Source: Sycobia sp. Sy_11 | Taxonomy: Eukaryota; Arthropoda; Insecta; Hymenoptera; Epichrysomallidae | Assembly (NCBI GenBank): GCA_018907035.1 | Contig: JACCIC010000125.1 | Location: forward strand, 1,600,514 to 1,664,513 | Length of the DNA: 64,000 nucleotides | Reading direction: 5' to 3' | In this document: one piece after another, positions 1 to 64,000 of the stretch | How the letters are laid out: each line of letters opens with the position of its first letter | Numbering within the stretch: position 1 is the stretch's first letter | Made by a program: the position numbers and the translations under genes | Notes under the pieces: model-generated | Told to the model about the DNA's origin: nothing | The model's input: the letters and a program-made list of their open reading frames with translations, nothing else | Database searches by the model: none

Positions 1-59
1 GGAATGAATGGGCCAAATACAATCACCTGGTGAACGATTTCTGATAACCGAAAAAAATG

Positions 60-3000
60 GACACTTTATTCGGAAATTTCGTGTTTTAGGTAAAAATTTT
101 GAACACGTATAAAAGAACCACCTTTCCAGAATACAAATACTCTTTTATTGCTCGAGTCTGCCATTCGAGACATGCTATTTGAGACATCCATGCTGATTTT
201 GTATCATTAGCTTCATCCGATATCGGCCTTGTTGGTGTAAGTATAAGAGGCGAATACTTTACCCATGGACCTGCCGGTTTGTCTATTAGACGATTCAAAA
301 ATTTTTCTTGCGAAGATTTATGGAGCTCAACTAGTAGCTTAACTCAGAGCAATAACAGTTTTCGAATGCACAATACATTTGCTTACAAGCTACTTTCTTC
401 ATATACCTTTTGGAAGTGGTTTTCATCGGAAAAAGGAATTTAACAATAGATAGCGTTGCACAGAGATCTATAGTTGCCTTAAACAATAACCATAATCTTT
501 GTTTACCGCACGCTCTCGTCGTTGGTGAAGCATACCTCTTATTAAAATTACATAACAGGATAGGATATTTTATGATTCTTATGGTGTTATTTATAATAGT
601 ATAGTATATAATATAATGTATAGTGATTATTCATGATGCTCGGCGAAAAAGGAGAAAAAGGAGCCATAAAATTTATACAAGAAGCACATGTCAATAATCC
701 CGACAGAGGATGAACATTGATGGAAGTGAAGAAGTTTCAACAGTATTATGAACCACGCGTTATTGCGATTGTAAATTTCGATAAAGATACTTTAAGATAC
801 GATAAGATTACGGTGACTATATACTGGTCGACAGTTGCAATTCTGTAATAGATAGTAATATAGAGATTGCTGGTATTATTAATCTTTTTTATGATGCAGA
901 TAGAAATCATTTTGATAAATATTGAATTTGATTGGAGCTACGTAAAATTTGTTCGAAATGTTTTTTTACCATCAGCTTGCGAACAGAAGAATACCGGTCA
1001 TTTAATTATATCCATAGCATGCAATCGTGAATTTTTTGGCCACTCTTGTTTCGAGACGCATAAAAAATTTCTAGAATCAAAAAAGAAGGGTTGTAAAAAG
1101 AAGAAAGAAAATAGTTGCGATACCGTTGAAATATGCATTTTTTGTTGTAAAACGTTATATACTGATAGGATTAGACATGAATGTGGAACGAAATGATGTA
1201 AATTTTGTAAAAAAATCACATAAATTTAGAGAATTTTGATATATGCAGTCTATATGATACAATGTGAAAAATAAAAAAAGAATAAACTTATTATGTTTTA
1301 CATTATGAGACCCGCCCAGATACAGTATATCAACATCATTCGACTACAAAAATTCGTGTACGCAATTTTTGCGTAGATCAACAGGTGTGCACGGATTGTT
1401 TGCATTTAGACGATGTTACCGAACGTTTTAATACTTGCGGAATTAGGGAATATATATTTTACGATGACCCTGTTCGTTTAATATACCTCAGTATACGTGA
1501 AAAATCCGAATTCAATGAAATAATTTGAATCGTATATAATTCTAATAAATTTGACATCCAATTTATTTTAAAGATGTTAACGGAGCAGAGATGGAATTAT
1601 CAAATAATGCCCAGTGGAATTTTAAATGGTCAAAATGTAGTAATTTTGTAATCAGGTCAGACAAAATTTCTTGATAGTCTAAATTAATTTCATATGAAAT
1701 TAAGCGCGTTACCCTCTGCTTTTGGTTTACCTGATAGTAACAAAAAAGGCTATTTTCTGCATTTATTTAACACAGTATATGTGTAGGACCGCTTCTAGAT
1801 GCTCATTTTTAAGAGCCTGATTCTATGTGATTGGAAGAGAGAAAATTTTTTTACGTGTGGTACAATGAAACATCTCCTAATTATATTTTCGATTTTAAAA
1901 AAGAGATTGTTAAATATTGTCGAATGGATGTAGAGATTTTAAGACAAACTTGTCTGGTTTTTAGAAAGATTTTTCTTTCTTTCGGTGACACGGATCCTTT
2001 TCTAAATGCTACAACTGTAGCATCGGTGTAGTCAAATGTGTTTAGGAAAAAATTCTTGATCTTAAACAGTATAGGTATAATACCACCTTCAGGTTACATA
2101 CGAGGTTGCACATATTCTCAAAAAGCTATCGAGTAGCTTCTTCTGTGCGAGTGTGAAGTTCGAAGAGACATTATAAACACGGGTAGATCGCGAGAATTCT
2201 TCGTTTTTTGGTAGATGGATACTTACCTCCGCTGAATGAGTGGATCATTGAGAGGGTCGTAGTGTATAAATTTCAAGGTTGTCATACATACAGTTGTCCA
2301 AAATGTTGTAAAGATCAGTGCGGTCAGAAAACAAAATTTTCATGGTCGTTGGATGAGGTGTATGAACATACTAGAGCTAAAATTGATCACTTCAACTCTT
2401 TGGAATATATAACCTACGAAATGTGGGAGTGCGAGTTTGATAAAATTCAAAAGGAGAATTCGGATATTAGCGATTACATAACAAATCATCCTCTGATAAG
2501 TAAAATTACGTTGAATTCAACTGAGGCCGTACAGAAAATATCGTTACTTATTATCAGATAAAAGAGGGAAAAAATCAAATACACAGATATTTGCTTTTTA
2601 TATCCGTACATATGTAAAAGGAGACAATTTCCTGTCGGTCATCCGAATATATACGTAGGCTTCGAATTTTTTGAATCGACAGAGGGAAATAATGATAGAG
2701 TTTTACCACCATATGACTTATTCCTAGTTGTTTTGCCCGTTAAAATGCACAATAAATTATTATTTGCATTGTGTGGGAGTTGTTGCAATGAAATGTCAAT
2801 CTATCTGTAACCACGAAAACGTTAGTGAACGTGAATTTACGATAACTTGGGTGATCGATGAGTTGCGAAAAGTGATTGAACTAGGGTATCGCATCAGTGA
2901 AATATATATATAATTTGGCAGTACAATATGATACGATTCGATCCGTGTACCGGTAATGATGTTTTATTTGCCAGCTAATATACATACGTTTTTACGCATA

Positions 3001-3860
3001 AAACAACAAGCTAGTCGATAGCTTACATGGTGCGTCGACGAAGTGAGTAAAGCTAATTATTTGGAAAAAATTCAGGTTTAGGTTCTGTGGCCAAGCTCTG
3101 CTTGAATTCGTTCTGGGGTAAATTTGGTCAACGAGATAATTTAAAGCAAACGACTATTATTAATACGCGAAAGCATTTACTGGAATTATTGCTTCATCCC
3201 AAAAAAGAAATTTTAAATTTATTACTCGTAAGTGACGAGATTTTATATGTTAGTAATTTAGAGATGAGGCTATAGAACAAACTAGGAACACGAATATTGT
3301 TATAGCTGCTTATACTACTGCACAGGTGCGCTTGAAACTGTATTCTTATTTCGAAAAATTAAACCGACGAATTCTGTATTACGATTCAGATTCATGTATA
3401 TACGTAAACACGAATAATATTTGCGAATAGGAGCCTCTTACAGGTTCACTATTAGTTTAAATGACAGATGAATTAAAAACTACAGTTTCTAGACATAGAA
3501 ACATTTATATCAGGAGGTTCGAATTTTTATGGATTTCAAGTAACTAATTCATCTACTCGTGAAACCATAGAGTGTTGTAAAGTCAAAGAAATAGTTAAAG
3601 AAATAGTTTAAATTTTAAAAATTCTTTAAAAATAAATTTTAATAATATAAAAAAATCTTGTAAATGTAGCATTTGAGGACGATAAGCATCCTACGGAAAG
3701 AGAGGAAAATAATATAAAAATTAATTTTAAATCTATAAGCCACATCCTAGATCACGATGTTGTAACCAGAAACGAAGTGACGGCATGTTGTATTATTTTG
3801 AAGAAAAGGCGTTATTTCACACAAACTTTGTCGTTACCATCTAGTTATAAAAATTAATGT
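60..3860 (+). pseudogene. Polinton protein-primed DNA polymerase B, decayed
   Basis: Fragments of one PolB appear in order in all three plus frames. An N-terminal block near 210-300 reads HGPAGLSIRRF, and a block near 455-530 resembles the 'RSIV..N...LC..ALV' signature. A cysteine-rich zinc-binding stretch lies at 960-1190. The 3'-5' exonuclease start, with a YETRPD-like motif, is at about 1305, and YCRMDVEILRQ with DPFLNATTVAS at 1915-2030 gives Exo III and the following motif. A CHTYSCPKCC block is at 2281-2310. The motif B region (LCLNSFWGKFGQ) is at 3093-3130 and the motif C region (ILYYDSDSCIY) near 3370-3400. The C-terminal block HPTEREENNIKINF is at about 3690-3730. More than ten stops or frame changes make it non-functional. 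The 5' end may lie outside the window. Confidence 0.82.
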
Positions 3861-4021
3861 AAAAAATCCTCTTAATAGATGTACTTGATTAGATTTTGTA
3901 ATAATACTATGTAAAAACTCATCTGTAAAGCAAAAAAAAAAATGATGTAATTTTTTTATCCTACTAAAGATTTATGATTATTATTATTAGTATTTTTATA
4001 ATTATTGTTGTTATTATTGTT

Positions 4022-4052
4022 ATTATTCCATATATATATATTCCATATATAT

Positions 4053-4087
<35 letters not shown>

Positions 4088-4098
4088 TATATATATAT

Positions 4099-4175
<77 letters not shown>

Positions 4176-4203
4176 TATATATATATATATATATATATAT
4201 ATA

Positions 4204-4239
<36 letters not shown>

Positions 4240-4242
4240 CAC
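4022..4242. repeat. (TA)n microsatellite
   Basis: Nearly pure TA dinucleotide repeat with a few TATG and ATAG interruptions. It follows an AT-rich spacer from 3860 that holds no recognisable gene. Confidence 0.97.
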
Positions 4243-4249
4243 ACATTAA

Positions 4250-4600
4250 AATTTGGCTAGATTAATCGTGCGGTCCCACTCGCACTCTTATTAGTTGAGA
4301 AAAGTGCGCGTCTAGCACGCGCGTCATATCAGTTAATTCACGCGTGTTCCTAGCAACCCCCTCGCGCGCTAATAGCTGGTTGACGTGCACTCGTCCGCTC
4401 CGCGCCGCCCTGAAGCACGACGCGGTCTGCTGCTGATTTGTAAAATAGTGCGTGATGATAAAATGCAAAGAAAACCTTTGTAGAGCTTAGTTGCAAAGAT
4501 GGATACTATGCGAAAGCATATATTTACTTTTTGCGTGTGTGGTCCCACTGATTTGCGTGTGTGGTCACACATTTCAGACCCAATGGCGGAGTACGTATAG
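4250..4600. other. GC-richer spacer between PolB and ATPase relics
   Basis: No gene is recognised here. The stretch is clearly richer in G+C than its surroundings between about 4270 and 4430, which suggests a short insertion into the relic element. A short direct repeat (TTTGCGTGTGTGGTC with one later mismatch) occurs at about 4530 and 4551. Confidence 0.5.
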
Positions 4601-5103
4601 AATTTAGAGAAGGACTACTTCACCCAATCGACTAATTGTGCGATAACGAACAGAAAAAGCTACATATACTAGACGATCTCATGCGTGAACCATTGATTAA
4701 TATAATTTTCGATTTATTTACAAAGAGTAGTCACCATAAAATATAAGCGCTATTTTCATAACCCAGAATATATTTCACAAAGGCAAAGCGCTACGGGATA
4801 TAAGTTTAAATACAAAGTACATGGTTATTTTCAAAAACCCTCGCGATCCTGCTCAAATACAACATTTAGCGCGTCAAGTTTTCCCGGAAGATTCGAAATT
4901 TCCGCAAGAAGACTACGTGGACGGCACAAAGAATCCTCACTCTAATTTATTTCTAAATTTATTGCAAGATTCCTTTGACAACTTCCGTGTACATAGCTGC
5001 ATATTTCCCGAAGATGAGCAACATTATGTTTACATAAACCATCAGAAACCTTTCTTTTCATTACACAAAAAAAGTTCGCCTACAAAATATTACGATTATT
5101 AAA
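4600..5103 (+). pseudogene. Polinton packaging ATPase (C-terminal half), decayed
   Basis: One plus frame carries a Walker B-like motif (HILDDLMRE) near 4662-4690, a TQNIFHKGKALRDISLN block at 4761-4811 and VIFKNPRDPAQIQHLARQVF at 4824-4883. This is the arrangement of the FtsK/HerA-type ATPase used for genome packaging in one branch of Polinton and adintovirus-like elements. The Walker A half is not recognised upstream, where a GC-rich spacer sits, so the gene is truncated as well as mutated. The last open stretch, from the ATG at 4821 to the stop ending at 5102, is 93 codons. Assignment is by remembered motif pattern. Confidence 0.72.
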
Positions 5104-5530
5104 AGAAAATTTTTCATGTCTGCGAGCCTCAGTCTTTTGCAGTCAATGGCTCTAACAGCATCTAGAAATCCTAAAAAAAATTACAGCATACTTGGTAAAC
5201 ATTTTACAAAGAAAGACGCATCACGGTTACTCATCCTCATACATGGTGATAGCCAAGCACATAAAGCACTTCTACAGTCTACCGATAAAACAACCTAAGG
5301 TGTGTATGCGAATGCGTGTTGAATATTCTGACAGGTGTGTTTCCGTTCTAAAATTCAGAGTATAAACGTTTAAAATAACATCGACACGTACTACGTAAAT
5401 TAGTTCACGATAACTCTATGAACGGTTGGAAAACACAAAAGAAAATTTTGCTGCAACACGGTTGTGATTTCTTACAGTTAATTATAGCACCTATAATCGG
5501 TTCTCTTATTTCCAAATTAATCGGTAAATA
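5104..5530 (+). pseudogene. Small Polinton protein with hydrophobic C-terminus, decayed
   Basis: The first part is open as a 60-codon stretch from 5116. After at least one frame change the end reads KILLQHGCDFLQ followed by a hydrophobic LIIAPIIGSLISKLIGK tail ending near 5530. Small proteins with a basic middle and a 'KR.IL.Q.G..FL' motif before a hydrophobic tail are common beside the ATPase in insect Polintons. They are probably virion components, but their role is not established. It lies directly between the ATPase and an unknown ORF on the same strand. Confidence 0.55.
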
Positions 5531-5546
5531 AAATTTAAAAAATAAT

Positions 5547-6120
5547 TATGCAGCGAGCTTGTAAAATGATTATTGTGCCTAAAGATATGATTGAACGCTT
5601 GCAAAATAAATCCGAAACTATACTTCAAACGAGGGTACCAGCAGGAGAAACGGAAACCGCTGAAAATACAACTCAAACTAGGGGGGAATAATTTTTTAAG
5701 GCTCGATTCTGAAATCATCGATATTTTATATTCAAAGAAAAATTACACAAAGGAACGGGAACAATGTCTAAATTATTTATAAGTCTTAGGTCGATATCTA
5801 TTTTTCAAGGATTGCGAAAGAGACACAGAACGAAATATTTATCTTGCATTAGATGATGTAGAAGTATTTTTACTCCGCTTACCGAAGAGAATATAATAGA
5901 ATACTACCTAAAGCTTTCGAGCGTAAAGCACGACTTTTACTCCGAGTCTGGCTTGAAAGCCTCTTTCCACGTGCTCATACATGTAATGTTCATGGATCGC
6001 GCAAGTTTGAGTATAAAATGAATAACTGTGCTTTGTTCAAGAGCTATTTAATCAAAAAGAGGCTATGATTGTTTCTACCTGAAGAAGATTATCCGCGACC
6101 GATTCATAGCGAAACCTTCT
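5547..6120 (+). pseudogene. Conserved Polinton protein of unknown function, decayed
   Basis: The ATG at 5547 opens MQRACKMIIVPKDMIERLQN, the start pattern ('VP..M.ERL') of an unknown ORF that I recall following the small hydrophobic protein in Polintons of this type. After frame changes, recognisable pieces continue: LRLDSEIIDILYSKKNYTKE at about 5698-5757 and ERKARLLLRVWL at about 5920-5955. The order fits the same gene. Several stops make it non-functional. No biochemical function is known to me. Confidence 0.5.
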
Positions 6121-6289
6121 ATACCGCCCTTTTGATTTATCAAGAGTAGCAACGTAAATCACACGTTAATTTTCACTCCATTAGTTAAGCTGAAATTGAT
6201 AAAGTTTACGAATCTGAGAAAGGTGATGAAATATCATCCTCAGATATATCGGGATCATGAATACAAGAGATATCATGCAGGCTCTAAGA

Positions 6290-6630
6290 AATATATGAGC
6301 CAAAATCGTTGGTGTATATGCGTCGGATCAGATACCTAAACACTTGAGTCTTCCTGCTGCAGTAATATTAAAAAACAAACACCTCAGACAAACCTGGATC
6401 ACACTGGATTGATTTCTACATAGAAAAAACGGATATGGAAACTACTTCGTTAGCTATGGTCTTCCTTTAATATCGTCATATTATTTTGTGTCTCAGGAGT
6501 AATTGTATAAGATACGAATGGAATAAAAAATAAATTCAAAATTTCGATTCGCAAATGTGCGGTGAATATTGCGTTGCATTTCTTTATTTTATATGTACCG
6601 GTCCTTCTTTGCGCTCTTAGTCTACTATTT
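6290..6630 (+). pseudogene. Adenain-like cysteine protease (PRO) of Polinton, decayed
   Basis: A frame starting near 6308 reads IVGVYASDQIPKHLSLPAAV. A second frame carries SDKPGSHWIDFYIEK at about 6386-6430, with the His of the catalytic triad. A third carries NFDSQMCGEYCVAFLYF at about 6539-6590, with the probable catalytic Cys in the usual D-S-x-x-C-G context. These are hallmark blocks of the adenovirus-type maturation protease found in Polintons. At least two frame shifts and several stops separate them. It is the last recognisable gene of the relic. Confidence 0.75.
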
Positions 6631-6639
6631 AAACGCAAA

Positions 6640-7013
6640 ATACACGGCGCAGCGACGCGCTAGTGGCAGTGTTTTATAAAAACATTATTCGAAAACTAAG
6701 AAAAACATGTAAGAAACCCCGCTTGCGAATTAACGCGTTACCTCGCACTAACTCTATCGGGGCTATATTATGTAATCAATCATGTATATCGATAATGAAA
6801 TTATTGTAAAAATTAACTTTTTATACAGAAAAATGTAATCCAATATTGTAATAAATATTGATCTTTCTAATTCTATGCGTTTATAATTTTTACCTATTCC
6901 ACTATTTTCGTTACAGCTCAAATGTAAATAAAAATGTGTAATAATTAATTATTTTTAAAGAATTTATATCTAGTTGTTATTCGTGAAAATCATACTTAGA
7001 AATCTTAAATATA
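6640..7013. other. AT-rich spacer, no gene seen
   Basis: Ordinary AT-rich DNA between the Polinton relic and the mariner. It may contain the right end of the Polinton, but no inverted repeat partner was found. Confidence 0.6.
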
Positions 7014-8331
7014 CGAGGTGTGTTAAAAAAATAACAAGAATTTTCATTTTATGAAAAAAAATATTTATTTATTCATCACTATATCTTTTGTCCTCGTCAA
7101 AGCAATCCCCCTTGGATACAACGTACTTGTACCAACGCTTTTTCCCATCCTGGAAACACATTTGAAAATCGATCTTTGTAATAGCTTTTAGCTCTTTCAG
7201 TAATTCGCTTTTAATGTCATCTATGCTTGTAAAACGACGGCTATTTAATGTTCTCTTTATTTTTGCAAATAAAAAAAAGTTACATGAAGCTATATCTGGC
7301 GAATATCGAGGCTGAAGCAACGTTAAAATTTTGTTTTTGATAAAAAATTCACGAACAAGCAATGAAGTGTGAGCAAGTGCATTATCGTGGCAAAAGCCAT
7401 GAATTGTTTTGCCACAAATCCTGGCATTTTTTTAGATTACTTCACGCAAAGGACGTCGAGCTAGTAGGTAGAACTTGTTATTGATTGTATGACCTTGTGG
7501 CAAAAATTCATGATGCACTATGCCGTTAAACTCGAAGAACACAGTGAGCATAATCTTCACTTTCGACCGCATTTGTGGATCCTTTTTCGGTCTTCGCGAT
7601 CCAGAATGCCTTCACTGGAACGATTGAGCCTTAGTTTCGACATCATATCCGTAAACCCATGTTTCGTCACCTATTATAACACGTTTTAGTAGTTCTGGAT
7701 CGCTATTAACTTCATTTAGTGGCTCCTGAGCAACTTCCATTCGCCGCTTTTTTGTTCGAAATTCACCAATTTTGGAACAAATTTTGCTGCCGCACGTTTC
7801 ATATTCAAAACATCCGAAAAATTTCTATGTCATGAGCCAACTGATATGCCAACATCATCAGCGACTTCTCTGGTTGTGATTCGGCGATCGTTTATAAACA
7901 TTTCTTTTACTTTCTTCACGTTTTCATCGTTTGTTGATGTGCTTGGGCGTCGGGGTCGTTCGTCATCTTCAACGTTTTCGCGGACATCTTGGACACGCTT
8001 ATACCACTCGTAAATCCTTGCTTTACTCATAGTAGACTCACATATGCCTTTTTGAACATTTTACAAATTTCACAACACTTTATTTTATTTTTTACGCAAA
8101 ATTTAATACAAATTCGTTGCTCCATTTTTTTCACAAATGAAAATCGACGAGCTCGAAAAAAGACGTCTAAAGTTAGCGGCTGCCACTTAAAAAATAAGCA
8201 ATGAATATTGCCGAAAATTTTATCGTACTTCAGGGTCATGCGTACCAACATAATAGAAAAATTTTTTATACAGGTGGAGTCTCCAAACCCGTGAAATTTA
8301 AAATATCTTGTTACTTTTTGAAAATACCTCG
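7014..8331 (-). mobile_element. Mariner transposon with both inverted repeats, transposase decayed
   Basis: The left terminal repeat begins CGAGGTGTGTTAAAAAAATA at 7014, and its imperfect reverse complement ends at 8331. TA dinucleotides flank both ends (7012-7013 and 8332-8333), as expected for a mariner target duplication. The total length of about 1.32 kb is typical. On the minus strand the transposase is recognisable: the helix-turn-helix half (WYKRVQDVRENVEDDERPRR) at 7830-8030 and the C-terminal part with YSPDIASCNFFLF at 7069-7362. The middle is broken by stops and frame changes, so it cannot make an active transposase. An Asn replaces the usual third catalytic Asp in the C-N-F-F context. 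Confidence 0.9.
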
Positions 8332-8631
8332 TACTATACACGAAAAAAAGAGTAATAGTTTAACATTTTTGAAAACGTACAGGTGTAAACTTAGAAGACT
8401 TACTCAAATGTTTAAGATAGTAACATCCAGTATTTCTGGCGGATCATTTTATCAAGGGGCTACTGAAAGGTTAAAACTTATCAGAACGTGTTGAAACCTG
8501 ATATGTAACGCCTTTTCAGTTTGGACGTTGCATCATAATTTGAAGTAGATATACTTGTTAAAAACTGTACTTAATTACGCTATGTAACGTTATTCGACTA
8601 ACATAGGGCGTGGGGTGAAAAACATTAGGGT

Positions 8632-9287
8632 GGAGAGTTGAAAGATATAAAGCGGGTTGATTCGTGTGTGATTATCAATGTTCTCGAAGACGTGATAGCA
8701 AATATACCTATTTTTTCAATAACATGCACTCGCACACCCTCGTTTATAATGAAGATAATCACGAATGTAACGAAGAACTCATCGTTTGGTGTATCCAATA
8801 TACTTTTATCGACGAAGTACGATATCAACAGATCCGGCTCTAAGAGAATCGCGATTGTCTCAGAATCTTCGAATGGCTTATGTAAACCTGTCGTAAAAAT
8901 CTGCAGTAGTGGATTAAAATGCGTGACTTTTGACGCTAATAACTGGGGAACATTCAACTGTCACACAGATATTATATCGCCCTATATGAAGAATACATAT
9001 TCATTTTATAAAGAATCTGGTAAGCCGACAAAAAATTTTCTACAGGATCATGATCTATCCTTCGTAACGGCGTATGGTTCCAGAGCAATACATATTGAAG
9101 AGCGACCATTAAAAAACCAGGAACCTCTCATCGTAAGAGATGATATTCGTTCTCTTTCAGAAAATCGATTCATTTTCAATAATCTAAAATTAAAACCTAC
9201 CCAAACAACGATCACAGTGATCAAAATTTCAAGAATTAATTTTAATACGATCAAGTGTAAAAACTATCCGATCCTGTTATCGCAGTG
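8632..9287 (+). CDS. Unrecognised 216-codon open frame, duplicated at 11.6-12.0 kb
   Basis: This long open frame has no obvious ATG at its start: the frame opens near 8632 with TTG at 8638, and the first ATG is at 8749. It matches no family I can name. Residues encoded by about 8727-9072 recur at roughly 80% identity in an inverted copy at 11697-12034. Both copies read without a stop in the shared 109 or so codons, including CVTFDANNW and SGKPTKNFLQ. Several Cys residues in the shared part are retained (VKICSSGLKC, NCHTD). It could be an exon of a host gene, a fragment of an endogenous viral gene, or part of an unknown transposon. The conserved frame argues that it was protein-coding. Function unknown. 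Confidence 0.4.
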
Positions 9288-9540
9288 AAGAGCAAAAACT
9301 TAGAATGGAGAAAAATGTTTTAAAAAAAATTAAAATAGTATTTTATTTTGAAGCTCTACTGCTTATTTACTTATTAATGGTATTTTCAATTAATAGAAAT
9401 CTTTCGTATGTAAAATAAACTATAAATTCAATACTTGTTTAAGTTCCAGTTCAAAATCACGTTCAAAATTGTAAAGCTTCAATTGATTTTGCTATTTTTG
9501 TTTTTTAGTTTATTTTTAGTTTTAGTTTATAAGGTAAGGG
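9288..9540. other. AT-rich spacer, no gene seen
   Basis: Short AT-rich stretch after the unknown open frame. No coding or structural signal was seen. Confidence 0.6.
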
Positions 9541-9984
9541 GACTTACGCTAATCAAGCACCCCAAAAGGAGCAGATTTTACGATGTCCAAGTCGTTGTTC
9601 CCGGGTAATGCTAAAAGTAAATAAGAACATTCAAAGTAAAATGTCCTTGAAGGGCATCGTCAAGGCCATGCAGAGCGTCACCACTGCATGCACCTTGATA
9701 AAGTTGATAGCTTTTGTGGTACGAAAATTGAGAATTTTCTATACCAAGAGATTTCCAGACCTTGTTCGAGGTGAAATGACCTTGTGTGGCCATTAAGGTC
9801 ATCCTTGACACGTGACTTAAGCACATGTTAGATGTAAAATTGTCTGCTCTTTCGATTGCCGTTGTCAAAAATAGGGAAGGTCACTATTAAATTCCTTGAC
9901 AAAAGTTACCTCTAGATTGACCTTTACCTTATCCAAAATTAGTTTACCTGCAAACTTATTAAGGTGGTCCGGGACTTTTTGGAC

Positions 9985-9988
<4 letters not shown>
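9540..9988. repeat. Possible MITE-like repeat rich in AGGTCA half-sites
   Basis: The segment repeats forms of CAAGGTCA and its reverse complement TGACCTTG many times (for example near 9645, 9775, 9804, 9880 and 9918). It ends in GGGACTTTTTGGACACCC immediately before a (TA)n array. Ends of that type occur on non-autonomous Tc1/mariner-type repeats. No partner end was found, so the boundaries are uncertain. Confidence 0.35.
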
Positions 9989-10040
<52 letters not shown>

Positions 10041-10200
10041 CGCACGCACACATGTGCGCATGCAACGTGAAGAGAGAAAGAGAGAGAGTCGTTGCGCCAT
10101 CGGTCCGAAAGCAGCCGGCTATCGGTCTTTTTTCTTTTGTGCGGATTTTTGTAATGAGACTCCCGCGCGCTCTCTCTCTCTCTTTCTCTCTCTTTCTCTA
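9988..10200. repeat. (TA)n followed by GA- and CT-rich low complexity
   Basis: A pure TA repeat covers about 9988-10036. It is followed by AGAGAG runs near 10070-10090 and a CT-rich run near 10170-10200. Open frames crossing this stretch are low-complexity artefacts. Confidence 0.95.
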
Positions 10201-11557
10201 CTCGCCGCCAGTGGCCGCAACTGGCCTAGAATATCTTCACGACGGAATTTGACTTTAATGTTTTAATATAAAAATCTTTTCATTTCGTACTTTACATTAA
10301 CCCAATTTGTACAACATGGTGTAGCTGAAATAAATTTTTCGAGAGGCACCGTCCACACATAGCACTGTTCATTCACGAAGGGTGCTCAGCATCGTAGCAG
10401 GAAGTTACACATTGATATCGAATTTATTTCGTAACCCATAAGGAAATACGAAACGGTGATAATAACGTAGACGGAGATCGCGTCATGCTCATATGAAAAT
10501 GTCTTTCTTAAGGGTAGGACATCCAGCTTCAACGGCTATTATACTTCGAAAATAATTTGAAAAGTAAGAATATTTAATATGTTACTTTTACCGTTCTTTT
10601 GCTTTTGAAATTATTTTCCTGGTGTACGCGAACTTGGCTAATCGATGACCCCCTGCTTGATGTACATTATCCACATTCCAATGTCTCTGAATCGACTGAC
10701 AACCCTTTCGTCTTCAAAATATATATAAATATAAAATAAAATTATTATATAAAATAAAATCAACGGTAGAGGGCCGCACAGCTGGGTAAGAAATTATTAC
10801 GGAGGTTAGGTATTAAGCTCATTCATTACAATTTTGATTGCTCTTACATAACTGAATTTAATATCATATTTGAACAATAAAATTATATTTGTACAATAGT
10901 CAGCTGTAGATAGTTTATTGATTATAGTTGTTCGCACGATTAGAATAGTAACTTTCAAGTCTTACATGCCTGGGAACTGGCATTCAGTTTTGCCTTACTG
11001 AAGCAGACAACGAAATCTTAATATAAGTTCCAATACTACGGATACTTGACATTCATTAATAAATCTAAACACCGTTTCTGTCTTACTAACAAATCTTCGG
11101 TACTATCTAACAAATCTTCGGTATCGATCAGAATAGAAATGTAAATAGTCCGCCATTCTTATATACCTCTATAACTTCGTTCGGCAAAGAGGGAAAAATA
11201 AACTGCAGAAATTGTTCGTTCGCCATCGCATGTACATGTAAAATTGTAAAAGTTACGAATAAAGTATATATTACTCATATATGCGGATTTCTTACGTTAT
11301 TTCACATATTCATTCAATTAGCAGTATAAAATTATTTTTGCATACTGCATTGTGGTGACTACATGATCACTGGCAACACTATAGGTATTAGTATATGCTG
11401 CTGCAATTGAGTCATATACTTTGCGTTGATGGCAAGAATTCGGCTCAAAGGATCCAAAAATGGCTGCGCCACTTGGTTGTTTCTAAGTGTGTAAATTATG
11501 TAGGACTTCAACAGTTTCCAAGAGCAATATCGGCAAGCTAAGTCGACTTCTCCAAGT
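10201..11557. other. Non-coding stretch, possible old LTR in its right half
   Basis: No gene was seen. The right half has an AATAAA signal near 11260 followed at about 11353 by TGGTGACTACATGATCACTG, which looks like the border between an LTR and a primer-binding site in insect retroelements. No matching second LTR was found. A 17-base phrase (CTAACAAATCTTCGGTA) is repeated in tandem near 11086-11123. The stretch ends in a small foldback that is listed as a finding. Confidence 0.35.
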
Positions 11558-12034
11558 CTATAGTTCGATATTCTTGCAAGAAAGTAAAATAAGTGAATTT
11601 AACAGCAGTCTAGAAGCGCTATGAAAAATCGCCCACTTCGTAGTTTGCCAGAATATCGAACTATATACTTTGTTAATTAAATATAAGGTGGTTGCGAAGG
11701 ACAGATCATGATTCTGTAGAAAATTTTTTGTCGGCTTACCAGATTTTTTATAAAACGAATATGCATTCTTCAGATAAGACAATATAACATCTGTGTGACA
11801 GTTGCATGTTCCCCAGTCATCAGCGTCAAAAGTCACGCATTTTAATCCAGCACTACAGATTTTTACGACAGATTTATATAAGCCATTCGAAGATTCTGAA
11901 CCAATCGCGATTCTCTTCGTGTCGGATCTGTTGATATCGGACGTCGTCGATAAAAGTATATTGGATACACCAAACGATAAGTTCTTCGTTACATTCCTGA
12001 TTATCTCCATTATAGACGTGAGAGTGCGAGTGTG
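11558..12034 (-). pseudogene. Inverted partial copy of the 8.6-9.3 kb unknown frame
   Basis: Minus-strand codons from about 12034 down to 11697 match the unknown frame at 8727-9072 at roughly 80% amino-acid identity without an internal stop. Beyond 11697 the similarity ends and the remaining open codons are probably chance. The other edge abuts a mariner fragment at 12034, so the copy is cut there. Retained motifs include CVTFDADDW and SGKPTKNFLQ. Function unknown. Confidence 0.45.
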
Positions 12035-12391
12035 CAACACTTCATTGCTTGTTCGTGAATTTACGGTCAAATACCAAACTTTAACGATGCCTCAGCCTCC
12101 ATATTCGCCAGATATCGCTCCTTGTAAGTTTTTTCTATTTCCAAAAATAAAGAGAACATTAAAAGGCCGTCGTTTTACAAGCATAGATGACATTAAAAGC
12201 GAATCGCTGAAAGAGCTAAAAGCTATTACATAGATCGACTTTCAAAAGTGTTTCCAGCATGCGAAAAAGCGTTGATACAAATACGTTATATCAGAGGGGG
12301 ATTGCCTTGAAGGGGACAAAATATATAGTGATGAATAAATAAATATTTTTATCATAAAATGAAAATTCTTATTATTTTTTTAACACACGTC
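12034..12391 (+). mobile_element. 3' fragment of a mariner transposon
   Basis: The plus strand encodes the mariner C-terminal region (SLLVREF, then PQPPYSPDIAPCKFFLFPK) and ends in a terminal repeat whose reverse complement starts CGACGTGTGTTAAAAAAATA. Both features match the element at 7014-8331 closely, so the two belong to one family. The 5' two thirds are missing and the fragment joins the unknown-frame copy at 12034. Its coding part stops at 12233. Confidence 0.8.
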
Positions 12392-12893
12392 GTATATACA
12401 TTTTTACATATACACATACACCCTTACATATAGATATATATACATATACATATATAAGTCACTAAACGATTATGAAGAGATACCCCTTATCACCCCTTCA
12501 ATGGTCGCCGAAGCAATAAGAAAACAATAAAATCAAGAAAAAAACAATAAAAGATATTAAAAAGAAATAAAAACATTTTTAATTATTTACATGGGATCAA
12601 ATTTCAGTACACTCTCCAGACACTGCTTCCGACTGGCGCGGCGTTATGGGGGGGGGGGAGAGGAATTTTCTATGTCTCTCCATAGCGTTATATACTACTA
12701 TTGTTTACTCTTTTAAGCATGGGCAATTCAATTTAATAGTATTGATCGATAGAATAATTTCTTAAATTTATGTTTTTTACAATTATATAAATAAATATAA
12801 ATATTGCCATAGTTTATATTTTTAGAATAATAAAATTATGCTATATTTTTTGAAATAATTATTACTTTAATGCACTAATTTCTTACTAAATAG
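12392..12893. other. AT-rich spacer or intron upstream of SLC19 exons
   Basis: No exon was recognised. It includes a G-run near 12648 and a polypyrimidine-like tract ending in TAG at 12893, used as the acceptor of the next exon. It is probably the 3' part of an intron of the SLC19-like gene. Confidence 0.5.
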
Positions 12894-13559
12894 GTGCCAT
12901 AGTTGTATTTTGTATTGGAAATCTTCAATTCAATTGGCCATTGATTGGTGAAGCCGTAATATTTATATTTTCATTTCTAGAAGGTTTGCTTTTACTGATA
13001 TCCTATATTAGTTACAACATATGGATTTTATACACTGTTTACATAGCTTTCGGAGTGACGTACCACTCGATAATTACAGTTGCAAGGTAACTACAAATTT
13101 TTACTTACATCCTTTTCTTACAGAATTAAATATTTTATTTTTTTATAGTTTTGAAGTTGCTAAATATGTATCAAAAGACAGTTATGGTCTTATATTCGGA
13201 ATCAATACATTTCTTGCACTTTTATTGCAGTCAATTCTAACATTCATTGTTGTTGATAAAAACTGTTTAGCTTTCGATATAAAGTTACAGGTATGAATTC
13301 AAAAAAATAAACAATACTCTAATTAAATTAGCAATTCGCCATGAATTCAATTTATTAATTAAATAATAGTCTAGTTAAAATTTTTATTACTAATTTTATA
13401 TTATATTTTCAGTACATAGTTTATGGAGGATATTTTATAGTCCTAGGTATTATTTTCATGTTTATGTCATCTGTTACAATTGTACATCACATTAAACATA
13501 ACAAGCCATTAAAAATTTGGTTAGAAAGTAATACCTCTACTAACAACTCAGACGATTAA
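12894..13559 (+). CDS. SLC19-type folate/thiamine transporter-like gene, last three exons
   Basis: Three exons join in phase: 12894-13086, 13149-13290 and 13413-13559, with GT..AG introns of 62 and 122 bp. The product is very hydrophobic, with about four membrane helices. It has the blocks FGINTFLALLLQSILT and YIVYGGYFIVLGIIFMF that I associate with the C-terminal half of the reduced-folate-carrier family (SLC19), which moves folate or thiamine across the plasma membrane. Translation ends with a charged cytoplasmic tail and TAA at 13557. Only about 160 codons are present, against roughly 450 in the family. The 5' exons are not recognised within the preceding 12 kb; they lie farther upstream or have been lost. 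AATAAA-like signals follow near 13581. Confidence 0.72.
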
Positions 13560-16299
13560 TATATTTAAATAAGAAGTAGAAAAATAAATTTAAAAATCAT
13601 TTTCTTCGATTACATATAAGCAAAAATAATAATCAGTCTTATCTTTATGCAGGATACTCATAATTGGATTATCTTAATGAATGGTATAATGTTTATGTAA
13701 AAGCAAAAAATTATTTTTTCAATTGTTTTAATAAAAAAAACATGTTAAAGATTGTGATGATATAAATATGTAATATCGAATCTAGAGCTTTTCTAAGATT
13801 TAAGAACCAATTCGGATCCTTAGTCAATACGTCTGCATTCATTTCGGCTAACTTTTTGAAATTCAGTAATTACAGTAAAAGGTAATTTTTAACTAATTCA
13901 TCATAACATTATCTTACAGAAATTTTTATCTATTTATTTTTATCAAACATGTAACCATTGAAATAAAATCTTCTAAATCCATCTTTCCTTTTGATACTTC
14001 ACATGAAATCGATAAAAAAATTTCATAGATGCATTTTTTAAATTATAAATAATTTAAGTGAAGATTGTCGAGTACACAGATTGAATAAGGAAGTATTTCT
14101 GAAACTTTCAATAATATGAATATGGGATGTTCGCATTTTATAATTTTGAAATAAATAATAATAATATAAATAACATAAATAATATAAAATAAATAATAAT
14201 AAAATATATGTATAATAAAAATATTTTTTTACAATAAAAATATTTTTCAATAATCCTATATTGATTTATATATTTTATAAACAATTTTGCGTAAATTAAA
14301 ATTTTATAGAATTTTCAGTAGCAAAAACGTTATTTTTCAGATTCTATTGAAAACACTTGCAATTTTTAAGAAAATAACTCTTATTGGCTTTTTATTTTTA
14401 TATTTAATTTTGAATATAATAGATAAAAATGTATTATGAGTTTTATCCATTTCTGCAAGAGTCGATCATTTAAAATAATTTTTTTAAACTTTAGAGGATC
14501 GAGATGACGCCCACATGCGTCATTTTTGGGCTTATATTTATTTGATTGGCTTGTATACAGCATAATTAGTAAAAAAACATTTTAATTCAAGTTGCTCGCC
14601 ATCTTGAATTCGCCATTTTAAATTTTAAAAGTTTGTTGCAAAAACGTCTTCAGTAACTCCAACAACGCCTAGGGAAACATTTTGGAAGCTTAGAAAATCT
14701 TCTAAACGTTTTTTACGAATACGAAAAAAATTATCATGCGCATTACAGTACCGGTCCGACATAACAACTTGAGGCATCATGCTCCGATCTGCCAAAGGCT
14801 TGGCCTTAGTTTCGGTTTTTGTGCATGACCTAAACTCAGAAAAACAGAGCTTTTGAAATTTCTCAAATCCCGGCACTCGAAAGATTAATAAAGATCGTTT
14901 AACTATTATTATATTAATTCTGCATTCTTTTAAATATTATTTTATCAAGTTATGAGCCATGACGCTTCCACTGCGCGAAACTTTAATACAATAGCTTTTT
15001 ATATGTTAAGAATGAATATAATACGAGCGCTCGTATGAGACGTTTGAGAGTTTCTCTCATCGCCGCCTGACTTCTAAAAAAGTAAATCGCTTTGGCCGCC
15101 TTTTTATTGTCCGTATCATACGAAAAGCTCACCATCACCCTTTTAAGCGTTGGGAAAGAGTTCTTTATATATTTTTTATATATAAACCAACGAGATAGAG
15201 TTTTTGTGTGACGGTATCACAATCAAGTAAATTTAATTTCCTTCACTAAACGCTCTATGAAAAAAGAGAGAGGTACAATTACGATTACACTTGAATACAA
15301 GTATAATTTTTATATACAATAGACTAGAAAAGTAAACTAGATTCAAACAAAATTTCTTAGAAAATAATTAGAACTTATAGTAGTGACTAGATCTTATTTT
15401 AAAAAAACTGAGTTTCTTGAACATATAACAAACTTTACTATAAATATAATATAATCTACAAATATATGTTATTTAAAAATTGAAGTATACTCTAGATGTA
15501 AATAGTTTCAAACAAATTAAAGGTGATTATATTTTAATGGAAATAGCAGTCATCCCGTTCAGTTATGATTTTGTTATGTTTTTTCCAACATCCCGTATCA
15601 TAGTACAAACCCGGTGCACTTGAAAAGAATATAATTGGGAGTTTTCTTCGTACTGCTTTTTCTGATGCTACCAGAAATTCCGTCTGTGACAAATCCAGAC
15701 GAAAATGGTTGTCAACTTAAACTTTTTGTTCGCAATATGCAAGAATATGGTTACTCTTTAAATCGTTGAAATGTGTAATAGTATACACATCCTATAATCC
15801 TATTTCTGCCAAACTAATTAAATGATTCTATTAGTGTTCCATTGAATATAAAAAAATAGGAGAAAGGAGTAATAGAAATAGCTCAAGGTATAATGGTAGA
15901 TCAAGGCAGATTTCTTCTCTCCTCCGGATTAATTCGAAAGGAACGAACGAATGTCGATAGACTTCATAGTGTAGTTTAAAGGAGCGGAGGTGTGTCAGAA
16001 TGTACGTATGCCGGTATATCGCTAACGTGTCTACTGAGATACATGTCAGCTACATTATATACTCGTTTATCAATAATAATCTAGAAAAATTGGCTCGTGC
16101 ATAGCAAGAATAACTAACATTTATGCTTTTTATGTAAAATTTAAAATCATTATTTTTATTTATTTAGATATTTGATTCTTTAATAACATCATTATCCGTT
16201 CGTGCTTATTGAAAATATATATTATAGTATTAATATATTAACTATTTATGTATTAAATATTAATGTTATCACGAATAATTATATTAATATTCCGTGTCG
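13560..16299. other. Long AT-rich stretch, no gene recognised
   Basis: It contains the probable 3' UTR of the SLC19-like gene and then AT-rich DNA. A minus-strand open frame of 83 codons at 14625-14876 matches nothing I know and may be chance. A GC-richer patch at 14940-15130 has no gene. No repeat structure was identified. Confidence 0.5.
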
Positions 16300-17459
16300 C
16301 TATTTCTCTCTACTTGACAGTCAAACCTAGGGCATATTAGCTCCGATTATCACGCGGATCTTGCTTACGATGTCTTGAATGCCGCGGGCAGCACATCCAC
16401 GATACTCCAGTATAGATGGCTGCTCCTTAAGATTAACTATCAGCGACGAAAAATACAATGACAACAACTCAAAAATCTATAACTGAATACAAAAATTTCA
16501 TTCCAGTCATCTGGAATATACAATTGTCTCAGATTATAATTTTAAACATCTTTTATATGGATTTTACATTATATTCTAAATTATTTGAATTTTGAATTCA
16601 GAAACTAAAATAATACATTTGTTTATTTTATACATAGCGAAATTCTTGTCAATATCATCGTAGACTAAACTGAACATTCTATGTTAGTATTGTAGAATTT
16701 GTCTCGATAATTTTTAACTATTTTAGATGAAGTAATATAGAACAGAGTATCCCTTTTTTACTTTATAGTTATATATAACTTTTTATATGTTTATATAATT
16801 TATATAAAAATCTGTTTCAAAGCAGCGTCCGCTTCACAAAGGTGATATTTTTCAAAACCATTTTATACTATATTCAGTTGTGAAGATACTATATGTCTCG
16901 ACACGATTGTTATACAGAATTTCGTCTTGGGAAAGTAGATTACGATATCCACGTGTCCCGCGACTACTTCTATGGAGAGTATGGTATTCAAATGCCAGAA
17001 TACGAAACTTCTATCTTCAAAACATGACACACTTGCAACATGAAGGCCATCCTTCACGATGCAGTTTCTCTCACGTACATCACGCAGAGCCCGTTTTAAT
17101 TATTCACCTTAGACCCCCTGTGTTCTCGGCGTTTCCTATCCTCGTACTTAGGTAATCATACCTCGCGATCTCCACCGAGGAAACTGCCACACATCTCAGT
17201 ATTTCCATGTGATGCTCAATCGTTATTGACTGTCAAAGCGTGTATTGGCTAATGCCCTCCCGTCACACACACTTTCAATATACGCACATATATCCTCTCA
17301 CTCCTTTAGCACTGAGTCGGTAAACCCCCATTATTGTGCTTATCATATATAGAACCGACTACTCTATAAAATAAAACACCATAACCCGGTATATGTGCAT
17401 GGGACACATCGTTTATCTAATGAATAATGTCAATACAATAGAAAAATTATTTCTTTTTA
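16300..17459. other. Mixed-composition stretch, no gene recognised
   Basis: Two patches (16310-16450 and 16830-17250) have more balanced composition and could hold old coding sequence, but no family motif was seen in any frame. The open frames on both strands at 16863-17155 are short and mutually overlapping. Confidence 0.4.
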
Positions 17460-17870
17460 TACCACTGCAGCAACATTAACGTCATGTAAAATCGTCGTGC
17501 GCCGTCTTTCGGCGTCTATTCGTACGGCACTCATTTTGGAACCTTTTCCATGAATCCCGTAGTGTTTTTAGGTGCAGGTAAATGGTTTCAGATGTAACCC
17601 CTAATGATGTAGCAAGTTTTTCTTAAATCTGACAGAGATCCTTTTCCAGCAAAGTGTCTAATTTTTTATTTCAAATGTGTTCGGCTTTCTGAAGTGATTC
17701 ATGTCTTCAACTTTAAAATCGCCAGTTTTGAACCAATTGAACCACTCGTAAAACGTTGATTTACCAATACATTTTTGCAAAGCAAACGATAGATCGCAGT
17801 ATACTTTTCTTCATATTAAAGAATAGAATCAAGAATTCCCACAAATGAAGTTTATTTGTCTGGAAACTTG
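17460..17870 (-). pseudogene. Mariner transposase N-terminal half, decayed
   Basis: The minus strand encodes pieces of the mariner DNA-binding half in several frames. The order corresponds to the better-preserved relic at 19213-20105, including a helix-turn-helix region near 17700-17790 and a linker near 17500-17600. There are many stops and frame changes. No terminal repeats were found. Confidence 0.6.
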
Positions 17871-19212
17871 TCATATTTTTACTCAATGAAATAAACAACA
17901 TCGAAAGAAATCCTTAAAAATAATGGCACAGTGTTGTTAACATGTACGCAGCGTATAAACATAGCACATGTGATCTGTCATTCCTGATCGTGATCTACTG
18001 GTGACGCCATTTTTTGCCAGACGAGGAAAACTTACTTTTACACCCAGTTGTTTGACGCTAAGCCAACTAGTGATAATAGAGAGAGAGCGTGGATAAGACA
18101 CTGAAAAAAGAGGGGAAATGAATATAAAACTGTCGGTAGCTTGCAAGGTCTGCCCGTATTATAGGTTAAAGTATTCTTAGATAAACAAATATGTATATAA
18201 AGTTTATTTGATTTTTATCTAGAATTATCAAATTAAATTATATTTGTTTCTAGAAAAATTTACAAGAAGTCGAAAACGAATATTAGAAAGAAGTGAAAAC
18301 TCTAATAGAGAACTATCAACTACGAACTATATAGTTAGCACCCATCAAAATAATGATCGTACTATAGGACCTGGCACCAATAGTTCGAACGTCGATAGTC
18401 TAGCATTAATAGAGATGAAGGTCACACATAAATAAGTGAAAAAGTGGCTAAGGGGATGTCTCGTATTCCCTAGTTGCTCGGGTCGGTCATCTGAAAAAAG
18501 GCTGGCACTTGTATAGACTAATAAAGTTGTGCAATTGTATATGTTGTATATGTACACTTATATAGACTAATAAAGTGATCGTAAACCGATACCAATTCAT
18601 AAGATCATATTTCACAGTCTGGCTGATACGCGTTTCTTTTTGAAGAAGTCAGTCGCATATATACGTCATTCGTAATACCCGCCGATCAATACAACTTGAG
18701 CGCTGTTCCTTTTTATCTACCCTCAACACCTGTATTAATGTAGTATATGCGATATCTTTATAAAGACTTGGTTAATAGAAAAATTGCATTGGTCTAAATA
18801 TTAATTGGAAAAAATACCAAGTATTTAAGAAAAGGATAGAATATCTGGGACAGATTACGGAAACAAGACGTGGGAACCATCAAAGGGAAAGAACCGAGAA
18901 AGACAACAGCAATGGCGCATTAATCAGAGCCGAGAACGACAAAGCTAATCTAGTGCTTTTTAGGAGTAGCAACATATATGAGAAAAATCATCTTTGAGAA
19001 TTATGCCAAGATTGCAAAGCTACTCAACCATGTCTAAAACAACATTCGTTTTAATTTTACTCGAGAGCAATATGAAACCCGCGCGCCTTAAGTTAGCGTT
19101 AGCTTAAGTACAAGTTCCATAGCTCTATCGCCAAGCATGATATTTGATGCCATATACTATATTTATAGAGATGTATGGTGCGATTCTTTATGTATAGAGC
19201 GATTCTTTATAT
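17871..19212. other. Spacer, no gene recognised
   Basis: A small direct duplication of TATAGACTAATAAAGT occurs at about 18514 and 18561. The short open frames are not recognised. Confidence 0.5.
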
Positions 19213-20105
19213 ATAGAGATCTATGGTTGCTATTCTTTAATATGAAGAAAAGTACGGTTGAGGCTCATCGTTTGCTTTACAAAAGTTATGGGACTAAAAA
19301 TATTGGTAAATCCATGTTCTGCGAGTGGTTCAAACAGTTCAAAACTGACGATTTTCAAGTTTTAAAGACAAGGATCACTTCAGAAAGTCGAAAACTTTTG
19401 AGAAAACAATTAGATACTTAATTAATTTTCTGGAAGAGGATCTGTGTCAGATTCAAGAAGAACTTGTTACATCATGAGAAGTTACGTATGAAGCTATTTT
19501 TCTACACCTAGAAGCAATGGGATTCATGGAAAAGGTTGGAAAATGAGTGTCATACGAATAGAAGCCCAAAGACGGCGAACGACGATTTAACATGTCGTAA
19601 ATGTTGCTGCAGCGGTATAAAAATAAATCATTTTTGTATCCTATTCTTATTAGTGATGAAAAATCGATTTATTATGATAAGCCTAAATGCAGAAAATCGT
19701 ATACAAAGCCTGGCGAGCTCGCCCAATCGACATCGAAACGGAATATGGTAAAGGAATATGAATGTGAGGTCATGCTCTGTGTATAGTGAGATCAAAACGA
19801 TGTCACATACTGCGAGCTGTTTCCGAGTTTCTTCATTCAGTTATTTTCAGGATAACGCTCGGTCACATCTTGCAGCTTTGGTCAAAAACTATTTAGAGCG
19901 TAGTGATCGAAAATTTGGCCTCTCCCGCCATATGGTGCAGCTTTGGAACGATAGGATCCAATTTAGTAGAGGGAATCAAAAATTGGTTCGATACCTTCTT
20001 AGGGCCGAATGGTTTTCAGCATTAAACCGCACAGTTTGGAAAACATGCTGGATGCTTACTTGTACAACCAATAACTTAACCAATTTTTTTATACTTCGTT
20101 ATTAA
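19213..20105 (+). pseudogene. Mariner transposase, decayed
   Basis: Plus-strand pieces in changing frames give an N-terminal block (MKKSTVEAHRLLYKSYG) at about 19241, then WFKQFKTDDFQV at about 19327. Later come a region matching the first catalytic Asp area near 19640-19700 and FQDNARSHLAALVKNYLE at about 19846-19900 (second catalytic Asp context D-N-A-R-x-H). The third catalytic region is badly eroded. It shares its N-terminal family with the relic at 17460-17870. No terminal repeats were identified. Confidence 0.75.
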
Positions 20106-20440
20106 AACGTAGTTTGTTACGATTGTCTATATTGAAAGGCACTTATGAAAATTTTCTGAATTTACGTCACATGCGATCTTATCAGAATCCACTTAAATCA
20201 GGATTCAATTTTAAAACGAATAATAAAAGTACTTGTGAAATGTATATCTGTATTATATGTTTTACAGGTGCCAAAATTACTGGACCAATCGCCTTGAAAT
20301 TTTAACCATTTCTTTATGATCTGGATTAGATGCTTTTAGATTAGACAATTTTTTTTGCAAATTTAAAGAAAAGAAACATGGCAAATATTTAGTTACTTTA
20401 CTAGCAATCGCAAAAATATATATGTATTACTTGTGCATTG
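20106..20440. other. Spacer, no gene recognised
   Basis: AT-rich DNA between two mariner relics, with nothing identified. Confidence 0.5.
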
Positions 20441-21240
20441 ATGAGGTGTGTTCAAATAATAAGGTGACCTTTTGTTTCTCACAAATAATATTTATTTATT
20501 AATCAATGTTTATGTTTTCTCAATGTTTCTCAATCTTATTGTTTATGTTATCTATCATCTCAATGTTTATGTTATTCCAAGTAACCTCCTTCAGATACAA
20601 TATACTTGTGCCAATGCTTTTTCTAACCATCGATGCAATTCTGATAATCAATTTTTGGTATATCCTTGAGTTCTTTCAGCGATGCAGTTTTTATTTCCTC
20701 AATCGTCGACAATCGATGTCCTTTCGTGGGTCTTTTTAGTTTTTTCAGAAAAAATTACTAGGGTGCTAAATCCGGTAAATACGGAAGCATAGGCATGATT
20801 GATGTTGTTTTTGATCAAAAAAATATTTTCTGCGTATCACCTCTCGAAAACGACACATAACTCCAAGATACTACTCTTTATTGACCGCACAACCTTGTAA
20901 TAAGAATTACTGATGCACTACGCCATGGTAATAAAAGAAAACAGTGAGCAAAATTTTGACTTCTGATCGAAGTTCGTGTGAGTTCTTTGGTCTTGGTTCT
21001 TCTGGGCTCTTCCATTGGGAGGATTAGGCTTCAGTGTATTAGTTATTTCCGTCATTATTAGTTATAACCCTTTTGAGAAAAACAGTATCATTATTGACTT
21101 CAATCAACAACTTCGGAGATATGATCATGCGATGGTTTCTTTGATCAAGATTAAGCAGTTTTAGAACAAAATTTTGCTGACACATCTTATGCCCAAAATA
21201 TATAAAAATCAAATGTTTTAAATTTTCAGATATTTCCTGA
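20441..21240 (-). mobile_element. Mariner relic, one terminal repeat visible
   Basis: A terminal repeat of the form GAGGTGTGTTCAAATAATAA starts near 20443. On the minus strand from about 20780 to 20590 the mariner C-terminal region is readable (KRPTKGHRLSTIEEIKTA and KELKDIPKIDYQNCIDG) with one stop. Farther up, only fragments of the catalytic region remain. The N-terminal half and right repeat were not found, so the element is truncated near 21240. Confidence 0.7.
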
Positions 21241-22499
21241 TTTTGTTAATTGTTTAAAAAATCCGAAATTCGTCGAGAAGTGTCAATTTTGCTCAAATTG
21301 CTCGAATAATTGACCGCTAGTGATCAATGTGTGTGACTCGCGAGCCAAGTTTTGAAAAAAATAAAGAAAAGAATGAATATTAGAAAGCAATTTTGCTGCA
21401 GAAAATTTGTTCCAAAAATACACTCTTGTTGAGTGTGAACTCAACAAGCCTACAAAGAGGAATTCCATTCAAATGATATTTATTTCAATTCCGGAAATCG
21501 AAAAAGACGAGTTTCTCTGTACTTTCAAAAAACAAGTGCGCCGCGAAAAAATTATTGTTTCTCCTATTGTCTATTCTATACGTATGCTCGTGCTGACTCA
21601 AGAGCTCATGTGCATGCAAATGAAGGCAGTTGCGTACAATTAATTTTGTGTTTCTTTTCTTTCTCATTTAAAAATTGTATTAAAAAATTTTCTGTCTACC
21701 TTGTGTATCCGTAAAATCAAAATAAACGCACGCACACACAACCTCCCACCGTATTAATATATAATTAAATTATACGGAGACCAACTGACAAAATATCCGA
21801 ACGAGGTGAACACACTAAGGTAGAAGATTGGGTATCTTACCTGAATACAAGAGAAATTGATCAAGCTCTTGCAGCAACCGAGTTGAGAGCAAACGGTTCG
21901 CAGTTTCAAAAGTGCAACCACATCTGCTGGTGGCAGTTAGGTAAGTACAGAATAGCTGAGTTGGTTTCGAAAGCAAACGCGAACACCCAAGACAAAAGGA
22001 GTAGGTGCGTGATTATATTATAAAGTCATTGTAACCGGGCCGAAGCGTATTTTGGGACGACCAAGAGAGTTCAACGCCCTACTTGCAGCTGCGGTGTAGC
22101 ATGCTAGCTGCACTTGTCCTCTTATATGCGTTCTTCTTAGCATCATCCAGGTAATGAGGTTTCAAACCACCGCTCGTCCAAACGACAGACTTGACCATTA
22201 TTTCTCTGGTTAGCATCTAAAGGCGGTCTGTGACAGGCTGAACCCTCCGCATCTTGTAAGCACTAGTCGACCATCGTTCCAACGAATACATACAAACTCA
22301 AGCTTAGCCCGGGCTTAATTCTTAGAACTCACCGCATACACTGAGTAGCAAATTCAATCTTAAAGCAAGCAAAAGAACTTCTTTTTCGAATTCCTTTTGG
22401 GCTGACTAGCTTTCGAGTACGCCCGCGCTTTATCGACTTCGCATCTCGCCGACGATGCCTAGTTTTTTATACACGTGAATTCATGTTATCTCGGGCGTA
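21241..22499. other. Spacer, no gene recognised
   Basis: The 78-codon plus-strand open frame at 21407 and its minus-strand overlap match nothing known to me. The stretch 21790-22480 has balanced base composition but no recognisable frame or RNA gene. Confidence 0.4.
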
Positions 22500-23782
22500 T
22501 GAGGTCAGACAATGAAGTATTGCAATCGATTTTATTTCTCGGCCTGAGGTAACATTGCGAATCTGTAACACAGCCACCATACTAGTAGATCCCTACTTTA
22601 TCGCTTGAGATCTTGACTACGCTCGTACGATCATTTCTTTACTAGCTCTAGAGTGTTTTGTTATAACGCCCGAGTAGTACATATCACAAAAATGGAACAG
22701 AGAAATTTAGAGCAACCGTGCCGGATAAAATTTTTTGTGAAACTTGGCGAAACCGCGACAGAAACTTATGAAAAAGTATTTAAAGTGTATGGTAGTGATG
22801 CTCTGAGTCGTAATTAGGAGCTTCGGTGGTATGACGATTTTAAAAAAGGCCGTGAGAGCGTCAAAGTCGAGGCGTGGAGCGGAAGGCCAATTCAAGTGCA
22901 AACCGACGCGAATGCGTAGAGCTTCCGCGCCGTTTTTTGTCAAGACCGGCAACTAACCATTCGAATGTTGGCTGACGAGCCAAGGTTTAACCGAAGATTT
23001 CGATATGAAAAAGCTGTGCGCTAAGATGGTACCGAAGAACCTTTTAGATGAGCAAAAAGCACGTCGAATAAACATTGCTCACGATTGTCTCGAGCAGGTT
23101 GAAAGTGATTCTACTGTTTTCGATCGAGTTATTACTGGTGGTGAAATTTGGTTCTTTCAATATGATCCCGGAGCTGAACGACAATGCCGACAGTGGCTGT
23201 TCCCTGTAGCGCCAAAGCCAAAGAAGGCGAAAATGAGCTAGTTTAAAGTGAAAACCATGTTCATTTGATTCTTCGACAGCAAAGAAGCAGTTCACCAAGA
23301 GTTTGTATCACCTAGACGAACAGTACATCAATTATTCTACCGCAATGTGCTCAAAAAATTACGAAAAAGGGTGCTCCGAATACGCAGAGATCGCAAAGAT
23401 TTGGCTTCTGCATCACGGCATTGCTCCCTGTCAGAATGCATTCAGTAACTCTCAATTTTTGACATTTAAGAGTATCGCATCATTATCACAAGCGCCCTAT
23501 TCACCGGACATGTCACCCGACGACTTTTTCCTATTTGTCCATTTGAAAATTTTTTTCAAAGATCGATATTTGGACTTCATTTATGTCCAAAAATCTCTGA
23601 CGAGGGTACTCAGACAGAGCCCTCAAGACGTTCCAGAATTGTTACGAAAACTGGAAAACTCATTGGAATAAGTGTATAGATACGGGACGGGACTGCTTTG
23701 AAAGGGATCGCAGCGATCTACCTTTATTTTTAAATAAACTCGATTTTTTAATTTTATCGTATTACTTAATTTTCTGACCTCA
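22500..23782 (+). mobile_element. Mariner transposon with both inverted repeats, transposase decayed
   Basis: The left end begins TGAGGTCAGACAATGAAGTA at 22500 and the reverse complement of the right end begins TGAGGTCAGAAAATTAAGTA, finishing at 23782. TA pairs flank both ends. The transposase starts with ATG at 22692. Recognisable blocks are KLGETATETYEKVFKVYGSD near 22741, EKAVR-like and MVPKNLLDEQKARR near 23026, and PYSPDMSPDDFFLF at about 23495-23536 with the third catalytic Asp region. Frameshifts and stops interrupt the gene. Length 1283 bp is near full size. Confidence 0.88.
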
Positions 23783-23859
23783 TACACTATCGGCCCTCTT
23801 CTAATCTGACTACCATTTACGTAGATTACTTGAAAATAATCAAGTATTTAACATAGAAA

Positions 23860-25170
23860 ATGGAACAACCAATTCAAATGCAAAAGTACTTAATCGAATG
23901 AAAAATGGAACTGCCATTTCGTAGAAAAGGATGTATACGTTTTCTTAAAGCGAATAAGAGAACGTCAAAAAACGTATATGTATACTGCTCAGAAAATTCT
24001 CAGAGGTTATCTTGAGTTACTCTGAGAAGATGCACAATGGTGGCATCGAAATTATGCAGTAAATATAAATATATTAGGGGAATTAGAAATAGAAATGAAA
24101 ATTTTTTCTTTAACACCGGCAGAATTGAGAAATCTGGAATATCAAATCAGCATAGAAAACAAGAGGCCTAAAAATCATTTCGGACTTTTATAAATACGAT
24201 AATGACGTTGATGGGCCACATAGAAGGATTTAGTGAAGAAAAACAGATAAAAACAATCTATTATAATATGCGTGCCGAATACTGCATACTCATACCACGT
24301 CATGCAGTTTGTCTAACCGCAGATATAATCCAGAATATTTGAACATAAAAAAAGAGTTTGAAATAGAAACAAAAATAATTGCCAACTCATTCAATAAATC
24401 CATTCATAAAAACAAGAGAGAGAGAAAAAAGATAAATAGACCATATACGCGGTCAAAACACAATATTGCAGTTATATACGATCAGGCTAAATGTTGTTGC
24501 AAATGTAAAGAGCCTGGACATGATCGTTTGAAATGTAGTTGTACGAGAAAATCTTTTGTTCATATTGCGGCAAAGATGGAGTGTACATCCGTGATTGTAA
24601 ATCTCATACACAGGAAAATGCATAACGGTTTGGCCTTGTAATGCAACAGGCCCAGCCCGAAAATCAAACTGCCAATTAAATAATCGACTATTCACCGAAG
24701 TTACGATAGGCGATTTAAAGTAGATGCAATTATTGATACAGTCTCCCTCAATTTATATGTAAATAAACGGTTGGCCGAGATCTGTTTAGATTACGGATTT
24801 CAAAATAAGGTAAGTAATTTAATGGCTGTACTATTATATACGATGGCTCAGAAAAGAAATTAGGCGATTTAATTTCGGGACCAATATATACAAAAAAATT
24901 AAGGCTTTGTTACGATTTCTGGTATTTAATACGTTAAATTAACCTATGCTTCTCGGAATGGATGCATTAAGAACATTAAATACTGAAATTCGAATAAATA
25001 ATCGAATTAATTCTCAAATAAAAAATTCACCAATGAGCATATTTGTAAAATTGAAGATATTTGTTTGACATATTGAAAGTCAAATCAAAAAATTATACTA
25101 GATGAATTTATTTCTGAAGAAAAGAAAAAATTAGAAAATATAAAAGCCAACACCTTATTTTACACTACCC
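23860..25170 (+). pseudogene. LTR retrotransposon gag and protease relic (Gypsy-like)
   Basis: A start region at 23860 is followed by capsid-like sequence (MTLMGHIEGFSEEKQIKT near 24190). A zinc knuckle, CCKCKEPGHDRLKC (C-x2-C-x4-H-x4-C), is at 24491-24532, with a second degenerate knuckle right after it in another frame. Downstream, fragments recall a retroviral-type protease (DTVSLNLYVNKRLAE near 24735) and LLGMDALRTLN near 24950. Stops are frequent. No LTR was assigned. The family is inferred from domain order only. Confidence 0.62.
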
Positions 25171-25284
25171 GTTCATCTTTTGTAGGTACCTTGGCGTCAC
25201 GAAAGAGGAAATATGTCCTAATCGTGACGTTCACAAATTCGTAAGAAAAACACCTTGGTTCCTTAAGGGCGGTTGAGGTTCCGG

Positions 25285-25324
<40 letters not shown>

Positions 25325-26077
25325 ACACCCAACAGTGAAGAAGAAGTTTTTTGTTGTTGTTATGATTTGTTTTGCTGTTGTGGTGTAAATAGAATAAATC
25401 TATGTGATATTTTCGTATATATATATATTTATGAAATTATTTCCTTTTTGCTATCAATATTTTCTTTAGTCATCCCCTAGATCGTGTTGCAGAGTTGCGT
25501 TACTCGTAGTATATATAACGTCTGGAAGAAGGGTGTTACATGTATAGGTTATCTTATCCTATACATGTTAATCACTATTACCAAGAAAAAGGGAAAAAGG
25601 GTAAGAGAGAGAGAGAGAGAGAAGGGGATATATATAAATATATATATAATATATAAAATTATTATTAACGCTTCTTGGCTCACTTGAGTAAGGGGTAATA
25701 GATTAAAATGTTTCTTTTTATATTAATTGCTATTGTTATGGTATGACCTGATATTTATAATTTTATAATTTTGATGATTAAGTAAAATTTCTATTAGCCA
25801 AGTATTTATTAATCTTAAGATTAGTTTTATTATAACATGAAATTTAACGGCTTCGTCGTCAATTGATCTATATAGAAGTAATATTAGTTCGTTGTTGATA
25901 ATACAATACAATATTGTCATTGCATTACTGAATAGAAATTTTCAATATATATTTTCTTATCTTATATCAAAGTTCGACGAATGAACGGAGCAACATCGAT
26001 TTTCTGTCACGGTAGGATGGCACGAGCATCATCTCTGTTCTCTCGGATGAGTCGATGCGGGAGCCTTATGACATTCG

Positions 26078-26134
<57 letters not shown>

Positions 26135-26451
26135 GCAAGAGGAAAACGGAGCAACAAAGAGCAAAGGAGGGAGCGCTCTTCCTTCTTAGCCATGCAGCGT
26201 TAGAAAATAAAACATCCTCGCACTATCGAGCCATAATCTCCATCCCAGCCCCGGACATATTGAGGCTTGCCGATATTATTCTTCAGCGCACCAGCATGCC
26301 GGCACCGAGGCTTAGCAAACAAATCATTCACCAAGTCTAGAGACGTGTCCACGTCTCCCCTGCAGAGGAAGCCGGCGGTATTGCCGCAAAAGAGAGAGCG
26401 AGTGAGAGAGAGCGAGTGGCGCAGCACCCAGATGATCAGCACTGACGAAGC

Positions 26452-26454
<3 letters not shown>
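25171..26454. repeat. Low-complexity region with CT, GA and TA microsatellites
   Basis: CT dinucleotides run at about 25288-25322, GA at 25600-25622 and TA at about 26078-26131. The DNA between is AT-rich without recognised genes. Open frames at 25981-26340 and 26200-26442 come partly from these repeats and are not supported. Confidence 0.85.
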
Positions 26455-26515
<61 letters not shown>

Positions 26516-26645
26516 ATAGAGAGAGAGAGGAGAGAGAGGAGAGAGAGAGAGAGCGAGAGGAGCGAGAGAGATAGAGAGAGAGAGAGATCGAGATCTAAGA
26601 TATCTAGGAGAGAGAGACTGAGAGAGAGAGAGACAGAGAGAAAGG
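26455..26645. repeat. (GA)n microsatellite
   Basis: An almost pure GA repeat with occasional interruptions. It creates an artificial Arg-Glu-rich open frame on the plus strand and Ser-Leu frames on the minus strand. Confidence 0.97.
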
Positions 26646-26939
26646 AAGAAAGGTCAACAGCTGCGGCTTCCTTCTTGCAAGTAGTTTTATTCTTATATAT
26701 ATTTTCATGTCACGAGGTAGGTTACCACTTGGAGTAATTTCCTCTGGCCCGTCGCCACGTTTATGATAGTAGTAGGTGTGCCACAAGACATTCCCGCGAG
26801 CAACCTTTCACATTCTTTTTGTCTTTTCCGCGAGTCAGTCCCCGTAGATTGCTTGGGTCTTATCTGCCATTGGTATTTTTCCCATGCAAGGAGTGGATTG
26901 TTCACAAGCTACCGTATAATATTGCATATAATAGTTATT

Positions 26940-27220
26940 GTTGCTATTATTAATAAATACTTCGTTAATATTTATATCCGCGTTATAGTTGCTATCATAT
27001 TCGTTCTCCTTGTTCCTATTTCCCTTTCTCGTTTTGGCCGGAGCCAGTGTGTGTGCAAGGAAGAGCACACACACACACATATAAAATCAGGTATATACGT
27101 CAGTAAACACGGTAAGTGCAACTGTAGTTTAATCTTTATAAATGGTGTCCCGATCGGAGAGCCAGCGACGTTTAGGCATCTACGGTACGCGTATAAACGT
27201 CCCCGTCCATTTTTTTACTG
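26940..27220 (+). repeat. 5' LTR-like copy (approximate)
   Basis: The 3' part of the putative 5' LTR; its similarity to 29755-29955 defines it. It ends just before TGGCGAC at 27221. A CA microsatellite lies at about 27065-27078. Confidence 0.5.
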
Positions 27221-27439
27221 TGGCGACAAAAATAATAAGCCTGAGTATCTGAAATAAGCTATTTGAAATAAAACAACTGTTCGAAGCGATTTGTACCAAC
27301 GACGTCAACAAGTAACAGAAATAAGCCTTAGGAATAATAATAATAATAATTCTGTTTCAAATTAATAATAACTATAAACAATTAATAATATACTTTATGT
27401 CCGAATTCATACAGAATAAAAATATTCATTCAGAATGAA

Positions 27440-28940
27440 CTACTAACAATCACCGAATGGACGACACCATGCCGAAACATGATAAAAATCTATTGTAAGA
27501 TTATCCTGATATCACGGAAATCTCGAATGCCTCGAACTCGATAGCTCTCGTGGCTAGCCATTCAACACAGACGCTGCCGGTCCAATGACGCATCCGAATA
27601 CCCAGGGGGGAAATAAAGATTTAACGGGACGATCCCTTACGGTCTCTATAATACCACTAGGGCAATTCCCACAACAGATAAATATCCCATAACAGATAAC
27701 TCCCCGGACCACGAACGCTACCACCAGGTCATAGCACGGATCTGACGGGGAATATTGAAATACCCCCAGCTACAGCAAACAGCTGACCGTACGTACCAGG
27801 CATGTGGCCAGATCCCCACTCAGCAATACTACAGCAGTAGCCGATAGCGTACTCGGGATTGCCCAATCTATCGACAGAAGCTCAGCCAGCACCCACGGAA
27901 ACCCAACCGATGACCTCGAATAGATCGTTTAAGACTCCATACCTAAAAGAAAGACGAATCGGACAGCTGTTACGACAGTGACGCGTACGGGAATCAGTAA
28001 ACAGTTTACGGGAATCCCTTGAAACGATGTTGAGGAATTGTCGAACGGCTGGAAGTGACAATGAATAGCATGGAAATCCCTGCAATAGATATACTACAAA
28101 GAATTCCCGGGCTTCTAAGCGGATCAGCACAAAAAGCTACAAAAAGTGGCACACATTAGAGGAATTTGAAGCAGCCTTGCGCCATCAATTTCGGCCAATT
28201 GATTATACCCTACATCTAGAGGAAGAGCTGTGCGATGGAACACAAGGTCCGAAAGAACCCATTTGTTCTTATCTCCGAAGAATGCGCGTCTTAATCGATA
28301 AGATGGTTTCCATACTCATTCTTGAAACATAACTGGACTGAATCTATCGAAATTTACATCCATCATACATGGATAAAATAGATAGAAATGATTTTCACGC
28401 AATCGATGAGCTGCAACTCATCGGGTAGCAAGTCGAACTAAAAAAGGAGCTCACAGGAAGATACAAAGAGCCACCACCTGCAGAGGACTGCATGGTCACT
28501 GCAGCAGCTTGCTCCCCATCAGAAAGAACGAGCAAACGCTCTACGTTAGCAGCCATTGACAATGACAAACTATCAATAATCAAAAAGACAGTAACGATAA
28601 TCGAATAATCAGCTTCGATATTGACTAGATACGCCAATGAGGAGCCACGTCAGTACAGCAGTCGACAGGAACACCGAAGAAATTACTGTCCGACTTCCAG
28701 CATTATCAGAGACACGCCACCACGGTGGACCGAAGAAACGATAAGTATGCCACCCAGATACCGCTTGCCACCCCCTACATACGGAAATCCTCCACCATCC
28801 TCTGAATACCAGTCCCCATCACCTTCTGACAATAAACACCTCTCACCACAAAGATTCAGAGATCCCTCGTCCAACTATGCCTCTCGGAGTCCGTCGTGTA
28901 CCCAAATCTACCATTGTAATGAATACGACTATGACTGACA
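27440..28940 (+). pseudogene. Gypsy-like gag, decayed
   Basis: The best region is 28146-28560, reading LEEFEAALRHQFRPIDYTLH, then YLRRMRVLIDKM and DKIDRNDFHAIDELQLIG with one stop. This is capsid-like and matches my memory of hymenopteran Gypsy gag. The C-terminal part (28621-28938, 105 open codons) is rich in Pro, Ser and Arg. Upstream, 27440-28130 carries the decayed N-terminal part. It lies between two LTR-like copies and has no pol after it. Confidence 0.62.
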
Positions 28941-28973
28941 ATCACGGCCACGAACAGCTAATCGCAATGAGTA

Positions 28974-28975
<2 letters not shown>

Positions 28976-29028
<53 letters not shown>
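28976..29028. repeat. (TA)n microsatellite
   Basis: Pure TA repeat following the gag relic. Confidence 0.97.
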
Positions 29029-29029
<1 letters not shown>

Positions 29030-29754
29030 CAAATAAAAAAATTAAATGTTAAATATATAGAAGCTAGTCTACTTGTATTATATTATATAGCTTATAATAT
29101 AGCTAGACACTAAGAGTGATTAACAGATTAAATAAGCGACCAATAAGAACTAACAAAATTATAAATTAAAATGAAATAACGTACTTTTAGTTTGTATAAA
29201 AGTGCGTTATTTTCTGATAGAAGTCCTGTTTATTTTCGGCACTTGCTGAAGAAGTCACCTTACAATTGAAGAAAGGGAAACAGCAAAATTCCACCGACCG
29301 ATCAGTCGTCTCCCGGTGTTCGTTTGAAGATATAATTTCTTGTATAAGAAAGGATACTTGCTTGCTAACAAGATATATCGCACCGAGCGAAACTCGAGAA
29401 GGCCAACAAAAGGGCAAAAATTCTATCTCTGAGTAAAGGTACTTCTTTCTCAAAAATAGAATTAAAAAATTTATTCTTTATGAGGTGCTCCTCGAAATCA
29501 TATATTAAACTCCGTAGGGTATTTCTTTTCTCTGCCAAAATCTAAACTTAGATTTTATCTCTGAGAGAAGGCGTTCCTTTGTCAGAAATGAAATTAAAGT
29601 CGTATTAATGATGAGGCGCTCCTCGAATTGCTAGATTTAGACTAACGTGGAGTAATAGAAAAGGGTCGATAAATCGACAGGATAGGGAAATCCATATAAT
29701 TAAAGCGTTATAAGAATAGCATGCATGGTAGTATACAGTGTACAGTCATTCCCG
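29029..29754. repeat. Non-coding part of the LTR element with a 130-bp tandem duplication
   Basis: Two similar copies of about 130 bp start near 29420 and 29553. Each has TATCTCTGAG near the start and ATGAGG(T/C)GCTCCTCGAA near the end. No protein is recognised. The minus-strand open frame at 29187-29453 is not supported. Confidence 0.6.
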
Positions 29755-29966
29755 CGAACTATTGAATAATACTTTTTTGCAATGTAAACTTGTTAATGTT
29801 GATATCTGCCTTATACTTTCTATCGTGTTCGCCTCCCCTTGTTCCTATTCCCCTTTCTAGCTTCAGCCGGAGCCAGTGGGTGTGCGCGGAAGTTATGTAA
29901 ACATACACACTCAGGTATATACGTTAGCAGATATACGGTAAGTGTAGCTGCATTGCAGTTACAATC

Positions 29967-30010
<44 letters not shown>
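29755..30010 (+). repeat. 3' LTR-like copy ending in a (TA)n array
   Basis: 29755-29955 resembles 26940-27130. The TA repeat at about 29971-30010 follows directly and hides the true end. Confidence 0.5.
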
Positions 30011-30018
<8 letters not shown>

Positions 30019-30430
30019 CAGTGTATCCATAAGTTTTGGGTAAAAAACTAGGGGTACAAAACACGCAATCAATGTGTATACTTTTTTCAAACATTTTGTT
30101 TCAAATAGTATTCATTAGAAGTAACACACAAGTTGGCATAATGTTCCAGTTACTTCATTGCGTTTAAAAACTCCTCTGTTTGAATGTTTTTAATTTCGTT
30201 ATCACAGCCTCGTGTATCACATCTATCGACACAATACGGTTCACATTCAAGTCCATTTTTAATTTTTGAAACATGCAGTAATCTAAAGGATTCAAAACAG
30301 GTGAGTATAGTGGCTGGCTGAGGACAGCAATCATTGTTTTGGCTAAAAATTGAGTGTAAATTGCCGCGGTATGGTTGGTGCATTATGGTGCGAGAGGGAC
30401 ACAACGCGCGCACATCTTCTTCTTTTTCAA
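30011..30430 (-). pseudogene. Tc1/mariner-type transposase C-terminal fragment
   Basis: A minus-strand frame reads LSQPLYSPVLNPLDYCMFQ at about 30282-30338, the third catalytic Asp region of the Tc1/mariner superfamily. It is followed by KLKTFKQ and a stop. The N-terminal two thirds are absent. The sequence just after the TA array, ATCCATAAGTTTTGGG, may be the remaining terminal repeat. It differs from the other mariners in this window. Confidence 0.6.
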
Positions 30431-30444
30431 GTCATTCATGATAA

Positions 30445-30795
30445 TACTTTGAACATGAATCGGTAATATCCCCAGATAAAGCATTGCCAAATTTAATTAT
30501 AATTTTTCATGATATAGCTTGTAAGAAGCAAGATAACATCGAGCATTTTTCTGCGTGGGGACAAATAAAAGTGTAGACTGCTTCTACCTATACTAGCCAT
30601 ATGTTTATATAACAAAACATCTTATCAGAAATAATATTAATATATTTGAAATTTCTTCTTTCATTCAAAAAATTTCTACATCTTCGGACTCTGGAAAACT
30701 ATAAATATAGATTTATTGTTAATGATAAAGATGGAGCGATGGATGATGGTAGATACAGAAAAGGCGTTCACTGTTCTGCAATAAAAAGAAATAAA
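30445..30795 (+). pseudogene. Polinton packaging ATPase, C-terminal part (relic 2)
   Basis: In changing plus frames the stretch reads ESVISPDKALPNLIIIF (30452-30502), a Walker B equivalent with His for the first acidic residue, then SVDCFYL near 30571. It ends with a block (DKDGAMDDGRYRKGVHCSAI, 30725-30784) corresponding to the C-terminus of the ATPase at 60997-61689. The N-terminal Walker A half is missing. Confidence 0.82.
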
Positions 30796-30840
30796 ATAAG
30801 TTTTAATCACTCAGTTCGATTTTACGCAGCATACAACAAC

Positions 30841-31560
30841 ATGCCGTACTTTAAGATAGAAAAGAATATCCTTAGCGAGCTCTTGCAAACTCATAACGCT
30901 ATTTTAAAAAAATCCGCGCTCTTGAAACTAGAGAGAGAGAGAATCGCGAAAAAGTTGTAGGTGATACATTGAAAGCAGTTATTACAACACTTGAAGAGTT
31001 AGTTGAATCAAAAAATTTAGAGTCCTCTATTCTCATTTCGATGAGTACAGCAATGTAAAGTTAACTAGATCCAGAAACAAATTGAGTTTTATGGTAAATA
31101 ATAATATTCAGTCATCTTCGATAAAAGATTATGATTCCGTTAATAATTTTGTCTCATTGGATAAGCCAATGATGAATTGGACATTAAAATCTGTGCACAA
31201 AGAAAATGTTAAACTGATATTTTGGAAACAACAAGTGCTCATCGGAAAAACATAGCAAAGCTGGTTCTACATGCTCATCGAGGAGTAAAAAATATTTCAA
31301 AATAATTTCACCGATGTTTCGCAGCAGTGCTAGACTTACAAAAAAAGAGAATAGGAGATCTCATACCAAAATATAAAATAACAAAGAAAGAAATTTGCAA
31401 AGAAAAAAATTCTTCAATACAGTTAGTATATTGGAATATTCCGGAGCTTTTGAAAGACGATGATTACTAATTGCCGAACAATCGTCTGGCAATAACAAAC
31501 ATGTCAATAAAATCCAATCCATTATTCAAGAGCTACGTAAAACAAGATAGATTGATATAT
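30841..31560 (+). pseudogene. Polinton coiled-coil protein (relic 2)
   Basis: The stretch begins at an ATG (30841) with IEKNILSELLQTHNAILKK, matching the N-terminus of the protein at 60027-60950. It runs through a serine-rich middle and ends near a block like the conserved 'YWD.P.EL..RL' C-terminus. Frameshifts occur after about 40 codons and again later. Function unknown. Confidence 0.75.
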
Positions 31561-31584
31561 TCAAAGGCATATTGATTAGTAGCA

Positions 31585-31790
31585 TAATACATTGAATGGA
31601 AATTACGATATCGAATACAATTAGCATGAAAACGTTAAATCTAATACTAAAGAAGCAAGTAGGTTTCTTATCGGCTGAAATTTTACAATAGGTTAGATTC
31701 GTTCAAGAATTTGAGTAAAATCACGAAGCTATTCTCTTAATCTTAGAAGTGAAACTGGAAGAATTTATTAAAAAATATAATCATTTGATA
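31585..31790 (+). pseudogene. Polinton fibre-like protein (relic 2), fragment
   Basis: NGNYDIEYN at about 31595 matches the 'DGNFDIENKRL' block of the protein at 59568-59993, and some coiled-coil-like sequence follows. The collagen-like Gly repeat is not visible. Stops interrupt it. Confidence 0.5.
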
Positions 31791-31879
31791 ACGAACGTAA
31801 CGAAGCATGATACAGACACAAATAATATCTACTATCGTCAAACATTTGAAGAACTATACAAATCTGCACGTCGTAGATA

Positions 31880-33062
31880 CGAGGGTGGATTGATATGTTT
31901 CCGGCCGGACCAAGAGATGGCGCCACTAGGCCTACCTTGAGGTGGCGTTCTATAGTACCATCCTTAGATAGATTGTAGCTATAGTTTCAGTCCGATAGCT
32001 ATGTTAGTTTCGGTTTAAGAGCACGCTGAACAAGACGCCTCTGTATTTTTCGTAAAAATGGAAAAGCTAGAAAATCGTGCTGTCATCAAATACTTTTATT
32101 TGAAGGGGTTAACGCCGAAAGAAATTAAAGAAGAGATGGACTCAACACTGGGGACATTCTCCCCATCATATTCAACCGTTAAGCAGTGGGTTTCCGAGTT
32201 TAAAAAGGGTCGTGTGAGCATCTATGATGCGCCTCGCTCAGGACGCCCTATTGAGGTCACAACTCCAGATATGATCGAAAAAATCCATCAAATAGTGCTG
32301 AAAGACCGCAAATTAAAAGTGCGAGAGATAGCTGAGACCTGTAAGATGTTATATGAACATGTACAATATATTTTGCACCAATATTTGTATATGGAAAAGC
32401 TATGTGCAAGATGGGTGCCGCGTTTGCTAATAGTCGACCACAAATTGATTCGAAAAAACATTTCTACCGCCAAATTGGCGTTGTATAAGCGTAATCAAAG
32501 CGAATTTTTGCGTCGATTCGTAACCGTTGACGAAACTTGTGTCCACCACTATTCTCTTGAAACCAAACAACAGTCTAAACACTGGATTGGACCAGGGGAA
32601 CCAACTCCAAAGCAGACAAAAGCAATTTTTCGGCGAACAAGGTTATGGCTACTGTTTTTTGGGATGCAACAGGTATTATATATATCAATTACCTTGAAAA
32701 GGGTAAAACTATCACTGTTCAATACTACGCAGTCTTATTGCAACGTTAAAATCAACGATCTGAAGTTTGAATTGATGGCGCGCCCTCCCTACTGTCCAGA
32801 CCTAGCCCCGAGTGACTATTATCCGTTTCCTAACCTCAAAAAATGGCTTGGCGGTAAGAGATTTGCGGACAATGAAGAAGTAATCGAAGCTGTAAATGGT
32901 TATTTGGAGGAACTTGAATGAGTTCGAATGAAAACGAATCAGTCTATAGAGATGGCATTTCTAGACTAGAACACAGCTATGAGAAATGTAATAAAATAAA
33001 CAAAAATTCTTAAAAACATTGTTTTTATCTGGTCAGGCCGGAAACTTATCAATCCACCCTCG
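31880..33062 (+). mobile_element. Mariner transposon with near-perfect inverted repeats, internally deleted
   Basis: The ends CGAGGGTGGATTGATA (31880) and its reverse complement (to 33062) continue as GTTTCCGGCC with few mismatches. TA target duplications lie at 31878-31879 and 33063-33064. The insertion is in the integrase of the Polinton relic. It is 1183 bp, about 100-150 bp shorter than full-length relatives. Confidence 0.93.
32058..32921 (+). CDS. Mariner transposase with catalytic deletion
   Basis: A 287-codon uninterrupted frame opens at ATG 32058. The N-terminal paired helix-turn-helix DNA-binding region spans residues 1-115 (including [14 protein letters not shown] and [20 protein letters not shown]). 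The first catalytic Asp is in [12 protein letters not shown] and the third in [14 protein letters not shown]. The segment that should hold the second Asp (H-D-N-A-R-x-H) is missing, so the D-D34D triad is incomplete and the protein should not catalyse transposition, although it might still bind DNA. The open frame despite the deletion suggests a recent origin. Confidence 0.85.
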
Positions 33063-33079
33063 TATAAGCGAAAAAAATA

Positions 33080-34358
33080 TCAGGTATGTGAATAAGTCTT
33101 TCCCGTTTTTTTTTCAAATTTTGAGCCTTTATTGTGAAAAAATGGTTATAAATGAATTATTGAAAGTATTGGCCATCGCTAGCTACAACTTTTTCCCATC
33201 TTTCTGGCAACATACGAATCCCGTTGCGAAAAAATTCGACCGGTTTGGCCTCTATCCAGTCATCCACCCATTTTTTGGCTTCCTCGTAGGAATGGAAGTG
33301 CTGGTCAGCCAGGCCATGCGTCATCGATCTGAAGAGATGGTAATCAGACGGAGCAACGTCTGGACTATACAGCGGGTGGGGTAGGACTTCCCATTTGAGC
33401 GTTTCTAAGTATGTTTTCACCGGCGGTGCAACATGTGGGCGAGCATTGTCATGTTGCAAAATAACTTTGTCGTGCCTGTCGGAGTATTGTGGCCGTTTTT
33501 CTCGCAGTGCGCGGCTCAAACGCATCAATTGTCGTCGATAGACCTCGCCTGTGATCCTTTCATTCGGTTTCAGAAGCTCATAGTAAACCACACCTAGCTG
33601 GTCCCACCATATATAGAGCATGAGCTTGGCGCCATGAATATTTGGCTTGGCCGTCGATGATGATGCATGGCCGGGTAGTTCCCATGATTTTCTTCGCTTC
33701 GGATTATCGTAACGTATCCACTTTTCATCGCCAGTCACGATACGATGCAGAAAACCCTTTCTTTTATGTCGCTGAAGCAGCTGTTCGCAAGTGAAAAAAC
33801 GCCGTTCGACGTCTCTCAGCTTCAGTTCGTACGGCACCCAATTTCCTTGCTTTTGGATCATTCCCATGGCTTTCAAACGCTTGGAAATGGTTGTTCGGTC
33901 AACTCCCAATGCTTCAGCAAGTTCTTCTTGCGTTTGACAAGAATCTTCATCAAGCAAATTCTCGATCTTCAAAGATTTGCGGCCGCCCGGAACGCTCCTT
34001 GTCTTCCACGTCGAAATCACCGCTTTTGAAGCGTCGAAACCATCCGCGAACACCTGAATCATCGACACAACCTTCTCCATAAGCCTCCTGAAGCAATCGA
34101 TACGTCTCGGCAGCAGATTTCTTCAAATTGAACCAATAAAGTGAAACTTCCCGCAAATGACGTCGACTCGGCTCAAATTTCGACATTTTCACGATATCAA
34201 AAATTTATGATGCGAAAAAATTTTAACTAATGTGTTAGTATGGAATTGTTGACATATGAATAAGCTTTGATTATGACATATGTAACCATTGAATACTCGC
34301 ACAGTATTGGTGGCGCCATCTCTTACAAAAAACGGGAAAGACTTATTCACACCCCTAA
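33080..34358 (-). mobile_element. Nearly intact mariner transposon
   Basis: Terminal repeats share GTGTGAATAAGTCTTTCCCG (the left copy has ATGTGAATAAG) and are flanked by TA at 33078-33079 and 34359-34360. Length 1279 bp is full size. It is nested in the same integrase as the mariner ending at 33062, separated by 17 bp. It carries a transposase with one frameshift. Confidence 0.93.
33157..34192 (-). pseudogene. Mariner transposase, single frameshift
   Basis: The minus-strand frame starts at ATG 34192 (MKMSKFEPSRRHLREVSLYW) and stops near 33950. The overlapping frame 34080-33157 carries the rest: EELAEALGVDRTTISKRLKA (helix-turn-helix), IVTGDEKWIRYDN (first Asp), LQHDNARPHVAPP (second Asp) and YSPDVAPSDYHLF (third Asp). 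All three catalytic residues of the D-D34D triad are present, and the protein ends WEKVVASDGQYFQ. One shift near 33955-33965 is the only clear lesion. An N-terminal region of about 80 codons precedes it. Confidence 0.9.
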
Positions 34359-35290
34359 TAGGACATACGTGGAATAGACGAATGATTTTCTAGAAATCAT
34401 TCGTTACTCTAAGGAGCAAAAGATTTTCCTTATTTATTCACTGTCATTGATATATTTTAAAACTTTGCAGGGGTCGTTCCAGTAAGCTTAAAGTGTGTCA
34501 GTGATATTACTATGCCTATGAATAATATATTGCAACAAGGACGAGAACAAACTGATCAAGGAAAAAAATTTTAGAATTCGCACTTTCAAAGTGAAAAAGT
34601 ATAAGATAAATCTATATTTTTCACAGAGTAATCTTTATGCAAGCATATGTAAATGATTTAATTGTTAAAAATGCAATGTGGATATAATTCAGTAAACAAC
34701 GAAACTAAATGGATGGATTTAGAATTATTATTTATTGAATTAATTAAATTTTTATTTTTATTATTTTTGTGTATTGATGTAATAATGTTAATGTATATAT
34801 TGATATTGTTACGTATTGTTTTCGATTGATTTGATTGGACTGTAAGATCAATGAAAAAAATATTTATTAATTTGTATACAAGCAGTCGACAAAAGTACAA
34901 TTAAAGTATTTTAAATGGATGGATATTCTACCAGATTTATACGAAGTTTATAATTCAAGAAATCGTCAAAATATAGGAATTGAGCATACAAATGTCATTC
35001 TAACAAATGAAAAAGCGATAAAGAAATATTTTCCAATCAAAAAGATGACTATGTGAAAAATAAAATAAAAAGTTGGAGATAATTTACAAATAAGTAAAAT
35101 AAAAAATATTTTTGAATAATAATATATACCAAACTGGTCAACTGAAATTTTCACAATAATAAGAGTTGTAAAGACTAATTTAATAACCTACCACATTGAG
35201 ATTATTATGATAAATCTATTTCTGGTGGTTTTTATGAGAGTTAAATTCAATAAACTAAGTATCCTCAAATTTATCTAGTTGAAAAAAAAA

Positions 35291-35312
35291 AATATATATA
35301 TATATATATATC
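35291..35312. repeat. (TA)n microsatellite ending the Polinton relic
   Basis: A short TA repeat lies exactly where similarity to the integrase stops, before the next mariner. Confidence 0.9.
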
Positions 35313-36560
35313 TTATTTTCAAATTTGACCCGGACTGGTGCATTTAAACTCCGCGCGTAAACTGAATTGGTAAAAAATTTTTTTTCTAACTTGGTACAAC
35401 CTTGCCTGATATTCATGTGAAACTTGAGCGCCATATCTCCATTAGTGTGTGTTTGTCAGTTGTTTGTTTACGAGGAAAAAAGTTTGTCTGGCGATATTGA
35501 CTATAGAAAAAAAGTTGGTCAAGGAGTTTACTTAAAATTTTGTGTTTCCAATAGATTTACTAAATGTTGCAGAAGTGTTTTGTGGAGTCTTATTTATCGC
35601 GAACGTAAGTATTTGAGTGGCACAAAGCATTCAGTGAAAGTCATCAAGTCTTTGAAAACTTGCCTCATGCAAGTCGCCCATCCACGCCTGTTAACGACGA
35701 TCACATCAAAAAAGTTGAGGAAATGGTGCTCCAAAATCGTCGTGTCGGTATCAGAAAGATAGCAGAGATTATTAACATCACTTATGGATCGACTCAACAT
35801 ATTTTGGTTAATGTTTTGCATATGATCCGTGTCAATGCTAGACTCTTTCCAATAGATATCAATCTTTTACAAAAACCACGTCAAGTAGAGGTCACAATAG
35901 AGATGCTACAAAACGTAGCTGAGGACCCTACATTCATCTAATGCATTATGACTGGTGACAAGACATGGGTTTATCAATATGACGTCGAAACTTCCCAACA
36001 ATCTAGCGAATGGCGTTCCAAAAATGAGCCGAAACCGAAAAAAACACGTCTAAAAACCAAAATAATGCTCATCGTTTTTTTTCAATTACCATGGGGTCGT
36101 TCGCCATGGATTCATTCCAGGAGATCAAGCGGTCAATAAGGAGTATTCCTTGGCCGTTTTGAGGCGGCTACGTGAAGTAATTCGTTGTAAATGATCGGAT
36201 TTCTGGGCAGATAAGTCATGGATTTTTCACCACGATAATGCACCGGCAAATTCCAGCATAATTGTATCTGATTTTTTCGCCAAACACGAAAAGAAAGTTA
36301 TTGCTCAGCTACCTTAATCGACAGATTTGGATCCAATGACTTCACAATCGCTATTTAAGCCATAAAAAATAATTCGCGAAAGAAACTGAAGACAATCCCA
36401 GATAAGTCTTACAACAGGTGTATGCAAAATTGGATGAAGCGTTGGTATGCTAGTTTCGGCTAGAAAGGAGTCTATGTTAAAGGCGATAATATAGATTTGT
36501 ATGAAAATACGTAAAAATGTTGGTTTTTTTTGGTCGGTTCCAGTCAAATTTGATCACCTA
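35313..36560 (+). mobile_element. Mariner relic, transposase decayed
   Basis: The likely ends share TCAAATTTGAC (left near 35318; reverse complement of the right near 36545). The plus strand encodes mariner blocks across frames: RRVGIRKIAEIINITYGST (35739-35795), IMTGDKTWVYQYDVETSQQS (35945-36004) with the first Asp, and FHHDNAPANSS-like sequence near 36225. The third Asp region is eroded. Stops and shifts are frequent. Confidence 0.78.
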
Positions 36561-37109
36561 TTTGTGACGGGGGTAACAAGGCGCCCGCGCCGACTCATAC
36601 GAGAGTACGAAGACGACGCGCGCGTCATCCCATGATAAAAATAAAGGTACTTTGGACAAAAATAATTTATTTTCTAAATTAAACAATTACTTTTGATAAT
36701 CGATGTTTAGTATATGGTGTTTCACTGATATTTTATTTACAATATAAAAAATGGACAGTATATTTTCATGTGATAATTTATATATCTATGATAGTTTTTA
36801 TATATCTTATGTACTATAAGAATATATTAGTTATAAGTTAGTAAAGTTTACTTTTTAATTTAAAGTTAACTAAACTCGACTAAAACTTTAGAAATTTAGC
36901 TATTATTTTGATTTTTCAAAAAAAAATGTTTTTACTTAATATATGGAGGTGCGCTTGAATCTAGTTTACACTTATAAACATACTTTAGTTTATTTTATTA
37001 GGTTGTAAAAATTCCCTTTAGGAAAATACATTTAGTAAATAGTAAATTTTTATAAATTATACAAACATTAAGTAGCTGGTATAGGTTTTCTCCAACTTAG
37101 ATTTATGTA
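36561..37109. other. AT-rich spacer, no gene seen
   Basis: A short GC-rich patch with CGCGCG at about 36570-36625, then AT-rich DNA up to the next mariner. Confidence 0.55.
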
Positions 37110-38157
37110 TTAGGTTATCAAATATCTCCCTTCCGCATTTTTGTCTTATGAATTTCGCGGATATGTACAAAACGCTACAAAGCTAGTATCTGATAATACT
37201 ATACATCATTTGAAAGGTCTTGACATAACGTACAAGACGACGCTATGCATGATTAGTTTAGATTTTGCGTTCAAAAGTTATAAGTGTGTAAACATTGAGT
37301 TCACTAACGCCGAAATGTGTGCTATTTTAAAGTTTTCCTTTGTCAAGGGCAAATCCGCTAGAGAAACATTCCGCGACATTAATGGTGTTTTCGGGGATGG
37401 TACGGTATCACTTCGAACCGCAGAGGAATGGTTTCAACGATTCAGAGTCGGTGAAAACGACACCATGGATAAGCCAGCCGGCGGAAGACCTGTGACGACG
37501 AATACCGGTCAAGTCATGGAATTTATCGAGTTAGACCGGAATGTGGCATCTCGTGACATCGTCCAGTAGATGAGATCGTCCCAAACAATGGCCAAGCCGG
37601 GATTGGCGGCCACGAATGTTTTGCTGTGTGTTTGATGGGATTGGAAGGGAATCACCCACTATGAGTTGCTTCCATATGGCCAGATGCTTAATTCTACCAT
37701 CTACTGTGAACAATTGGACCGCTTGAAGCAGGCTATCTACCAGAAGCGTCCACAATTGGCCAACAGGAAGTGTGTAGTGTTCCACCAGGATAACGCCAGA
37801 CCACATACTTCGTTGATGACTCGTCAGAAGCTACGGGAGTTCGGATGGGAGGTTTTATCTCATCCACCACATAACCCAGTCATAGCGCTAAGTGATCCAC
37901 CTGTTCCTGTCCATTTCGAGCGCCCCTAGTGGTGTAAAGTTAGACTCAAAAGAAGCTTGTAAAAAGTGGCTCTCCGAGTTCTTCGCAAATGAGGAGAGGG
38001 GTTTCTACGACAGAGGTATTATGGAGTTGCTGTCTACATGGAAACAGATTATCGAACAAAACGGCGCATATTTGAAGTAAATCCGACCACTGCAACACTT
38101 TTTATAAAGCATTGAATGAAGAGCACAAAAGCGGAAGGGAGATATTTGACAACCTAA
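37110..38157 (+). mobile_element. Internally deleted mariner with good inverted repeats
   Basis: The ends TTAGGTTATCAAATATCTCC (37110) and the reverse complement TTAGGTTGTCAAATATCTCC (to 38157) are flanked by TA on both sides. The transposase is split. An N-terminal frame at 37141-37569 contains TNAEMCAILKFSFVKGKSAR and a helix-turn-helix. A frame at 37666-37929 contains VVFHQDNARPHTSLM (second Asp), with eroded sequence where the third Asp should be. An end frame at 37892-38080 reads KQIIEQNGAYLK. The part holding the first Asp is deleted between about 37565 and 37600. Confidence 0.88.
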
Positions 38158-38740
38158 TATATTGTAAAAGTGAAATCGAATAGATTTTGTATTTCAATGA
38201 TATTGAAACGTATAACAGTAGAACACATTAAACCTAAACTATGGACGTATGGAGTAATGGTAATATGAGAATTGTTTAAAAATCTACATGCATTTGTATG
38301 TAGAAATATATATGCTTAGGTCACTTGCCTTCCTATATCATATTTTCACTTTTATAACATCTATTAATAAAGTATATATCGTATAATCAGATTTTCATTA
38401 CTGGATTTTCTTAAATATAAATACATCAAATTAATCTTAAAAATAAATTTAATAAAGTTTCCAATAATGTAATGGTTTCTTATGGTTAATATAAATTTGA
38501 AAGAATGAATGATGTCAAGCTAGGTTCAAGATTGCAAAGGATTTAAAAATACTGCGTATTTTCATTTATTATCAGGAAACATAATATATAATCCTAGTAT
38601 ATTAGTAGAATAGATCTTTTGCAAATAAAGGATGTCGACTTATTTGTTTACATAAAGTTCTTTCATAATAAACAATGCACAATAAAAAAAGAAAAGAAAT
38701 TATTAAGATATAAAAATTTTTGCGTAGAGATAAGTCATTT
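38158..38740. other. AT-rich spacer, no gene seen
   Basis: Nothing recognised. Confidence 0.6.
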
Positions 38741-39420
38741 AATGTAGGTTTGAAATTTTTTTTGTAACTCGCGCTGCGAGTGTCGCATCTGACGGGACCC
38801 GATCGCCGTCCTTCGTCGTTCTGTGAAAAGCTCGCCTTTTTTTCGTAGTGCAGAGACGCGCGTCGCGACGGATCACTCTCACCCGGATCGTCGACGGAAC
38901 TAGAAGAAGATAGTACAGAGGCATGGGAGTGATTTGAAGCGAGAGAGGGATGAAATAGTGGAGAAGAAAGATTGTGAGAGGGCGAAGAAAAGATAAAAGA
39001 GTATAGTTAAATAGAAGAGAATTATGTCGAATAGAGCGAGAGAAGAAGGGAGGAAAGAGTGAATGAGAGAGATAAGGATGAAGAAAGGCGAGAGGAAACC
39101 ATGCAAGAGTTAAAGAAATAAGCAAGACGAGAAAAAAAAGAGAGAGAATGAAGAGGTAGAAGAGAGAGAGAGTGAGGGGGAAGAAGAGTGAAATGCAAAA
39201 AAGAGAGAGATTGAAGGAGAAGTAACGTGAGAAACCAGAAGAAGGAGACAGATAAGCAGAGAGAAGAGGCAACGGCGTTCCTCCGGACGTAGGGCAGAGA
39301 GATAAAGAAGGGAAAGGGTGAGAGGAAGTCGACGATACCTCTGCGGACGCCGAGGAACGCCCGCGCCTGTCCCTTCATCCACGGACCCGTCGCAGAGGTA
39401 GGTGTTTGTTTATTTTATTT
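38741..39420. promoter_or_regulatory. CpG- and GA-rich block, possible host promoter or first exon
   Basis: Composition changes sharply from AT-rich DNA to CpG-containing (38760-38900) and then strongly GA-rich sequence (38930-39330), ending in CGCAGAGGTAGGTG, which could be a splice donor near 39398. Blocks like this occur at 5' ends of insect genes. The long overlapping minus-strand frames are Ser/Leu/Phe low-complexity and not believable as protein. No downstream coding exon was recognised within 1.5 kb, so this remains a guess. Confidence 0.3.
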
Positions 39421-40924
39421 GTTCTCCTTTAGGTGAGCGATTCGGTCGGCGTTCACGGTGACCGAGTTGTGTCGGGCGCGATACTCGCACGAGAAAGAGA
39501 TTTGAATAAGTCATCGAATATTAGTTACCGTGTATTCTCAGTTGTTTAGTTAAATAAAGTGGATGGTGCATACATAATAGACGTGTAAACTGGTTTTTTT
39601 CCTGTGTTTTACAGCACATTCGAGGTGTGTTTGTTCCTTTTTCCGGCCGGCGAAATCCCCTCAGTGATTTCAAATGGAGTAAATAAGTGATGAATCAAAA
39701 TTAAATATTTGTGTGCGAAAGAGTAGGATTAAGCTGAAATTTATTTTGTTTCCGTAAAAATTTCTCTCATCACAATATATACGGCGTGGTTATAAAGTAA
39801 TTGATAAGACAGATGTAAGTATAAATATACTGTATTGCAATTATTTAAAATTATATGGATAATGTAAAAAGCATCATAAAAGCCTTACATAGCAATAAAA
39901 TATAATAAAAATAAACTACATTTAAATTAAAAAATATATTAATTAAAAATTTATTCATAAATTATTTATTAATTTTCAAAATAAATATGCATTTTTAATC
40001 TATATTTTATAAATAATAAAGTCATTGGTGAATGGATATGAATGAAGAATAATTAAAAAAAAGAACAACATATTAGGTAAATATGATGAAATTTTTCATC
40101 TTTTATTATAACATTAAAATTTTATAAATTTACAATCCTTTAATTCTTTTGTTTTTAATTGTTTTATACATATATATCTTGTTTTATACATTTATATTTT
40201 ATATTACATTACAAAAAGTGAAACTTTCTGAAGTAGACCACTAAAAATCGAGGAAATGAATTTTATATATTTTTTTGCAGAATGTTGAAAGTTTATATAT
40301 TAAAATGAATGTCCTAAAACGTTTTTTCAAAATTTTCATTTTTGAAAAAAGTGATAAACAAATGAATTTCACTTTTTTTTCAAATTGCGATTATTCCAAC
40401 AGATTATAATAAAAATTTACATAATTTGCGCAATGAGTACAAAAATAGTACAAGAATAAAATGCGGTACTTATAAAATGAAAAAACTCAATTTGTATAAA
40501 AAAACAATTTTTCAATAAAAAATTAAACATTATTCAACTTCTAGTTCTATGATGCTATCGAACTGCATCAGTTCAACTCAAAAATGATTGCATTTTTGAA
40601 ACCGAATTTCGATGAACACAACATAAAAAAGTTTATCACTGTAGAAGTATTGTTTTGAAAGTGTGTGAATAATTTTATAAGTTTGTTTTTGTTGATTAAT
40701 TACAAATAATATAAATATAATATAATTTTTTTTGATATTTCGCAAACATAAATGAGGAAGAAAGGAGGGTAGAGTAGCCGAGCGATCGCTCCGGGTTAGG
40801 TTTGAGTCAAAATTTATTACTATTATTAGAATTTATTATTATTAATTTTCGAGATAATTCTGAGGTTTTTCTGCTTGACTGCATCTTTTATGCTTAAGAT
40901 ACTACTGTTATAGCTGCTGCAGTT
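39421..40924. other. AT-rich spacer, no gene recognised
   Basis: GC-richer up to 39700, then AT-rich. A possible splice acceptor (TTTTACAG) is at about 39613. A tRNA-like fragment near 40774-40808 was considered and rejected. Confidence 0.45.
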
Positions 40925-41599
40925 GGTAAGGCTACTGCGGCTGCTGCAGCTACTGTGACTGTTGCCGATTTGTGTGATCTGTGACTTTACGGCTCCGACT
41001 GCGACTAATTCGGATTTTATATGCGGCCTTCTTCTGTCGTGTCATTTTCGAAGGTGTTTTGCGAGCTTTGTCTTTAGAACTAAAACAGAAATTCATAAAT
41101 TAACAAATGATGAATTAATGATAATATAAATAATGAAATGATTTGAAATAAAATAAATAATGAAATGATATGAAATAAAAGAAATAATTAAATGGAATAA
41201 ATAAAATGACAAAATAAATAAGCAAATAAATAAATTACAAAATTAATTACAGAATAAAATACAATGGAAATAAATATAACAAATAATAAAATGAAATAAA
41301 TAAATGAAATTAAATAAATAATTAAATAAAAACATCGAAATTAAGTGATACTTACATTCAAATGATTCCATGGATCGATCTACCTTCACAGTGTATGTTA
41401 AGCACGCCACCATTTCCTCCAATTTAAGAAGTCATGATTCGAGGCTACTTCTTGTTCGCGGATGCATCGTCTCAGAGGAGCTGAACAAATCTTTAATCTT
41501 TTCCATAGATTTTCTTGGCACCTTATGTGGTAGCGATGGACATCTCTTGTAGATACTTTTGCTGTGGGTACCACAACTCTTGTCAACTTCTACTCTCAT
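40925..41599 (-). pseudogene. Decayed copy of the spliced RS-rich gene
   Basis: On the minus strand an ATG at 41599 opens MRVEVDKSCGTHSKSIYKR and continues to VPRKSMEKIKDLF. This parallels the MKVAV start and the KR..P...K.PR......DLF pattern of the gene at 49891. A GTAAGT donor follows (exon end 41356), then an AT-rich intron of about 275 bp, a TTTTAG acceptor at 41080, and a second exon with a basic Arg-Ser run (ISRSRSRKVTD) before a stop. At least one stop lies in exon 1. The matching start, intron position and RS-rich second exon make homology likely although overall similarity is low. Confidence 0.5.
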
Positions 41600-41830
41600 T
41601 TTTAGACCTTAAGAATGATAGAAGTTGAAGGAAAATTACGAAAAGTAGCTTTCCTCCACAGTGTTTAAAGCAGTTCCAACTTAAAAGAGGAAGGAAAAGC
41701 CTTCTCTCATTGACTCTAAAACGCTCCTCCTTCACTTTTCATAGGTTAACAATTGTTTCTCATTGGTCGACTATATTTTCCCTCTTCTCCTTTCCGTTCT
41801 CCTTCCCTTTCTAACCATACTAATAATAAT
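41600..41830 (-). promoter_or_regulatory. Promoter-like region of the decayed RS-rich gene
   Basis: On the minus strand, upstream of the ATG at 41599, there is a CCAAT box (ATTGG on the plus strand at 41762-41766) with the flank CCAATGAGAAA, and a TTTTAAG element near 41670. The CCAATGAG context also occurs in the promoter of the related gene at 49.9 kb. Confidence 0.4.
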
Positions 41831-44825
41831 ATGATTCTAATATTGAAAGAAATGCAATTTCAGTTTTTATATATTCTTTACTTGAATATAAAATTTGAAA
41901 TAAAGTCTCACGAAAAAAAATCGTAAGGTGCACTCTTATAATCAATGTGCTTGAAACATATCATTTTAATTGACTATTCAATATGTTAAATTATTAACAT
42001 ATAACTCTGAAATTTCAGTGAAATTTAAAGAAAATGTTACTCAAAAGTCACGCTTAAATAATTGAAGGCTATTTGAGCTTGTACATAAAATCAAAATAAT
42101 GTTAATATTAAAATCAATTGTACTGATTCGACGTTACATATTACTAATGATTATCTTGACATAGAAAAATATGCTGGACTTGCAGTACACGATTTTAATA
42201 AAAAGAATGGATCCAAACCTCTGGACACAAAAAGATTATATTTTTTCTTATTCCATACATACTAAAAAGAAAAGTAAGAGGTTATACAAGAATAAACGAA
42301 GAACTCAAGGTATGCGAGTGAAAAGTATTTGGATGATTATATCTCAGTTACGTGCACCATTACAGTAGCTCACCGTATAGATAGTGTATCCATCTTATCA
42401 GTCTTTGTAACGCTAATGATTCCTATCTAGACATACCTAGATTAGGATCAGAATGTCGCAAGTATGACATTGGAAAGTAATATAGACCTTACTATGAACC
42501 TTATTATCTGAGTAGACCTTTAAAACTAACCCACTTCGCCACTTAATACCCAATCTTCATATACTATAATTTATAAAAATCACATCAGCTTACGCTTATA
42601 AAGCAGTTCAAGCATATTCATTGTGTGGTTATACATGGCGGCTTGATATACTAATTACAGTACGTCTTTCGAATTATGGGCGTCGACTACGTGTTTAGTG
42701 CTCCTATTGACAGTTTAAATATAATATGCGATACTAGAGGCGGAGAGTAAAACTAAAAAATGACGGTCATGAGTGTACAAGAAGTACATGAAATCATTGC
42801 TTAGATAATAAACTTTTGGAATTTTTTACAAATTTCTTTAGAAAAACTACAACTTATCGAAATACATCAAAGTAAAGCATAAGAAAAGTAATAGCAGAGT
42901 TTATATTGTAACAAAAGCATCATTAAATCATTTCCACATCATTGAAAGGGTTCTAAAAGAGAAGATTACGGTAAAGAACTGCACTTCTTATTGCTAATTG
43001 AACTGAATTTTAATACTAATTTAAAATTTCATTATAATAAAAATTTCTTTTAACTGAGCTATCTGCTTCTTAGCATCTTTGGTTCTCTGAAACATCCTTT
43101 CTATCACGTGTAAAAACGTATTCTTTCTTCTTTACAATTCCTTCGTCTCAAATAGGTTTTTGATCGATTACATTTTCGAAGGTCTTCGTATCACTGTCCC
43201 GTATATAATATTTATAAGTATCTTTAAAAAGTTCAATGGATCTTTTGAACATGTCCGAAATTTTATTCGATCTCAGGATTCCAGAACTATCTCCATGATT
43301 ATCTGTGCAATCTTATTCATGATCTTCAAACCATGCTTCAAATTCAGAAGTATTATGGTACCATCGTAGGTTTCACGCGCTCTGCAAAACTTTGACTTCA
43401 CTTCGAGATCTATAACTTTATTTGTATATATGCCTATCAAACTGACTAAGAAAAGTAACGATGAAAACCTCTTTTTGGCGATGAATCATCTCCTGAGACT
43501 GCGAGCCGCTTTTCCATTTTGCCAGCTGCTGTGCTTGCGTTTTTGTCCTCAGTTATAGCTTTTTAAAAAACTAATAATGCTACTCATTTGGCTGATATGT
43601 GAATGTGATTGAAAATATCATAATATTCATTTTCACTAAATCCACTACATAAATCTATCAATCCACAAAAATGATTCAGACCCTAAATATCTATGCCAAG
43701 ATGCCTCGTTAGGAAAGCAAATTTTCTGTTTATTTCATAACCAGAGCTAATTTTTGGACTCGATGGAATGCGAACGTCATTTTCACATGTACACGCCAAA
43801 TTTATAACAAAAGCTAAACTTTTCTGATTCAATTTCGAAAACGCACTTCATTTTACATGTTTTACAAATCACAATGTTCTGTAAGGTAAAGTATATACTA
43901 TAAGAGACTCTTCAGTATAGTATAGTTGGATCGACTGCAGCTTGCAAATCAGGATCACCATGATGAATTTTTTTTTGCAGAAGTAATAGTGAAACTTGAA
44001 TTAGTATCAGAAGTATAGCGACATCATACATAGAAAATTTTTAATCGTACATAATAAAAATACTACTTTTTCACAACGGTTCCATTTCACATCGTTGAGA
44101 TCAATAAGCGAGCACTGAATTTGGTAAATGGCCGCTAAAATGTCTATTTACAAAGAATTAGGATTAAAGATTGAGAGTGAGCTGTAGCAGCGCAACGTCG
44201 ACCACTACTGGAGCAGCCAAGCTTGCACGCTCAACCGCAGTAAATGCTACCCTCTTTTCTGCCTGTTTCCGACCATAGGATCATATTGTATGAGGTTTAA
44301 AATATTTCTTGATAGTATTGCTATCAAATAATGACATAAAGAAAAGGATTTATCCAAAAAAAATCTACTGCAAACCTGCCTTAATATGCTATGGGATTAT
44401 AAAATATAGTATAGCATTTGAATAAAGATTTTAAAATTGATAAGCTGGAGGATGAAAAAAATTTGGTGGGTTGGAGACATTATTTGAATGAAAATATCAG
44501 TTCTTTCCATTTTAATACTGTATTATCTCTACACCCATGGTTGTCATTGTTTTAATGCAGTGGTACCCTCGTGTACACGATGGAAATTTTCTTTTCCAAC
44601 AATTTTTGTAGTGCTTGAATATATACGGACACCTACTCAAAAGCTCTGCTTTTATCTTTGATGAAAATTTTCATGTAGAATGTTTTATGTAAATAATAGT
44701 TTCATAGTTTCTAGTAGTCGCTTGTTTGTACTACATATGCACGCATTATAGAAACATAAGATGGCTTCTGAATAAGGCGCTTCTTCTTTTGACACTTTTG
44801 AGAATAACTATATTTTCAGCTTAAA
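41831..44825. other. Long stretch, no gene recognised
   Basis: AT-rich DNA with small open frames at 42171 and 43160 that match nothing known to me. Old transposon sequence is likely but cannot be named. Confidence 0.45.
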
Positions 44826-46200
44826 ACATGAAGTTAGGTTAAGTTAGGTTAAGTTGTAAGGGCTTATGCTTCGTCCTGGTCGGGCGACACCCTATATTTC
44901 CCGAAGGGTGGAGCCATAATCTGTCTCTTCTCAGAGAAACATTTCCAGTTTCTCGCAAATTTAGCTAATATTTCAATATTCACACTTGATGCCTCTTCCA
45001 GATCCTCCATGAAGCTTTGTCTTAACATTATGAGTCTTTTACTTGTTAGGGCTGGACATAAGCATAACAAGTGGTTTATTGTTTCCTCTTCCGTGTGGCA
45101 TTCTCTACAGGAATTATCAGACGCCTTACCCCATCTTTTGAGGTTGACGCCTGTTGTACAGTGTCTTGTGATTATTCCTGTAATCATGCCAATCGTTACT
45201 TTTTGTGCCTTGAAAGGTCACTAGTTTGTGCTTCATCAATTGTAGACCATAGCTTCCTGTACGTGAAGCAGTCATTTCTTATCTCCCACCGTTCACTATG
45301 CTTTGCTTTGATGGTCTCGTCTATACTCTTTTTAATCGTGTTGATTGATGTCCATATTTCCACAATTTCGATTCTCTAAAACTCAGAGCTCCTTTTGCGG
45401 CTAGCTCTTTTATATGCAGATCTATAGGCTGTACGTTCAGCATCATTTCTAGAGCTGCTTGTGGTGCACTCCTTGTGACTCCGCTTATTTCTAGTATCAC
45501 AATTCTTTGAACCTTTGCTATCATCTTTCTATTAACTTTTTATACATGGCTTACCACTATATAGAGGCTCCACAGGTAATTATACGTCTTACTATGACCG
45601 TCTACATCAAGTGTACTACTTCATGTAATGCACTCTCTACAGATATTCCTTTCAAGTAGACATGCTATGTTGTACATTTCTTTTCTACGTCAGTAGTTTC
45701 CTTTATGTGTATGTCAATCAGTTTCTCTAGTGTTTTTAAAAGAAAGACTCATTGGTCTGAAGTCTTTTGGCATTATGTAGCTTGATTTCCCCGACTTAGG
45801 TATGAAAGCTACTCTTATCTCTCTCTCTATCTCTTTGGTAGATAGCCTAATATTAGGCAATCCGAGTGGATCTTAGTCAAAATATCCATTATAGTGTCTT
45901 GGAATTTCTATAGCATTATGAGTATTATGTCATCCGGTTCCGCCGATTCGAATGAGTTTATAGCCCATAAGGCTGTCTTTATATTTAGAACAGATTTACT
46001 CTGTTTTCTGGCTATTCTGAGGAGCCTCTTTGTCTCTTTCCTTAGTCCTCTAAGTTCCGCATTCCACCATTATTTGGTATGTTTGCGGCTTCTTCTTATT
46101 GGAGATGATTCAAGGAACGCTTTTTCTACGATGTCTCTCAGTTTATTGACTGCGTATGCTATTCCGACCTGTGTGAAAACCCGGCGTTGGGGTTGAGGGC
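44826..46200 (-). pseudogene. R1/Jockey-like non-LTR retrotransposon, 5'-truncated and decayed
   Basis: The minus strand has the C-terminal cysteine-histidine block of the ORF2 protein (SCRECHTEEETINHLLCLCP, about 45056-45115). Upstream are a block at 45321-45524 (VQRIVILEISGVTRSAPQAA) and reverse-transcriptase fragments at about 45760-46130 (WWNAELRGLRKETKRLLR; a P-K-S-G-K block). The order endonuclease end, RT and C-terminal knuckle fits R1-like elements. Much of the RT is deleted. The 3' end carries a tail of repeated TTAGGTTAAG units on the plus strand at about 44833-44853. Confidence 0.75.
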
Positions 46201-47176
46201 CCTTTGCCTATCCGTTCCCTCACTAGTTTCGAAAACTTTGCCAAATCTGTTTTTTCCGTATTCTTAAAAATCCTGCTCGGCATAGTATTCTGATTTATTG
46301 TGAAGAGTATTATATACAGGGTGAAATGGAGTTCGGCAATTTTGCTTGCTCATACCTTGCACGGCAGCACGTAGGCGCCAAATTTGTGTGTTGCACTTTG
46401 TGTGCACCCACGATACCACGATGAACGGGGAAAACATTCTCCTAAATTCCCGAAGCTTTGCGAAGCGAAAAGGCACTCTCTACCAACCTGAAATATGCCG
46501 GAGCGAAGCGAATTATTGATTTCAGGCATAAGTAAAAAAAAGAAAATTCTCACTTTTTTAGATTGAGTAAAAACCTTAAATAAATATCACTTGTTTTTTG
46601 GAAAGCGATCGTTAGAAACTTCATGGATCGCAAAACAGAACAGGCATATATGAGAGGAGGAGAAATCAACTACTCTCGGCACACTAAACTTCATTACTTA
46701 CGGTTATCTGCGCCATGCTGCCAATAGCTCTCTCAGAAATGATGTTTATTGCTGCATGCCGGCTACGGCTGTGGTCGCCACTGTACGCTTACGCGCTTTC
46801 GCTGCTGCGCACTGTGCGTTACGACAGATGTGCGCTTATGCATTGCTACGCGGTGAAAGTCCCTTTGTCCCTCGCTGGTCCGTCGCTGCTGTGCTGCGCC
46901 ATTATTCGTGTGCTATCGGTTCTTGGTTGGCCATCCCTTTATCCTTGTGCTTGGCTTTTACGTACTTTCTCTGAACGTGGCTTTCTCGCTAACGTGCATT
47001 CTGATCAGGCTAGCTTTAACTGAATACATATATGCACGAATGAGCAAGTTTCGCTTGAATTACGTTTTGTCGTTTTCTTGTCCCCTTTCCACCGAATGAC
47101 GTATTCGCTCTTTACGCTGGCGGTGTCCTTGCCGCTTCATGTTGGCTTCTCGCCACCGCGCGTCTTCGCTGATCTG

Positions 47177-47177
<1 letters not shown>
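46201..47177. other. Mixed spacer, no gene recognised
   Basis: Open frames on both strands at 46264-46553 and 46715-47099 are in a GC-richer stretch but show no family motif; several overlap one another. Confidence 0.4.

Positions 47178-47226
<49 letters not shown>
47178..47226. repeat. (TA)n microsatellite
   Basis: Pure TA repeat directly preceding a GC-rich segment. Confidence 0.97.
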
Positions 47227-47229
<3 letters not shown>

Positions 47230-47393
47230 AACGGGGTGGATTCGATTAGGCGAACTCCGGTTCCAATATCGACGCGCGACCGCTCCCGTACGGTTCGCGC
47301 GCAACCCTCGTTGATCCTTCTTCTCCCCGTTCGGGGAACAAGCACCCGTCGACGGCGGAACCTCGGCGGGCCACCACGCGCCGGCCCGTTACA
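47227..47393. repeat. Short LTR-like segment with TGTAACGGG..CCCGTTACA ends
   Basis: The 167-bp GC-rich segment starts TGTAACGGG and ends with the exact reverse complement CCCGTTACA, the TG..CA form of an LTR. The sharp base-composition change fits an insertion. No second copy was found here, so it could be a solo LTR or one end of an element whose gag relic follows. A target duplication cannot be judged because of the TA repeat on the left. Confidence 0.45.
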
Positions 47394-48179
47394 AAGATTG
47401 ACTCGCGAATGCGCGAGTCTACTTACGTGTCTTGTGCGCGGTGCTCTGCCAACGAGCACCACATCCGCAGCAAGGCGGCTCCTTCTCCAAGGATGTCCGC
47501 AGCCAGCTCAAATCGCACGGCGGAAGGACTTCGCCATTCCTGCGGTAGCGGGTGTATCCTACGCACAATATTGTTAAATTAAATTAAGACTCAATTGAAG
47601 AGACCAATCAATTCAAAATTAAGCTAACTATTTAGACGCGAATCAAGATGGAACAGTCAGGGATCAAAGTGACTCAATTGGAGCAATCTTAGAGATTGAT
47701 GCGACAAATACTCACGGGTGATAGGCATATGCGGCATCGGCTAGGGAACCTACGCACAGAGAGACAAGTAAGCCTAGCGAATAGGCTACGAGAATTATGC
47801 ATTAGCCTGAGAGGAGATGCCGATTTTAGCAGAGCGTCTGCTACGATACGTGTACAAAGCATTCGGAACTTGAGATAACGTACCGTGGTATCTGGAATGG
47901 GACGAGAACACGCGAGATGATATGGCTGAGGAAATGCTACCAGCCCTGAAGACGTCTGACATAGAGGAGGCAGAGGAGATACCGCTATAGGGAGCAAGCT
48001 GTTCAACCACTATTGCCGAGGCCGTAAGCACCTCAGCAGCTATGTTTGGGCGAACGGAGTAACCACAACGATTATCACGTCATCCTTACATTTGAGCCGA
48101 GTGATATTTCTTCACGATGAAAATTTAATATGCGTGTGAGAAAAGCGAACAACGTTGATGGCTATCTATTATTACAGAA
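47394..48179 (+). other. GC-richer stretch, possible gag-like relic at 47650-48060
   Basis: From 47650 a frame reads MEQSGIKVTQLEQS, then after a stop LRELCISLRGDADFSRASAT with basic and acidic residues. It resembles the N-terminal part of insect Gypsy gag proteins, but the similarity is weak. No zinc knuckle or pol was seen. If real, it may belong to the LTR-like segment at 47227. Confidence 0.3.
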
Positions 48180-49330
48180 AATGCTTGCCCATATACTGTA
48201 TACTGAAAGCGAGTTATTTTTCTTTGCCGCTCCCACACCTTGCATCCTCTTAGTTTCGATCGAGGATAATATCTATGCGTTTGTAAAAGGGAGTGAGTAT
48301 GGAAAACCAGAGTACAAGTATCTATTTTGAAAGAGGCCCACTTCTCGGAAAAGCATGGGAAAGGGTCGGAATAGAGGCAGACACTGGTGCAAGTGAGGTA
48401 GACCGTTGTCAATCAGTATAATCTGCTTAAAGTCATAATGCACTTTGCGTTGGTGGTTATGAATGTCTATCGTTATAGAAAACAGGTACACCAATACTGA
48501 AAGCGACTTATTTTTCTTTGCCGGGCTCACGCCCCCCCTCCCCCCTGCACCCTCATTAGTATAATCCGCTTACCTGTTCTAATGCGCTTGCCGCAGATGC
48601 ACGTGCAAGACCGAGGTGAACTCATCAATTAGGATAACTATAACCAAGATGATTTTCTTTTTCTTTGTAACTCTCTAGATTTGTATCTTGTTGATTTCGA
48701 CCGAGTATAATATCCTTGCGATTGAAAAGAAGGGAGTGACTGCGGGAAACCAACGTATAGTTCGATTTTCGAAAAGGTACACTGTTTGGAAGGAGCATAT
48801 GAAAGCGGGTCTGACGAGAGGCGAGCACGTGCACCTCTTGACCAACTGACTGAGGTTAACTCATCAATTAGGGTAATGCGCTTTCCGTTGATGGTTATAA
48901 ATGTCTATTGTTATAGCTAACACGGGAGACAATACGATATACTGTAAGCAAGATCATGTTTCTATTTTTCTTTGTCACTCCCTCGCTTTAAATCTTTACG
49001 ATTTCGGTAGAATACAACATCAATGCGATTGGAAATCCAAAGGAGTGACTGTGGGAAACCAGCATATAGGCGTTCTATTTTCAAATGGTTTATTTCTTGG
49101 CAGGAACATGGAAAAGTAGGTCGGAGGAGAGGCGAACACGTGCGCCTCTCGATATACTGACCGAGGGTGACTGATCATATAGTTTAATCCGCTTATCGTT
49201 AATGGTTATAGATGAGTATTGTTATAAGGAACAGGTGAGATCATATTAAATGCTGGAAGCGAGGTATTTTTTCTTTATTAGTGCTACGCTTTCTCGCTCG
49301 AATAAAGAAGAACGTGAAACCGCCTAAAAT
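48180..49330. repeat. Degenerate tandem repeat, about 300-bp unit, four to five copies
   Basis: Phrases such as CTGAAAGCGA followed by TTATTTTTCTTTGCC recur at about 48199, 48493 and 49252, with weaker copies near 48655 and 48950. Each unit also contains GGGAGTGACT and CCGAGG.GA-type phrases. Open frames across it are not consistent between copies, so it is not coding. It lies just left of the first gene of the young Polinton and may be part of that element's terminal or regulatory region. Confidence 0.7.
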
Positions 49331-49439
49331 CATAGATCATACGAGATAGACAGGTCATTAGAAAGATTATAGCGAGCGATTGTGGGGAAAAATTTTGTCT
49401 TTGCTAGGCGCACGCTTAGCTCATTATTGCGTTTGGAGT

Positions 49440-49880
49440 GATACAATTTCCACCAATGACGAGTAACGTACGCTTCACCGAGTCTCAGAGGGAGGAGAAA
49501 ATTTGTCTTCCTCCACCAATGAGGAATAATATACGCTTTGCCGTGGCTGAGAGGCAGGAGGTTACAATTTTCATTTGGTCCATCAGAAAAATCTAACCGA
49601 TCACCATACAAGTAAGTGGTGGGAGGGGGATGGATTATCAAGGAGGGAGGAGAAAACTTGTGCTCCAGCACCAATGAGAAAAATTTTCTTGCATCAAAGT
49701 AGAAGGGGTGAACCATCCTTCCCATAAGATAGTAAACGAAGGCGGTTCTTCTTCTTTTTTTTAACCAATAGAAACGTTTTCTCATAAAAGGTCAGCACTG
49801 GAAAACTGTATAAAAGCGGAATCGCAGTCAGTTTTTCCATCACAATCTGCCTTCAAATTTCAAAGATTAATAATATTAAA
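49440..49880 (+). promoter_or_regulatory. CCAAT/TATA promoter of the RS-rich gene
   Basis: Four CCAAT boxes lie at 49453-49457, 49516-49520, 49671-49675 and 49765-49769; three share the flank CACCAATGA. TATAAAAG is at 49809-49816. A start site about 25-33 bp downstream (49835-49845) would leave a leader of about 50 nt before the ATG at 49891. Purine-rich GGGAGGAG phrases recur between the boxes. Confidence 0.65.
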
Positions 49881-49890
49881 AATTAGAAAA

Positions 49891-50687
49891 ATGAAGGTAG
49901 CTGTGAGCACGGCAGGCAGCAGCAGAAGCAACGGCAACATCAACAGCAACAGCATCAGCACCGGGAAGCGGCTGCCTGCTGTGGAAAAGGCTCCCCGAAG
50001 CAGGGGGAAGTACTTGAAATCAATCGACCTGTTTGGGGAGGAAGAACATGAGGAGGAGGATGCGCGGCCGACGACACCCATTTCAATTGTTGCAGCGTCA
50101 CTGACAAGGGCTGTAACGCCCTGCCTTGAAGAAGAGGCAAGGAGCAGATTTCCAGGCACCGCAACCGACTGGAAAGCGCTCTATCGAAGAGCGCAGGAGA
50201 TGACGGAAGCCATCCGTCAAGCGGTCAAATTCGCGGAATTATTCGAAAAGCTAGATGGAGGTAAGGAAAATAATAATTTGTTATAATATTCTTCTATTTT
50301 AAATATATTTATTTATATATAATTTATACAATATATTATATAATATAAATATTAAATAATATATTTATTTATATATATATAAAATATATTTAATTTTATA
50401 TTTAATTAATATTAATATGTATGATTTTTTGTTTATCTGTTATAGGGACGAAGAATGGAAGCGATGGGCATCGCAAACGGTCAAGGAGCCGTTCGGTGAG
50501 GGAGGGAAGAACACGAAGCCGTCCTAGAACGCCGAGGATGACGCAGCATCACAGCCGCAGCCCATCCATCGCAAGTATGCGATATTCAAGCTGCTCGAGC
50601 GTTGAGGAAATCAACGCCGAACTTCCCCCAGCGCAGCCAAGGATAGTGCAAGATGTAAGATTAGAAAAAAAAATGCAATTAAATTGA
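49891..50687 (+). CDS. Spliced RS-rich protein, function unknown
   Basis: Exon 1 is 49891-50260 and exon 2 is 50446-50687, joined by a 185-bp AT-rich intron with GTAAGG donor and TTATAG acceptor; the join keeps frame and gives 203 codons. The N-terminal part has Ser/Asn-rich and acidic segments (GEEEHEEEDARP), followed by a likely helix (ALYRRAQEMTEAIRQAVKF). Exon 2 encodes an Arg-Ser domain (RKRSRSRSVREGRTRSRPRT) and ends with an amphipathic tail. RS domains usually mediate protein-protein or RNA contacts in splicing, or act as basic nucleic-acid-binding tails in viral proteins. It sits left of the Polinton genes under a CCAAT/TATA promoter, and a decayed homologue lies at 40925-41599. It may be element cargo or a host-derived gene. 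I do not recognise its family. Confidence 0.7.
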
Positions 50688-50756
50688 ATAATATTGAATA
50701 ATAAGTATATTTATATGTAATATGTATATGTAATATGTATAGATAAAAATAAAAAA

Positions 50757-51232
50757 ATGTATGAAAATATTAAAGAAAGTGTATTGTAAAAGAAAATAAA
50801 TAAAAATAACTAAAGAAATGGAAAAAACAAAATTATGATGTTTTACCTTTTATCCTACCTTTCCTCATTGAATAAAGAACGTACATTAATAATAATTAAA
50901 TTAATTAACAGTAATAATTATATAATAGTAGATTTATAATATATAATAATAGTAATGTATGAAAAGATATGAATATATATTATTCAATATATATATTCAA
51001 TATATGAATAAAAATGTATGAAAATATTAAAGAAAGTGTATTGTAAAAAAAAATAAGTAAAGAAATGTGAAAAAACAAAATTATGATGTTTTACCTTTTA
51101 TCCTACCTTTCCTCATAGAATAAAGAACGTACATTAATAATAATTTAATTAATTAACAATAATAATTATATAATAGTACATTTATAATATATAATAATAG
51201 TAATGTATAAAAATATATGAATATAAATTATT

Positions 51233-51285
<53 letters not shown>

Positions 51286-51500
51286 ATATATTCAATATAT
51301 GAATAAATTGAATGAAAAATTACAGAAAGTGTATTGTAAAAAAAATAAATAAAAATAAATAAAGAAATGGAAAAAAACAAAATTATGATGTTTTACCTTT
51401 TATCCTACCTTTCCTCATAGAATAAAGAACGTATATTAATAATTTAATTAATTAATAATAATAATTATATAATAGTACATTTACATTATCTCTTCTCAAC
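50757..51500. repeat. AT-rich tandem repeat, three copies of 250-300 bp
   Basis: The phrase TTTTACCTTTTATCCTACCT starts at 50841, 51089 and 51391, giving periods of 248 and 302 bp; flanking sequence in each copy is very similar. A (TA)n run at about 51236-51280 expands the second copy. The first copy carries several AATAAA signals that could end the RS-rich transcript. Confidence 0.9.
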
Positions 51501-51599
51501 AAAAAAAATAATTTCATCATAATTAATAAAATAATAATATCATTAATTAAAATAAATTGAAACAGTTTTTGTATTCAAGAATAGTATCTAAAACATTTT

Positions 51600-51960
51600 T
51601 TTTTATTTTTAAAAAATTGATAGTATCAAATTTTTTTCCTTCATTTAAAAAATTATTTTTTCATTTATTTACTATTCAGTTATTTTTATTTTATTAAATT
51701 ACTTCATTATTCTTTGACTTATTTTTTTTTTTTATTTTTAAAAAATTGATAGTATCAAATTTTTTCATTCATTTAAAAAATTATTTTTTCATTTATTTAC
51801 TATTTAGTTATTTTATTTTATTAAATTACTTCATTATTTTGACTTATTTCTTTTTAGTTTTAAAAAATTGATAGTATCAAATTTTTTTTCATTCATTTTT
51901 AAAATTGTTTTCATTGATTTACTATTTATTTTTTATTTTATTAAATTACTTCAATATATT
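51600..51960. repeat. Second AT-rich tandem repeat, three copies of about 125 bp
   Basis: TTGATAGTATCAAA (a small palindrome-like core) recurs at 51617, 51747 and 51868, each followed by TTTACTATT and TTATTTTATTAAATTACTTC. Between this repeat and 52170 the DNA is AT-rich with no gene seen. Confidence 0.88.
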
Positions 51961-52170
51961 TTTTTTTAAATTATTTAAAAACTAAAAAAAAAAAAAAATT
52001 ATAGGAATAATATAATATAAAAATTTATATTATACAATAATATTAATAATTGAAATAAAAATTACAAATCTGATTTTTTTCAAGATATATAGTATTTATT
52101 AATATAATTTTTTTACAAATTTCATTTTACAATAATGCTATTTTTAGTCAATTTCATCTCGTCCATATTT

Positions 52171-52916
52171 TTAACTCAAATAATTTTGCAACCATGTACG
52201 CATTATTGTGACATTCCGTATCGCACACATTGGTATACTTCGGCTGCATAATGGATGGTTGTGGCAAATCACATTTTGACCTTCACTCTGCAATGTTTGC
52301 AATGATGGACAATGTAGCTCCTCCTCCATATCAGATATAATTCTGGAATTAGAAAAAAAGTATAAGAAAGTATAAAAAAGTATGAAAAAAGTATGAAAAA
52401 GTATGAACAATGTATGAACATTGTATGAAAATATACTTTTCCATAAAGTTTATTTTTTATTACTTTCTGAAATATATACATGAAATAAATATAAAGATGA
52501 TTATAAGTATGCAAATTACTTACATATTTGGAAGAATGGTTGTCAACCATTCCTTCTTCTCTCGTCCCTTGACATATAATTTTTTTACTCCAGTACAGCA
52601 TATCTCCAATGTTCTTTGAAGCCTATGGTATGGAATGTCACCAGTATCCCATTCAAGCCCATGGTAATCACGCTGCAACCAGTGAACTGTTTTTTTTTTC
52701 ATTCCATGTCAAGTCACTCCATGGAAATGGTGGCTTAAAGATATACACTGTAGGTAGTGCACCTCTTTCCATACCTAATAAACTAAATTCCTTTAAAATG
52801 AAAGTTTGCGGGCCTCTTGTCTGAAAACCCTGCATGTCGCAGAAGAATACTTTATCTTTTGGACACTTCAGAATATTTTTTCTAAACATCACTTCGTATT
52901 CCCTCACTCTAGCCAT
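52171..52916 (-). pseudogene. Spliced probable nuclease-fold gene, one homopolymer frameshift
   Basis: On the minus strand, exon 1 (52916-52524) starts MARVREYEVMFRKNILK and contains VFFCDMQGFQT, a hydrophobic-acidic strand like the first strand of an RNase H-like fold, then FKPPFPWSDLTW. A run of ten A (52690-52699 as T) shifts the frame; the other frame continues with HWLQRDYHGLEWDTGDIPY and VKGREKKEWL. A GTAAGT donor, a 181-bp intron and a TTCCAG acceptor join it to exon 2 (52342-52171), which has CPSLQ, CHNHPLC and AIRNVTIMRTWLQNYL. I recall similar anonymous ORFs in insect genomes; the Cys/His pattern and fold suggest a nuclease-like protein, but this is inference. The frameshift could be a sequencing error in the homopolymer. 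Confidence 0.65.
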
Positions 52917-53612
52917 TCTCAGTTTATTTCTATTTACCGATAGTTAGAAGTATTGATTATGAATGCAAGTTATATGCTTATGCATTCATTTTTATAATAG
53001 TTCTCCCCCTCCTCGTGAAATGAGAACTGTCCTACAATTGGCTGAGAAAAATAAAATAGATTCGATTGGATGATGAAGATTGAATTTTTTTTGGTTGGTG
53101 ACAAGTCAATTCATCCCCTCTATTCTTAGAGAAAGTCACTTACGATTGGGCGTGGGAGAAGAAAAGCATTTGTACGTTGAGAAAGCAAGTAACGGTAGAT
53201 ATTTAGATGTTCCTAAACTCTACACGCCCCCCTCGTAGGAAATCACGTTTATGATTGGACGTTCAAGGAGAAAGGATGATATTTTGATTGGTTTTAGTCT
53301 ACATATATTCTTCTCATTCTAACACGCTATTGAATGTTTTCTATCGTAGGCTTGACATTGTGCTTCCACTTCTGTTTCCCCTTCTCCTTATTTTTCATTT
53401 TCCTTTAAAAGCGAGACAGTTTCTTGGAGGAACACAGTTTTTACACCACAGTTAAATAAGTTCAGTTTCATCTTTCTTATTTTTTCTATTGCCAGTTATA
53501 CAAGTGTGTTGTATTGTAACAGTGAATAAAGACGCAATATTAAGTGAAGTCTGATATATTTTAAATATTTTTTAAAATATATGTTATTAATTCACGTTAA
53601 AATAAAAGTAAA
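52917..53612. promoter_or_regulatory. Divergent promoter between nuclease-like gene and PolB
   Basis: Five ATTGG motifs (CCAAT on the minus strand) lie at 53037, 53065, 53145, 53254 and 53287. A TATAAAAA element on the minus strand (52989-52996) is placed for the leftward gene. TTTAAAAG at 53403-53410 is placed for the rightward PolB, followed by a leader of about 170 nt. All five boxes share one orientation. The arrangement suggests one CCAAT array serving both genes. Confidence 0.6.
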
Positions 53613-56600
53613 ATGGCTTATCTTTCGTCTGTCGAATTTCAAGTGAAACAACTTCGTGATATTTACGAACGTGTCAGTGAATTGAACGTAATCGAACTCA
53701 AGAATTATTCAACAATAACTGAACAGGCTTTGTTAGAGCTGAGAGAATTTGGAAAAAAACAAGGTCTCTCTCGAGCAGAAAATCAAAAATGTTTAACATC
53801 TCTTATTCATTTGTCATGTTTACAAGCAGGATTTCGGTTCTATCTTGATAGTGCAGCACCAATCGGAGGTAGTCTAATCCCTATCGAGTCAGCTAAAGTT
53901 GAATGGCGAGATGTTCAATCAGCTTTTAAAAATCGAATAAGGACAGGTGTTGTGGTTAATTTAAAACATGTGGACATTTTAAGTTTCTTGCTCGATGCAC
54001 AGAAGCTCTTTGAGGATAAAGTACAAGCATGCTTACAAGAATATGGTGCAATAAAAGTAAATTCTGATTTTATGTCAGAATTTTCCATGCAGAAAAATGG
54101 AGAGGAAACAACAGATATTAAATATTTCACAAGTATGAGTGCTACAGTATACATGTCTACTGATTTAGGCAAATGGTATGAGGAACATATTAAGGACCCT
54201 CTTCTTACTCATCTAGAAGAATTTCAGGAAAAAGATTCTGGATGGACATTAAAAAGTATTATAAGTTTGTGCATAAACATGAAAAAATTTTCACCTCACA
54301 AGGGAAGATCATTTATTCCTCTGCCAAAGTTCATAGCATCAAAAAGAGCATGTATCAATGTCCATAACACTGATAATCAATGCTTTAAATACGCTATTCT
54401 TTCAGCATTACATCCAAATGAAAAAAATCCTCAAAGAGTTCATAATTATGATAAATATGCAAACGAGTTGAACTTTGGTGATATAGAATTTCCTGTAAAA
54501 CTAAAAGATGTTTCCAAATTTGAAAAATGGAATAATATTTCAGTAAATGTTTATATGCTTAGAAAGTATGGATCGAAATATGAAGTATCACCTTGTCATA
54601 TTTCATTAAACAAGAAGGAGAAACATGCAAATCTTCTTCTCATTCAAGATTTCTACATCGATGAGTATGAAGAAAATAATATTTCTGATGATAATGGAAG
54701 TGTGCCTAAATTCCATTACGTTGCGATTAAAAGTATATCCAGACTTATAGGTTCACAAGTCAGCAAGACTCACCAAAAATTATACCATTGTGAAAGATAT
54801 TTACAACATTTTTATAGTGAAGAAAGGCTAGAAAATCATGAAAATGTTTGTAAAAATATTAACGATTGTCGAATAAATTTACCAAACTCATCGAATAATA
54901 TTTTAAAATTTGAAGATTATAATAAAGGGGAAAAAGTGCCTTTTGTAGTTTATGCTGATTTTGAATGCTTATTAAAACCTACAGAAAATGAAAATGCTTT
55001 TCAACTCCACCAGGCATACAGTATAGGATTTTATGTAAAATGTAGCTTTGATGACAAATTATCCGTTTACAAAGCATATAGACAGAATAGTGCAGACGAT
55101 GAGACACCCGCAAGTTGGTTTGTGCGTGAATTAAAATCAATTGGTGAGCAGATTGATCATCTCTATAAAAATCCAAAACCAATGAAACTCACAGATGATG
55201 AAGAGTTGACTTTTAAATGGTCGACCGTTTGCCATATATGTCGAAAACCATTTTTGGATGAGCAACTGGTAGTGCGAGATCACTGTCATTTAACAGGAAG
55301 GTAAATTTAATATAATAATTTAAAAGATAATTTAATATAATAAAGAAAAAGAAATTATTTTGCTAAATTAATTTTTTTCTCATTAGATTCAGAGTTGCTG
55401 CCCATAATTCCTGCAATTTGAACTATAAAGACTCGAAATTTATTCCAGTAATTTTTCACAATCTCAATTATGATACACACTTTATTTTAAAAGAAATTGG
55501 AACTTCTACACTGATGAAAGGTCGAGTTAACTTAATACCTCATAACAAGGAAAAATATATTTCCTTCACAAAGTATATGGATGACTGTGATGTAAGTTTT
55601 AGATTCTTAGATTCTTGGCGATTTTTGCCATCATCTTTAGAGAAACTTGCGTCTTATCTAGATAATGTACCAATAGCAATACAGGAATTTCAATTAGATG
55701 GATACTCAAACGAAAATATTGATCTTCTTAGACGTAAAGGAATATTTCCTTACGATTTTGTAGATGGACTTGATAAATTGATAACTACAAAACTGCCGTC
55801 GAAAAATGAATTTTATAATAAATTGACAGATTCAGGTATTAGTGAGGAAGACTATAAGCATGCTGTTCAAGTGTGGGAAAGTTTTAATATAAGAACATTA
55901 GGAGAGTATTCGGACTTATATTTAAAAACAGATGTTCTACTCTTAGCAGATGTCTTTGAAAGTTTTCGAGACACATCTATTAAAGCATACGGCTTATGTC
56001 CTGCACATTTTTACACTACTCCAGGATTAACATTTGCAGCAGCTCTAAAAATGACGAAGGTAGAATTAGAGCTTCTAACAGATATTGACATGTTATTATT
56101 TATTGAATCAGGCATTCGAGGTGGAATAAGTCAGTGCTGCAATCGATATGCAAAGGCAAATAATCCATACATGGGGCCGACATATGATGAAAAAAAGAAG
56201 ACAAAGACACTTTTATATTATGATATAAATAATTTGTATGGATGGGCGATGGTGCAGCATTTACCAGTTGGAAAATTTAAATGGGTTGATTATGAGTCAA
56301 ATCGTGACTTTTTCAATACGCCATCAGATTCGGACGTAGGTTATATTGCTGAAGTAGATTTGGAGTATCCTGAGGAAATACATGATATTCATCGTGATTT
56401 ACCTTTCTGTGCCGAGCATCGTACACCACCTGACTCAAAACAAAAGAAACTTCTAACTACTTTGAACGATAAAACAAGGTATATAATTCATTATCGCGCC
56501 CTTAAGCAAGCGCTCGACAATTGTCTTCGATTGAAAAAGTACATAGAATTTTGAGCTTTGAACAGAAACCTTGGTTAAAATCATATGTTGTACTAAATAC

Positions 56601-57970
56601 TGAAAAGCGAAAGCATGCAAAGAATGAGTTTGAAAAACTCTTTTATAAACTGTTAATTAATGCTGTTTATGGAAAATGTATTGAGCGAGAGCGATCTCGC
56701 GTTGATGTACGGTTAGTAAATAAATTTACTGGCCGATATGGAGCAGAAGCACGCATAGCTCTACCTAATTATCATAGCTGTGCAATTTTTGATGAAAATT
56801 AAGTTGCTATTCAGCTGAAAAAAACAAGTGTAACAATCAAAAAGCCTATATACGTTGGGCTTTGTATCCTCGATTTATCAAAAACATTAGTCTACGATTT
56901 TCACTACTCTTACATGAAACAGCGAGTGGGCGAAAAGTGTAAGCTCTTGTATACTGACACTGATAGCTTGATATATGAAGTAGAGGACATTGATATGTAT
57001 CAAATAATGAAAGAAGATATTCATAGATTTGATACTTCTGATTATGATGAAAATAATCAGTATGGAATTCCACGCGAAAATAAAAAAATTCCTGGACTAA
57101 TGAAAGATGAATGTAATGGAAAGATCATGATGGAATTTATTGGTTTACGAAGTAAAATGTACAGTATTTTAGTTGATGGAGGAGGAACAGTAAAAAAGCT
57201 AAAGGATTAAATCGGGTGTAGTGAAGAAATCAATTACATTCGATGATTATAGAAGATGCCTGGAAGACCTCGTAATTATACAACGAGAGCAGTGCACCAT
57301 TCGCTCAAAATTACACATAGTGCATACAGAAAAACAGAAAAAAATTGCCCTAAGTCCATTTGATGATAAAAGATACTTATTGCCTAATACTACAGACACA
57401 TTACCTTGGGGTCACTATAAAATCCTAGAAGAGCAAATGTTGAAAGCTGCAAGTAAGGTAGAGAGGGAAATAATGGGAAGTACAGGTCAGCAAATCGAAG
57501 AGGAGGGTAAGGATAATGTGAGGGGATATGATGAGTCCAATGGAAAAAGAGCTCAAGTAGGTGTAGCTACTGGAGAAGAAGAGAGGGAGAATACAATCTG
57601 CAATGAGATTCGAGTCACGGCAGATGTACATGCAGAACAAGAGAGTAGGGATAAAGTAACTAATGAAAATCAAGTTATACGAGAAACAGTGACGCTCTAT
57701 AGTAATCAAGGTGAACCAATAAGGATTGAGTATAATATATCTGACGAACTAATGCACGAATGGAATCCTGAAGAAATTTTGAAAGTCTTGGAAGGGGTAA
57801 GCTCAGTTGAAGCTGAGGGAAGGGATGCACTCCGTGAGGCAATGGAAGAGGCAGAAATTATGGTGGGGAATCAGCTATATGAAGAGATGGAGGATGACGA
57901 GGAACTCATTCGAGCAGTTGAAGAGTATGAGAATTATCTGCCATCTCCAAAGAAAACAAGACTAATCTAA
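53613..57970 (+). pseudogene. Polinton protein-primed DNA polymerase B, spliced, recently inactivated
   Basis: Exon 1 is 53613-55300; a GTAAAT..TTAG intron (55301-55386) follows; exon 2 restores frame. A roughly 450-residue N-terminal region precedes the exonuclease motifs VVYADFEC, FHNLNYDTHFIL and YSDLYLKTDVLLLADV. The zinc-type motif CHICRKPF..DHCHLTGR spans the intron. Polymerase motif A is YYDINNLYGWAM, motif B KLLINAVYGKC and motif [12 protein letters not shown]. It ends LPWGHYK plus an acidic tail of about 165 residues to 57970. Lesions are one missing base near 56535, a TAA at 56800-56802 in frame, and shifts near 57190-57215. The enzyme would copy the element's DNA from a protein primer. 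Exon 1 alone is a 562-codon clean frame, so decay is recent. Confidence 0.92.
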
Positions 57971-58070
57971 TAAGGTTAGATTCGTAGTTAATTTTTTCTT
58001 TTAAAAAAAAAAATTAATTTTTTTTTACTATGTTAGAATTAAAAAGAAAAATTTTTTTCTTTTCTTTAGA

Positions 58071-58376
58071 ATGGACTTAGCTACTCTTAACAGGATATCT
58101 GAGAGCGAGTTCATGCCGCGGAAGAAATGTACAGAATTGGAGAAAAATCAGCAGTACATGGTGACTGCTCTTAAGCAAGTCTCTACAAGATATGGCACCA
58201 AAGTCGTTGCGGAGCTGGACGATAACTTTCAAATATTTTTGCCGCAAAAGATATCTTCGGCATTATTAAAAGAAGAAGAATTTTTCATAAATATGGCTAA
58301 CAAAGCAAATAAGCTTTGTTTATTTATAGTGTATCAAGGCGGTAGTTGTTTTAAGTTTAACACTTCGACTTCTTAA
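58071..58376 (+). CDS. Small protein, possible ssDNA-binding OB-fold
   Basis: A 101-codon frame starts at ATG 58071. It has the pattern of a short beta-rich domain: QQYMVTALKQVSTRYGTKVV, then ELDDNFQIFLPQKIS, then LCLFIVYQG. Small proteins of this form next to PolB in virus-like elements resemble the OB-fold ssDNA-binding type (K/Y..T.YG...V..L.....FLP), and that is my best guess. A polypyrimidine tract ending TTTCTTTAG abuts the ATG, so the leader may be spliced. It lies 100 bp after PolB on the same strand and faces the convergent integrase. Confidence 0.55.
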   Translation: MDLATLNRISESEFMPRKKCTELEKNQQYMVTALKQVSTRYGTKVVAELDDNFQIFLPQKISSALLKEEEFFINMANKANKLCLFIVYQGGSCFKFNTSTS

Positions 58377-58551
58377 ATATTAATAAAACACAGATAGATT
58401 AATTTCTTATCATTATTTATTTGTAAAAAAAAGAATTAAAACATGTATAACTTAATTACATAAATAAATATTATAATCATAATACACTGTCTTTCATATT
58501 TAATAACTAGTGAACTTCCACATATCCATATATTTTACTTTTATATTGCTT
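58377..58551. terminator. Convergent 3' ends with AATAAA signals
   Basis: AATAAA occurs on the plus strand just after the stop (58382-58387) and at about 58462-58467. The minus-strand integrase ends at 58552, so both transcripts finish in this 175-bp gap. Confidence 0.4.
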
Positions 58552-59505
58552 TCATTTAATTTCTTTTTTATTTATCCAACTATTATGCTCACTATTGAAT
58601 CCTAACCATTTAACATATACGCGGTTACCACTCCGTTTTAGCACTTTTTCTACTAGATAAATTTCAGAGAACTTAGTCTTTTGAATTTCAGTTTCATAAA
58701 AACCTCCAGATACAGGCTTATCGTAATAATCTTTAACGTGATAAGTTACTGGATCAGTTTTTACAATTCTTGACATTGTAAAAATTTCAGTAGACCAATT
58801 AGGTGTATAGCCTTTTTCAAAAATATGTTTTATTTTACTTATTCGTACATTATCTCCGACATTGTATTTCGGTTTTTTCCTTGCTATCATCTCAATTGAA
58901 AAACGCTTCTTCACCTCCCTTTCGTTTTCTTGGCTTACATTTTCAGGCTCAATTCCTATTGTTCGATGTTTTCTTGAATTGTAAGCTTTCAGTAAATCTG
59001 GTAGGATACCTATCCATTTGTAGTTTCCTTGTTTGCTGAATTGTATCCACATTGCATTTTTTAAGGTTCTATTAAATCATTCACAAATACTTGCATGAAG
59101 ATTACTGTGTGAAGAGTATAGATTTATCTTATACTTTTTCATGAGGTTTTGGAAGTGTGAATTGTAAAATTCTTTTCCTTGATCAGTTTGTAGATTTGAT
59201 GGTACTCTTCCATGTTTCAATATCGTATTCATAGCGAGAGTAACATCGTTACCATTCTTTGACTTTACTGGTTTAGCCCAAGCATACTTCGAAAATAAAT
59301 CTATAACAGTGAGTAAGTAACGAAACCCTTTATTCTCCTTAGAGTAGGATATCATTTCTACAAGATCTGCTTGCCAAGTTTCATCTATACCACGTATATC
59401 ATATTTTCTTCGCTTATATCTGCGACGGGCAGGTTTGTATAGCTCTTCAACCACTTTTTGTTTTATTTCCTGCTGACTTTGCCTTTGCTGATCTTGTCGG
59501 TGCAT
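58552..59505 (-). pseudogene. Polinton integrase with chromodomain, one nonsense codon
   Basis: The frame from 59505 reads a basic N-terminus (YKPARRRYKRRKYDIRGIDE), then the retroviral-type catalytic core with D in WQADLVEM, D in LQTDQGKEF and E in HASICE. A TGA at 59077-59079 comes immediately after that Glu; the same frame then continues (FNRTLKNAMW, PDLLKAYNSRKHRTIG, PNWSTEIF) and ends in a chromodomain (YLVEKVLKRSGNRVYVKWLG..W). The enzyme would insert the element into chromatin, the chromodomain guiding site choice. The stop is consistent with a C-to-T change at a CpG. No other lesion was seen. About 318 codons in total, a usual size. Confidence 0.93.
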
Positions 59506-59567
59506 TTGTTTTCCTGTTAATATCTATTATAATAGCATTCAAATTCGAAACTGATTTTGTCATAGTA

Positions 59568-59993
59568 TCATTTAAACGAGTATGTGAGTTTCGATTCCAG
59601 TTCTGATTTATCCTGATTGGTTTTCATAAGATTTTTATCGAAATTATTCATTCTTTCTTCCAATTTAAATCGATTTTCATTATGTGTATAATATTTTTGA
59701 TAAAGATCTTTGAATTTCTCTTCTGTTATCAAGCCATTTTGTTCATGATATTTCTCATTTTCTTTTAGAATTTCATTAATTTTGGAAAATACAGTATTTA
59801 GTTCCTTCTGCAAGATTACATATAACGTTTTTACACAAACTGCATCAGTACTTTCAATAGCTTCACCAACATTACAAAGTCGTTTATTTTCTATATCAAA
59901 ATTGCCATCTGTTGTGAAATTGTATCCAACGCCTGGAGGACCTTGACTCCCTTTCGAGTCTCTCAAATTTCTTCCAAACAAGTCGAGAGTCAT
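59568..59993 (-). CDS. Fibre-like virion protein with collagen-type start
   Basis: A 141-codon frame starts at ATG 59993. Residues 1-25 include GSQGPPGVGYNFTTDGNFDI, a short Gly-x-y stretch, followed by ENKRLCNVGEAIESTDAV. This 'DGN.DI.NKRL.NV......DAV' block is the trimeric fibre/spike pedestal motif seen in many large DNA viruses and adintovirus-like elements. The rest is predicted helical coiled coil (KELNTVFSKINEILKENEKY). It probably forms a trimeric appendage on the capsid. It lies between integrase and the coiled-coil protein, and a related fragment lies at 31585-31790. Confidence 0.65.
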   Translation of the reverse strand: MTLDLFGRNLRDSKGSQGPPGVGYNFTTDGNFDIENKRLCNVGEAIESTDAVCVKTLYVILQKELNTVFSKINEILKENEKYHEQNGLITEEKFKDLYQKYYTHNENRFKLEERMNNFDKNLMKTNQDKSELESKLTYSFK

Positions 59994-60026
59994 GATGATA
60001 CTGATTGAATAATAGACGAATGTGTA

Positions 60027-60950
60027 TTAATATATAATTCCTATTTCACGCAGTTCTTCAATAATTGAATGGATTTCATTGATATGATTGTTATTTCCAA
60101 CTGATTGTTCGGCAATTAATAATCTTAGTCTCTCAACAAGCTCATTCGGATCATCCCAGTACACTAACTCTATTGAAGAATCTTTCTTTGCTATTTTATA
60201 TTTAGGTAGGTGACCTCCCCCTTTTTTTTTTTTTTTTGTATGACTGGTGCGAAACATTGGTGCAATGATGTTGAAATATTTTCTACTCTTCGATGAGCGT
60301 ATAGATTCATCTTTACTATGTTTTTTCCGATGAGCACTTGTTGCTTCTAAAATACTGCGATAATTTTTACGATCTGCTGCACTTATTAATGTGTCATCTG
60401 GTTCTTTTTTAATAAGTAGCTCCATTAGTCCATTACTTTTAGGATAAGTTAAATCTTTCACTTTTATTTTATTATCATCAAATATAGTTTCAGAATCGCC
60501 AAGCATGTATATACCTCCAATATTTCTTACTCCATATATGTTATCAAATTTACTGTGGCTTTGATCTAAAATATTCGATTTAACATCGTCTTCATGCATA
60601 GATTTGAATGACGAATTCATCATTGAGTTATCTAATGAGGCAAAATCATCATCGGAATCATAATCTTTCATGGAAGCTGAGCGAATATTATTATCTATCA
60701 TAAAACTCAACTTTTTTCGGGATCTAGTTGGTTTTCTAATGCTCTGATCATTCGAAATGAGATTAGAAGACTGTACACTATTGGATTCGACAAGCTTTTC
60801 AAGTGGTGTAATGACAGGTTTCAATGTATCTCCTACAACTTTTTCGAGATTCTCTCTCTCCTGTTTCAATAGTGCAGATTTTCTTTTAATAGCTTTACGA
60901 GCTTGCATCAACTCGCTAAGAATACTCTTTTCTTTCTCAATGTCCGACAT
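60027..60950 (-). CDS. Conserved Polinton coiled-coil protein, function unknown
   Basis: A 307-codon frame starts at ATG 60950. The N-terminus is a coiled coil (KEKSILSELMQARKAIKRK). The middle is Ser- and acid-rich, with a Lys-rich segment at residues 235-247 encoded by a homopolymer near 60225. The C-terminus (SSIELVYWDDPNELVERLRL, then SIIEELREIG) is a block I recall in many insect Polinton ORFs. No enzyme motif is present. It overlaps nothing and follows the ATPase by 46 bp in the same direction. A relic homologue lies at 30841-31560. A scaffold or virion-internal role is only a guess. Confidence 0.75.
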   Translation of the reverse strand: MSDIEKEKSILSELMQARKAIKRKSALLKQERENLEKVVGDTLKPVITPLEKLVESNSVQSSNLISNDQSIRKPTRSRKKLSFMIDNNIRSASMKDYDSDDDFASLDNSMMNSSFKSMHEDDVKSNILDQSHSKFDNIYGVRNIGGIYMLGDSETIFDDNKIKVKDLTYPKSNGLMELLIKKEPDDTLISAADRKNYRSILEATSAHRKKHSKDESIRSSKSRKYFNIIAPMFRTSHTKKKKKGGGHLPKYKIAKKDSSIELVYWDDPNELVERLRLLIAEQSVGNNNHINEIHSIIEELREIGIIY

Positions 60951-60996
60951 GGTGTCGTGTTGCTGTGTAAAATTGAACTGAGTGATTAAGATTTTT

Positions 60997-61689
60997 TTAA
61001 TTTCTTTTTATTGCAAAACAGTCAAAACCTTTTCTGTATCTACCAGCATCCATTGTTCTATCTTTATCAATAACAGCAAATCCATATTTATCATTTTTCC
61101 AGCATTCAGAACAAAAATTACGAAACTCGTTGAAAGACAGATCAGTATTGACATGGTCATCATAAATATGTTTTAAATTCACATCATCTTGTCGATAAAT
61201 TACTAGCATATTAATATTATCTTTAATAAGATGTTTTGGTATATGAGCATATGACTGGCATAGGTAGAAGCAGTCTACACTTTTATGTCTCCCCATACAG
61301 AAAAATGCTCTGACGTTATCTTGCCTCTCACAAGCTACATCATCAAAAATCATAATTGAATTGGGCAATGCTTCATCCGGTGATATTACAGATTCCTGTT
61401 CACTAAACGGGAAATATGAGATGCCTTCGACTGGTTCTATGACTTTTTTGAGAAATTGATACTTTGGTTGATTTAAGGATTTTGAATAAACATACACATT
61501 CTCGAATCTAAGACCATTGGGATGAGTGATTAAAGCTAATAAGCTATTTGTTTTTCCGCAGTTTGATGGACCGCAGAATACTGCTCGTATACTATCTGGT
61601 AGCAATTCTCCGTGTCGCTTCCTTCTTTTTTCCTTTCCAAAATCAAAGTTAGCGACAGGGAGTTTCACGTTCTGCTCAGTGAAATGCAT
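60997..61689 (-). CDS. Polinton genome-packaging ATPase (FtsK/HerA type)
   Basis: The 230-codon intact frame starts at ATG 61689. The Walker A motif is FCGPSNCGKTNSLLAL (residues about 38-53) and Walker B is SIMIFDDVACE near residue 115. A CQSYAHIPKHLIKDNINML block follows, and the C-terminus is DKDRTMDAGRYRKGF. This family pumps DNA into capsids in Polintons, adenovirus-like and nucleocytoplasmic large DNA viruses. It heads the minus-strand block and is divergent from the lipase-like gene 96 bp away. The C-terminus is matched by the relic at 30445-30795. Confidence 0.93.
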   Translation of the reverse strand: MHFTEQNVKLPVANFDFGKEKRRKRHGELLPDSIRAVFCGPSNCGKTNSLLALITHPNGLRFENVYVYSKSLNQPKYQFLKKVIEPVEGISYFPFSEQESVISPDEALPNSIMIFDDVACERQDNVRAFFCMGRHKSVDCFYLCQSYAHIPKHLIKDNINMLVIYRQDDVNLKHIYDDHVNTDLSFNEFRNFCSECWKNDKYGFAVIDKDRTMDAGRYRKGFDCFAIKRN

Positions 61690-61785
61690 GTTGATATGAC
61701 AAAGTCTAGTTTATCATTAACTGAAGTAAATATATAAATGTTGATTTTATATTTTCGATCATCAGTTATAATTTGACTGCCAAAG
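61690..61785. promoter_or_regulatory. Short divergent intergenic promoter
   Basis: Only 96 bp separate the divergent ATPase and lipase-like genes. The sequence is AT-rich with TATATAAATG at about 61731-61740. No CCAAT box was seen, unlike the two other promoters of the element. Confidence 0.4.
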
Positions 61786-62580
61786 ATGATTGAGCATAAA
61801 ACTCGGAAGCATTCAAAAAAGGAAGGACGTGGATTGCTCGATAGAGTAATCAACAATTTACCTATCGAAATGCATCTTCCTGGTTATCAATACTGTGGCC
61901 CTGGAACTAAATTAACAAAGCGATTAAAAAGGGGTGATCCGGGAATAAATGAACTAGATAAGGCATGTAAAGAATATGACATTGAGTACTCTAATAAAAA
62001 CAGTAATCGTAAAGTGGCTGACATAAAGCTTGCTAATAAAGCTTGGCAACTGATTAAAGCTAAAGATGCTAGTCTTGCGGAGAAAGCCTCAGCTCTAGCG
62101 GTTGCCAGTGCTATGAAATTAAAGGCAAAAACTGGAATGGGGCTGAAATTCAACAAATTGGTGACAGCAGCGAAAAAATCATTGAAATCAGGTAAACATT
62201 CACGCAAAGTCATACAGTCCGCCTTAAAAGGTGCTCGTCAAGCTCTTAAGAATAGTGGTTGTAAGAAGAAAGTTCTCATTCCACGTGTGATACCCCTTCC
62301 GTCTAAAATTGGCGGAGTTCTTCCTTTCCTTATTCCACTGTTCGCAGGACTAAGTGCAACTGGTGCTTTAGCCGGAGGTGCTGCTGGAATAGCTAAAGCA
62401 GTAAATGATGCTAAAGCTGCTCAGAAAGATTATCAAGAAAGTAAGCGACATAATAAGACGATGGAAGCTATTGCTTTAGGTAAAGGTCTCTATCTGAAGC
62501 CATATAAACATGGAATGGGATTATTTCTCAAACCGCATGTCGGACACGGTCTAATGAAAAGAAAAAAAAACTTCAATTGA
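61786..62580 (+). CDS. Polinton minor virion protein with phospholipase A2-like domain
   Basis: The 264-codon frame starts at ATG 61786. Residues 29-65 contain PGYQYCGPGTKLTKRLKRG, the Ca-binding loop of the parvovirus-type phospholipase A2 domain, and then DKACKEYDIEYS. The family has a His-Asp pair in the second motif; here the position reads Tyr-Asp (TAT), so the catalytic His is missing. A basic region (KKSLKSGKHSRK), a Gly/Ala-rich hydrophobic segment (PFLIPLFAGLSATGALAGG) and a Lys-rich end (KRKKN) follow. In related elements this protein is thought to help membrane passage from within the virion. Loss of the His should abolish lipase activity. Confidence 0.8.
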   Translation: MIEHKTRKHSKKEGRGLLDRVINNLPIEMHLPGYQYCGPGTKLTKRLKRGDPGINELDKACKEYDIEYSNKNSNRKVADIKLANKAWQLIKAKDASLAEKASALAVASAMKLKAKTGMGLKFNKLVTAAKKSLKSGKHSRKVIQSALKGARQALKNSGCKKKVLIPRVIPLPSKIGGVLPFLIPLFAGLSATGALAGGAAGIAKAVNDAKAAQKDYQESKRHNKTMEAIALGKGLYLKPYKHGMGLFLKPHVGHGLMKRKKNFN

Positions 62581-62583
62581 ATT

Positions 62584-62940
62584 TTGCCAAATCGTCCACT
62601 AACAAACTTTGATCTTATAAAATATGCACATATATTACAAATTCCACATTTTCGAGGTGTTTACATGAGAAATAGCCTTCCTCGTAATGGACCATGGAAT
62701 AACGAATCTGCCATTGTTAATCTCGATGATTCGCAAAATAAAGGTACTCATTGGGTCAGTTATCGAAAGAGAGGATCTGACGTCACCTACTTTGATAGCT
62801 TTGGTGACCTCAAACCTCCCATAGATCTTATGAAATATTTCAATGTGAAAGAAGTGAAATACAACTATACAAGATATCAGAATTTCGACTCATTCATTTG
62901 CGGTCATCTTTGTCTTCGTTTTTTAACTGAAAGTCTATAA
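62584..62940 (+). CDS. Adenain-like maturation protease, ATG absent
   Basis: An open frame of about 118 codons begins PNRPLTNFDLIKYAHILQIP, a typical start for the Polinton cysteine protease. The catalytic His is in GTHWVSYRK, an Asp in TYFDSFGD and the Cys in DSFICGHLCLRF. The frame opens at TTG 62584, only 4 bp after the preceding stop; no ATG is found before residue 29 (ATG at 62668). Either a start codon has mutated, or translation relies on another mechanism. The protein would cut capsid precursors. The active-site residues are intact. Confidence 0.82.
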   Translation: MPNRPLTNFDLIKYAHILQIPHFRGVYMRNSLPRNGPWNNESAIVNLDDSQNKGTHWVSYRKRGSDVTYFDSFGDLKPPIDLMKYFNVKEVKYNYTRYQNFDSFICGHLCLRFLTESL

Positions 62941-62984
62941 AAAGAATTGTCAGATAAAATTTGATCATTTTCGCTCAATCAGTC

Positions 62985-63671
62985 ATGGAAGATAGTTTCA
63001 CTTTGACTCTTTCAGCAAAATCTTCTGTCTTAGAAGCCCAATACTTTCCATCCATTGAATTACCAAAGCATAAAAATTATGTTTTAGGTTTAGTCGAACT
63101 TTTAACCTTTAATTCAATTCCAAATATTGACAATACAAATAATCAACTTCATTTAAAAGGAGAAATTATTACTATCCCCATTGGTAGTTACGAGATTGAT
63201 GATATAAATCAATTTTTATGTAATACATTGAAATCAAAAGGAATTGAATTTTCCTTGAAAGCTAACAATAATACATTTCAAAGTGAAATTAAGTGCAGTG
63301 TTTCGTTAGACCTTAGACCTGAAAAATCAATCGGTCGAGTGTTGGGTTTTACTCCTCGTACTCTCAAAGAAAATATAGAACACCGTTCTGATTTACCAGT
63401 GAAAATATTGAAAATCAACGCACTCAGAGTCGAGTGTAACATTACTGCAGGAGCTTTCATTAACAACCAAAAAGTTCATACTATTCATGAATTCTTTCCC
63501 AGTGTTCCTCCAGGATATAAAATCATTGAAATTCCATCACATGTTATATATCTACCACTTAGTGTTAAGTGCATAGATAATATACAAGTTCGAATTGTCG
63601 ATCAGGACGGCAATCTAGTTAATTTTCGAGAAGAGGAAATCACTGTTAGACTTCATATCAAATCTATATAA
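62985..63671 (+). CDS. Polinton minor capsid (penton-like) protein
   Basis: ATG 62985 is chosen; the frame is open 24 bp farther to a TTG. The 228 residues start MEDSFTLTLSAKSSVLEAQY and are rich in beta-strand patterns. Blocks include HKNYVLGLVELLTFNSIPNI, RVLGFTPRTL and, near the end, YLPLSVKCIDNIQVRIVDQD and EEEITVRLHIKS. The C-terminal 'IVDQDG....F..E.I..RLHI' pattern is characteristic of the single jelly-roll penton of Polintons, which sits at capsid vertices. Length is normal and no lesion is seen. Its stop overlaps the next ATG (TAATG). Confidence 0.8.
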   Translation: MEDSFTLTLSAKSSVLEAQYFPSIELPKHKNYVLGLVELLTFNSIPNIDNTNNQLHLKGEIITIPIGSYEIDDINQFLCNTLKSKGIEFSLKANNNTFQSEIKCSVSLDLRPEKSIGRVLGFTPRTLKENIEHRSDLPVKILKINALRVECNITAGAFINNQKVHTIHEFFPSVPPGYKIIEIPSHVIYLPLSVKCIDNIQVRIVDQDGNLVNFREEEITVRLHIKSI

Positions 63672-63886
63672 TGGGGATGGTTTATAATTCTAGCACACAT
63701 ATAAGTACTCCATCATGGCAATCGACAATCAGTCGATTGAAGAGTTTGAAACCGTTAACACTGAAGAACATTCAGTTCCTACAAAGCCTAGGTCTAAAAG
63801 TTCGTGGAAAAAAAATTAGCTGTATAATTTTCTGCTGCTTTCTGAAAAAAAATGGACGAAATACTAAAAAATTCAATCAGGTGTAG
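63671..63886 (+). CDS. Small conserved ORF between penton and capsid genes
   Basis: ATG 63671 (or in-frame 63677) overlaps the penton stop by one base. The believable part is the first 47 or so residues, with the block LTLKNIQFLQSLGLKVRG that I associate with a tiny protein preceding the Polinton major capsid gene. The remaining residues up to 63886 are low-complexity and overlap the capsid start, so the reading probably ran shorter before a frameshift. Function unknown. Confidence 0.5.
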   Translation: MGMVYNSSTHISTPSWQSTISRLKSLKPLTLKNIQFLQSLGLKVRGKKISCIIFCCFLKKNGRNTKKFNQV

Positions 63887-64000
63887 CATTCGATGAGTCA
63901 ATTGCTCATCATGAAATTCACGCAAATCAACCATACACATCACTAAACTTTGATCATAATGATGAAATTCGCATTTCCATCAAACACCAAGATCTGTGTA
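63852..64000 (+). pseudogene. Start of the Polinton major capsid protein gene, frameshifted, runs off the window
   Basis: ATG 63852 opens MDEILKNSIR and then leaves frame. From 63877 a different frame reads SGVAFDESIAHHEIHANQPY and DEIRISIKHQDLC to the window end, which is the recognisable N-terminus of the double jelly-roll major capsid protein of insect Polintons. The two frames differ by one position, so a one-base change lies near 63860-63876. The rest is beyond 64000. Confidence 0.72.

What the first reader, a model, noticed from the sequence alone, without database searches (positions are those of the whole stretch)
48180..64000. Recently inactivated, virion-coding Polinton with accessory genes
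The element holds replication (PolB, probable SSB), integration, packaging and at least five virion genes in one block. Only about seven small lesions are visible in roughly 12 kb of coding sequence, so it was active not long ago. It may be one member of a live family elsewhere in this genome.
Basis: partly seen in the sequence, partly recalled or inferred. Interest (0 to 1): 0.85.

Follow-up and report, generated by a model that had tools for sequence, protein, structure and literature searches.

The report
Recently dead adintovirus-type Polinton in insect
This stretch of what is probably an insect genome holds most of a virus-like mobile element (an adintovirus or Polinton) that seems to have broken fairly recently, with an older, badly decayed relative nearby; it is a good but ordinary example of a known group, with two uncharacterised split genes at one end.

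Summary
Window 49.9-64.0 kb holds an adintovirus-type Polinton (E1). PolB, integrase, packaging ATPase, phospholipase and protease are confirmed by homology; the ATPase is 71% identical to Megastigmus wasp adintovirus FtsK. Penton rests on position, SSB is unproven, and the capsid gene runs off the window, so terminal repeats are untestable.

The "seven lesions" shrink. One PolB break is a predicted 86-nt GT-AG intron. The stop between phospholipase and protease looks normal: 115 of 120 listed relatives lack a fused protease. Left: one stop and two frameshifts in PolB, one integrase stop, and frame breaks in accessory gene 2 and at the capsid start; some could be assembly errors.

New: a second copy (E2, 30.4-35.3 kb), split by two mariner-like elements and far more decayed (14 stops against 1 in 608 compared codons). 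It shares the integrase TGA at the same codon; recurrence or inheritance is undecided. Two intron-bearing accessory genes gave no family match in limited searches. The own genome could not be searched.

The parts
48200..49280 (.). Degenerate direct repeats of about 300 bp; possible subterminal region of the element, membership not shown
   Evidence: blastn self-comparison, 68.5-73.5% identity among 48214-48484, 48655-48922, 48963-49274
49891..50687 (+). Accessory gene 1: two exons with a predicted GT-AG intron at 50261-50445 (185 nt); Ser/Arg-rich second exon; TATA-like TATAAAAGCG upstream at 49809
   Evidence: ORFs, DNA, splice sites and frame arithmetic; no Pfam match for either exon; no PHROGs match for exon 1 (exon 2 not sent)
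50753..51961 (.). AT-rich tandem repeats, periods of about 248 and 122 bp
   Evidence: Tandem Repeats Finder
52171..52943 (-). Accessory gene 2: frames 52668-52943, 52520-52708 and 52171-52449 with a frame break near a T10 run at 52690 and a predicted GT-AG intron 52523-52343 (181 nt); resembles (recall only) a nuclease-like insect family
   Evidence: ORFs, frames, splice sites, homopolymer list; no homologue of the 91-aa piece among proteins of 50-159 aa, no Pfam match above cut-off for the three pieces
53613..57970 (+). Type B DNA polymerase, broken: predicted intron 55301-55386 (86 nt), frameshift at about 56.5 kb, in-frame TAA at 56800-56802, frameshift at about 57.2 kb
   Evidence: PF03175 E 1.2e-20 and 8.7e-6 on two of five pieces; frames and DNA; no alignment to intact relatives was made
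58071..58376 (+).
   Evidence: ORF; only weak matches; low-confidence model
58552..59523 (-). RVE integrase with C-terminal chromodomain, interrupted by one in-frame TGA at 59077-59079
   Evidence: rve E 1.6e-13, Chromo E 1.2e-4; DNA
59568..59993 (-). Open coiled-coil-like protein (141 aa)
   Evidence: ORF; only below-cut-off Pfam matches
60027..60950 (-). Open protein of unknown function (307 aa), a relative of which is in E2
   Evidence: ORF; tblastn to E2, E 2.6e-16; no Pfam or PHROGs match
60997..61689 (-). A32/FtsK-type genome-packaging ATPase (230 aa), open
   Evidence: PF04665; up to 89% identity to relatives, 71% to Megastigmus wasp adintovirus FtsK
61786..62580 (+). Phospholipase A2-like virion protein (264 aa), open
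   Evidence: PF08398; 79% identity to P0121
62581..62940 (+). Adenain/Ulp1-type cysteine protease frame, open, same frame as the phospholipase and with no ATG before its conserved start
   Evidence: 66% identity over 118 aa to P0140 C-terminus; no Pfam match of its own
62985..63671 (+). Presumed penton protein, open; assigned by position only
   Evidence: ORF; position just upstream of the presumed capsid gene as described in PMC4028283 section 5; no sequence or fold support
63850..64000 (+). Presumed start of the major capsid protein gene with a frame break, cut by the window end
   Evidence: three-frame translation; likeness to Polinton capsid proteins is recalled, not tested
30445..35308 (+). 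E2: second, eroded Polinton copy (ATPase C-part, 307-aa protein, integrase), split by two mariner-like elements
   Evidence: blastn, four main segments 72.6-76.2% identical; tblastn; terminal repeats of the two insertions

Best explanation
E1 is an integrated adintovirus-type Polinton in an insect, probably hymenopteran, genome. When intact, such an element is thought to integrate by its RVE integrase, copy itself by protein-primed PolB, pack its DNA with the A32/FtsK-type ATPase and build an adenovirus-like particle whose maturation uses the cysteine protease; the phospholipase probably aids membrane escape. Those roles are inferred from the families; none was tested. E1 itself is probably no longer autonomous: PolB and the integrase each carry at least one in-frame stop, while the ATPase, phospholipase, protease, presumed penton, the 307-aa and coiled-coil proteins and the 101-aa frame are still open. 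It stopped being maintained recently compared with its neighbour E2.
For: Family matches; 2757 ATPase relatives, with Megastigmus wasp adintovirus at 71% identity among the 120 listed; phospholipase relatives up to 79-80%; protease match. The gene set fits published descriptions of Polintons (PMC4028283, passages and section 5; PMC11071308, passages and section 9) and adintoviruses (PMC11071296, passages). Few lesions: 2 in-frame stops and 2 frameshifts in about 9.4 kb (my sum of the coordinates from PolB to the penton, intron left out), against 14 stops in 608 codons in E2.
Against: Terminal repeats, target-site duplication and nearly all of the capsid gene are not visible. Penton and SSB labels have no sequence support. 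Three of the five PolB pieces have no PolB match in Pfam. The chromodomain is under Pfam's cut-off. No relative was found in viral contigs in three scans. Some frame breaks lie in or near homopolymers and may be assembly errors. The host is inferred only from the few named relatives. Two further frame breaks, in accessory gene 2 and at the presumed capsid start, are not in the 9.4-kb count.
Confidence: 0.85

Rival explanations
1. E1 is intact or nearly so and the frame breaks are assembly errors, so it may be a live provirus.
For: The PolB frameshifts lie near short A-runs of 5-6 and the accessory gene 2 break lies at a T10 run, where long-read assemblies err (recalled).
Against: The PolB TAA and the integrase TGA are not length changes, which is the usual error type; the TGA also occurs at the matching codon of E2. 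A-runs of 5-6 are short for such errors.
Confidence: 0.1
2. The family amplified with an integrase already broken by the TGA, moved in trans by another element (or the TGA is read through).
For: E1 and E2 share the TGA at the same integrase codon, while the other 10 in-frame integrase stops of E2 are not in E1. E2's ATPase scores best with P0001 and E1 among 121 tested. Chance of a coincidence at a random codon is 11/245.
Against: The codon could have been one that turns into TGA by a common CpG transition: 6 of 43 E1 CpG sites read TG in E2, so recurrence is not rare. Only two copies are known. The codon in other relatives was not seen.
Confidence: 0.15
3. The block is kept by the host as a domesticated virion or protein set.
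For: Seven frames (ATPase, phospholipase, protease, presumed penton, 307-aa, coiled-coil and 101-aa) remain open while PolB and the integrase are broken.
Against: A young insertion explains this as well; the presumed capsid gene also has a frame break. No expression or population data.
Confidence: 0.05

Closest known systems
Megastigmus wasp adintovirus (TPA record; FtsK protein P0058)
   Same: ATPase 71% identical over 98% of the query
   Different: Only its ATPase was seen here; its gene order and accessory genes were not available
Adintoviruses (Starrett et al. 2021, paper not held; described in PMC11071296, passages read)
   Same: PolB, RVE integrase with chromodomain-like end, packaging ATPase, protease
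   Different: Hexon match could not be tested; E1 carries two intron-bearing accessory genes for which no family was found in limited searches
Maverick/Polinton elements of hymenopterans (PMC6035795, passages read: wasps and ants)
   Same: Same enzyme set named for hymenopteran genomes; several elements per genome
   Different: In the passages seen, the elements were compared by integrase; no gene-by-gene comparison with E1 was made here

Membership tests
Polinton/Maverick | Type B polymerase, RVE integrase, packaging ATPase and cysteine protease together (PMC4028283, PMC11071308) | tested here: met
Polinton/Maverick | Double jelly-roll major capsid and single jelly-roll penton proteins | tested here: inconclusive
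   Penton by position only, model pLDDT 31.3, no PDB match; capsid gene cut by window end
Polinton/Maverick | Terminal inverted repeats and target-site duplication (recalled) | not testable with these tools
   Right end outside the window; own-genome search did not complete (15 calls)
Adintovirus | RVE integrase with C-terminal chromodomain (PMC11071296) | tested here: met
   rve E 1.6e-13; Chromo E 1.2e-4, but 22.4 bits against a curated cut-off of 25.1, so the chromodomain is met only by E-value
Adintovirus | PolB with N-terminal OTU-like domain (PMC11071296; PMC11071308 section 9) | tested here: inconclusive
   The 567-aa N-terminal piece has no OTU match in Pfam; possible Cys and His motifs only seen by eye
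Adintovirus | Hexon recognisable by BLASTP to known adintovirus hexons (PMC11071296) | not testable with these tools
   Only the presumed first ~50 codons lie in the window

The most novel reading that the evidence does not exclude
An adintovirus lineage whose integrase carries an inherited in-frame TGA directly after the presumed catalytic glutamate (motif recalled), and which still multiplied, either by using another element's integrase or by reading the stop through.
Probability: 0.12. Interest if true: 0.6.

Novelty: new member of a known kind. Interest (0 to 1): 0.3.

Why it matters
It gives a younger and an older copy of related adintovirus-like elements within 34 kb of an insect genome, which lets one compare loss of function gene by gene. 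It also warns that introns in such elements can be mistaken for inactivating lesions, so counts of intact Polintons based on simple reading frames may be too low. If the shared integrase stop proves inherited, it would show that these elements can spread without their own open integrase.

Tried and rejected
A genome-contig scan (66) gave two bacterial MAG loci at 28% identity, taken as remote ATPases and not followed. The accessory gene 2 piece found no homologue, but only proteins of about 50-159 aa that share three 5-residue words could be found. Single-sequence models of the presumed penton and the 101-aa protein were too poor to search, so no fold search was run. Inverted-repeat scans showed the 25 longest of 36 and of 117 pairs, all AT-rich; the rest were not seen. 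CCAAT boxes upstream of accessory gene 1 and PolB: 4 and 5 against shuffle means of 1.1 and 1.0, reached by 30 and 0 of 1000 shuffles; other places in the window reach 5 too, so I do not lean on it. A slippery A-AAA-AAC at the end of the phospholipase was considered and dropped because the protease lies in the same frame, not the -1 frame. In the E1-E2 count (39) I kept 5 of the 8 blastn segments and dropped three (62-71% identity, one of them out of gene order). Literature searches; the main adintovirus paper (Starrett et al. 2021) is not held. For PMC8363768, PMC6035795 and PMC11071296 I read passages; PMC4028283 passages and section 5; PMC11071308 passages and section 9; the rest only as listings.
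Full report
What is there. Stop-to-stop frames over 44-64 kb and Pfam scans show a block of virus-type genes between about 49.9 kb and the window end. Two of five PolB pieces match PF03175 (E 1.2e-20 and 8.7e-6, over successive parts of the profile); the first, fourth and fifth pieces do not, and are assigned by position and recalled motifs. The integrase matches rve (E 1.6e-13) and, below Pfam's own cut-off, a chromodomain (E 1.2e-4). The ATPase matches PF04665 (E 6.7e-8) and the phospholipase PF08398 (E 3e-10). The ATPase has 2757 relatives at E <= 0.001 among 2845 candidates, the best 89% identical; one of the 120 listed is named as an adintovirus, Megastigmus wasp adintovirus, 71% identical. 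Of the 240 relatives listed name an organism: Megastigmus, Trichogramma, Leptopilina or Glyptapanteles, all Hymenoptera (classification recalled). That is the only basis for calling the host a probable hymenopteran.

Protease and phospholipase. The frame 62581-62940 had no Pfam match but is 66% identical over 118 residues to the C-terminal part of P0140, a fused phospholipase-protease. Of the 120 phospholipase relatives listed (of 2325 found), 115 are 243-321 aa long and lack the protease motif, and 5 (375-388 aa) continue into the protease. I looked at the C-termini of 11 of the 115; some of the rest may be cut by contig ends. The stop between the two is therefore probably the common state and is not counted as a lesion. 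How the protease is then translated is open: no ATG precedes its conserved start in the window.

Introns, not lesions. The PolB break at 55.3 kb has a GTAAAT donor at 55301 and a pyrimidine-rich acceptor ending at 55386; the 86-nt length shifts the frame exactly from that of the first piece to that of the second. The same holds for accessory gene 1 (50261-50445, 185 nt) and accessory gene 2 on the minus strand (52523-52343, 181 nt). These are predictions without transcripts. Each would keep the frame by chance one time in three.

Lesions that remain. In PolB: a frameshift at about 56.5 kb, a TAA at 56800-56802 and a frameshift at about 57.2 kb; in the integrase a TGA at 59077-59079. Accessory gene 2 changes frame at a T10 run, and the presumed capsid start changes frame near 63.87 kb. 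These calls rest on the reading frames and recalled conservation; no alignment to intact PolB, integrase or capsid relatives was made. The PolB frameshifts lie near short A-runs, so assembly error is not excluded for them.

A second copy. Comparing 48-64 kb with the whole window found an unreported relative, E2, on the plus strand at 30445-35308: ATPase C-part, the 307-aa protein and the integrase, with four main segments 72.6-76.2% identical in DNA. Two insertions with terminal repeats at 31877-31912/33030-33065 and 33087-33111/34327-34351 split it; the name mariner for them is recalled. Using 5 of the 8 aligned segments, E2 has 14 in-frame stops and E1 has 1 over 608 compared codons, and 27 indel events separate them. 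Mismatches are spread over codon positions (130 of 620, 94 of 629, 141 of 625), so much of the difference looks like decay without selection, chiefly in E2. Of 121 ATPases (E1 plus the 120 listed), E2 scores best with P0001 and E1 (85.9 and 83.2 bits; next 81.3; median 60.5). As the 120 were chosen for likeness to E1, this places E2 near E1 but does not prove one family.

The shared stop. E1's integrase TGA is matched by a TGA at the same codon of E2. E2 has 11 stops in 245 compared integrase codons, so a random coincidence has a chance near 4.5%; if the codon was a CpG codon, recurrence is likelier (6 of 43 E1 CpG sites read TG in E2). I cannot tell whether it was inherited. The modest third-position excess is also odd if E1's lineage stayed active for as long as E2 decayed; the local alignments favour conserved stretches, so I leave this unexplained.

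Age. E2's stop density (14 in 608 codons) is far above E1's (2 in about 3140 codons, my sum of the frames from PolB to the presumed penton). 'Recent' holds in this relative sense; I give no date.

Accessory genes and promoters. Accessory gene 1 starts at 49891 and PolB at 53613; both follow a TATA-like word with TAAAAGCG (49811 and 53406), which occurs 3 times on the plus strand and once on the minus strand of the window. This suggests, weakly, one element. Neither exon had a Pfam match, and exon 1 had no PHROGs match; a wider protein search was not made. The 91-aa piece of accessory gene 2 had no homologue in the protein search, within its limits of length and shared words, although its residues recall an insect nuclease-like family (recall only).

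Verdict. A real, relatively young, probably inactivated adintovirus-type Polinton with an older relative nearby: a new member of a known kind.

Noticed in passing
window 30445-35308: Second, eroded copy related to E1 with two mariner-like insertions; shares the integrase TGA with E1.
   Followed up: yes
window 32019-32921 and 33157-34122: Two open frames of 300 and 321 aa inside E2 that look like mariner transposases (recalled; no family search run), each within a pair of terminal repeats.
   Followed up: partly
window 6384-6584: Weak match to the protease (30% identity over 67 columns, E 0.003), perhaps a remnant of another mobile element.
   Followed up: partly
window 44864-45217: Minus-strand fragment matching a zinc-binding reverse-transcriptase domain (PF13966, E 1.1e-7), a retrotransposon remnant left of the element.
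   Followed up: no
phospholipase relatives: 5 of 120 listed relatives fuse phospholipase and protease in one frame; in E1 they share a frame but are split by a stop.
   Followed up: partly
window 50753-51961: AT-rich tandem repeats of about 248 and 122 bp between the two accessory genes.
   Followed up: no
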